43,505 bases of DNA from Holophagaceae bacterium (GTDB lineage: Bacteria; Acidobacteriota; Holophagae; Holophagales; Holophagaceae), in the NCBI GenBank assembly GCA_017859955.1, contig JAFNAB010000007.1:1-43505 (forward strand), read 5' to 3'. The notes under the pieces were generated by a model. That model did no database searches. It was given only the letters and a program-made list of their open reading frames with translations, and was not told where the DNA came from. Numbering within the stretch: position 1 is the first letter of the stretch; each line of letters opens with the position of its first letter. Shown piece after piece: positions 1 to 43,505 of the stretch. Both the position numbers and the translations under genes were made by a program.

Positions 1-56
1 CCCGTGTTACGCGGGAAGAAGCAGGTTACCACGGAGACAGGCCGCCGCCAAGGGTT

Positions 57-920
57 GTGATTGCGGAGGAAGGAAGTGACAGAGATGATGAAGCCATGTC
101 ATCAGATCTGCATGCCCTGGCCTCGGAAGTCCTGAAACGCCTGGAAGGGAGCCCGCTCCCCGGGGAAAGCCCCCAGTTCCTGGTCTCCGATGGAAGACAC
201 TGCCTGCTGCGTACGGCCAAGGGCCTGCAAGAGATCCATTCTTCCTCCCTGCCCCCCCGCCTGGATCTGGCTCACCTCCTGGACCACACACTGCTGAAGG
301 CAACCGCCTCTGCCCCTGAGATCGACCAGCTCTGCGAAGAGGCCCTGGAGCATGGATTCGCGTCCGTCTGCATCAACCCCCTTTGGGTGAAACGCTGCGC
401 GGACTTCCTCAAGGGGAGCCGAGTCGGAGTTTGCACAGTAGTGGGCTTTCCTCTGGGAGCCAACACGCTTGTGACCAAGAGACAAGAGACCGAGGAGTCC
501 CTGATGAACGGCGCCCGGGAGGTCGATTTCGTAATGTCCCTGGGACACGCGAAGGTCGGCGCATGGAAGGACCTGCGCACCGAGTTCCGGGAACTTCGGC
601 GGATCACGGGGTCGGCGTGCCTGAAGGTCATCCTGGAAACCTGCCTGCTGGAAGAGGAAGAGAAGCGCATGGCCTGCCAGTTGGCCAGAGAGGAAGGCCT
701 GGACTTCGTAAAGACCAGTACCGGATTCTCTACCGGGGGTGCCACGGCCGAGGACGTGGCCCTGATGCGCCAGACCGTTTCAACGGCCTGCGGAGTCAAA
801 GCCTCCGGCGGCATCCGAACCTATGATTCGGCCATCAAGATGCTCCAGACAGGGGCAACCCGCCTTGGCGTCTCCGCCTCGCTTTCCCTGGTGAACTTCC
901 CACCGGAATCCGGGTACTGA
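57..920 (+). CDS. deoC: Deoxyribose-phosphate aldolase (DeoC)
   Basis: Class I aldolase that cleaves 2-deoxy-D-ribose 5-phosphate to glyceraldehyde 3-phosphate and acetaldehyde in cytoplasmic deoxynucleoside catabolism. The TIM-barrel begins near residue 70 (LDHTLLK). Catalytic residues are visible: the Schiff-base lysine in FVKTSTGF (about K219), the lysine in VKASGGIR (about K248) and the aspartate in EVDFVM (about D157). About 65 extra N-terminal residues precede the barrel, compared with the usual ~220-260 aa enzyme. The start is uncertain: GTG at 57 has only a weak AAGGG upstream, and the in-frame ATG at 96 lies 21 bases after a GGAGGAAGG stretch, further than usual. It is followed after 53 bases by mglB in the same direction, so co-transcription is possible, although no functional link to cell polarity is known. 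The family call is secure; the N-terminus is not. Confidence 0.93.
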   Translation: MIAEEGSDRDDEAMSSDLHALASEVLKRLEGSPLPGESPQFLVSDGRHCLLRTAKGLQEIHSSSLPPRLDLAHLLDHTLLKATASAPEIDQLCEEALEHGFASVCINPLWVKRCADFLKGSRVGVCTVVGFPLGANTLVTKRQETEESLMNGAREVDFVMSLGHAKVGAWKDLRTEFRELRRITGSACLKVILETCLLEEEEKRMACQLAREEGLDFVKTSTGFSTGGATAEDVALMRQTVSTACGVKASGGIRTYDSAIKMLQTGATRLGVSASLSLVNFPPESGY

Positions 921-973
921 TTCGTCACACGAGTGCGGTATGCTCATGAACAGAAACGCCTTTGGAGGAAATT

Positions 974-1471
974 GTGGCCAAACTCGATCTCGTCATGTTC
1001 GAGGAGGAGTACAACCAACTCCAGGAGATCATCGGCCGGCTACAGGTGGATTCCTCAAGCAAAGTCGTCTTCCTGGTGGACAAGAACGGCCAGCAGATTG
1101 CCGCCGCCGGTGATGTGCGCAGCATCGACGCCACCAGCCTTGCCTCCCTTACCGCAGGCAATGTGGCCGCCACGGATGGATTGGCCAAACTCATCGGTGA
1201 AAAGGAATTCAGTCTTCTCTTCCACGAGGGCGAGAAGGACAACCTGCACATCTCCATCGTAGGCAAGCGGGGGATTCTGGTGGTCATCTTCGACCAGAGC
1301 TCAAGCCTGGCCCTCGTTCGACTGCGCGTTAAAAAGGCGAGTCGTGAACTCCAAGAAATCTTCGAACGCGTGGAATACAGAGCCCAGGACCAGGGGGGCG
1401 AGAACGCTAAATTCGAGAGCCCTTTCACGGAAATCACCGACGAAGACATCGATCGTCTCTTCGGAGACTGA
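974..1471 (+). CDS. mglB: Roadblock/LC7 protein, MglB-like GTPase-activating protein
   Basis: A 165-aa Roadblock/LC7 protein. In Myxococcus, MglB is the GAP for the small GTPase MglA and marks the lagging cell pole. The core (residues ~1-115) has the alternating helix/strand pattern of the family, including VVFLVDKNGQQIAAAG and the later HISIVGKRGILVVIFD strand pair. The C-terminal 45 residues are charged and end in DRLFGD. I chose GTG 974 because GGAGG at 964-968 lies five bases before it; a TTG at 962 would place the ribosome-binding site inside the gene. mglA starts 13 bases after the stop codon, so the pair is almost certainly one transcript. The MglB role is inferred from this pairing, since Roadblock proteins alone are functionally diverse. 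Confidence 0.9.
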   Translation: MAKLDLVMFEEEYNQLQEIIGRLQVDSSSKVVFLVDKNGQQIAAAGDVRSIDATSLASLTAGNVAATDGLAKLIGEKEFSLLFHEGEKDNLHISIVGKRGILVVIFDQSSSLALVRLRVKKASRELQEIFERVEYRAQDQGGENAKFESPFTEITDEDIDRLFGD

Positions 1472-1484
1472 CCGGAGTAATTTC

Positions 1485-2069
1485 ATGACCTTCATCAACT
1501 ACGCGTCCCGAGAGATCAACTGCAAGATCGTCTATTACGGTCCGGGCCTCTGTGGCAAGACGACGAACATCCAGTGGATCTTCGAGCAGGCCAACCCCGA
1601 GAAGAAGGGCAAGCTGGTCAGTCTGGCTACAGAAACGGATCGGACGCTCTTCTTCGACTTCCTGCCCCTGGACATGGGTACGGTCAAGGGATTCAAGGTT
1701 CGCTTCCACCTCTACACCGTCCCTGGGCAGGTCTTCTACGACGCCTCCCGGAAACTGATCCTGCGGGGCTGCGACGGGGTTATCTTCGTTGCCGACAGCC
1801 AAGCGGCCCGCCTGGAAGCCAATATTGAATCCATCGCCAATCTGGCCACGAACCTGAAGGAGAACGGGTTCGACATCCGGACCATTCCCTACGTGCTCCA
1901 GCTCAACAAACGCGATATGCCCACCGCCGCCCCCGTGCAGGAACTGGAACAGCTCCTGCGCTTCCGCAACGAGCCCATGATCGAAGCCGTGGCAAACCGG
2001 GGCGTCGGTGTCATCGACACCCTCAAGGCCACAGCGCGCCAGATCCTCATGGACCTCCAAAGGAGCTGA
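1485..2069 (+). CDS. mglA: MglA-type small Ras-like GTPase
   Basis: A 194-aa cytoplasmic GTPase that in Myxococcus and relatives sets front-rear polarity for motility machinery and is switched off by MglB. The P-loop GPGLCGKTT spans residues 19-27, the switch II segment TVPGQ ends at Q82, and the guanine-specificity motif NKRD is at 141-144. The numbering coincides with characterised MglA (G21, Q82), and TVPGQ replaces the DxxG of eukaryotic Ras as expected for MglA. Start ATG 1485 has GGAG at 1474-1477. An upstream in-frame extension exists but would overlap mglB. The gene is followed by tRNA-Asn. In a flagellated cell with FlhF/FlhG, MglA could help place flagella, pili or chemoreceptors at a pole; that is inference. 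Confidence 0.95.
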   Translation: MTFINYASREINCKIVYYGPGLCGKTTNIQWIFEQANPEKKGKLVSLATETDRTLFFDFLPLDMGTVKGFKVRFHLYTVPGQVFYDASRKLILRGCDGVIFVADSQAARLEANIESIANLATNLKENGFDIRTIPYVLQLNKRDMPTAAPVQELEQLLRFRNEPMIEAVANRGVGVIDTLKATARQILMDLQRS

Positions 2070-2118
2070 AGACCGCTTGACGTCTGCATCTGCCGTGTTA
2101 AAGTAGTCTTTACCCAAT

Positions 2119-2193
2119 TCCGGCGTAGCTCAGGGGTAGAGCAATCGGCTGTTAACCGATCGGTCGGGGGTTCAAATCCCTCCGCCGGAGCCA
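2119..2193 (+). tRNA. tRNA-Asn (anticodon GTT)
   Basis: Full cloverleaf with encoded CCA. The acceptor stem TCCGGCG (2119-2125) pairs with CGCCGGA (2183-2189), followed by discriminator G and CCA at 2191-2193. The anticodon stem ATCGG/CCGAT encloses the loop CTGTTAA with anticodon GTT at 2151-2153. The T loop is TTCAAAT. It lies about 50 bases after mglA and is followed at once by a terminator. The gene-poor scar downstream fits the habit of mobile DNA of inserting next to tRNA genes. Confidence 0.97.
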
Positions 2194-2199
2194 GTCCAG

Positions 2200-2224
2200 A
2201 AGGCCCACCGAAAGGTGGGCCTTT
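2200..2224 (+). terminator. Rho-independent terminator after tRNA-Asn
   Basis: AAGGCCCACC, loop GAAA, GGTGGGCCTT: a perfect 10-bp stem with a stable GNRA tetraloop, starting seven bases after the CCA. The T tract is short (TTTG). It would end both the tRNA and any read-through from mglA. Confidence 0.85.
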
Positions 2225-2253
2225 GTGGTTTGAAGCAAAAAATGGCCGACAGA

Positions 2254-2448
2254 TCAACTTTTGCTCCCCAAAGGAAAAGGTTGGGCAAGCTGGTAGTTCT
2301 TCGGTGCCGCGACACATATCCTTTCCGCGTTGAGAACCATTACTTGCCTGCCGCAGACACTGTTCGACGCCTCCCAAAGCATGATGAGAGCTTCCCGGAC
2401 AGCCTCGTCATATAGCCTTGCCCAGCCAGAGCATCCAACATGATCCAA
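2254..2448 (-). mobile_element. Transposase/integrase remnant
   Basis: A minus-strand reading frame of 64 residues contains ARLYDEAVREALIMLWEAS followed by NSVCGRQ. From memory this resembles a segment of large DDE/integrase-core transposases, in which a stretch like 'YD..V..AL..LWEAS...CGKRL' precedes the catalytic domain. The resemblance stops abruptly after the CGRQ residues and the rest of the frame looks random, so at most a fragment remains. A repeat copy lies 140 bases downstream and could be an end of the same element. This is a recollection-based family call, with no intact catalytic residues to check. Confidence 0.45.
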
Positions 2449-2584
2449 TTATTTTACGACATATAAGGCCAATACACGGGCCAAGAGGAACCCGCCTCAA
2501 CGACCGCAATAATTTAATTAATTCGTCTTAAACCCAATAAATAATGCAATTATTATAACCCCACACCCAAATCCTCAGTCAAGA

Positions 2585-2699
2585 TATGCTTCCTGACCCC
2601 ACGCCGATGGCAGCGAAAAGTGGCCGCTTCAGGGCTCTTGTCTGACAGGTTATGGTTCCTAATGGGGGACATTTCATCCTTCCCCCCAAAGCCTTTTTG
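2585..2699 (+). repeat. Dispersed repeat, copy A
   Basis: About 115 bases that recur at 13997-14108 with roughly 85% identity by eye, in the same orientation. The best-conserved blocks are AGGGCTCTTGTC and the stretch around GACAGG...ATGGTT. Read on the minus strand, both copies begin with ATG and encode MSPIRNH.LSDKSPE, so the repeat may include the start of a small reading frame or the end of an insertion element. It sits beside a transposase remnant. Confidence 0.75.
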
Positions 2700-3155
2700 G
2701 TGTGAACCCAAAGTAGTACAACATTTGGACATGAATGCAAAGCAATTCCATGCTCCGGCAACTGCGGCAGGGTGCCGGTGCATCGAGCAAATCCGCCGTC
2801 TTTACCCAAAGGGCAGGACCCTTTCTCTACTAGATTGCGTATTTGATGACCAGATAAGGCGGCACATTGTTATGGGCCCGGCCTCCGCCTGCGGCTCTGG
2901 TTATCGGGGGGCAAAAAGCAATGAGCGATACAAAAATTATCAATAATACAAAATAGGTCGAACGCTTATGTTGAAACAACCGGTTATTTTGTGGATGCGG
3001 GATTAAACCCAAGGCCATGAGAGGTCGATCAGGCCGGTGTGCTTTCTTTGCATGCTGAGGTCCCATGACCAGCCTCCCCCCTTTTCCGGGCAAGCGGGTC
3101 CTTGCCAAGGCAGGGACGGAAGAGGGACTGCAGCCCGCCCGCAAGGGAAAACCCC

Positions 3156-5570
3156 ATGGGTGAGCGCGTCCGGATCCGGCCAGGCCTCAGGATGCCCAGC
3201 TTCGTCCAGGTGCTCTGGGTTGCACTGGCGTTCCTGATATTGGGGACCGGATATGCAGCCTCCTTGCAGGGGAAGGAGGCCAACATTCCACTCACGGGTG
3301 ACGAGAAGGCCTTCCTTGCGGGGAGAACGATTCGGATCGGGGTGGACTCGGCTCGCCCCCCCTTCGAGTGTCTCGATGCCCAGGGCGTATACAAGGGCAT
3401 CAGCGCGGCGTTCATCCAAGAGTGCGCCAGGAGGCTTGGGCTTCGGCTTGAGGTCGTTCCCGGACTGACGGTCGACCAGGCGGTCGCCAAGGTGGAGGCA
3501 TGCGAGATCGACCTCATCCCCAAAGTCACCCCCACAGCCGAACGCGGCAAGTTCCTTCTCTTCACGGCGCCCTACACCTCCTTCCCGTCGGTGATCGTCA
3601 GTCGAAGGGAGGCCAAGTCCATCAGGGGACTGGAGGATCTGGGTGGCCTGAAGATCGGGGTCCTGAAGGGACTGGTGGTGGAGGAGCTCCTCCGGGGGGA
3701 CCATCCCGAGCTGCCCCTCGTTGCGATCGCCAATATCAAGGATGCGCTCCTCCAGCTCTCCACGGGCAAGATCGATGTCTTCGTCGACAACCTGGGAACG
3801 GTCACCTACAACATCGACCAACTCGGACTGACCAACCTGAAGATCGCTGCCCCGACCCCCTACACCCACGACTTGGCCTTCGGGGTGCGGAAAGACATGC
3901 CCCTGCTCCGCTCCGCTCTAAACAAGGCCCTCGCGAGCCTGTCGAACGAGGAACGGGCGCTCATCAAGAACCAATGGCTGGGCTCGCCCGAGCCGAAGGG
4001 CATAGCCTGGACCGCCCTGCTCCCCTATGCCGGCGCCCTCGCCGGCCTCGCCCTGCTTCTGCTTGTGCGCAACTTCTACCTCCGGAAGGCCGTGCGGGAG
4101 CGCCAGCGGGTTCAGGGGGAACTGGAGGCCCACGCTCGCCTCCTGGAGTCTCAGGCACAGATCAAGGCCCAGCTGACCACGCTATCCGTCGGGCTTCAGA
4201 ACGCCCGCACTTACGAGAAGCTGGCCGAGGTCTGCCTCTCCCAACTCGCTCCCTTGACGGGCATGGCCTCCGGGTCGCTTCACATCCTGGAGGAAGAGGA
4301 GGGGATGCTTAGGTATGCGGGCGGGTACGGCCGGACCGGCCGCGAGCCCGAATCCCGATCGATTGGCTTCGGTCGCGGCTTGGTGGGGCAGTGCGCCCGG
4401 GACCGGGCTCCCGTCGAGCTCGTGGATCCCCAGGGCCTGCCCTTCACCGCCGCACTAGGATGCGGGGAACTGGTTCTTCACGAGCTGCTGATCCTGCCCA
4501 TCCAGCGGATGGATCGGGTGCTCGGGGTGCTTGCCCTTGCGACTCCGACCCGCTTCGAAGCGGAACACCGCCGCCTGCTGGAGGAGGTCCTGCCCATCCT
4601 GGCACTGAACCTGGAGATCCTCGCGGGGAACCTGGAGACGCAGCAGCTGTTGGAGCGAAGCCGGCATCAGGCCAGGATTCTCGCCGAAGCGGAGCAGAAG
4701 AGCCGCACCCTCCTTGACTCCCTCAGTGTGGGCATGTTGCTCATCGACCCGCGGCAGGGGGTTATCGTCGACACCAACCCCGTCGCCCTCCGGTTGATCG
4801 GTTGCACCCGAGAGGACCTGATCGGACAGCCTTGCGGCTGCGGAGGCTGCACCCGTGCGCTCCACCAGTGCCCGGCCCTGGACCGGGGCGAGCCTCTGGA
4901 GAATGCCGAGGAGATGGTGGGCCGCACCGCCGGGCGGCAGATCCCGGTGCTCAAGAACGTGGTGCCGGTGGTCCTGGGGGGGCAGGACTTCCTTCTGGAA
5001 AGCATCGTGGACATCTCGGCCCAGAAGGCGCTTGAGGGACAGCTGCGCGAATCCGCAGAGCGCCTCCAGGTTGCCTCTAACGCCCTCGTCCAAAGCCCCG
5101 TGTCCGTGATGATCACGGATTCGCAGGGCGTCATCGAGTACGTGAATCCCAAGTTCGAAGCCCTCAGCGGGTATGCTTCCGAGGAGATCCTCGGGCAGAA
5201 TCCGCGATTCCTCAAGTCGGGGCTGAATCCCCCCGAACTCTACGAGGCGCTGTGGACCACCATTCTCGCCGGCCGGGAGTGGTGCGGCGAGATCTGCAAC
5301 CGCAAGAAGAATGGCGATTTCTACTGGGAGCATGCCTCTATCTCCCCCATCCACGGGGAGGGAGGCCGGATCACCCACTTCGTGTCCGTCCGGGAGGACA
5401 TTACGGAGCGCAGACGCCTGGACGGAGAGATCCAGCAGCAACTGGAGGAGCTGGAGCGCTTCGCGCGCCTCACCGTGGATCGGGAAGAACGGATGATCGA
5501 GCTCAAGCAGGAGATCAACGCCCTGCTGGCCGAGGTCGGCCAAAAAGCACGCTACACCATCGTGGAATAA
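3156..5570 (+). CDS. Solute-binding-domain GAF-PAS-PAS sensor without kinase domain
   Basis: About 804 aa. Order: signal/anchor (~residues 10-35), a periplasmic family-3 solute-binding domain as in amino-acid-binding proteins (~50-285; IRIGVDSARPPFE, YTSFPSVIVSR), a transmembrane helix (~300-320), a GAF domain (~365-510), a first PAS domain with a cysteine-rich insert CGCGGCTRALHQC, a second PAS with a PAC segment ending VREDITERR, and a terminal coiled coil. There is no HisKA, HATPase, GGDEF or EAL domain, so it must signal through partners. The next genes start 14 bases downstream, and the large kinase of the cluster is the likely recipient. I chose ATG 3156 (AAGGGA about 10 bases upstream); TTG 3102 and ATG 3192 are alternatives. 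The ligand is probably an amino acid or other small polar solute (inference from the fold). Confidence 0.85.
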   Translation: MGERVRIRPGLRMPSFVQVLWVALAFLILGTGYAASLQGKEANIPLTGDEKAFLAGRTIRIGVDSARPPFECLDAQGVYKGISAAFIQECARRLGLRLEVVPGLTVDQAVAKVEACEIDLIPKVTPTAERGKFLLFTAPYTSFPSVIVSRREAKSIRGLEDLGGLKIGVLKGLVVEELLRGDHPELPLVAIANIKDALLQLSTGKIDVFVDNLGTVTYNIDQLGLTNLKIAAPTPYTHDLAFGVRKDMPLLRSALNKALASLSNEERALIKNQWLGSPEPKGIAWTALLPYAGALAGLALLLLVRNFYLRKAVRERQRVQGELEAHARLLESQAQIKAQLTTLSVGLQNARTYEKLAEVCLSQLAPLTGMASGSLHILEEEEGMLRYAGGYGRTGREPESRSIGFGRGLVGQCARDRAPVELVDPQGLPFTAALGCGELVLHELLILPIQRMDRVLGVLALATPTRFEAEHRRLLEEVLPILALNLEILAGNLETQQLLERSRHQARILAEAEQKSRTLLDSLSVGMLLIDPRQGVIVDTNPVALRLIGCTREDLIGQPCGCGGCTRALHQCPALDRGEPLENAEEMVGRTAGRQIPVLKNVVPVVLGGQDFLLESIVDISAQKALEGQLRESAERLQVASNALVQSPVSVMITDSQGVIEYVNPKFEALSGYASEEILGQNPRFLKSGLNPPELYEALWTTILAGREWCGEICNRKKNGDFYWEHASISPIHGEGGRITHFVSVREDITERRRLDGEIQQQLEELERFARLTVDREERMIELKQEINALLAEVGQKARYTIVE

Positions 5571-5584
5571 CAACGGGAGATCCC

Positions 5585-6109
5585 ATGTTCAAGGAACCGC
5601 GGCAGGAAACCCTCTTCGAATGGCAGATGCTCGGCGACATCGCGGCGGGCCGCCCCCACCTGGGCAGTACCACGGATGTTGCAGTCTACCGGCTGATGCA
5701 GTTCACTTTGCGGGATGTGATCATCCAGGAATTCGATCCGGTCACCGCGGATCGCCTTTACTACAAGGCCGGGGAATTGGCGGGGAAGCACTTCTTCCGC
5801 AACCTCATCACCCAAAGGAAGGACTTCCCGGCCTTCGTAAAGGAGCTGCAGGAGCTCCTGAGCACCCTGAAGATCGGCATCCTGAGGATCGAGAAGGCCG
5901 ACCTGGAACGGCTGGAATTCACGATGACCGTGGCCGAAGACCTGGACTGCTCCGGACTACCCATCAGCGAGGAGACCATCTGCACCTATGACGAGGGTTT
6001 CATCAGCGGACTACTCCAGGAGTTCGCAGGGCGGCCCTTCGAAGTGAAGGAGGTGGACTGCTGGTGCTCCGGTGACAGAGTCTGCCGCTTCGCTGTGCGT
6101 CCAGCGTGA
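5585..6109 (+). CDS. V4R (4-vinyl reductase) domain protein
   Basis: A 174-aa soluble protein. The C-terminal half has the V4R pattern: DCSGLPISEETICTYDEGF, followed by a cysteine cluster CWCSGDRVCRF near the end. V4R domains are small-molecule or metal-binding modules found in bacteriochlorophyll and aromatic-response proteins and in signalling proteins. The N-terminal half (ETLFEWQMLGDIAAGRP...) is of the type that precedes V4R in signalling proteins. GGGAG at 5575-5579 supports the ATG at 5585. It lies 14 bases after the receptor gene and 13 before the HAMP-like gene, so it is translated as part of the cassette. It is probably a sensory subunit feeding the downstream kinase; ligand unknown. 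Confidence 0.8.
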   Translation: MFKEPRQETLFEWQMLGDIAAGRPHLGSTTDVAVYRLMQFTLRDVIIQEFDPVTADRLYYKAGELAGKHFFRNLITQRKDFPAFVKELQELLSTLKIGILRIEKADLERLEFTMTVAEDLDCSGLPISEETICTYDEGFISGLLQEFAGRPFEVKEVDCWCSGDRVCRFAVRPA

Positions 6110-6122
6110 GCGGGGACGGACG

Positions 6123-6620
6123 ATGATCGAGGTTCACAAAGAGGACATCGACCGCCTCACCGAAGTCTTCGCCCATATCCTGGGCGGGAAACGGCCCGAG
6201 CGGCTCGAACTGCCTCCGGGCCATCCGGACAACGAATTCCGCCAGGTCGTGGAGTATGTCAACCGCTTCGTGGAGAGCTACAACGAGACCGCGGAACTGT
6301 CCTACCAGCTGGCCCGGGGAGAACTCAACGCCGAGCCACCCCGTGGGAGGAACGTGGTCCTGCAGTCCCTCAAGAGCCTTCACGCCAGTCTCCGGACCCT
6401 CACCTGGACCACCCAGCAGATCGCCCGGGGGGATTTCTCCCAGAAGGTCAACTTCATGGGGGATTTCTCCGAGGCCTTCAACCGTATGACAGAGCAGCTG
6501 AGGCAGTCCTTCGAGGAGCAGGAGAGGGCCGCCCGGAGGCTGCAGGAACAGGTGGACGAGCTGGCCCGGACCCGGCGGGCCATGTTGAACATCATGGAGG
6601 ATCTCAAGTCACCCAGATAA
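6123..6620 (+). CDS. HAMP-like/coiled-coil protein, possible truncated kinase front end
   Basis: A 165-aa soluble protein with no transmembrane helix. Residues ~85-125 ([20 protein letters not shown]) match the helix-turn-helix seen in HAMP-type linkers of hybrid kinases. A coiled coil follows and the protein stops at [15 protein letters not shown]. In many hybrid kinases a very similar [10 protein letters not shown] stretch leads straight into the HisKA helix, so this looks like the front part of a kinase whose catalytic half is absent or is now supplied in trans by the next gene. No frame change restoring a kinase was seen in the 80 bases after the stop. Its start is 13 bases after the V4R gene. 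A stand-alone adaptor role is the alternative. Confidence 0.7.
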
Positions 6621-6700
6621 CACGCCCGCTTTCTGAGGCGAGCCACCTCAGCCCATCCGCGAAACCCGCGGACCATTCCCCCATCCATTGCGAGTCGCCC

Positions 6701-11091
<4,391 letters not shown>

Positions 11092-11095
<4 letters not shown>

Positions 11096-12240
11096 ACGAG
11101 GACACCCGCCCCACAGTGCTAGTGGTGGACGATGCTCCAGACGACCTGAAGCTGCTGAGCGGGCTACTCAAGGAATGCCACCGCGTCAAGATCGCCAATG
11201 GCGGGGAGAAGGCCCTGGCCATCGCCCGATCGGAGCCTCTGGACCTAGTCCTCCTGGACATCCTGATGCCCGAGATGGACGGCTTCGAGGTGTGTCTGGC
11301 GCTCAAGCAGGACGCGCGACTGAGGGATATCCCCGTTGTCTTCATCAGCGCCCTGGACGATGTCTGGGACAAGGTCAAGGCCTTCCGCGTGGGAGGCGCC
11401 GACTACGTGACCAAGCCCTTCCAGGCCGAGGAAGTCCTCGCGCGGGTGGACTACCAGATCGAGCTCCGCCAGCTGCGACGACAGCTAGAGGACAGGAACC
11501 GCGACCTGAAGGAGGCCAACGCGAGACTCCAGGAGCTGGACCAGCTCAAGGCGAGCTTCACCGCGATGATGGTCCACGATCTGCGATCACCCCTCACGGG
11601 GATCCAGACCGTCCTGGACATTTACGAAACCCAGGGGTCGATCAGGCCGGAGTTCCTGGTGCGCTGCCGCCATTCCCTCCAGGACATCCTCTCCATGCTC
11701 AATGACCTGCTGGAGCTATTCCGCAGCGAGGGCAGGGAGATCCCCCTGGACTTCCGCAGGTTGGATCCCAAGGTCCTCTTGCAGGGCGTGCTGGATGCCT
11801 TCGCCCCCCGGGCCTCCGCGCGGGGGATCCACTTGAACCTTACGTGCCCCCAGCCGCTCCCCGAGATCGAGGTGGATCCACAGAAGGTGAACCGCATCCT
11901 TTCCAATCTCCTTGACAACGCGCTGAGGTTCACACCGCCTGGGGGCAACATCCTCCTGGACGCTTGCGAGGTGGACGGGAAAGGCGTCGACCTTGGGCTG
12001 CGCTGGCTGTCCATTTCGGTAACGGACACCGGCCAGGGCATCGTTCCGGAGCAGCTGCCCTACATCTTCGACCCCTACCGGCAGACCTCGAAGCATGATG
12101 CCGGACTGGGATTCGGGCTCGGCCTGGCAATCGTTCAGCGACTCATGGCCGCCCACCGCGGCCGGGTGACCGTGAGGAGCCAGATCGGCGTCGGCACGCG
12201 CTTCACCCTGCTCTTCCCCGTTTCCCCCGTCACCCCCTAG
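11092..12240 (+). CDS. Receiver-histidine kinase (REC-HisKA-HATPase)
   Basis: A 382-aa soluble protein. An N-terminal receiver has D13/D14 and phospho-acceptor D56 ([11 protein letters not shown]), and K in YVTKPF. A coiled coil (~125-155) leads to a HisKA domain with H162 ([12 protein letters not shown]) and a HATPase domain ([26 protein letters not shown]). Such proteins accept phosphate from an upstream Hpt domain and control their own kinase output. The start overlaps the stop of the hybrid kinase by four bases, pointing to stoichiometric production. The likely partners are the Hpt of the hybrid kinase and the REC-HD-GYP protein encoded 67 bases downstream. Confidence 0.9.
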
Positions 12241-12307
12241 CGCAAAGGGAACCCGCGCTTCCTTCCCTTGATACCGATCTGCCCCACCCCTCCAGGAGGC
12301 CCTTCCG

Positions 12308-13453
12308 ATGACTGACGACACACGCCCCATCGTCCTCGTGGTGGATGACACCCCCGACAACCTCAAGGTCATGAGCGCCCTCCTAAAAGACCTCTACCGG
12401 GTCAAGATCGCCAACGGAGGGGAAAAGGCCCTGGCCATAACCGGGTCCGACACCCCGCCGGACCTGATCCTGCTGGACATCATGATGCCGGAGATGGACG
12501 GTTACGAGGTCTGCAAACGCTTGAAGGCCGACCGCAAGACCAGGGACATCCCCATCATCTTCCTCACCGCGATGACGGCGACGGAGGACGAGGAGAAGGG
12601 CCTGAGGCTCGGTGCGGAGGACTACATCACCAAGCCCATCAGCCCGCCGGTGGTCCTGGCTCGGGTGGAGACCCATCTCAAACTCAAGGCCAGCGCCGAT
12701 TTCCTACGCAGCAAGGCCGATTTCCTGGAGGCTGAGGTGAACCGCCGGACCCGGGAGGTGGTGGCCATCCAGGATGTAACCATCCTCTCCATGGCTTCCC
12801 TGGCAGAGACCAGGGACTCCGACACGGGCAATCACATCCGCCGCACTCAGCGCTATGTGATGGTGCTGGCCAAGCAGCTGATGGACCACCCCCGCTTCTC
12901 CGCCTATCTGGACGAGGCTCGGATCAACCTGCTCTACAAGTCGGCGCCACTACACGACATCGGCAAGGTGGGAATCCCAGACCGGATCCTGCTGAAGCCC
13001 GCCCGGTTCGAGCCCCACGAGTTCGAGATCATGAAGCGCCACACGATTCTGGGACGCGACGCCATCGAGCACGCGGAGCAGTCCCTGGGCATGCCGGTGG
13101 AGTTCCTGGCCCTGGCCAAGGAGATCGCCATCTCCCATCACGAAAAGTGGGACGGGACGGGCTACCCCGAGGGACTGAGCGGCGACGACATCCCGATTCC
13201 GGCCCGGCTCATGGCCGTGGCCGACGTCTACGACGCCCTTATCAGCCGGCGGATCTACAAGGAGGGAATGCCCCACGCCAAGGCCTACCAGATCATCGTG
13301 GAGGGCGCGGGGACCCACTTCGATCCCGATGTGGCCGAGGCGTTCACGAACCTCGCCGACGAGTTCCAGGCCATCGCCCAGAAGTTCTCGGACAAGGACG
13401 CGGACATGGACAGGAAGAAGACCTACTTCACCGAGGCCATCGGACACCAATGA
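12308..13453 (+). CDS. Response regulator with HD-GYP c-di-GMP phosphodiesterase domain
   Basis: A 381-aa protein with a receiver (residues 1-125; DD pair, LLDIMMPEMDG, ITKPIS) and an HD-GYP domain (~150-345). The HD motif is LHDIGKVGIPD, the second histidine pair is SHHEKWDGTGYP, and [10 protein letters not shown] follows; these are the metal-binding and GYP signatures of enzymes that hydrolyse cyclic di-GMP to pGpG/GMP. AGGAGG at 12294-12299 supports the ATG. It is the natural output of the sensory cassette, coupling phosphorylation to c-di-GMP turnover and thus motility or biofilm behaviour (inference). A broken second copy of the same gene type follows at once. Confidence 0.93.
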   Translation: MTDDTRPIVLVVDDTPDNLKVMSALLKDLYRVKIANGGEKALAITGSDTPPDLILLDIMMPEMDGYEVCKRLKADRKTRDIPIIFLTAMTATEDEEKGLRLGAEDYITKPISPPVVLARVETHLKLKASADFLRSKADFLEAEVNRRTREVVAIQDVTILSMASLAETRDSDTGNHIRRTQRYVMVLAKQLMDHPRFSAYLDEARINLLYKSAPLHDIGKVGIPDRILLKPARFEPHEFEIMKRHTILGRDAIEHAEQSLGMPVEFLALAKEIAISHHEKWDGTGYPEGLSGDDIPIPARLMAVADVYDALISRRIYKEGMPHAKAYQIIVEGAGTHFDPDVAEAFTNLADEFQAIAQKFSDKDADMDRKKTYFTEAIGHQ

Positions 13454-13537
13454 AGCCGGCGGGTCCAGGCCACTTAGCGCGGGTTGGGCCCGATGGCTGG
13501 CAGGCAATCCGACCTAACGTTATTGGCCCCCATGAGG

Positions 13538-13945
13538 CCACCCATCCTCCTATCCCGTATCCGGACCCATCTCCAGCTCAAGGAAGTCCGCGACTTCCTG
13601 AAGGAGAAGGCGATCTTTCTCCAGATGGAGGTGAACCGCCGCAACCATGAGCTGGCAACCATCCAGGAAGTCACCATCCAGTCCTTGGGCTCCCTGGCGG
13701 AAACCGGGGATACCAGAGCGGCAACCATATTTGCCGCGTCCAGCACTATGCGAAGTGCTCGCGGGGAAGCTCAAAAAAACCGTCCTTTCCCTCTCCCTCG
13801 CCAAGCAGATTGCCTACAGCCATCACGAAAGATGGGACGGCTCAGGGTATCCCCTTGCCCTAGGAGGCACGGGCATTTCGATCTCCGCGCGCCTGATGGC
13901 CGTGGCGGATGTCTACGACGCAATCATCAAGGAAGGCGCCTCAAC
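13538..13945 (+). pseudogene. Degraded REC-HD-GYP gene remnant
   Basis: Homologous to the intact gene just upstream but broken several times. The first frame carries PPILLSRIRTHLQLK...[15 protein letters not shown]...SLAETGDT, matching the linker of the neighbour. A second frame reads [12 protein letters not shown], and a third reads VLAGKLKK, continuing to [19 protein letters not shown] and [14 protein letters not shown]. The receiver domain is missing and the segment with the HD motif (LHDIGK) has been deleted, joining GKLKK directly to the LAKQ region. With at least two frame changes and an internal deletion it cannot encode an active enzyme. It probably derives from tandem duplication followed by decay; a repeat copy sits 50 bases downstream. 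Confidence 0.88.
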
Positions 13946-13996
13946 AGCTACAGTCATTAATAAATTAATAATAAAATCAACCAATTAGAGCCAGCT

Positions 13997-14108
13997 TATG
14001 CTTCCCGCCCCACGCCAATGGCAGCCAAAAGTGGCCGGCTCAGGGCTCTTGTCGGACAGGTCATGGTTTCTAATGGGTGACATTTTTTCCTTCACCCCAC
14101 AGCCATTT
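13997..14108 (+). repeat. Dispersed repeat, copy B
   Basis: Second copy of the ~115-base repeat at 2585-2699, same orientation, one indel and about 15 substitutions by eye. It lies between the HD-GYP remnant and the terminator of the minus-strand gene at 14217. The A/T-rich lead-in (13950-13990, AATTAATAATAAAATC) resembles the tract before copy A. No transposase fragment is visible beside this copy. Confidence 0.75.
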
Positions 14109-14152
14109 TCTTATCTGATCTGCCAACCCTGGGTTCATTCCACCCAACAGAG

Positions 14153-14188
14153 GCTCGCCCCGGATCCCACAGGGCATCCGGGGCGAGC
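14153..14188 (-). terminator. Strong hairpin downstream of the exported repeat protein
   Basis: GCTCGCCCCGGAT and ATCCGGGGCGAGC form a perfect 13-bp stem around a 10-base loop, about 30 bases after the stop of the minus-strand gene. In that direction it is followed only by CTCTGTTGG, so the T tract is poor. It may act as a terminator or a 3' stabiliser. Confidence 0.65.
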
Positions 14189-14216
14189 GGTCAGACAGTG
14201 TGCAATCCGGTGCAGG

Positions 14217-14891
14217 CTATTCGAAGATCCGGAATTCCGACTGGTTGTTGATCTTCCCAATCACCCTTCCGTGCCGGTAGACCCCAACCCAGGTTTCATG
14301 CCATTTCCGGTTGTAGATGAAGATTTGACCGTCCTTCACCTCGCCTTCCAGCCTGACGATCCCGGCAGCCGTATTCCTGTCGTTTTTCTGCTCCAGGAAG
14401 AAGGAGGCACCCCTGGTATGGGTCACGTAAAGGGTGCCGTTCTGGCCTCCCGCAGCGCCCGTTTCCCATCGCAGGGTCCTGCCCGTGAGGAAGGGGGCCG
14501 TGTCTGCCTCCCGGGGGCGCTCCCTGCCCGCAGGAGCCATCCGGAAGGTGAGGTTTGCGGAACCGGTTCGGAGATCCCCCGCAATCTCGTCATCCAGGAG
14601 ATTGCCCTCCCAGACCTCCTTCCACTGGCCCACGTTCAGCAACACGACTTTCCGTCCGTTGTTGACCACCGCTCCGTACAGACGAACGACCCCGGCGGCG
14701 CGGTTCATCTCATTGGTCTGTTCTACCTCAAAGAGCGGTCCATCCACGGAAACGATTTTCATCATGCCGCTCTGGCCACCCTTGACGGACCAGCGGAAGA
14801 CCTCCCCTCTCTTGATCAGGTGGGCCCCTTGGGCGGCGAGGGGGGCTGCAAGGCCAACCACCAAGCCGAGGGAAAGAAGGGATTGTTTCAT
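14217..14891 (-). CDS. Exported protein with a tandemly duplicated domain, unknown function
   Basis: A 224-aa protein with a clear signal peptide (MKQSLLSLGLVVGLAAPLAA, cleaved near AQG). The mature part consists of two similar ~80-residue units. Unit 1 has RWSVKGGQSG, FEVEQTNEMNRAAGVVRLYG and WKEVWEG; unit 2 has RWETGAAGGQNG, FFLEQKNDRNTAAGIVRLEG and WHETWVG. The shared pattern is G-R-RW-x(5-6)-GGQ-x-G, E-Q-x-N-x(3)-AAG-VVRL and W-x-E-x-W, suggesting a small beta-rich fold. I do not recognise the family. Start ATG 14891 has GAGGAG just upstream; a longer in-frame extension lacks both signal peptide and ribosome-binding site. It is divergent from the hybrid kinase at 15211 and stands alone with its own 3' hairpin. 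Confidence 0.8.
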   Translation of the reverse strand: MKQSLLSLGLVVGLAAPLAAQGAHLIKRGEVFRWSVKGGQSGMMKIVSVDGPLFEVEQTNEMNRAAGVVRLYGAVVNNGRKVVLLNVGQWKEVWEGNLLDDEIAGDLRTGSANLTFRMAPAGRERPREADTAPFLTGRTLRWETGAAGGQNGTLYVTHTRGASFFLEQKNDRNTAAGIVRLEGEVKDGQIFIYNRKWHETWVGVYRHGRVIGKINNQSEFRIFE

Positions 14892-15210
14892 GGGGATACT
14901 CCTCGAAAGGGGGCACAGGCGACAGGTAATTCCTCGACCCCGAAGACACCTCAGGCCTGTGGATAAAGTGGGTGATTGGGTAAGGATCCCACACTTCCCC
15001 GGGGCCGGGACTATCCCCGGTATCATCTACCCCCTGCCAAAACACCTGTCGGCCCCGTTCTGAGCCTTTTCAGCATTGAACGATCAAGGCAAGGAAGTGT
15101 TGTAACCTATTAGGAAAGTTCAAGCAAAGGGCCATCCACAAGTTCCGCCCCCGGCGGCGACCTCCCGGATAGTCCCCCACTTGATCAAGCTGCCCTCTGC
15201 AAAGGCCCCC
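14892..15210. other. Divergent intergenic region
   Basis: About 320 bases between a minus-strand exported protein and a plus-strand kinase, so both promoters should lie here. The imperfect palindrome CCGGGGCCGGGACTATCCCCGG around 14999-15020 is the main visible structure. A TTGGCA-like -35 on the minus strand (15035-15040) has only a poor -10. No small gene or riboswitch motif was recognised. Confidence 0.5.
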
Positions 15211-17445
15211 ATGAAGCTTGATGTCCCAACCCTTGTATTCATCCTGGGCCTGATTTTCATGACCTTGCTGGTACCACTTTCGGTCCAGTTCAGGGTAAAC
15301 CGGGCCTATCGTGGCATTGGTTACTGGCTGCTGGGCTCTGTGCTGACAGCCTGTGGCTTCGTCTTCCTCGCAGGGACAGGATCCGAAGCCTTCGGGTTCC
15401 TGGGCCTGCTGGGAAACCCCCTCCTGATGGGGGGACGCATGTGCATTCTGGTGGGTGTTTCGCTCTTCCTGGAAAGGAGGATCTCCCCCCTGCGACTGGC
15501 GTCCAGCCTGACCGCTTTCGTGGTTCTGTACTACGTCTACCTGTTCGCTGTTCCCAATGTTTCAGCCCGAACCGTTGTGGTATCGACAGCCATCGCTCTG
15601 TATTCCTTCATGGCAGCATACCTGTTGCTGGTCCACCGCCCCCCGGAGTTCAAAGCCTCTGCCCGGTTCACGGCCTGCGTGTTTCTGGCCCATGGCTGTT
15701 TCCTGCTTCTCAACATTTACGACACCCTCCAGGCAACTCCTATCGACTCGTACCTGGATTTCTCGACCATCCAGAAAGCAGCCTTTGTGGTTCCTATCGT
15801 GACCAGTCCCCTATGGACTTTCGGACTGATCCTCATGGTCAACCAACGCCTCAATGCAGAGAACATCGCAGAGAAACAGAAACTCCAGAATGCCCTCGGG
15901 GCCCTCAAAGACAGCGAGGAGACCTACCGTTCCATTCTCAACGCCTCCCCGGATGACATCACGATCACCGACAGGGAGGGCAAGGTTTTGATCATGTCCC
16001 CGGCGGCCTGGACGATGTTCGGCTACGAACCACAGGAAGGGGCCGATCTGGAGGTGCTGAACTTCCTGGCACCGGAAGATCGCGAGCGCGGAAGATCCAA
16101 CCTAAGTCTCATGCTCCAGGGAAGCCTGAAAGGGCCCAACGAATACAAGGGAATGCGACTGGATGGATCCACCTTCGACATTGAGGTCAACAGTGGCTTC
16201 ATCCGCGGCCCCCATGGCCAGCCGGCGAAGCTGGTGTTCGTTATCCGCGACATCAGTGCACGGAAGAAGGCTGAATTCGAAAAAGCCGAGCTGGAGACCA
16301 AGAACCGCCAGCTCCAGAAGGCCGAGAGCCTCGGCCGCATGGCAGGTGCCATCTCCCACCACTTCAACAACAAGCTCCAATCCGTCATCAGCAACCTGGA
16401 ACTCCTGGAGCACCGACCCAGAAGTGCTGATCCAGGAATTCTGCTGGGAAGGGCAAGACAGGCGGCCGAAGGGGCGACAGAGGTGAGCCGACTCATGCTG
16501 GCCTACCTGGGACAGACATCCTATGAGCAGGCCCCCCTCAATCTCACAGACTTCTACCAAGGTGCCCTGCCCCTTCTCCAAGGGATCCTCCCTCCACAGG
16601 TATCCCTCGAGACCGAGTTCCGATCCGCGGTTCCCGCCATCATGGGCAATGGAGATCAGCTGCAGCAGGTCATGATCAACCTCGTGACCAATGCCTGGGA
16701 AGCCATGGGGGGGGAGGGAGGCGCCGTCCACCTCGCCCTCCGGACCTGCATGGTGTCGGAGATCCCCACCGTCAACCGGTTCCCCGTGAGTTGGCAGCCC
16801 CAGGCAGTCCCCCATGTGTGCCTGGAGGTCTCGGACTCTGGACCGGGAATCCCCGAGGGTCACCTGGAAAAACTGTTTGATCCATTCTTCTCCACCCGTC
16901 ACGCAGGCCGGGGCATGGGTCTTCCGGTGGTCCTTGGCCTCGTGCAGGCCCATGGCGGAGGGCTTTCGGTGCAAAGTCGACCAGGCGAGGGGAGCGTATT
17001 CCGAGCCTACTTCCCTGCCTGCAAGCAGGCCCTGCTCCCCACCAGCGAGACCGCAGCGCCGGGGGTGGACTTCAAGGGCACCCTGCTCCTGGTGGATGAC
17101 GACGCCCCGCTGCTGGAGGCAACCGGTGATCTACTGGAGGCCATGGGCTTCACCCCTTTGACGGCCAGGGATGGCCTTGAAGCCCTTGAACGGTTCCAGG
17201 CCCATCGCGCGGAAATCCGCTGCGTGATCACGGACCTGACCATGCCCCGCCTGGATGGGTGGGGTACCCTCTCCGCGCTGCGCCAGATCGACCCATCCCT
17301 GCCGGTGATCCTGGCCAGTGGTTACGACCAGGGGCATGTGCTCGCAGGACATCAGACGGATCGCCCTAACGCCTTCCTTGGCAAACCGTTCAGCATGAGC
17401 CAACTCAAAGAGGCCCTCACCACCGCCCTGGCCGGTCCTGACTGA
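15211..17445 (+). CDS. Membrane hybrid histidine kinase (multi-TM-PAS-HisKA-HATPase-REC)
   Basis: A 744-aa sensor kinase. Six or seven hydrophobic helices occupy residues ~5-215 without a large periplasmic domain, so it probably senses something within or across the membrane. A PAS domain (~235-360, ending VIRDISARKK) is followed by a HisKA with H383 in AISHHFNNKLQ, a HATPase (NLVTNAWEAMG, DSGPGIP, GMGLPVVLG) and a C-terminal receiver with D675 (ITDLTMPRLDG). The SHHFNN box is of the subtype with a second histidine and NN. ATG 15211 is preferred over TTG 15181 because AAAGG lies six bases before it. No response regulator gene is adjacent, so it probably acts on a distant partner. Confidence 0.9.
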   Translation: MKLDVPTLVFILGLIFMTLLVPLSVQFRVNRAYRGIGYWLLGSVLTACGFVFLAGTGSEAFGFLGLLGNPLLMGGRMCILVGVSLFLERRISPLRLASSLTAFVVLYYVYLFAVPNVSARTVVVSTAIALYSFMAAYLLLVHRPPEFKASARFTACVFLAHGCFLLLNIYDTLQATPIDSYLDFSTIQKAAFVVPIVTSPLWTFGLILMVNQRLNAENIAEKQKLQNALGALKDSEETYRSILNASPDDITITDREGKVLIMSPAAWTMFGYEPQEGADLEVLNFLAPEDRERGRSNLSLMLQGSLKGPNEYKGMRLDGSTFDIEVNSGFIRGPHGQPAKLVFVIRDISARKKAEFEKAELETKNRQLQKAESLGRMAGAISHHFNNKLQSVISNLELLEHRPRSADPGILLGRARQAAEGATEVSRLMLAYLGQTSYEQAPLNLTDFYQGALPLLQGILPPQVSLETEFRSAVPAIMGNGDQLQQVMINLVTNAWEAMGGEGGAVHLALRTCMVSEIPTVNRFPVSWQPQAVPHVCLEVSDSGPGIPEGHLEKLFDPFFSTRHAGRGMGLPVVLGLVQAHGGGLSVQSRPGEGSVFRAYFPACKQALLPTSETAAPGVDFKGTLLLVDDDAPLLEATGDLLEAMGFTPLTARDGLEALERFQAHRAEIRCVITDLTMPRLDGWGTLSALRQIDPSLPVILASGYDQGHVLAGHQTDRPNAFLGKPFSMSQLKEALTTALAGPD

Positions 17446-17551
17446 ACCCTGCGGGTAAAGATTTCCAATGGGACCTGGCGGTTCATGCTCTGGAAGCACT
17501 ATCTTTGGTACTCGGCAATCCGAAACCGATAGAATCCAGAGAGGAGGCCCC

Positions 17552-18094
17552 ATGCGCTTGGCGATACCCCTCTCCGCTCTGCTCCTCGGAACCCTGCTGG
17601 CCTGTTCACCCCTCAAGGTGAACTACGACTACGACGCGCACGCCGATTACACTCGCTACCATTCTTACGACTGGGCAACCGCCGGGGGCGACAATTTCAC
17701 TGAACGGCGGATCCGGGCCGCAGTGGAAAAGGAACTGGCCACCAAAGGAATCCAGCCCGCTGGAAGCAATCCCCCTGACCTCCTGGTCAGCGCCTTCCCC
17801 GTATACCGCGACGAGAAGGTCCGCGGCGTTGGGGTGGGCCTTGGCATCGGCCTTCGCATCCTGCCGGGGGTCAGCGTCGGTGTGGGTACAGGCACGGGCA
17901 GGACCAAGACCCAGGCCATTGGACGCATCCTCCTGGAATTCAGGGACACCCGGAGCAGCCAGGTGATCTGGAAGGCCGAAGCCGAAGATGCCTTTGAAGG
18001 CGGCAGCACCCCGGAGGAATCCGAAGAGGCCATCCAGGCCGCCGTGGCCCAGATGCTGACTCGCTTCCCCCCCAAGGCCCAGCCCGCGAAATAG
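17552..18094 (+). CDS. DUF4136-type lipoprotein
   Basis: A 180-aa lipoprotein with lipobox LLAC (C18). The mature N-terminus VNYDYDAHADYTRYHSYDW matches the DUF4136 pattern, in which a strand is followed by an aromatic-rich turn. Next come a helix (RRIRAAVEKELATKGIQ), a Gly/Val-rich hairpin (GVGVGLGIGLRILPGVSVGVGTG), and a last strand-helix with LEFRDTRSSQVIWKAEAEDAF. Family members are outer-membrane-anchored proteins of unknown function. GAGGAGG at 17541-17547 fixes the start. The gene converges with fliN, with only 23 bases between the stop codons and no obvious terminator. Confidence 0.85.
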   Translation: MRLAIPLSALLLGTLLACSPLKVNYDYDAHADYTRYHSYDWATAGGDNFTERRIRAAVEKELATKGIQPAGSNPPDLLVSAFPVYRDEKVRGVGVGLGIGLRILPGVSVGVGTGTGRTKTQAIGRILLEFRDTRSSQVIWKAEAEDAFEGGSTPEESEEAIQAAVAQMLTRFPPKAQPAK

Positions 18095-18117
18095 ACCTTT
18101 CCCGGCGTAATCTCCGG

Positions 18118-19083
18118 CTAGGCCAGGCTCTTCAGACGGGCGGCGGCGCTTTCGATTTCCGTGATCCGGAAAGCGAAGTTGCCGTCCACCACCACCACCT
18201 CACCCTTGGCGATCTGCTTGCCGTTGACCAGCAGCTCCACAGGAGCGTCAGCGGCCCGGTTGAGCTCCAGGATGGAACCCGGAGTCAGCTTGAGAAGATC
18301 CCCCAGAGGCATCTCGGTCTGGCCCATCCGCACCATAAGGGGCAGTTCGATGTCGAGCAGAAGATCCAGATTACCCGTGTCCACCGGTGCCGAGGGGGCC
18401 GCCACGGGGCCCGAAGCTGCACGGGAGGCAGTCGGCGCAGGAGCGGAAACGGGGGCAGCTTCGGGGGTCCGCACGGGTTCGGGTTCGGGTTCGGGGGCCG
18501 GGGCGGCAGCCTCTCCAAGGCCAAGCTTACGCTTCATCTGCTCCGCGAGCAGATCCGGGATCAGGACATGGATCACGGCCTGGAGCGATTCCTGGGCCGT
18601 ATCCAGGGGCAGATCGAAGAAGGGGCCGGGCCCGAGGAGCTCCTCCAGCTTGGCCGGGTCGGTTTCCGTCGAAGCGTGGATCTCCACATTGGAGATGGAA
18701 AGGGTTTCCCCCGCCATGTCAGACAAAGCCTGGTTGGCACTGCCCATGCTCTGGTTGATGGTTTCCGCAAGGGCGTCCTTGGAGTCCCCCGCAAGTTCTT
18801 CGGAGGCTGCGCCATCCCCTCCCAACATGAGGTCCACCAGCATGGTGCCCTCTTTGAGAGGCATGGCGAAGAGCATGGGACCGGTCATCCCCTTGGTGTA
18901 CTGAACCTTGGCATAGACGGCGGGCCCATCGTAGAGGGCGGTGATCCCTGCGTGGTCCACCAGGGCGCCATCCTTGGGCGTGATGGCGAAGTCCCGGCCC
19001 GTGAGCATGGAAAACACCGACCCCATGCTCTCCGCGAAGCATCCCCCAACCTTTTTTCCGAGTTCCTCCAACGCGGGATCCAT
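18118..19083 (-). CDS. fliN: Flagellar motor switch protein FliN, long FliY-like form
   Basis: A 321-aa protein, far longer than the ~110-140 aa of typical FliN. The N-terminal ~190 residues (MDPALEELGKKVGG..., with paired MLGGDG and helix LAETINQSMGSANQALSDM) resemble a CheC/FliM-like middle domain as in FliY. A Pro/Ala/Glu linker follows, encoded partly by a GGTTCG-repeat tract near 18476-18500. The last ~80 residues are the SpoA domain of FliN (LDLLLDIELPLMVRMGQTEMPLGDLLKLTPGSILEL). It forms the lower C-ring that sets rotation direction and aids export. It lies one base after fliM as the last gene of the operon. Whether the N-domain has CheY-P phosphatase activity, as in Bacillus FliY, cannot be told here. 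Confidence 0.93.
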   Translation of the reverse strand: MDPALEELGKKVGGCFAESMGSVFSMLTGRDFAITPKDGALVDHAGITALYDGPAVYAKVQYTKGMTGPMLFAMPLKEGTMLVDLMLGGDGAASEELAGDSKDALAETINQSMGSANQALSDMAGETLSISNVEIHASTETDPAKLEELLGPGPFFDLPLDTAQESLQAVIHVLIPDLLAEQMKRKLGLGEAAAPAPEPEPEPVRTPEAAPVSAPAPTASRAASGPVAAPSAPVDTGNLDLLLDIELPLMVRMGQTEMPLGDLLKLTPGSILELNRAADAPVELLVNGKQIAKGEVVVVDGNFAFRITEIESAAARLKSLA

Positions 19084-19084
19084 C

Positions 19085-20110
19085 TCAAGCCTCCTGTTTC
19101 ATGCTGGATATCTGGAAGATCCGCTTCTGGTTGGCGTTCAGCGCCACGTAGCCATGGAATCGGGGAATGCCGTCCAAGGTCAGATCCAAGGGGGCATCGA
19201 ATCGCTGGGTCAGGGGGATGAGGTCCCCCACCTGCAGGGCGAGGATATCGGACAAGCGCAGGTTGGTGCCCCGGATCTCGGCACAGACACGCATATCGCA
19301 GCGCTTGATGCTTTCCATCAGGAGGCGGGCCTCCTCGTAATTGGAGGACTTCTTGTAGCCCGTGTACATCTCCTGATCGAACTTGTTGGCCACGGGCTCC
19401 AGGATGATGGAGGGGATGGCCAAGTTCACCATGCCCACCACCGAGCCCATTTTCACTTCGAAAACCACCAGGAGCACCACTTCGTTGGGGGCCACGATCT
19501 GGATCAGCTGGGGACTGGTCTCCCGGGCCTGGATTTTGAACTCCAGGTCGATAATGCCCCGCCAGGCTTCCCGGAGATCATCCAGGAGCAGCTTGAGCAC
19601 CCCATCGAAGATGCTCTGTTCGATGTCGGTCATGGTACGGATCTGCTTCAGGGGCTCCCCGGGACCTCCCAGCATCTTGTCGATGATGGGGAAGACCAGC
19701 TGGGGGTTCACCTCCAGGGCAAAGGCACCCTCCAGGGGTCGGATCGAGATGGCATTGAAACAGGTGGGATCCGGCACCGAAAGCAGGAACTCCTGGTAGG
19801 AGAGCTGTTCCACCGACACCAGGTTCACTTCCGTGATGGTCCGCAGATAGGCCGAAAGGGAGCTGGAAAAGTTCCGGGCGAAGCGGTCGTGCATAAAATG
19901 CAGGGTCCGCATCTGTTCCCGGCTCACCCGATCGGGGCGGCGGAAGTTGTAGAGGCTGACCTTCTTCTGGACCTGGGCTTTTTTTGCCTTCTGGGCACCC
20001 ATCGCAGAAGCCCGCTCGGGAGCAGGGGCGGCAGCAGGCCCCGCCTTGGCCCCCTTTGCATGGGACCTCAGTAGGGCATCCACCTCTTCCTGGCTAAGGA
20101 TTTTCGCCAT
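19085..20110 (-). CDS. fliM: Flagellar motor switch protein FliM
   Basis: A 341-aa C-ring protein that binds phosphorylated CheY and transmits it to FliG. The N-terminal CheY-P-binding segment ILSQEEVDALL is intact, followed by an Ala/Lys-rich spacer, the middle domain (YNFRRPDRVSREQMRTLHFMHDRFAR; MLGGPGEPL) and a C-terminal SpoA domain (LRLSDILALQVGDLIPL). The gene begins three bases after fliA ends, and fliN follows after one base, so C-ring subunits are made from one message. Length and motifs are standard. Confidence 0.97.
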   Translation of the reverse strand: MAKILSQEEVDALLRSHAKGAKAGPAAAPAPERASAMGAQKAKKAQVQKKVSLYNFRRPDRVSREQMRTLHFMHDRFARNFSSSLSAYLRTITEVNLVSVEQLSYQEFLLSVPDPTCFNAISIRPLEGAFALEVNPQLVFPIIDKMLGGPGEPLKQIRTMTDIEQSIFDGVLKLLLDDLREAWRGIIDLEFKIQARETSPQLIQIVAPNEVVLLVVFEVKMGSVVGMVNLAIPSIILEPVANKFDQEMYTGYKKSSNYEEARLLMESIKRCDMRVCAEIRGTNLRLSDILALQVGDLIPLTQRFDAPLDLTLDGIPRFHGYVALNANQKRIFQISSMKQEA

Positions 20111-20113
20111 GCG

Positions 20114-20959
20114 TCAACCTTCGATCCGGTGTTCCTTGAGTCGGCCCCGCAGTCGGAGCATGGACTTGGTATGCAATTGCGATACCCGACTCTCTGTAAT
20201 ATTCAAAAGGGTGCCGATTTCCTTCATGGTCAGCTCGTCGAAGTAGTAAAGCTGCACCACGAATCGCTCCTTGGTGGGCAGACGGTCGATGCTCTCCTTG
20301 AGCAGGGCCTTGAGTTCCCTGGCGTGGAGGGTCACCTGGGGATCCTCCGCGTCGGGGTCCGGGACGAAGCTGATCAGGTTCTCGCCTTCGCCGTCATCGC
20401 CCGCATCCATGAAGGTGCCGAGGGTCACGCCCTTGAGCTCGTCCAGGGAGTGATGGAGGTCCTCCAGTCCCATTCCCAGGTGCTGGGCCACCTCCTCATC
20501 GGTGGCAGCCCGTCCCAGCTGCTGCTCCAGGAGGTGGTAGGCGTTCTCGATATCCTTCTTTTTCCGCCGCAGGCTTCGGGGCACCCAATCCAGGTCCCGC
20601 AGGCCGTCCAGAATGGCACCCCGGATCCGCTGCTCGGCGTAGGTCTTGAACTTGACGTTGCGTCCCGGCTCGAATTTCTTCACGGCATCCATGAGCCCCA
20701 GGATGCCGGAGTGGATCAGGTCCTCCACCTCCACATGGGAAGGCAGGCGACTGGAGATGCGATGGGCCACAAACTTCACCAGGGGCAGGCAGTCCGTGAT
20801 CAGGGCATCCCGATCGATGGCCTCAATGCTCTCCGGCAGTTCCTCCATGCCCGGTCCTTCCGGCTCAGAGACAGGTGGGGGCGCCTGGGCATAGGCGGCC
20901 AGAGCGGCTTTGGCCACAGGCGAAGGGGAGACCCCACCTTTTTTCACAACCGGATTCAT
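20114..20959 (-). CDS. fliA: Flagellar sigma factor FliA (sigma-28)
   Basis: A 281-aa sigma-70-family factor that directs late flagellar and chemotaxis genes. Region 2 (LVKFVAHRISSRLPSHVEVEDLIHSGILGLMDAVKKF...FKTYAEQRIRGAILDGLRDLDWVPRS) is the FliA/WhiG type, region 3 is present, and region 4 carries the helix-turn-helix LTMKEIGTLLNITESRVSQLHTK. About 45 extra N-terminal Pro/Ala/Glu-rich residues precede region 2. The start overlaps flhG by four bases (ATGA), so translation is coupled. A candidate target promoter with GCCGATAC lies at 27256-27283. No flgM anti-sigma gene is visible in the window. Confidence 0.95.
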   Translation of the reverse strand: MNPVVKKGGVSPSPVAKAALAAYAQAPPPVSEPEGPGMEELPESIEAIDRDALITDCLPLVKFVAHRISSRLPSHVEVEDLIHSGILGLMDAVKKFEPGRNVKFKTYAEQRIRGAILDGLRDLDWVPRSLRRKKKDIENAYHLLEQQLGRAATDEEVAQHLGMGLEDLHHSLDELKGVTLGTFMDAGDDGEGENLISFVPDPDAEDPQVTLHARELKALLKESIDRLPTKERFVVQLYYFDELTMKEIGTLLNITESRVSQLHTKSMLRLRGRLKEHRIEG

Positions 20960-21819
20960 GATTCCTCAGCAGAAAGCTGTTTCCAGAATGCGGCAAAACC
21001 GTCTTTTTGTAAGGGCACTTTTTTCTTCAATTGATCCGCAAAGGCCCTGAAGGCCTGGGCCGAAGGGGAGCGGGGATAGAGTTCCACCACACCGCGCTGC
21101 TGACGCACAGACTGGAGCAAGTGGGGATCGGTGGGAATCATGCCCAGAATGTTCAGTTCCTTGCCCAGGAAGCGCAAGGCGGCGGCCTGCAGCTGCTCGA
21201 GGGTCTCCTCCGCCTCCGACTCCACCTGCGCATTGTTGACCACAACCCAGATGGGCTTCTGGGGATCCCGCAGGTGGATGACCTTCACCATGGCGTAGGC
21301 ATCCACCAGGGAAGTAGGCTCGGGCGTCGTCACCAGGATGACCTCCTGGGCGGCCATGAGGAGCTTCACCACCGAGTCGTGGATACCGGCGGCCGTATCG
21401 ATGAGCAGCCAGTCCTGGGTTTCGGCCACCCGCTGGAGGCCCTGTACGAGACGCAACTCGGCCATGGTGTCCAGACGGGTCAGCTCCTGGATGCCACTGG
21501 AAGCGGGGATGACCTTGATACCCAGAGGCCCATCGAGAATGATCTCCTCGAGGATCTTCTCGCCCCGGAGCACATGTTCGAGGGTATGGGTGGGGGTCAG
21601 CCCCAGCAGGATATCCAGATTGGCCAGGCCGAAGTCCGCATCGAGCACCAGCACACGTTGACCCACCCGGGCCAGGGACATGGCCAACCCCGCCACTACG
21701 TTCGTCTTACCCACACCACCCTTGCCACTGGTGACCGCCAGAACCCTTGAGGGGAAGAGGGTGCTTTCGGCCCGCTGCCCCTGCGCCATGGCCCGGAGCC
21801 GGGATGCCTGATCGTTCAT
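20956..21819 (-). CDS. flhG: FlhG (YlxH/FleN) MinD-like ATPase, flagellar number regulator
   Basis: A 287-aa ParA/MinD-family ATPase that limits flagellar number and works against FlhF. The deviant Walker A motif GKGGVGKT begins near residue 32, followed by VLVLDADFGLANLDILLG and LLIDTAAGI (Walker B). The N-terminal ~25 residues contain the DQASRLR segment typical of FlhG, which in homologues stimulates the FlhF GTPase. The C-terminus has an amphipathic stretch (FADQLKKKVPLQ) that may serve membrane binding. It overlaps flhF and fliA by four bases on each side. Confidence 0.95.
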   Translation of the reverse strand: MNDQASRLRAMAQGQRAESTLFPSRVLAVTSGKGGVGKTNVVAGLAMSLARVGQRVLVLDADFGLANLDILLGLTPTHTLEHVLRGEKILEEIILDGPLGIKVIPASSGIQELTRLDTMAELRLVQGLQRVAETQDWLLIDTAAGIHDSVVKLLMAAQEVILVTTPEPTSLVDAYAMVKVIHLRDPQKPIWVVVNNAQVESEAEETLEQLQAAALRFLGKELNILGMIPTDPHLLQSVRQQRGVVELYPRSPSAQAFRAFADQLKKKVPLQKDGFAAFWKQLSAEES

Positions 21820-23144
21820 AGGTTCACCTGGGGAGCTGGGAGGATGAGGTCAGCCACCCGACGGGAAGTGGCCATTTCGAGGTCCTGGGGCACTTCCTGC
21901 CCAGTTCCCAGATAACTCAAGGGACGCTTGACCCGCACCAGGGTCGAGAGGATGGGACCGAAGGTGCTGGTCTCATCCAGTTTGGTGAAGATGATGCGTC
22001 CAGGCTTCAGAGGCTCGAAGCGCTGGGCCAGGTCCGCCAGATCCTTGGGCTTGGTGGTGGCGGACAGCACCAGGTGGGTCTCCACCTCCGGCAGCTCGTC
22101 CAGGAAGCGGCGGAGCTGCCCCAGAGTCTCCGTATCCTTGGGGTTGTGACCCGGCGTATCGATGAGCACCAGGGCACGGTCCTGATAGAAGCGGAGGGCG
22201 CTGCGCAGGTCCTCCACCGTCAGGGCCACATGGATGGGCACCTGGAGGATCTGGGCGTACTGCTGGAGCTGGTCCACTGCCGCCAGGCGGAAGGTATCCA
22301 GGGTGAGCAGGGCCACCTTCTGCTTGAGTTCGAGCTTGGCATAGGCCGCCAGCTTGGCGATGGTGGTGGTCTTGCCGACCCCCGTGGGGCCCACCAGGGC
22401 CGCCACCCGCATCTTGCCTGGATCCAGCTGGATGGGAGCCGCCACTGGGATGAAATTCGCGATCACCCGTCGCATGAAGAGCCGGGCCTTCTCGGGGTCC
22501 ACGGTCTCGTCACCGCACTGTTCCAGCAGCGAGCGCTGGGTGTATTCGCAAAGCCTCAGCGCGATGAGAGAGTCCACATCGTTGCCCACCAGATCGCCGT
22601 AGAGCTCCAGCAGGCTTGGAGGCAGGTGCAGTTGAGCCTGGGGCATGCCCTGTTTCTGGATGCGGCTCAGCATGGCCTTGAGCTGGTCCAGCTCCCGGAG
22701 GATGGAGGCATTCTTGGACTCCTGGTCCTTGAGGGCCTCCACCGCGCCCTTGATCTCCAGGAGCTCCCGCCGCAGGGGCTGGAGATCCACCGGTGGTGGC
22801 GGGGGGGGAGGCAGCGGCGCCCTGGAAGGCGCTGCCGGGGCAGGAGCTGCAATCACAGGTGCCCCTTCAGACCTCAGGGCCATGGGCGGATCCGTCGGCA
22901 CGGGGCGCTGCGCCCGCCCTGCCAGAGGAGGACGCAGGCCATAGGTGCCACCGACAGCCATCGCCGGCTCGGGGGCCACCGGGGCCTGGGCTTCGTCCAC
23001 CGCCGCCGTCACCTCGATGAGGGACGCGCCGGATGCGTTCTTCCGGGTCTTGGTGGAAAGGATGAAGGCCTCCTCCCCCATCTCCCGCTTGATGGTTTCC
23101 AGCGCATCCTGCATGGAGGCAGCTTCAAAGGTCTTCACGCGCAT
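21816..23144 (-). CDS. flhF: FlhF, SRP-type GTPase for flagellar placement
   Basis: A 442-aa GTPase of the SRP/SRalpha family that recruits the first flagellar components to the pole or other insertion site. The N-terminal basic domain begins MRVKTFEAASMQDALETIKREMG, as in FlhF. A Pro-rich linker (~85-120) follows, then the N domain and the G domain with GPTGVGKTTTIAKLAA (~225-240), LLTLDTFRLAAVDQL, LIDTPGH and the nucleotide-specificity stretch FTKLDET. The gene overlaps flhG by four bases. A 148-base gap containing a long stem-loop separates it from flhA, which is unusual in an otherwise overlapping operon. Confidence 0.96.
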   Translation of the reverse strand: MRVKTFEAASMQDALETIKREMGEEAFILSTKTRKNASGASLIEVTAAVDEAQAPVAPEPAMAVGGTYGLRPPLAGRAQRPVPTDPPMALRSEGAPVIAAPAPAAPSRAPLPPPPPPPVDLQPLRRELLEIKGAVEALKDQESKNASILRELDQLKAMLSRIQKQGMPQAQLHLPPSLLELYGDLVGNDVDSLIALRLCEYTQRSLLEQCGDETVDPEKARLFMRRVIANFIPVAAPIQLDPGKMRVAALVGPTGVGKTTTIAKLAAYAKLELKQKVALLTLDTFRLAAVDQLQQYAQILQVPIHVALTVEDLRSALRFYQDRALVLIDTPGHNPKDTETLGQLRRFLDELPEVETHLVLSATTKPKDLADLAQRFEPLKPGRIIFTKLDETSTFGPILSTLVRVKRPLSYLGTGQEVPQDLEMATSRRVADLILPAPQVNL

Positions 23145-23159
23145 GGGGCACCAAAAGAA

Positions 23160-23281
23160 AATTCAACCACGGAGGCACGAAGGCACGAAGGAAGCACGAA
23201 GAAAAAAGTAATTAATTTTTTATATATTCTCATTTTCTTTCTTTGCTTTTCTTTGTGTCTTGGTGTCTTCGTGGTGGAATT
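23160..23281. repeat. Long imperfect stem-loop of CACGAAGG-type units between flhA and flhF
   Basis: The left arm (23160-23190) and right arm (23251-23281) are inverted copies of a 31-base sequence with 25 identities. Four of the six mismatches would be G-U pairs when the plus strand is RNA. The arm is built of CACGAAGGCACGAAG-like units. The loop is ~60 bases, T/A-rich, with no reading frame. Sequences of this kind ('CCACGAAGACACGAAG') recur between genes of many environmental bacteria; I know of no assigned function. Its position inside the flagellar transcript means it is transcribed. Confidence 0.8.
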
Positions 23282-23292
23282 CAGCCCTTGCC

Positions 23293-25386
23293 TCATGACA
23301 CCGTCCCCAGGTTCACGACCCGCACATCCAGCGGAATCTCACTGTGGCTCAGGACGACCAGGTGGGGCATGACCCGCTCCAGGAGTCGGCGCAGGTGGGG
23401 TCGCACCACGGGATTGGTGAGCAACACGGGCTGGGCTCCCGGTAGCAGCTGGGTGATGCCCGTAGTGATTCGGTTCAGGACCTCCTGGATTCGACCAGGG
23501 TCCATGGCCAGGAAGCTGCCCCGGTCCGTGGTCTCGATGCCACCCTGAAGGGTCTGCTCCAGCACTGGATCCAGGATCAGGACACCCAGTTCGTTGTTTT
23601 CGGAAAGATGTGGCGTAGTCAGGGTCCTTCCCATGTGCTGACGGACGTATTCCGTGAGCATGAGGGGATCCCGGGTGATGAGGGCCGCATCACCCGTAGC
23701 CTCCAGGATGCGCCCCAGGTCCCGGACCGAAACCCGCTCCCTCAGCAGATTCTGCAGCACCTTCTGCAGCGTTCCCGTATTGACAACCCCCGGCACCAGT
23801 TCCTCCACTAATTTGGGCGAATGTTCCTTGAGGTTCTCCAGGAGCTGCTGGACCTCGGTCCGACCCAGGAGTTCGGGAGCCTGCTGCTTGACGAGTTCAG
23901 AAAGGTGGGTGGAGATGACCGTGGCCACATCCACCACGGTGTAGCCCATGAGCTGGGCCCGATCCCGCTGATTGTCCTGGATCCAGAAGGCAGGAAGCCC
24001 AAAGGCGGGTTCGGTGGTGGCAATGCCCTGGATATCCTCGGACGCCGTTCCCGGGTTCATGGCCAGGAATAGCCCCGGCGAGACCTCGCTGCGACCGATC
24101 TCCTCTCCCCGCAGCAGGACGCGGTAGGCATTGGCTGGGAGCTGGAGGTTGTCGCGGATACGGATGGGGGGCACCACGATACCCAGGTCCTGGGCCATCT
24201 GGCGCCGGATGGCCTTGATGCGCTCCAGCACCGTGCCGCCCTGGGCCGCATCCAGCAGGGGGATCAGCCCATAGCCGACCTCAAGGCCCAGGGGATCCAC
24301 CTTGAGCAGAGCCTCCACTTTCTCCGGGCCCTCAGCGGGCTTGAGCTTATCCTTGGCATCCGCCAGGGCCTTTTCATCCGCCTTCTGATGACCCAGCTTC
24401 CAGGCGGAATAGGCCAGGATGCCAAAGATGATGCCCATCACCCAGAAGGGCACCAGGGGCAGCCCCGGAACGGCGCCGAAGAGAATGAGCACTGATGCCG
24501 CGATGGCCAGCGGGCGGTGGTCGATGCCGAGCTGGGCGACGATCTGGGAACCCAGATTAAGGGTCTGGCTGCCACTTCGGGTGGTCAGAATGGCACCGCC
24601 CACAGAGATGAGCAGGCTGGGAATGGCCGTCACCAGACCATCACCCACCGTCAGCAGCGTGAAAGTCTCCATGGCCTGCATCACGGGCACGTTGTACTTG
24701 ATGATCCCGATGAGGATGCCCGCCACAATATTGACGGCCAGGATGATCAGGGCCGCGACGGCATCCCGCTGGGTGAACTTCACGGCACCGTCCATGGCGC
24801 CGTAGAAGCTGGCCTCTTCCTGGATATCCTTGCGCCGCCGCCGGGCTTCGTGCTCATCGATGTACCCGGCGTTCAGGTCCGCGTCGATGGCCATCTGCTT
24901 GCCGGGCATGGCGTCCAGGGTGAAGCGTGCAGTCACTTCCGCGATGCGGCCGGCACCGTGGTTGATCACCAGGAACTGGATGGCCAGCAGGATGAGGAAT
25001 ACCACCAGGCCGATGATGTAGCTGCCGCCCACGACGAACTGCCCGAAGGCCCGGATCATGTGGCCTGCGGCGTCGGGCCCCTGCTCGCCGCCGTATAGCA
25101 GGATGCGGCGGGTGGCGGCCACGTTCAGCGAGAGCCGGAAGAGGGTGACGATCAGAAGCACCGAGGGGTAGGCGTTGAACTCCTGAGGTCGGGCCACATA
25201 CATGCCCACGATGAGGATCAGCAGAGAGATCGTGATGTTCAGAACAATGAGCACATCCAGCACGAAGGCCGGAAGCGGCAGCACCATCACCACCAGAACG
25301 ATGAGTACGAAAACCGGCGCAGCCAGATCCACCCGCTTGGAGAGGCGAGCCATGTACGGCAGTAATCGGTCCAGGAAAGTCAGCAT
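23293..25386 (-). CDS. flhA: Flagellar export gate protein FlhA
   Basis: A 697-aa inner-membrane component of the flagellar type III export apparatus. The N-terminal ~330 residues contain eight hydrophobic helices. The conserved loop with DGAVKFTQRDAVAALIILAVNI and GDGLVTAIPSLLIS is the FHIPEP region facing the cytoplasm. The C-terminal ~350 residues form the domain that docks chaperone-substrate complexes (PLGLEVGYGLIPLLD, PEPAFG-like segment, LREREVSVRDLGRILEATGDA-type helix). Length matches the family. It is the first gene of the operon, with a sigma-54-like promoter just upstream. flhB, often adjacent, is not in the window. Confidence 0.97.
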   Translation of the reverse strand: MLTFLDRLLPYMARLSKRVDLAAPVFVLIVLVVMVLPLPAFVLDVLIVLNITISLLILIVGMYVARPQEFNAYPSVLLIVTLFRLSLNVAATRRILLYGGEQGPDAAGHMIRAFGQFVVGGSYIIGLVVFLILLAIQFLVINHGAGRIAEVTARFTLDAMPGKQMAIDADLNAGYIDEHEARRRRKDIQEEASFYGAMDGAVKFTQRDAVAALIILAVNIVAGILIGIIKYNVPVMQAMETFTLLTVGDGLVTAIPSLLISVGGAILTTRSGSQTLNLGSQIVAQLGIDHRPLAIAASVLILFGAVPGLPLVPFWVMGIIFGILAYSAWKLGHQKADEKALADAKDKLKPAEGPEKVEALLKVDPLGLEVGYGLIPLLDAAQGGTVLERIKAIRRQMAQDLGIVVPPIRIRDNLQLPANAYRVLLRGEEIGRSEVSPGLFLAMNPGTASEDIQGIATTEPAFGLPAFWIQDNQRDRAQLMGYTVVDVATVISTHLSELVKQQAPELLGRTEVQQLLENLKEHSPKLVEELVPGVVNTGTLQKVLQNLLRERVSVRDLGRILEATGDAALITRDPLMLTEYVRQHMGRTLTTPHLSENNELGVLILDPVLEQTLQGGIETTDRGSFLAMDPGRIQEVLNRITTGITQLLPGAQPVLLTNPVVRPHLRRLLERVMPHLVVLSHSEIPLDVRVVNLGTVS

Positions 25387-25408
25387 GTTGACACCGTCCG
25401 GGACGGGG

Positions 25409-25423
25409 GCGAAAGGGGTGCCA
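25409..25423 (-). promoter_or_regulatory. Candidate sigma-54 promoter for flhA
   Basis: On the minus strand the sequence reads TGGCACCCCTTTCGC, with GG and GC separated by exactly ten bases as sigma-54 requires (consensus TGGCAC-N5-TTGC; one mismatch in each half outside the invariant pairs). It ends 23 bases before the flhA start. Sigma-54 control of early flagellar genes is common in polar flagellates. Confidence 0.5.
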
Positions 25424-25557
25424 CAAGGTCGAAGGGGTCCACTTCAGGTCCCAAAAGAGTTCGCCGATCAAATATCGATCCACCCCCTTACCTCCGGCCG
25501 ATGATAGGGTCTATCCTGAAGTGCTCAAACATTCCCCGAACACCATAGGAGGCACCA

Positions 25558-25914
25558 TTGAAGATCCTGGTTGTAGATGACTCTTCAACGATGCGCCGCA
25601 TCATCATCAACACCCTTTCCCGCATCGGCTACACCGATGTGATCGAGGCCGAGCACGGCAAGGCCGGATTGGCCAAGCTCGCCCTAGGCGGGGTCGAGAT
25701 GATCATCACGGACTGGAACATGCCTGAAATGGACGGCCTCGAGTTCGTTCAGAACGTGCGCACCCAGAACGGAACGATCCCCATCCTCATGGTCACCACC
25801 AACGCCGCCAAGGAGGACATTGTTCAGGCCCTTCAGTCCGGCGTGAACAACTACGTCGTCAAGCCCTTCACCCCTGAGACCCTCAAGGAAAAGATCGAGT
25901 CCCTCCTGGGTTGA
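25558..25914 (+). CDS. cheY: CheY chemotaxis response regulator
   Basis: A 118-aa single-domain receiver. Acidic residues D7/D8 (VVDDSS), phospho-acceptor D52 (ITDWNMPEMDGL), T in MVTTNAAKED and lysine K103 in VVKPFTP are all present, and the NMPEMDGLEF run is of the CheY type. Phosphorylated CheY would bind FliM, encoded in the divergent flagellar operon, to change motor rotation. The start is TTG 25558, six bases after AGGAGG (25547-25552); no nearby ATG fits. A strong terminator follows, so it is probably monocistronic. Confidence 0.94.
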   Translation: MKILVVDDSSTMRRIIINTLSRIGYTDVIEAEHGKAGLAKLALGGVEMIITDWNMPEMDGLEFVQNVRTQNGTIPILMVTTNAAKEDIVQALQSGVNNYVVKPFTPETLKEKIESLLG

Positions 25915-25940
25915 TTCGAAAGCGCTTGCTTCTCTTAGAC

Positions 25941-25965
25941 AGGAGCCGGTTTCGGCTCCTTTTTT
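25941..25965 (+). terminator. Rho-independent terminator after cheY
   Basis: AGGAGCCG, loop GTTT, CGGCTCCT, followed by TTTTT: a perfect 8-bp stem and T tract 26 bases after the cheY stop. Confidence 0.92.
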
Positions 25966-25985
25966 AGGTCTCGATCCCCCAAGAT

Positions 25986-27227
25986 ATGTCCGCATTCCGC
26001 GCCCTCCGTCATCGCGATTTCTCCATCTACTTCGCTGGCCAACTGGTTTCCCTGGTGGGAACCTGGATGCAGAATGTGGCCTTGGGCTGGTGGGTGTACC
26101 GCCTCACCGGCCAGGTTTCCATGCTGGGCCTTGTGATGTTCGCCTCCCAGGCTCCGACCCTCCTGCTGGTGCCCCTAGGGGGGATGGTGGCGGATCGCGT
26201 GCCACCCCGCACCGTACTTCTGATCACCCAGGCAACCTACCTGATCCAGGCCTTGGGCATGACCGTTCTGGCCTTTTCGGGGCACCCGACCATTCCCATG
26301 ATCCTCGGTCTGGCGGTGGCTTCCGGGGCCATCACCGCCTTTGATCTCCCGGGCCGCCAGGTGCTCGTGGCCCAGGTGGTGGACCAGGAGACCCTGCCCA
26401 ACGCCATCGCCCTCCAGAGCGCCATCTTTCACGGCAGCCGGATCGTCGGGCCATTCTTTGCCCTGCACATCGTCCAGATCAGCAGTGAAGGCTGGTGCTT
26501 CCTGGTAAACGCCATCAGCTACCTGGCAGCCCTCGTGGCGCTGGGTGTCCTGCGCACCCGATTCAGGCCGGAGGCGAAGGAACGGTACAGCCCTGGGCAA
26601 CAGATCGTGCAGGGATTTCAATACATCTGGGAAAAACGGGCATTCCGGCACCTCATGGGCCTCCTGGCCCTGATCGTCGGATTGGGCATGCCCTTCACAA
26701 CCCTGTTGCCCGCCCTGGCCCAGGGTGTACTGCACATCGATGCCCGGGGACTGGGCTGGCTGGTGGTCAGTTCGGGTCTGGGCGCCACCGCAGGCGCCAT
26801 GCTCCTGGCCTCCCGAAAGGAGGCGAAGGGGCTCAACCGCATGGTGTTCGCCTCTGCCCTCTTCTTCGCCATTTCCCTCGCCTGTTTCGCCCAGGCCCGC
26901 AGCCTCATGCCTGCCATGCTCCTGCTTCCCCTCACCAGCTTCGGGCTGGTGGCCTTCAACACCGCCACCAACACCTTCATCCAGCTCATGACCCCCAATG
27001 CGATGCGGGGTCGCGTCACCGCCATCTACAGCATGGTGTTCATGGCCGCCATGCCCTTGGGCATCCTGAGCACTGGCTTTCTCGCCCAGCGGCTGGGCCT
27101 TCCCGCGACCCTCTGCCTGGGAGCCGGCGGCTGTCTGGTGGGAGCCATCATCTTCGCCTTCGTCTTCCCGAAGCACGGCGAATCGAGGCCAGAGGAAGCC
27201 CTTAGCCGTTCGCCAGAAACAACCTGA
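25986..27227 (+). CDS. MFS transporter, EntS-like family
   Basis: A 413-aa inner-membrane protein with about 12 hydrophobic helices. The N-terminus FRALRHRDFSIYFAGQLVSLVGTWMQNVALGWWVYRLTG, the segment GGMVADRVPPRT (the MFS loop 2-3 motif) and FDLPGRQVLV are typical of the MFS_3/EntS group, whose members export siderophores or drugs. The start 21 bases after the cheY terminator T tract lacks a strong ribosome-binding site (TCCCCCAAGAT), so the exact start is uncertain. No biosynthetic cluster is next to it, so the substrate cannot be named. Confidence 0.85.
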   Translation: MSAFRALRHRDFSIYFAGQLVSLVGTWMQNVALGWWVYRLTGQVSMLGLVMFASQAPTLLLVPLGGMVADRVPPRTVLLITQATYLIQALGMTVLAFSGHPTIPMILGLAVASGAITAFDLPGRQVLVAQVVDQETLPNAIALQSAIFHGSRIVGPFFALHIVQISSEGWCFLVNAISYLAALVALGVLRTRFRPEAKERYSPGQQIVQGFQYIWEKRAFRHLMGLLALIVGLGMPFTTLLPALAQGVLHIDARGLGWLVVSSGLGATAGAMLLASRKEAKGLNRMVFASALFFAISLACFAQARSLMPAMLLLPLTSFGLVAFNTATNTFIQLMTPNAMRGRVTAIYSMVFMAAMPLGILSTGFLAQRLGLPATLCLGAGGCLVGAIIFAFVFPKHGESRPEEALSRSPETT

Positions 27228-27255
27228 AAGGGATTGATTGTCCCGAAACGGGCCC

Positions 27256-27283
27256 TAATCTCCACACCCCATTCTGCCGATAC
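27256..27283 (+). promoter_or_regulatory. Candidate sigma-28 (FliA) promoter
   Basis: TAAT at 27256-27259 and GCCGATAC at 27276-27283, close to the FliA consensus TAAA-N15-GCCGATAA (one mismatch in each element, spacer 16 rather than 15). It lies 45 bases before the start codon of a 57-aa gene. The GCCGATA core is the strongest part of the match. Confidence 0.5.
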
Positions 27284-27327
27284 ATGAAATGCCCTACGGG
27301 GCCACTTTTGTTTGTACGGAGGGCGCC

Positions 27328-27501
27328 ATGGCATCGGTTTCCGCCACCAGCAGTTCGGGAAGTGTGCAGATGCAGGAAGCCGAGCGTCTCCGTGCCGCTC
27401 AGCAGGCCCAGCAGAGCCAGACGGCCAAGTCCGCACCACCGCCCAAGCCATCGCCGGTCAAGGATGCCAATCTGGGCAAGAACCTGGATGTGACGGCCTG
27501 A
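27328..27501 (+). CDS. Small 57-aa protein of unknown function
   Basis: Begins MASVSATSSSGS, followed by a short amphipathic helix (VQMQEAERLRAAQQAQQ) and a Pro/Lys-rich tail ending LGKNLDVTA. There is no signal peptide or membrane segment. ATG 27328 has GGAGGG at 27318-27323, a good ribosome-binding site, and a sigma-28-like promoter lies just upstream. Both support a real gene, possibly of the flagellar regulon. The composition (Ala, Gln, Ser, Lys, Pro) suggests a mostly disordered protein. I do not recognise a family. An earlier in-frame ATG at 27289 would add 13 residues but has no ribosome-binding site. Confidence 0.6.
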   Translation: MASVSATSSSGSVQMQEAERLRAAQQAQQSQTAKSAPPPKPSPVKDANLGKNLDVTA

Positions 27502-27562
27502 AGACGGACGCCTCCAAGACTGGACTCGGGGCACAAAACCCGTGCGCCGCGAGTAGACGTGG

Positions 27563-27591
27563 AGCTGGTTGAGATATAATCTCAACCAGCT
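27563..27591 (+). promoter_or_regulatory. 29-bp palindrome enclosing a TATAAT -10 box
   Basis: AGCTGGTTGAGAT, spacer ATA, ATCTCAACCAGCT: a perfect 13-bp inverted repeat. A consensus -10 hexamer TATAAT (27575-27580) sits at its centre, with GTAGAC (27553-27558) 16 bases upstream as a modest -35. A repressor bound here would block the promoter of the cation transporter that starts 38 bases downstream. There is no T tract, so a terminator is unlikely. Confidence 0.7.
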
Positions 27592-27628
27592 GGATCCCAT
27601 CTACCCCCAGCGAAAGGGGTTTTCCTCA

Positions 27629-28282
27629 ATGAGCTCTTTTTCCCGTGAGAGAACCCCGTCCCAATGGATCGCCTTGGCCAAGTTCCTGGCCTGGTTCACG
27701 ATTCTCTACAACCTCGTGGAAGGCATGGTCTCCATGGGATTTGGAGCGGCGGACGAGTCTCTGGCCCTGTTCGGCTTCGGCGCGGACAGCTTCATCGAAG
27801 TGGGTTCCGCCATCCTCATCCTCTGGCGGCTCGGAACATCAGGATGCGAAACGACACGGCTGAAGCGCGAGCGGAAGGCCACCCAGGGCATTGCCCTCCT
27901 CCTGATCCTCCTGGCCCTGTTCACAATCCTGGGAGCACTCTGGCGGCTCTGGACGCGTCAGCACCCCGACACCACCCTGCCTGGGGTGATCATCTCCCTG
28001 GCCAGCCTCAGCTTCATGTACGGGCTTTGGGCTTCCAAGAAACGCTGCGCCGCGGCCCTGGACAGCCGAGCGCTGGCCAGTGATGCGGCCTGCAGCCTGG
28101 CTTGCATGCAGCTCTCGGCGGTCCTCCTGCTGGGGAGCCTGGCCTTCCTGATCCTTCCCGGGCTTTGGTGGATCGATTCCGTGGCCGCCTTGGCCATCGG
28201 CGCCTTCATACTGAAGGAGGGATGGGGAAGCCTGCGGGCGGCCCGCCATCCGGATTTTTCGGGCGGCTGCGGCTGCCATTGA
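27629..28282 (+). CDS. Compact cation-transporter-like membrane protein
   Basis: A 217-aa protein with about six hydrophobic helices, resembling the membrane part of cation diffusion facilitators. GFGADSFIEVGSAILIL and ALASDAACSLACMQLSAVLL occupy the places of the metal-site helices 2 and 5 of that family, with an aspartate kept in each but the usual histidines replaced. The normal cytoplasmic C-terminal domain is missing; the protein ends with GGCGCH, a possible metal-binding tail. It is related to proteins labelled simply 'cation transporter'. ATG 27629 is preceded by AAAGGGG at nine bases. The palindromic promoter upstream suggests control by a dedicated, perhaps metal-responsive, repressor (inference). 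The exonuclease gene starts 10 bases downstream. Confidence 0.7.
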   Translation: MSSFSRERTPSQWIALAKFLAWFTILYNLVEGMVSMGFGAADESLALFGFGADSFIEVGSAILILWRLGTSGCETTRLKRERKATQGIALLLILLALFTILGALWRLWTRQHPDTTLPGVIISLASLSFMYGLWASKKRCAAALDSRALASDAACSLACMQLSAVLLLGSLAFLILPGLWWIDSVAALAIGAFILKEGWGSLRAARHPDFSGGCGCH

Positions 28283-28292
28283 GGGAGCCTCC

Positions 28293-28862
28293 TTGAGCCA
28301 GTCCAGCCAAAGCCTGCGGGTCGCCATCGTGGATACGGAAACCACGGGACTCTACCCAAGCCAGGACCGCATCATCGAAATCGCCATCATCCTGGTGGAG
28401 GCCGAGCGCCAGACGGGACGGATCGTGGGCGAAGTCGCTCGCTACGACGCTCTCCAGGACCCGGGCTTTCCCATGCCCTACGGAGCCTTCGCCGTCCATG
28501 GGATCAGCGATGCCATGGTCCGGGGCCAGCGCATTGACGCCCAGGCCGTCAGCGGCCTCCTGAGCCAAGCGGAACTCCTGGTCGCCCACAACGCGGGCTT
28601 CGACAAGGGCTTCGTCGCTCAGGTGATGCCGGAATGCGCCTCCCTCCTCTGGGGCTGCTCCTGCCGCGGAGTCCCCTGGCGGCGGCACTTCCCGGTCCCT
28701 TCGGCCAAGCTCCAGACCCTGGCCGATCACCTTCAACTCGAACGGGGCACCGCCCACCGGGCCATGGGGGACGTGGAAACGACCTTGGCCCTGTTGCGAA
28801 CCGAATTGCCCGGAGAGGACATGACTGCCCTAGGGCATCTGATCCGCAAAAAGCTCCGCTGA
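28293..28862 (+). CDS. DEDDh 3'-5' exonuclease (DnaQ-like)
   Basis: A 189-aa protein of the DnaQ/RNase T superfamily. Exo I is VDTETTGL (D14, E16), Exo II is AHNAGFDKGFV, and Exo III is HRAMGDVETTLAL with the HxxxxD spacing, so all four metal-binding acidic residues and the catalytic histidine are present. It lacks a polymerase-binding extension, so it may be a stand-alone proofreading-like or repair nuclease rather than the replicative epsilon subunit. The start is TTG 28293, with GGAG five bases upstream. It follows the transporter gene by 10 bases, probably in one transcript. Confidence 0.88.
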   Translation: MSQSSQSLRVAIVDTETTGLYPSQDRIIEIAIILVEAERQTGRIVGEVARYDALQDPGFPMPYGAFAVHGISDAMVRGQRIDAQAVSGLLSQAELLVAHNAGFDKGFVAQVMPECASLLWGCSCRGVPWRRHFPVPSAKLQTLADHLQLERGTAHRAMGDVETTLALLRTELPGEDMTALGHLIRKKLR

Positions 28863-28969
28863 TCCTGCTGGGCGTCCTCATCGCCCTCCTGGTCTATGCC
28901 TCACATCCCGAGGTCTTCTGAAAGTCGGGCTGGTACAATGGCCTTCCCCGCGATTCCGGAGGAATGCCC

Positions 28970-29455
28970 ATGATACGCCCTGCCACACTCGCCGACGCCG
29001 CTGCCATTGCAGCCATCTACAACCCCTACATCACCGATACCGTCATCACCTTTGAGGAGGAGGCGGTCAGCGTCGAGGAGATGGAGGGAAGGATCCGGAA
29101 GGTCAGCGCCACCTTCCCCTGGATCGTCTGGGAAGAGGAGGGGCAGGTTCTGGGATACGCCTACGCCTCCTCCTGGCGCAGCCGCCGCGCCTACCGTTTC
29201 GCCGCGGAAACCACGGTCTACGTGGACCTGGCCCACCAGCGGAAGGGGATCGGCGAGAAGCTCTACCGGGAACTGGTGGTGGCCATGCGGGAGTTCGGTT
29301 TCCACTCCGCCCTGGGCTGTCTGGCCCTTCCCAACGACCCCAGTGTGGCCCTCCACGAGAAGCTCGGCTTCACCAAGGTGGCCCACATGAAGGAAGCGGG
29401 CAGGAAATTCGAGCAATGGATCGATGTGGGATTCTGGGAAATAATCCTGGCGTAG
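28970..29455 (+). CDS. GNAT N-acetyltransferase, phosphinothricin acetyltransferase-like
   Basis: A 161-aa acetyltransferase using acetyl-CoA. The fold is recognisable from IRPATLADAAAIAAIYNPYITDTVITFEEE at the N-terminus, AETTVYVDLAHQRKGIGEKLYRELV with the QRKGIG pyrophosphate-binding loop, and the terminal LHEKLGFTKVAHMKEAGRKFEQWIDVGFWE, which is characteristic of the PAT/YwnH subgroup. That subgroup acetylates methionine sulfone/sulfoximine-like amino acids or phosphinothricin. ATG 28970 is seven bases after GGAGG; ATG 28964 is too close to it. A terminator follows. Confidence 0.88.
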   Translation: MIRPATLADAAAIAAIYNPYITDTVITFEEEAVSVEEMEGRIRKVSATFPWIVWEEEGQVLGYAYASSWRSRRAYRFAAETTVYVDLAHQRKGIGEKLYRELVVAMREFGFHSALGCLALPNDPSVALHEKLGFTKVAHMKEAGRKFEQWIDVGFWEIILA

Positions 29456-29474
29456 GACACCTACCGCTCCCATG

Positions 29475-29511
29475 AGGCATGGCGTTTCAAATACGCCATG
29501 CCTTGTTTTTT
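29475..29511 (+). terminator. Rho-independent terminator after the acetyltransferase
   Basis: AGGCATGGCGT, 7-base loop, ACGCCATGCCT, then TGTTTTTT: a perfect 11-bp stem with T tract, 20 bases after the stop codon. Confidence 0.92.
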
Positions 29512-29551
29512 CAAGCTATAGAGGTGGACAGTGAAAAAAAAGTTTTCATTA

Positions 29552-29579
29552 TTGCAATCGATGAAATTTTTTATACAAT
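29552..29579 (+). promoter_or_regulatory. Sigma-70-type promoter for the RDD protein
   Basis: TTGCAA (29552-29557), 16-base spacer, TACAAT (29574-29579), inside an A/T-rich stretch directly after the preceding terminator, and 20 bases before the start codon. Confidence 0.6.
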
Positions 29580-29599
29580 AAGTATTTCTTGGAGAATCC

Positions 29600-30067
29600 A
29601 TGAACCAAACCTCAACGCCCTCTCTCCTGGGCTCCCTCCTGCCCTCCACGCCCGACACGGCCAGGCTCACCGGGGCGCGGGGTGAACTCGTCCCGAGACT
29701 GCTGGCCGTGGTGATCGACGCCATTCCCTCCGTCGTGATCAGCGTCCTTTTCATGGTGATCGGGTTCATCCCCGTCCTCGGGGTGGTGGCCTCCCCCCTG
29801 AATGCCCTATTCCAGTTGGTCTACTTCTTCGGATTCATCCCCTGGACCGTGTCCACCTACGGCGCCAGCCTCGGAAAGAAGGCCATGAAGCTACGGGTCT
29901 GCCCCCTGGGTGCCCCGCTCCAGCGGATCCCCTTCGTGCCCGCCCTGCTCCGCCAGTTCGGCAACTTCTTTTTCCTGAACCTGATTGTGCTGGCCATCAA
30001 GGGCGAGGAGCGAGTGAGCCTCAGCGACCTACTGGCGAAGACCGAGGTCGTCCAGGTCCAGGACTGA
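29600..30067 (+). CDS. RDD-family membrane protein
   Basis: A 155-aa inner-membrane protein with an N-terminal cytoplasmic stretch of about 30 residues and then two or three hydrophobic segments (LLAVVIDAIPSVVISVLFMVIGF, LFQLVYFFGFIPW, FFFLNLIVLAI). The first segment carries R33 and D39 (PRLLAVVIDA), the arginine and aspartate that name the RDD family; GASLGKKAMKLRV is the second typical motif. Family function is poorly known; some members are linked to ion exchange in halophiles. GGAG at 29591-29594 supports ATG 29600. It stands alone between two terminators. Confidence 0.87.
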   Translation: MNQTSTPSLLGSLLPSTPDTARLTGARGELVPRLLAVVIDAIPSVVISVLFMVIGFIPVLGVVASPLNALFQLVYFFGFIPWTVSTYGASLGKKAMKLRVCPLGAPLQRIPFVPALLRQFGNFFFLNLIVLAIKGEERVSLSDLLAKTEVVQVQD

Positions 30068-30084
30068 TCCATTGGCACACCACG

Positions 30085-30118
30085 AAGAAGCCGCCCGGTC
30101 AACGGGCGGCTTCTTTCT
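30085..30118. terminator. Terminator between RDD gene and CoA-transferase operon
   Basis: AAGAAGCCGCCCG, loop GTCAA, CGGGCGGCTTCTT, then TC. A perfect 13-bp stem between convergent genes. The plus strand ends in CTTCTTTC, so it best serves the RDD gene but could act both ways. Confidence 0.85.
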
Positions 30119-30133
30119 GCTAGGAGCGGGATC

Positions 30134-30796
30134 CTAGAGTTCGATGACGCGGCAGTCCGTGTCGACGACGATATCGGCGTCGGTCTTTTCCTTGATGAAC
30201 TCGGCCGTGAAGGGCGCGAAGACTTCCCGCAGGTGGAAGCGGTCGCCCACGACCTCGAAGAGGCCGAGATCCGTCACCACGTAGTTCACTTCGCGGGCGG
30301 CGGTCAGGGGCAGGGTGCAGTGGCGCTTCATGCGGGACTTGCCCGAGGGCTCGAAGTGCAGCGTGGCGGCGATCACCACCCGGGCACCGGAAACGAGATC
30401 CATGGCGCCGCCCATGCCGGGAACCATCTTGCCCGGCACCTTGTAGTTGGCCAGGTTGCCCTGCTGATCGACCTCAAGCACACCCAGGACCGTGTAGTCC
30501 ACGTGGCCACCGCGGATGATGCCGAAGCTGGTGGCGCTGTCGAAGAAGCAGCCGCCCGTGAGGACGGTGACGGGGGCGCCGCCGGCGTTCACGATGTCGT
30601 AGTTCTCCTGGCCGGCCTCGGGCGCGGGGCCCAGGCCCATCATGCCGTTCTCGGACTGGAGGATGATGGTCACGCCCTCGGGGATGTAGTTGCCCACCAG
30701 GGTCGGGAGACCGATGCCCAGGTTGACCACATCACCGTTGTGGAACATGCGGGCGATGCGCTTGGCGATATTGTCTTTGTTCGCTACGTATTCCAT
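30134..30796 (-). CDS. atoA: CoA-transferase subunit B (acetoacetate/butyrate type, AtoA/CtfB-like)
   Basis: A 220-aa class I CoA-transferase beta subunit. The catalytic glutamate is E49 in SENGMMGLG, which forms the covalent CoA thioester. GIGLPTLVGNYIPEGV and GAMDLVSGARVVIAATLHFEPSGKSR are also typical. With the alpha subunit encoded just upstream it moves CoA between acyl groups such as acetoacetyl-, butyryl- and acetyl-CoA. Lysine fermenters use such an enzyme as butyryl-CoA:acetoacetate CoA-transferase, and the lysine 5,6-aminomutase genes 10 kb away in the same direction make this role attractive; substrate choice cannot be read from sequence. The gene starts 10 bases after the alpha subunit ends. 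Confidence 0.92.
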   Translation of the reverse strand: MEYVANKDNIAKRIARMFHNGDVVNLGIGLPTLVGNYIPEGVTIILQSENGMMGLGPAPEAGQENYDIVNAGGAPVTVLTGGCFFDSATSFGIIRGGHVDYTVLGVLEVDQQGNLANYKVPGKMVPGMGGAMDLVSGARVVIAATLHFEPSGKSRMKRHCTLPLTAAREVNYVVTDLGLFEVVGDRFHLREVFAPFTAEFIKEKTDADIVVDTDCRVIEL

Positions 30797-30806
30797 GCCT
30801 GACCCC

Positions 30807-31493
30807 TTACATGTCCAGCTTTTCAGCTTTGACGATGAAATCCACGAAGATCGATGCGGTCTGGACCTCGTTGGGATCGATCTCGCCGACCTCGACCAGT
30901 TCCTCCACCTCGGCGATCACCAGCTTGGCTGCGGTGGCCATTACGAGGTTGAAGTTGCAGGCGGTCCCGGCATAGACCAGGTTGCCGGCCTTGTCGCCCT
31001 TCTTGGCCTTGATCAGGGCCACGTCAGCGGTGAGGGGCAGCTCCAGAAGGTAGGCCTTGCCATCCACCGTGATGACCTGCTTGCCTTCCTGGACCTCGGT
31101 GCCCACACCGGTGGGGGTCAGGATGCCGCCCAGACCAGCGCCGCCGGCCCGGATCTTCTCGGCCAGGGAGCCCTGGGGCACCAGCTCGACCTCAGTCTCA
31201 CCCGCGTTCATCTGGCGCTGGGTTTCCTGGTTCAGGCCGATGTGGCTGGCGAAGATCTTCTTGAACTGCTTGTTGGCCACCAGGTGCCCGATGCCCGTGA
31301 TGCGGCCGGACTTGAAGTCGTGGGCGGCAGTGTCGGTGCTGATCAGGGTCAGCCCCTTGGGGGCGATTTCCTTGACGGCCTGGATGACGGTGTGAGGGGA
31401 GCCGGAGGCCATGAAGCCACCGATCATGATGGTGTCCCCTTCCTTGATCTTGCCTGCGGCTTCAGCCGCAGTAATGATGGGTTTCTCTATCAC
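30807..31493 (-). CDS. atoD: CoA-transferase subunit A (AtoD/CtfA-like)
   Basis: A 228-aa class I CoA-transferase alpha subunit. It contains AGKIKEGDTIMIGGFMASGSPHTVIQAV, GLNQETQRQMNAGETEVELVPQGSLAEKIRAGGAGLGGILTPTGVGTEV and TADVALIKAKKGDKAGNLVYAGTACNFN, the usual CoA-binding and subunit-interface stretches. The start is GTG 31493, preceded by AGGAGG at seven bases; a longer frame upstream to 31535 has no ribosome-binding site of its own. It is the first gene of a two-gene operon with atoA. About 195 bases separate it from the end of the peptidase operon upstream on the same strand, with no clear terminator. Confidence 0.92.
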   Translation of the reverse strand: MIEKPIITAAEAAGKIKEGDTIMIGGFMASGSPHTVIQAVKEIAPKGLTLISTDTAAHDFKSGRITGIGHLVANKQFKKIFASHIGLNQETQRQMNAGETEVELVPQGSLAEKIRAGGAGLGGILTPTGVGTEVQEGKQVITVDGKAYLLELPLTADVALIKAKKGDKAGNLVYAGTACNFNLVMATAAKLVIAEVEELVEVGEIDPNEVQTASIFVDFIVKAEKLDM

Positions 31494-31687
31494 TAGCCCC
31501 TCCTGTTTGAGACATAGGCAACCTGCGGGATCCACACCCGCACTTGATCAGACTCGCCCGAGCGGAAGTAAGGCCACACGCTCCGCACAACCAACCTTGC
31601 CGCTCCAATATCCTAGCCACTTTTTCGACCCGACTGACCAGGGAAGCGCATGGCAAATCTAAAAAATTTGTGACCGGGGTCGCAGAC

Positions 31688-33172
31688 TCAATGGGAGAGG
31701 AACCAGGCCGTGGCCAGGGCCAGACGGGCCATGCGCCGCACCTGGGCCGGGTCCAGAGCCGCGGCCGTATCCCCGGGCAAATGGTAGTCGGGGAAGAAAT
31801 TGCCAAAGAATCGGATGAAGGGCACCCGGAGCCTCGCAAAGTCCCGATAGTCGCTCCCCCCGCTGGCGCCATCACCGGGATCCAGCAGGAGGGCCATCCC
31901 GCTGGCCCTGCCCGCGCGGTCCAGGACCTGAGCCAACCCTGGCGTCCAGGCGGCATAGCCAGGATCGTTGAAGTCTTCCGGGTGGATCCGGGCCAGCAGA
32001 GCCGCCGACTGCCCGGGAGCCACCTCCTCCAGGCGCTTCCGCAGCTCCTCGGCCGTCCATGGATGGCCGATCATGTCCAGATTCAGATAGGCCCGGGTGT
32101 GTTCCATGGACCAGAGGGGGTGGCGGGTGTAGTGGCCGGAACCGAATTTCCCGTCCTCCTCCCCGGTCCAGAACGCGAAGATAATCGGACAGCGCGTCGC
32201 TTCGGAGCTGCCAGCAAGGGCACGGATGATCTCCAGCAGGGCCGACACACCCGAGGCATTGTCATCGGCACCCGGATGGAGCAAACCCCCGGCCATTCCC
32301 AGGTGATCCATGTGGGCCCCGATCACCAGGGCCTCCTGGCCCCGGCCCGGAAGGTAGCCGATCAGGTTGGCCTGCGTCCACCGCTCCACCTTTCCGGTGA
32401 TCTCCACCCGCCCCCGACTCCCCGGCGCCAGCGACGGCAGGGCGCCCTTCACCCGGACCAGGGGCGGCTCCTCGGAGGTCCTTACCCCAGCCTCGGGGCG
32501 GAAGAAGACCTCCTCACTCAGGGGCTCCAGTTCCTCCTCGAAGGCGATGACCGCCCGGGCGCCCGCCTTCTCCAGCAGGGCCAACCGGGCATCGTAGCGT
32601 TCCCCCAGCTTGGGGGAGGCCCAGCGCTCCAGGCGTTCCGGGGTCCTCCAGGCCTTCCCTTCCGGCACACCACCCCGGAGCAGCACAATCTTGCCCTTCA
32701 GGTCCAGGCCCTTGAGATCATCGTGTCCGAGTTCCGGTTCCTGGATGCCATAGCCCACCTGGATCAGTTCGCCTTCCATGACTTCCGGCGCCCGCTGGGG
32801 CATGCGGCAGGCTTCCCCATGCTGGAGCTTCAGGCCCGACAGCTGGAGGGTGCCACCCAGGCGGGAAATGCGCCGTAGCGGCACCGGCTGGACCATCGAG
32901 GCCTGTCCAGGGACCGGCTGAAGCCCCAGGGCCTTCATCTGAGCATGGAGATAGCGTTCCGTGCGGGCCAGCCCCCGGGTTCCCAGGCCCCTGCCCTGCT
33001 GTTTCGGATCCGCCAGAAACTGGATGTGGGCCTTGATCCGGGCCGCATCGACCCCATCCAGGGCCGTCTTGAGGTCCCCGGTGGCCGCTTCAGCGGCCGA
33101 TGGCACCACCAGGCCGGGGACCTCCGCCCGAAGGCTCAGGGCGAGACAGAGGAGGAGCGCCCCGCGCCGCAT
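31688..33172 (-). CDS. Exported M28-family zinc aminopeptidase
   Basis: A 494-aa secreted or periplasmic metallopeptidase. Signal peptide MRRGALLLCLALSLRA is followed by a protease-associated insert (~130-270) and the catalytic domain. Metal ligands and base are in place: H287 (GAHMDHLG), D303 (GADDNASG), E338/E339 (WTGEEDG), D366 (LNLDMIGH) and H464 (YHLPGDT). Family M28 enzymes remove N-terminal residues from peptides. The ATG overlaps the stop of the permease gene (TGATG), so it is coupled to it as the last gene of the operon. A frame running further upstream inside the permease gene is not real coding sequence. Here it could trim peptides released from cyanophycin or from protein; the exact substrate is unknown. 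Confidence 0.9.
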   Translation of the reverse strand: MRRGALLLCLALSLRAEVPGLVVPSAAEAATGDLKTALDGVDAARIKAHIQFLADPKQQGRGLGTRGLARTERYLHAQMKALGLQPVPGQASMVQPVPLRRISRLGGTLQLSGLKLQHGEACRMPQRAPEVMEGELIQVGYGIQEPELGHDDLKGLDLKGKIVLLRGGVPEGKAWRTPERLERWASPKLGERYDARLALLEKAGARAVIAFEEELEPLSEEVFFRPEAGVRTSEEPPLVRVKGALPSLAPGSRGRVEITGKVERWTQANLIGYLPGRGQEALVIGAHMDHLGMAGGLLHPGADDNASGVSALLEIIRALAGSSEATRCPIIFAFWTGEEDGKFGSGHYTRHPLWSMEHTRAYLNLDMIGHPWTAEELRKRLEEVAPGQSAALLARIHPEDFNDPGYAAWTPGLAQVLDRAGRASGMALLLDPGDGASGGSDYRDFARLRVPFIRFFGNFFPDYHLPGDTAAALDPAQVRRMARLALATAWFLSH

Positions 33173-34608
33173 CACACCGGCCCCCAGTGGAAGAGTAGGG
33201 TCGGTGGGATGAGCAGCAGGAAGGCCACCACCACCAGGATCAGCATGAGGGGTAAGAACCATTTGGCCCAGCGCTCCCAGGGGATCTTGGCCGCCCCCAG
33301 TACGCCCATGGTCACGGCGCTGGTGGGCAGGATGGGGTTGATGAGCTCGGACAGCTCGAAGCTGTATACGCAGGTCTGCCGGGTAATGCCCACCAGATCC
33401 GACAGGGGCGACATCACGGGCATGGTGAGGGCCGCCTGGGCCGTGCCCGAATGGATGAAGAAGTTGATGACGCACTGCACCAGGAACATCACCTGGGCCG
33501 TGATCGCCTTGGGCAGGACCTGGATCACCATGGAGCCCCCCAGCAGCAGGGTGTCCATGATCTGGGCCTGGGTGGCAATGACCAGCAGGGCCCGGGCACA
33601 GGACACGATGAGCATGACCCCCACCATATCCTTGGCCCCGGTCACGAAAAGCTGGGCCATGCGGCTGGGCCCGATCCGGCTCACCAGGCCCATCAGGATC
33701 CCCATGGCCAGGAAGAGGGCCGCGATGGGCTCCAGCCCCCACTTGTATTTCAGGACCCCGAAGACCAGGAGAACCAGTGCGGCGAAAAAGACCGTCAGGG
33801 CCGCCACCTGCCGGAGCTGCCAGCGTTCCTGGTCATCCCCGGCATGGGTGGTCTCCCGGGCCTGGTCGATGTCCCAGACCAGACTGGCCTCGGGATCCCG
33901 CTTGATCTTCCGGGCGTAGCGCATCACATAGGCGGTCGTCACGCTCACCACCACTACCCAGGCGCAGACCCGGTATTCGAGGCCCGAGAAGGCCGGAACC
34001 CCGGCGATTCCCTGGGCCACACCCACCGTGAAGGGATTGAAGAAGGCGCAGGCGAAGCCCGAGGCCGCCCCCAGGAAGGGGATGGCGAGGCCCACGATGG
34101 AGTCGTAACCCATGGCCCGGGAGAGGGCGATGATGATCACCACGAAGGGGATCAGTTCCTCGGCCATGCCGAAGATCGCTCCCATCAGGGAGAAGACCAC
34201 CATCAGGACCGGAATGAATAGCCACTCCAGCGTCGGGTGCCCGCTCAGGCTGAGCACCAGTCGCCGGATGCCGAACTCCACCGCCCCGGTCTCCTGGAAG
34301 ATGGCGAAGCTGCCGCCGATGATGAAGAGGAAGGAAATGAGGGTCGCCCCGTCCATGAAGCCCTTGATGGGGGCCAGCAGGATCATGTGGAGGCCCAGGT
34401 AGTGCTTGGGCAGGAAATGGAAGCTCCCGGGCACCGGGACCTTCATCTGACTGCCATCCGGCAGCACTTTCACCATCCGCTGGAACTCCCCGGAGGGCAC
34501 CACCCAGGAGAGGAGGAGCACCAGCAGCACCAGGCTTCCCACGACCACCAGGGTGTGGGGCATCTTCAGGGACTGGGCCAGCTCGCGTAAGCCCTTCTTG
34601 TCAGACAT
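33172..34608 (-). CDS. YfcC-family inner-membrane permease
   Basis: A 478-aa integral membrane protein with about 12 hydrophobic helices, of the YfcC group in the ion-transporter superfamily (relatives include the DcuC and ArsB/NhaD-like carriers). Telling segments are MPHTLVVVGSLVLLVLLLSWVVPSGEFQR at the N-terminus, FGMAEELIPFVVIIIALSRAMGYDS, and NFFIHSGTAQAALTMPVMSPLSDLVGITRQ. Proteins of this family often lie beside peptidases and amino-acid degradation genes and are thought to carry amino acids or small peptides. The gene starts nine bases after the isoaspartyl dipeptidase gene, suggesting that it brings in beta-Asp-Arg or exchanges its products. That is inference. Confidence 0.85.
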   Translation of the reverse strand: MSDKKGLRELAQSLKMPHTLVVVGSLVLLVLLLSWVVPSGEFQRMVKVLPDGSQMKVPVPGSFHFLPKHYLGLHMILLAPIKGFMDGATLISFLFIIGGSFAIFQETGAVEFGIRRLVLSLSGHPTLEWLFIPVLMVVFSLMGAIFGMAEELIPFVVIIIALSRAMGYDSIVGLAIPFLGAASGFACAFFNPFTVGVAQGIAGVPAFSGLEYRVCAWVVVVSVTTAYVMRYARKIKRDPEASLVWDIDQARETTHAGDDQERWQLRQVAALTVFFAALVLLVFGVLKYKWGLEPIAALFLAMGILMGLVSRIGPSRMAQLFVTGAKDMVGVMLIVSCARALLVIATQAQIMDTLLLGGSMVIQVLPKAITAQVMFLVQCVINFFIHSGTAQAALTMPVMSPLSDLVGITRQTCVYSFELSELINPILPTSAVTMGVLGAAKIPWERWAKWFLPLMLILVVVAFLLLIPPTLLFHWGPV

Positions 34609-34617
34609 GCTTCATCC

Positions 34618-35781
34618 TCATTCGAAAGTGCCCTTGACCTTGAGTTCCCCGGCCTCCATCATCACTCGGCCCTTGGCGATGACGGTATGGATACGGAGGG
34701 TGTCGGGTTCCAGCAGCACGAGGTCCGCGTCGAGCCCCTGGGCCAAGCGGCCCTTCTGCTTCAGCTTGAGGATCCGGGCCGGATTGGAGGTGATGGTCCT
34801 CAGGGCGGTGGCCAAGGGCACGCCCTCCTTCTGGACCGCCTCCCGCACCGCATTGAAGAGCGTGGTCACTCGGCCCACGGAGATCCCCCGGAGCTGGCCC
34901 TGGGCGTCGAACTCCGGCAGGCTGCCCTGGCCATCGGAGGTGAAGGTGATGTGGCCAGGATCGACCCCGGCTTCCAGCATGCGGCGCAGGGCTTCCCCGC
35001 AGGGCACCTCCCCCTCGTCCAGGAAGGCCTGGACCGTAGAGGTTGTGAAGTCCACGAAGCCGCCAGCCTTGGCGTAGGCGATGCCCTCTTCGAAGAGCTG
35101 GGGATTGCGGTTGATGTGGGTCGGGAGCATCTGGGTCGCAGGGATCTCGGTCTCCTCGAGAATGCGCCGGAGCATGTCCAGGCCGCGCTTGCCGTCCCCG
35201 AGGTGGACGTTGACCAGTCCGGCCTTGCCCGAGAGCATGCCCCCCCGCCGGGTCGTGGCCACCAGGTGGGCGAAGGCCTCGAAGCCGGGCTGGCTGGAGC
35301 GGTGGTCTGACACGGCCACCTCCCCGGCCCCGATGACCTTGTCCAGGAAGAGGATGTCCTCCTCGATGGAGCCCAGCATGGTTTTCATGGGGATGCCGTA
35401 GGAGCCCGAGTAGAGGTAGGTGCTGAGCCCTTCCTCCTCCAGGCCCTTGGCCTTGGCCAGGAGGCCCTGCATGCTGCGGGTATGGCCGTCCGTGCCCAGG
35501 CAGCCCACCACCGTCGTGATGCCGCCCAGGATGGCGTCCGTCAACTTGAGGCTGGGGGTCCGGCTGGCGAAACCGCTCTCACCGCCCCCACCCATCATGT
35601 GGACATGGCCATCGATGAAACCGGGCACCGCCAGGAGCCCCTTGGCATCCAGGCTTCGGCAGTACTTCCCGGGGACCTGGATATCCGCCTCCAGGTGAAG
35701 GATGCGCCCGCCTCCCAATAGGAGATCCTGGGTCCCAAGGGGTTCCGGCGCCAGGATCTCGGCGTTCTTGATCAGCAGCAT
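34618..35781 (-). CDS. iadA: Isoaspartyl (beta-aspartyl) dipeptidase, IadA type
   Basis: A 387-aa amidohydrolase that hydrolyses beta-aspartyl dipeptides. Metal ligands are visible: H59 and H61 (DGHVHMMGGGGESG, with substrate-binding E68), H193 (VNVHLGD), H222 (LPTHINRN) and catalytic D283 (TSDGQGS). The C-terminus ends VKGTFE as in E. coli IadA. The residue that is the bridging carbamylated lysine in E. coli (K162, before the SDHRS motif) appears here as E154 in GAGEVAVSDHRS, a variant I believe occurs in other bacterial IadA proteins. There is no signal peptide, so it acts in the cytoplasm. Positioned between an exported cyanophycinase and a permease, its likely substrate is beta-Asp-Arg, giving Asp and Arg. 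Confidence 0.92.
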   Translation of the reverse strand: MLLIKNAEILAPEPLGTQDLLLGGGRILHLEADIQVPGKYCRSLDAKGLLAVPGFIDGHVHMMGGGGESGFASRTPSLKLTDAILGGITTVVGCLGTDGHTRSMQGLLAKAKGLEEEGLSTYLYSGSYGIPMKTMLGSIEEDILFLDKVIGAGEVAVSDHRSSQPGFEAFAHLVATTRRGGMLSGKAGLVNVHLGDGKRGLDMLRRILEETEIPATQMLPTHINRNPQLFEEGIAYAKAGGFVDFTTSTVQAFLDEGEVPCGEALRRMLEAGVDPGHITFTSDGQGSLPEFDAQGQLRGISVGRVTTLFNAVREAVQKEGVPLATALRTITSNPARILKLKQKGRLAQGLDADLVLLEPDTLRIHTVIAKGRVMMEAGELKVKGTFE

Positions 35782-35803
35782 GGGAACTCCAATTTATTAA
35801 TCA

Positions 35804-37264
35804 TTATTCTTCAACAACTCTCAGGACCGGAAGGGTCCCATCGGCCTGGGCCAGGGCCCGGAAGGGCGCATAGCTGTAGAGCCCGAAGAGCATGCAAGGT
35901 TCCAGCACCTGGATGGCCCGCCGCGCCAGGGGCTGGTCCAGGGGCACCAGGAGGGAACCCACAGGTGCCTCCAGCTCCCGCGCCGCGTCCCGGGCCACGA
36001 TCTGGCGGCTGGGGTGGCGGTGGTAGAGCTCGTCGAAGGGCGCCTCGTAGCGCAGGAGGCGGCAGGGCTCGGCCTTCAACCGCCTGGGGGCTCCCAGGAC
36101 CTCGTACCGGAGCCCCTGGGCCTCCAGCACCGGCCGGAAACGCTCCGCGCTGCGGGCCTCGATCAGGTAGGCCCGGGGGGTGGGCACGCTCTGCTTGACC
36201 ACCAGATCCGTCATGGCATTGGCGGTGGGAACCTTCAGGGTGCGGCCCGTGGCCAGCTCCCGCACCGGCACTTCGCTGACCTTGCCCCCCAGATTGGCCC
36301 AGAAGACATTGGTGGCGATGAAGGGGGGCAGCGGGGCCCGGCGGGCTTCCTCCGCAAGGCCCACCACCCGGCGCCGCCAGGAGACATCCCCCAGCAGATG
36401 GTCGTAGAGAGCCCGGTAGGCCCGGACCCGCTGGGGCAGATCCACCTGGGGGTCCGGGATTTCATGGCGCACCGAGGACTCAATGATGAAGGACACCGCC
36501 CCCAGGGTGCCCAGGCTGTTGCGGCCATCGTCCACCTCGGGGGTCGAAGGCCGCAACTCCGCGTCGGGAGGCGGTCCGCCCACCGCGTAGCGGTTGAAGG
36601 GAATCCCGGCGTTTGCGAGGACGGTCCGGGCTCCCTCCACCCGCTCCAGGGCAGCGGATTTCACGGTTTCAGGGATCAAGGGATGGTTGGCGGCGTCCAG
36701 GGTGATGAGGGGCCAGAAGACCCACCCCTTCTCCAGGTAGCCTCCGGGCGCCCGCTCGAACTCGTGACTGTCCGTGGCCAGGTGGGGCTGGACGCGCCGG
36801 GCCACCCGATGGAGGGCCTGGGTTTCGGGCTGTTCCAGGAGGATGTGATCGCGGTTGAGGTCCTCGCCGACCCCGTTGAGACGGGTGTGGGCCTCGGCCC
36901 CATCGGGATTGAGCATGGGCATAAGGTAGAGATCCACATCCTCCGGCAGGGCCTCGGGATGCTGGGCCAGCTCCTGGATCCACTGGAGCTGGGCCTCCTT
37001 CCCGGCCACCTCGTCGCCGTGCTGCTGGGCGTAGAAGAGCACCCGGCACTGGGCCTTCTTGGCACCCCGGCGCAAATGGACCAGGAAGATGCTGCGGCCC
37101 TGGTGGCTGCGCCCCTCCTCCGTGACCGTGATGAAGCCGGGCCTTTCCACCCGGTGCAGCAGGGCGGCCATGTCGGCATAGGATGTCAAAGGCCCCTTAG
37201 CGTATGCCGGGGCCAATAGGGACAGCAGGAGCAGGCCTGCGGGCCGGAGATGCGGGATGAGCAA
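35804..37264 (-). CDS. Exported M14-family zinc carboxypeptidase
   Basis: A 486-aa protein with signal peptide (MLIPHLRPAGLLLLSLLAPAYA). The M14 fold is shown by H82-x-x-E85 (QQHGDEVAGKE), NPDG (119-122), the GEDLNRD stretch (134-139) supplying Asn and Arg, the third zinc ligand H167 (TDSHEFE) and a probable catalytic E262 (FIIESS). Such enzymes remove C-terminal residues or side-chain amide-linked groups. The ~190-residue C-terminal part has no recognised domain. It starts eight bases after the cyanophycinase gene. In this operon it may trim cyanophycin ends, free Arg from the polymer, or act on ordinary peptides; I cannot decide which. Confidence 0.85.
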   Translation of the reverse strand: MLIPHLRPAGLLLLSLLAPAYAKGPLTSYADMAALLHRVERPGFITVTEEGRSHQGRSIFLVHLRRGAKKAQCRVLFYAQQHGDEVAGKEAQLQWIQELAQHPEALPEDVDLYLMPMLNPDGAEAHTRLNGVGEDLNRDHILLEQPETQALHRVARRVQPHLATDSHEFERAPGGYLEKGWVFWPLITLDAANHPLIPETVKSAALERVEGARTVLANAGIPFNRYAVGGPPPDAELRPSTPEVDDGRNSLGTLGAVSFIIESSVRHEIPDPQVDLPQRVRAYRALYDHLLGDVSWRRRVVGLAEEARRAPLPPFIATNVFWANLGGKVSEVPVRELATGRTLKVPTANAMTDLVVKQSVPTPRAYLIEARSAERFRPVLEAQGLRYEVLGAPRRLKAEPCRLLRYEAPFDELYHRHPSRQIVARDAARELEAPVGSLLVPLDQPLARRAIQVLEPCMLFGLYSYAPFRALAQADGTLPVLRVVEE

Positions 37265-37272
37265 GGTGCTTC

Positions 37273-38100
37273 CTATTTGAGCAATTGGCGGGTGGCCAGA
37301 TCGATACCCTGGCCAGGGCCCAGGAGGTGAATCGTCATGCCCTGGAAACCCGGGGGGGAAAGGCGCATCCCGGTGGGATCAAAGACCATGACCGCGTGAT
37401 CCCCCAGGACCCGGGCTTCACCGCCCTTGACCACCAGGGCCGTGGCCTCATCGATGCCCAGCCCCAGGTGCTGCGGGTGGTCCATGAGCAGGCTGAAGAG
37501 ACGGTTCTCGCGATTCCGCCGCAGGAAGTGCTGGTCCACGATGCAGAAGTCCGGCAGGAAGCCCAGGCCCTCCCGGGTCCGGTAGGCCCCGGCGCCGATC
37601 TCGGTCAGGGCCTCCTTGCCGTTCCGATCCTCGCCATTGAGCATGATCCGGGACATGATGGCGGCCCCAGCACTGGTGCCACCCACCACCGCCCCCGCCT
37701 CATAGCGTTCCCGCACAAGACGGTGCAAAGGGGTGCCCAGGACCGCGTCGGCGGTGAGGTTCTGGTCTCCACCGGAGAACCAGAATCCCGAGCAGGTCCC
37801 GGCGGCCTCCAGCACAGCAGGGGCGGCGGCATCCCCCCGGGTCTTGACCCGGAGGGGCACCAGGGTGAGGCCGACCTTGGCAAGGTCCTCTTCCCACTCC
37901 GCCAGGACTTCCTCCGGCGACCCGGAAGCCGTGGGGATCACGCCGATCCGAGCACCCTTCCCCCCGGCCCCCTGGACGAAGGCCTGGAAGATAGCGTCCG
38001 GCATCCCGCCCCCCCCCACGATCACCAGGGTGCCCTTGGGGGAAGGCGAGGCAGCGAACAGCGCGGCCGAAAAGAGAAGGGAAAGCAGACGTTTCATCAT
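37273..38100 (-). CDS. cphB: Exported cyanophycinase (peptidase family S51)
   Basis: A 275-aa serine exopeptidase that degrades cyanophycin, the multi-L-arginyl-poly-L-aspartate storage polymer, to beta-Asp-Arg dipeptides. The fold is glutamine-amidotransferase-like: VIVGGGG, VIPTASGS, FWFSGGDQN, the nucleophile elbow GGTSAGAA with S143, VDQHFLRRNRENRL (189-202) and LGLGIDEATALVV. The GGDQ, DQHF...R..RL and GIDE motifs together are those of cyanophycinase rather than of dipeptidase E. A signal peptide (MMKRLLSLLFSAALFAASPS) points to an extracytoplasmic enzyme, like the exported CphE type of heterotrophs rather than the cytoplasmic enzyme of cyanobacteria. No cyanophycin synthetase is in the window, so external polymer is the likely food. 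The gene begins one base after the TonB receptor stop. Confidence 0.85.
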   Translation of the reverse strand: MMKRLLSLLFSAALFAASPSPKGTLVIVGGGGMPDAIFQAFVQGAGGKGARIGVIPTASGSPEEVLAEWEEDLAKVGLTLVPLRVKTRGDAAAPAVLEAAGTCSGFWFSGGDQNLTADAVLGTPLHRLVRERYEAGAVVGGTSAGAAIMSRIMLNGEDRNGKEALTEIGAGAYRTREGLGFLPDFCIVDQHFLRRNRENRLFSLLMDHPQHLGLGIDEATALVVKGGEARVLGDHAVMVFDPTGMRLSPPGFQGMTIHLLGPGQGIDLATRQLLK

Positions 38101-38101
38101 C

Positions 38102-40834
38102 CTAGAAGGTCACCCGAAGGCCCAGACGGGCGCGGCGGCCGCGATCTCCATCGGTGGGGGCCTGGTAATCGGAATAGACCGACTCGCCGTCCCATGCCGA
38201 GTTCACCCGGGTGTTCCAGGAGGTGACATTGCCCTGGTTGAGGGCATTGAACAGATCGACAAAGCCTTCCATCTTGACGCCTTTGGAGAGGTCGACCATC
38301 TGGCTGACCCGGATGTCGACCAGGCTCCGTCCCGGGTAAGACCTCGAACCCAGCGGCTCGGCATTGACGTAGTAGCGTTCGGCGGGCATGGCGTAGGTCC
38401 GCCAAGTGGGGGTCCAGTGCTCGCCGCTCAGGTAAGTGTAGTTAACGGAGACCCGCATAGCCCAGGGAAACTCGTAGGTCGCGCGAGCCTTGATCTCGTT
38501 GTCGTTGTATCCCGGCAGGAGACCGTAGGAGTTGATGGTGTTGTTGGGATTGGCGAAGACATCGACGTAGCCGTCGGACTTCTGAACATTGCCGTAGAGC
38601 TTGGCCCGGGTGTAGCTGACCATGAGGCTCCAGTGGTCCTTCAGTTCGCGCTCGGCAGAAGCGGTGATCGCCCAATAGCGCCGCTTGGCCCGCTTGTCGT
38701 TGCCCACGGTGTACTGGTGGTCTGAGTATGAAGTGGTATCGAAGTCGTAAGCGGCCTTGCCCGTCTCCGGGTTCACAAAGGTCTCAAGAAGGCCGGAAAG
38801 ATCGACCCCGTCCAGGGCCTTGTCGTGGCGCACCAGGGCATCCTTGAAGTCCCGGTAGACCCAGGAGGTGGATGCCGACCAGATGCTCATGAACTTACGA
38901 GTCACGGACAGCGTCACTTCATCCGTATGCGGCTGTTTGGCGTTTGAATCGACGGGCGAGTAGTTGTCCACCGTCTTGTAGAGGTTGGCCGAAGAGAGGT
39001 CCACCGCAGGCCAGGTGCTCGGATCGTTCGGATTCAGGACCGTTCCGACCCCATCGGAATCCGTGGCCCAGGTGTAGTAGTTCTTGACGGGAATCGCCCA
39101 GCGAACCGAACGGTCGATGAAGTATGTCGAGTAGCCGGCATAGTAGCGCCCAAGGTGGGCGTTCAGAATGGTCTGCTGGTCCTGGGTCAACGCGACCTTC
39201 AAGCCAAAACGGGGGGCGAAGGTGCTCTTGTTCCAGCGATAGGAGTCTTCACCGTAGAACCGTGCCTTAAACTGCTCGAACCTCAGGCCTGGGCGGATCG
39301 TGACACGGTCATTAATCTTCCACTCATCGGAAATAAAGGAGGCAAAGCGTCGGGTGCGCTGCTTCCCTGCCCAGCCGCCGCCGGTGATGATGAAGTCAGA
39401 ATAGACTTGGCCCTCATCCACGTAGGCGTTGAGGTTAGCCCCCCCGGGATAGCGTTGGAGTTCTTCGTTCGTCGCGGTCTCACCCTCAACGCCAATCTTG
39501 ATGGAGTGGCTATCCGAAGGCACGATCAGGCTCGGAAGGAACCAGTCGAAGGTGGCTGAGAGGTTGGTGCGGTCGCGGTAGTTCTTCTGCTCGGTCTGGG
39601 CATTATTGTAATACTCGAAGCCGTTGTATACGTCTCCGGTATCCAGGGGCATGGCTTGTCCGTTGTAGGTATTCAGGTCATAACGCCCACCGTAGCCGAA
39701 GGTCTTGACTGTAAGGACTTTGTCCGGACCGAGGACCTGGGTCCAGGTGGCATTGAAGGAGCGGTTGGGTGCAATCTCCTTGAGGGTGGCGATGGGAAGG
39801 GTGGAGTAGTCGAGACCGCGATTTTCCCGCTTGAGGTAATCGTACTCACCCATCAGTTCCAGGGTCGTGGCATCGTTGACCTGCCAGGTGAACTTGGCCA
39901 AGCCCTTGACCTGGCTGGTGCCGATAGAGGAGACCGCATTGATCGGAGTGGACTGGTCCTCGACTCGCTCGAAGGAGGCGAAATACCAGATCTTGTCCTT
40001 GAGGATCGGCCCACCCACATTGAGGGCGACATCCCAGTCCTTGGTCGGAGCAAGATCACCAGAGGACGCCCAGGAGGGCTTGGCCTCCCACTTGGAACTG
40101 CCGTAGTAGGCGTTGAGACTCCCCTCGATGGTGTTGCCGCCCCGCTTGACCAGGCCGTTGATGTACCCGCCGGTGAAGCCGCCGAATTCAGCTCCGGCTC
40201 CCATGCCGCCCACCTGGACCTCAGAGAACCAATCCATGTTGGGGAAGATCCACTGGGTGCCGCCCGCGGGGTCCCCCACGTTCATGCCGTCCATCATGTA
40301 GGCATTCTCGCCCGCTGCCCCGCCCCAAGCATGGCCACCATTCACGCCCGGAGTCATGTCCATGATCGCGGTCAGGCTCCGTTCAGCAGGAAGCGTCGCA
40401 AGCTTTTCGGGACTGTAGTTCTGGTTGAAGGAGGTGCTGGCCGTCTCCGCCGCCGCGGCTGTGGCCACCACTTCGACGGTGGTGCTCGCCGCAGCCTGGA
40501 ACTTCCAGTTGACGGTGGAGGTCTTGCCCAGTTCCAGGACTTCCTTCCCCACCAGGGTGTTGAGCCCCGCGGCCTCCACCGTAATGCGGTATGGCCCGGG
40601 GGGCAGAAGCGGAAAGCGGTAACTGCCATTTTCAGCGGTTTTTGCGACCCGCTCACCCATGAGGGCCGGGGAAGTCACCCGCACCGTGGCCGCCGCCAGG
40701 GGCTTGCCAGAGGGGTCCTTCACGACACCCATGAGGGCGGCGGTTGTGGTGCTCTGGGCCACGAGGGCCACCGGCGCCACGACCAGCGCCAAGGTCAAAC
40801 GGCTGATCACAGATAGTCCTTTAGCACGCAACAT
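38102..40834 (-). CDS. TonB-dependent outer-membrane receptor with carboxypeptidase-regulatory-like domain
   Basis: A 910-aa outer-membrane protein. Signal peptide (to about residue 28, VALVAQS), then a carboxypeptidase-regulatory-like beta-sandwich (~30-115; GVVKDPSGKPLAAATVRVTS, GSYRFPLLPPGPYRITVEAAG), a plug domain (~130-250; MDGMNVGDPAGG, GGFTGGYINGLVKRGGN) and a 22-strand-type barrel ending in the aromatic terminus LRVTF. This Oar-like architecture is abundant in Acidobacteriota and Bacteroidota for uptake or surface binding of large ligands. Start ATG 40834 has GGGAGGG four bases upstream; TTG 40855 would precede that site. As first gene of the six-gene operon, with the cyanophycinase one base downstream, it probably binds the polymer or takes in its fragments. 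Specificity is inferred from context only. Confidence 0.92.
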   Translation of the reverse strand: MLRAKGLSVISRLTLALVVAPVALVAQSTTTAALMGVVKDPSGKPLAAATVRVTSPALMGERVAKTAENGSYRFPLLPPGPYRITVEAAGLNTLVGKEVLELGKTSTVNWKFQAAASTTVEVVATAAAAETASTSFNQNYSPEKLATLPAERSLTAIMDMTPGVNGGHAWGGAAGENAYMMDGMNVGDPAGGTQWIFPNMDWFSEVQVGGMGAGAEFGGFTGGYINGLVKRGGNTIEGSLNAYYGSSKWEAKPSWASSGDLAPTKDWDVALNVGGPILKDKIWYFASFERVEDQSTPINAVSSIGTSQVKGLAKFTWQVNDATTLELMGEYDYLKRENRGLDYSTLPIATLKEIAPNRSFNATWTQVLGPDKVLTVKTFGYGGRYDLNTYNGQAMPLDTGDVYNGFEYYNNAQTEQKNYRDRTNLSATFDWFLPSLIVPSDSHSIKIGVEGETATNEELQRYPGGANLNAYVDEGQVYSDFIITGGGWAGKQRTRRFASFISDEWKINDRVTIRPGLRFEQFKARFYGEDSYRWNKSTFAPRFGLKVALTQDQQTILNAHLGRYYAGYSTYFIDRSVRWAIPVKNYYTWATDSDGVGTVLNPNDPSTWPAVDLSSANLYKTVDNYSPVDSNAKQPHTDEVTLSVTRKFMSIWSASTSWVYRDFKDALVRHDKALDGVDLSGLLETFVNPETGKAAYDFDTTSYSDHQYTVGNDKRAKRRYWAITASAERELKDHWSLMVSYTRAKLYGNVQKSDGYVDVFANPNNTINSYGLLPGYNDNEIKARATYEFPWAMRVSVNYTYLSGEHWTPTWRTYAMPAERYYVNAEPLGSRSYPGRSLVDIRVSQMVDLSKGVKMEGFVDLFNALNQGNVTSWNTRVNSAWDGESVYSDYQAPTDGDRGRRARLGLRVTF

Positions 40835-40868
40835 GAATCCCTCCCCTGGGTTCAACTGGAATGATAAA

Positions 40869-40897
40869 AAACTATGCTTCTACAAATTGACGGTCAA
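40869..40897 (-). promoter_or_regulatory. Candidate promoter and operator for the cyanophycin operon
   Basis: On the minus strand: TTGACC (-35), 17-base spacer, TAGTTT (-10), ending 35 bases before the receptor start codon. The -35 lies inside the 11-bp palindrome TTGAC-C-GTCAA (40887-40897), a possible regulator site. The -10 match is weak. The surrounding 40856-40985 region is markedly A/T-rich. Confidence 0.45.
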
Positions 40898-41029
40898 GTT
40901 TTTTTTCATTTCAGGAGCGAATTCTCTCCAAGAGCTAAGTCCTCTGAAATTATAAAAATAATAAAATTAGTGGATTTCCATTATATCGCACGGACCACGG
41001 CGCCTCCTGGGCCAGGCCCTCCGGCGCCT

Positions 41030-41761
41030 TCAGCCCCGCTTTTCCAGCATCCGGTCGATGATGAAGGTGGCCACGTGGTCCGCGTAGCTGCCCTTGCCGA
41101 AGCCCCCGTCAAAGCCCAGCTCCACCGCCAGCTTGTTGCCGATTCGGGTCCCGCCGGCGATGAGAATGAAGCGCTCCCGGAGGCCCCGGGCCTGAAGCAG
41201 TTCGATGAATTCCGTCAGGTTCTGGAGGTGGACATCCTTCTGGGTCACGATCTGGCTCACGAGAATGGCGTCGGCGTTGACCTTCACGGCATAGTCGATC
41301 AGCTTCTCGTTGGGCACCTGGGCCCCCAGGTTGTGGGCCTCGATCTGGCCATAGCGCTCCAGGCCGTAGTGGTGGTTGTAGCCCTTCATGTTCATGATGG
41401 CGTCGATGCCCACCGTATGGGCGTCAAAGCCCGTGCAGGCCCCCACCACCACGAGTTTCCGACCGATCCTCGTCTGGATGACCTCGCAGGCCTCGGCCAT
41501 GGTGTAGACCTTCTCCCCCACGGCATCCTCGATCTGGATGGTGTCGTAGTCGATGCCCAGCTCGGTCTTGCCGTAGGCCACGTACATGGAAAAGCCGTTG
41601 GCGAGGGCACTGGAGTGGACCACGTCCACGTGCCGGAAGCCCAGCTTCTCAACGAAGAGCCGCGCCGCCTCGCGCCCCCGGGGGCCCTCAGGCACGGGAA
41701 GGGTGAAAGAAAATTGCACAGCCCCGTCATCCAGGGTGTCGCCATAGGGACGAATGATCAT
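41030..41761 (-). CDS. kamE: Lysine 5,6-aminomutase beta subunit (KamE)
   Basis: A 243-aa B12-binding subunit of the adenosylcobalamin- and PLP-dependent enzyme that moves the terminal amino group of D-lysine or L-beta-lysine to carbon 5. The cobalamin motif is DAHTVGID (H115 the lower ligand), and K126 (MNMKGY), eleven residues later, corresponds in spacing to the lysine that holds PLP in the Clostridium enzyme (H133/K144). The Rossmann-type domain continues with ILVSQIVTQKDVHLQNL and LIAGGTRIGNKLAVELGFDGGFGKG, as in other B12 mutases. ATG 41761 has AGGAG eight bases upstream. kamD lies upstream on the same strand but 575 bases away, separated by a large palindromic element; the pair is usually adjacent. 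Confidence 0.93.
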   Translation of the reverse strand: MIIRPYGDTLDDGAVQFSFTLPVPEGPRGREAARLFVEKLGFRHVDVVHSSALANGFSMYVAYGKTELGIDYDTIQIEDAVGEKVYTMAEACEVIQTRIGRKLVVVGACTGFDAHTVGIDAIMNMKGYNHHYGLERYGQIEAHNLGAQVPNEKLIDYAVKVNADAILVSQIVTQKDVHLQNLTEFIELLQARGLRERFILIAGGTRIGNKLAVELGFDGGFGKGSYADHVATFIIDRMLEKRG

Positions 41762-41789
41762 GGTTGTCGCTCCTGAGAATGATTTAACT

Positions 41790-42327
41790 GAGTCAACACA
41801 GAGGGCACAGAGAAAAGCACAAGAGGAGGGCACAGAGGAAAAGCAGGAAAGGTCAGGCCGAAGCGGTTCATGCTGATTCGCAATCAATAAACTAAAGTGC
41901 AAAACGACTTCCACCACCAAGACACCAAGGGTTTACTGGCGATCAATGTCTGCGCCCCGGGTCAATGTGAAAGCGAACTCCCACAGCCGCGTGCCACTGG
42001 CTGGACACTCTGGCCGCCCCGCGACGCGGGGGGCGCGCGGCAAAGCCGCACGCGTTCCGGGAGGGACAGGTGGCCATGGCACGCCTGCGTGCCTCCGCCG
42101 CCTGCCCCTCCCGGAATCAGGCCCAAGTGTCCTGGTCGACGCATCAGGCTTTTCTTGGTGAAACTTGGTGCCCTTGGAGTCTTGGTGGTGGAATTTATGC
42201 GTTTGTCTTCTAAGGCGTATCACCCGCCTTGGCCCCACCGCCCCTGTTTGGTAGCTCCGTCCTGTCCTCATCATTTCGCTTTTCTCTGTGCCCTCTCTTT
42301 TTTCCTCTGTGCCCTCTGTGTTGACTC
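41790..42327. repeat. ~540-bp nested palindromic element between kamD and kamE
   Basis: A set of concentric inverted repeats. Outermost: 41790-41812 with 42305-42327, a perfect 23-bp match of CACAGAGGGCACAGAG type, each arm followed inward by a second GAGGGCACAGAG unit. Next: 41909-41931 with 42171-42193, 22 of 23 identical, CACCAAGACACCAAG type. Next: 42003-42015 with 42120-42132 (GGACACT/AGTGTCC core). Innermost is a GC-rich core with TTCCGGGAGGG (42055-42065) and CCCTCCCGGAA (42106-42116), and short perfect hairpins CCCCGCG-A-CGCGGGG, GCGGC-AAA-GCCGC and GGCACGC-CT-GCGTGCC. No reading frame here looks like a gene. The whole could fold into one long branched arm in RNA or extrude as a cruciform. 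Confidence 0.82.
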
Positions 42328-42336
42328 TTTTTTCTT

Positions 42337-43505
42337 TCAGAGCCCCAGCTCGGCCTCGAGGTGCGCCTCGAAGGGATTGAAGTAGCCAGGGCCCTTCTTG
42401 ACCAGGCCCTCCAGGCCCTTGCCCATGTCCCGGCTGCGCTTGATATCGGCGAAAAGGCCCTGTTCGATGGCCTCCATGAGGCCGGTCTGCTCGATCTCCC
42501 GCAGGAAGCCCAGGGTCTGCCCCAGGACCTCGTGGGCCCGGCGCACGATGACCCCGTCCTGGCGGAACTCGATCTCATCAGCCAGCCCCTGCATGTTGGC
42601 CATGACGTACTTGGCGTTCTCCAGGGCCAGGAAACGGTCCTGCATGTAGGGAGTGTGGATGGCCTCGGTGAGCATGCCCAGGAGGTGGATGCCCTGCCCC
42701 GTGGCCTGGGAGACGAAGTTGAAGAGAGCGTTCTGGACCACCCCCTTGAAGATGTCCCCGGTCATGAACTTGGTGGGCGGCATGTACTTCAGGGGCGCGT
42801 CGGGGAAGATCTCCCGGGCCATCTGGGCCTGGGCCAGCTCCAGCAGGAAGCCGTTAGGGATGTCCGGGTTCATCTCGAAGGCGTGGCCCAGGCCCATGAG
42901 TTTCGGGGGGAGCCCGGCGGCGTAGGCGAAGCGCTCGTTGAGAAACTGGCTGGCCAGCACCGTGTAGGCCTTTTCCACCGCATCCGAGGTGGTCAGGTAG
43001 TTGTCCTCACCGGTGTTGATGATGATCCCCGCGTAGGCATTGATCATCCGGCTGAACTTCTGGTCCACGAAGGTCCGGTACATGTTGATGTCGCGGAAGA
43101 GGATGCCGTACATCGAGTCGTTCAGCATCATGTCCAGGCGCTCCAGGGCGCCCATGGCCGCGATCTCCGGCATGCACAGCCCCGAGGCGTAGTTGGTGAG
43201 GTGGATGTAGCGCTGCTGCTGGTCCACCACCTCGTCCAGAGCCGCACGCATGATGCGGAAGTTCTCCTGGGTGGCGTAGGTGCCCCCGAAGCCCTCGGTG
43301 GTGGCACCGTAAGGGACGTAATCCAGCAGGGACTGGGCCGTGGTGCGGATCACCGCCACCACATCGGCCCCCTGCTCCGCCGCCGCCTGGGCCTGCTTGA
43401 CGTCCTCGTGGATGTTCCCGGTGGCCACGATGAGGTAGAGCATCGGGCTGTGGTTGCGGCCCGCGTACTGGGTGAGCTTGGCCTCGCGGTGGGCGCGATT
43501 GCCCT
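42337..43505 (-). CDS. kamD: Lysine 5,6-aminomutase alpha subunit (KamD), 5' part outside the window
   Basis: The last ~389 codons of the ~515-aa catalytic subunit; the frame runs off the window edge, reading NRAHREAKLTQYAGRNHSP before the first internal ATG. Recognisable stretches include LYLIVATGNIHEDVKQAQAAAEQGADVVAVIRTTAQSLLDYVPYGATTEG, NYASGLCMPEIAAMGALERLDMMLNDSMYGILFRDINM and DAPLKYMPPTKFMTGDIF, typical of the KamD TIM barrel that holds the substrate, PLP and the adenosyl group. With KamE it forms the alpha-beta enzyme of lysine fermentation to acetate and butyrate. The other pathway genes (kdd, kce, kal, kamA) are expected upstream, beyond 43505. Confidence 0.94.
   Translation of the reverse strand, partial: GNRAHREAKLTQYAGRNHSPMLYLIVATGNIHEDVKQAQAAAEQGADVVAVIRTTAQSLLDYVPYGATTEGFGGTYATQENFRIMRAALDEVVDQQQRYIHLTNYASGLCMPEIAAMGALERLDMMLNDSMYGILFRDINMYRTFVDQKFSRMINAYAGIIINTGEDNYLTTSDAVEKAYTVLASQFLNERFAYAAGLPPKLMGLGHAFEMNPDIPNGFLLELAQAQMAREIFPDAPLKYMPPTKFMTGDIFKGVVQNALFNFVSQATGQGIHLLGMLTEAIHTPYMQDRFLALENAKYVMANMQGLADEIEFRQDGVIVRRAHEVLGQTLGFLREIEQTGLMEAIEQGLFADIKRSRDMGKGLEGLVKKGPGYFNPFEAHLEAELGL

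Follow-up and report, generated by a model that had tools for sequence, protein, structure and literature searches.

What is a cyanophycinase doing next to a TonB-dependent receptor and an inner-membrane permease, in a genome where no cyanophycin synthetase is found? The question is raised by a six-gene operon in a 43,505-nt stretch of DNA (hereafter, the window) from a Holophagaceae bacterium, a member of the Geothrix family of the Acidobacteriota (contig JAFNAB010000007.1, assembly GCA_017859955.1). Cyanophycin is a nitrogen-rich storage polymer whose uptake by other bacteria has been little studied. We propose, with a probability of slightly more than three in four, that the operon serves to import and digest external cyanophycin made by other bacteria; it would then supply candidates for both the outer- and the inner-membrane steps of uptake.

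Organization of the operon

The operon occupies positions 40834 to 31688 of the window, with all genes on the minus strand. The first one encodes an Oar-type TonB-dependent receptor (38102..40834, 910 aa) with a CarboxypepD_reg domain and an outer-membrane barrel (PF13620, PF25183). It is followed by an exported S51 cyanophycinase (37273..38100, 275 aa; 160.6 bits against TIGR02069, cut-off 126.6), an exported M14 metallocarboxypeptidase (35804..37264, 486 aa; PF00246), a cytoplasmic IadA isoaspartyl dipeptidase (34618..35781, 387 aa; 508.7 bits against TIGR01975, cut-off 331), an inner-membrane permease of the DcuC/YfcC family (33172..34608, 478 aa; PF03606, 300.6 bits) and an exported M28 aminopeptidase that we consider accessory (31688..33172, 494 aa; PF04389). 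The genes are separated by gaps of 1, 8, 22 and 9 bases, and the last two overlap by one base. N-terminal hydrophobic signal segments are present on the S51, M14 and M28 proteins and on the receptor, and there is none on IadA. A previous sequence-only reading of this DNA had given the same gene order, spacing, signal peptides and catalytic motifs, all of which we reproduced. Promoter and terminator scans across the operon gave nothing above chance. Elsewhere in the window (3102-5570, 6701-13453 and 15181-25386), several large sensor kinases of the hybrid type and a response regulator with an HD domain lie beside a flagellar block (FlhA, FlhF, FliA, FliM and FliN).

The enzymes and their expected substrate

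The S51 protein, the only cyanophycinase-family S51 in the host genome, carries its catalytic Ser143 within the motif GTSAGA, together with the motifs DQHF-x2-RNR-x2-R and GIDE. Alignment to Synechocystis CphB (3EN0) shows counterparts of its catalytic residues Ser132, His174 and Glu201; with 7UQV also aligned, both the catalytic Ser-His-Glu and the substrate motif of the DQHF region are present. As a class assignment from family and residues, the enzyme would hydrolyse cyanophycin to beta-Asp-Arg or beta-Asp-Lys. One could argue that it provides immunity to microcin C-type peptidyl-nucleotide antibiotics instead, as some S51 peptidases do (MccG; PMC9239234). MccG, however, belongs to an S51 clade other than that of the cyanophycinases (PMC9239234), and the protein described here is exported and linked to a receptor, IadA and a permease, so we rejected this explanation, to which we give almost no chance.

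Regarding IadA, a single copy scores over the cut-off in the host genome, and its PDB relatives are 7cdh, 8dqn and 1onw. Since the IadA enzymes of cyanophycin clusters are promiscuous towards beta-aspartyl dipeptides (PMC10206079), the presence of this gene is no proof of the substrate. In the M14 protein, the zinc and catalytic residues H82, E85, H167 and E262, along with N137 and R138, are invariant across 18 homologues. The fold matches of its predicted model, which is weak at residues 226-248, are metallocarboxypeptidases of several specificities. The side chains of cyanophycin each end in a free arginine carboxylate, a geometry that a carboxypeptidase could be expected to attack.

The sequence-only reading had also stated that no synthetase is present, and this is borne out genome-wide: the best partial match to cyanophycin synthetase in the host assembly, which is 95% complete, reaches 49.7 bits against a cut-off of 850. 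A search of the same genome for arginine deiminase gave no hit.

The operon is conserved among Holophagaceae

Scanning GTDB genomes with S51 as a query, we recovered 22 loci of the Holophagaceae type and one locus from Acidovorax; one of the 22 comes from a MAG labelled Bacillota that carries the same operon. Among named strains, Geothrix limicola has the locus (L009). All six genes are found in the same order and on the same strand in 13 of the 22 loci and the first four in two more, while the remaining seven are interrupted by contig ends and agree in order as far as they are visible. Gene order is thus kept far beyond chance. M28 is the terminal gene in 13 of the 15 complete Holophagaceae loci and is the least conserved, least specific and least tied part of the operon. 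One genus has neither the permease nor M28 beside the other four genes. One genome has two copies of the operon (L008 and L023), the first of them with a gene for a C45-like autoproteolytic hydrolase between IadA and the permease (L008, 13697-14896). A second type of locus in the family, seen in L102 (1500-9205) and L103 (1-6173), has an RpiR gene, a divergent S51 of another subfamily and a receptor-IadA(-permease) arrangement, with no M14.

A scan that uses S51 as a query can only find loci bearing S51, so the independent test is the co-occurrence of orthologues. Thirteen of 37 Holophagaceae genomes hold an S51 orthologue (≥55% identity), and these same 13 hold orthologues of M14 (≥59%) and IadA (≥66%) in the same cluster. 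One additional genome, G029, has M14 and IadA without S51, but its M14 gene begins at base 6 of the contig, which would place S51 beyond the contig end. Because it co-occurs with S51 in this way, M14 appears to be a specific part of the operon; an M14 of the same type is also found near a receptor and S51 in two further families (L119 and L135/L185). Neither the 22 loci nor the 37 genomes contained close homologues of the operon lacking S51 and IadA, a pattern that the earlier reading had named as speaking against it.

These data bear on a different explanation, in which the operon would be a general scavenger of isoaspartyl peptides from aged protein necromass: the receptor would import them, M14, M28 and S51 would trim them, and IadA would handle the beta-Asp dipeptides. 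Such a role would fit the general nature of the M14 and M28 peptidase families, the promiscuity of IadA (PMC10206079) and the loci L102 and L103, where receptor-IadA(-permease) is accompanied only by a divergent S51. We nevertheless consider it unlikely, given that the S51 protein scores above the TIGR02069 cut-off with the CphB residues conserved, that within the family M14 and a close IadA orthologue never occur without an S51 orthologue (with G029 read as above), and that S51 recurs elsewhere with a receptor or a permease but without IadA.

Two types of S51 loci across the Acidobacteriota

Cyanophycinase-family S51 genes were detected in 97 of 297 Acidobacteriota genomes, and we examined the neighbourhoods of 78 S51 loci. 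At the 15 loci where S51 is adjacent to CphA1, the protein has no N-terminal hydrophobic segment where start sites could be placed, and neither a receptor nor a DcuC permease was ever seen within 3 kb. Away from CphA1, most S51 proteins have such a segment, including nearly all of those adjacent to a receptor or a permease. Segments were scored by script, except for five g6 cases that fell outside it, four of which were read by eye.

Outside Holophagaceae, a DcuC/YfcC gene lies no more than 3 kb from S51 in 9 of the 47 loci away from CphA1, each in a different family-level group (L132, L134, L136, L137, L138, L140, L141, L142 and L154), and the permease is usually the only DcuC-family gene of its genome. 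With 0-2 copies per genome, as counted in 14 genomes picked mostly for having the pair, about 0.09 cases would be expected by chance against the nine observed; even at five copies per genome, the chance of the observed pairing stays below 1e-8. A receptor is likewise found within 3 kb in 9 of the 47 loci, in two cases on the other strand, but this linkage is weaker than that of the permease because receptors are commoner. Taken alone, the difference in permease or receptor presence between S51 loci with and without linked CphA1 is not significant outside Holophagaceae (Fisher p = 0.18). In the S51 tree, CphA1-linked genes cluster together and those linked to a receptor or a permease are spread over at least 7 changes, so their linkage does not stem from one recent inheritance. 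In other families, S51 recurs beside a receptor or a permease without IadA, which points to S51 as the core of these loci. From these sequence comparisons, the exported S51 away from CphA1 is the putative scavenging type across the phylum. Signal peptide and neighbours on one side and CphA1 on the other would give a genomic rule separating cyanophycin eaters from storers.

Storage loci are also found in Holophagaceae, with IadA-S51-CphA1-CphA2 clusters at L097, L100 and L108, and genome G284 has both kinds: a storage cluster (S51-CphA1-CphA2, L121) and a complete scavenging operon (L122). S51 and IadA are joined in the storage clusters L097, L098 and L117, and one could therefore imagine that the operon in the window turns over a store of the cell's own. 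Against this, the genome has no CphA, the S51 protein has a signal peptide, and the storage-type S51 proteins branch elsewhere in the tree; we rejected this explanation on these three grounds as very improbable. Taken together, the conserved unit, the lack of a synthetase and the non-storage type of S51 make external scavenging well supported by comparison. The function proposed from the sequence thus stands as far as scavenging goes; the cargo of the receptor and the permease is a part that we still infer.

Candidate transporters and a proposed route

The AlphaFold model of the receptor, which has modest overall confidence (a mean pLDDT of 63), resembles TonB-dependent transporters in every fold match; YddB/PqqU and the ferredoxin receptor FusA rank first, and siderophore receptors are also among them. 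Homologues 38-57% identical lie directly upstream of S51 in relatives, making this the most variable protein of the operon, and one clade of Geothrix-type loci has a distinct receptor lineage. Sequence searches of the PDB returned no relative of either the receptor or the permease, and by BLAST none of the host-genome paralogues sharing the N-terminal domain has a similar barrel. A family search of the operon proteins for a SusD-like surface lipoprotein was negative; the gene that directly follows the receptor is S51. The receptor would import cyanophycin or its fragments.

The permease had been called YfcC. Its membership of the DcuC family holds (PF03606), but it reaches 347 bits against the YfcC equivalog NF008611, below the cut-off of 500, so the safe name is YfcC-like DcuC family. 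It is the only DcuC-family gene in the host genome and the sole candidate in the operon for delivering substrate to the cytoplasmic IadA. Its recurrent linkage to S51 suggests that it imports the beta-Asp-Arg dipeptide or the released amino acids, though it may instead act as an arginine or ornithine exchanger. In this manner a candidate substrate is linked to a little-characterised family of permeases, whose only annotation is that of a putative basic amino acid antiporter.

The route that we propose would start with cyanophycin from dead cyanobacteria or other producers, pieces of which the TonB receptor would take across the outer membrane. The exported S51, acting in the periplasm or on the cell surface, would trim the polymer to beta-Asp-Arg or beta-Asp-Lys, with the exported M14 and M28 presumably preparing or trimming chain ends or clearing contaminating peptides. 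The DcuC/YfcC permease would then move the dipeptide or freed amino acids across the inner membrane, and IadA, as expected from its family, would cleave the dipeptide into Asp and Arg or Lys in the cytoplasm.

A lysine-fermentation setting in the window genus

In the genus of the window, the operon lies between genes of a lysine-fermentation cluster, all of them on the minus strand. Its upstream edge is the gene of the lysine 5,6-aminomutase beta subunit (41030..41779; NF052385), beyond which lies the alpha subunit (42337..43443; 705.6 bits against NF052384, cut-off 600), with a frame open to the window end. The downstream edge is given by the CoA-transferase subunits A and B (30134..31535; PF01144, TIGR02429 and TIGR02428). 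In six other Holophagaceae with a lysine cluster, aminomutase beta and CoA-transferase directly adjoin each other, no more than about 0.1 kb apart. Judging from these arrangements, the operon was, most simply, inserted into the lysine cluster, and this is seen in the window genus only. In a separate locus, L177 (G008:C158), the frame matching lysine 5,6-aminomutase beta has one internal TAA.

Most Geothrix-type loci have a gene for an RpiR-family regulator directly upstream of the receptor, and there is none at this place in the window genus. There, a regulator 71-75% identical to the usual RpiR of the operon heads the lysine cluster, whose order is RpiR, kdd, aminotransferase, kce and aminomutases; this stretch is contiguous in G001 and lies on contig C101 in the host genome. 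No such RpiR was found in the parts of the lysine clusters examined in four relatives. An RpiR akin to that of the operon at the head of the lysine cluster suggests joint control of both systems, as circumstantial evidence. The operon had been described as self-contained, which does not quite hold: it lacks the RpiR gene found next to it in relatives, and it is embedded in a lysine-fermentation cluster.

This setting raises the possibility of a special case of cyanophycin scavenging, in which a lysine-rich polymer would be degraded and its lysine would feed the surrounding fermentation. The position between lysine genes that are contiguous in relatives, the RpiR shared in kind by both systems and the fact that some CphA1 enzymes incorporate lysine (PMC10206079) all fit with it. 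However, relatives have the same operon with no adjacent lysine cluster, no tested sequence feature separates Lys from Arg specificity, and co-location may only reflect shared regulation of amino-acid metabolism, so that we hold this variant to be quite unlikely. A bolder picture would have the DcuC/YfcC permease as a dedicated beta-aspartyl dipeptide importer of Acidobacteriota scavengers, with the Oar receptor and the exported M14 specific to the system, and with the system of this genus fused to lysine fermentation under one RpiR, so that amino acids derived from the polymer feed an energy pathway; we offer it tentatively, as possible but on balance doubtful.

Comparison with known systems

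In the Bacteroidota, the cyanophycin locus of Salinivirga cyanobacteriivorans was reportedly likened to polysaccharide utilization loci by Ben Hania et al. in 2017, and it is said to have a SusC/SusD-like complex. By description, both loci unite a cyanophycinase, iadA and a transporter; the operon in the window differs in having an Oar-type receptor with no SusD, together with a DcuC/YfcC permease and M14/M28. The term 'cyanophycin utilization locus', for a scavenging locus with cyanophycinase, iadA and transporter, is credited to Ben Hania et al. 2017 in PMC10206079. All of these elements are found in our operon, with transporter genes of predicted cargo and no synthetase. More generally, cyanophycinase is clustered with an isoaspartyl dipeptidase in 45 of 52 genomes without cphA1 (PMC10206079).

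Other precedents are closer in single aspects. In the alphaproteobacterium Citromicrobium sp. JLT1363, a TonB receptor lies beside a cyanophycinase and cyanophycin was proposed as its substrate in 2012; the available part of that account reports no IadA-permease-M14 operon (PMC3400609). Within the same phylum, Candidatus Sulfomarinibacter was described in 2021 as having a cyanophycinase with a signal peptide, no synthetase and, in one genome, IadA, and no receptor-permease operon is described in the available part of the source (PMC8528874). PMC11561045 also notes cyanophycinase in Holophagaceae. With these accounts from 2012, 2017 and 2021, the earlier statement that no receptor-permease locus of this kind had been described does not hold.

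Storage clusters of CphA1, cyanophycinase and IadA (PMC10206079; here L097, L098 and L117) share S51 and IadA with the operon, but they include the synthetase, their S51 has no signal peptide, and they have neither a receptor nor a DcuC permease. CphE of Pseudomonas anguilliseptica is likewise an exported S51 acting on external polymer, a likeness by description only. Our literature search found neither a cyanophycinase linked with YfcC or DcuC nor the composition of Oar receptor, M14 and DcuC/YfcC permease without SusD. As loci of this type have been published and this composition was not found among them, the operon is a variant of a known locus type; what is new is its Oar receptor/M14/permease composition, the recurrent pairing of S51 with the permease, and the insertion, in one genus only, into a lysine cluster headed by RpiR.
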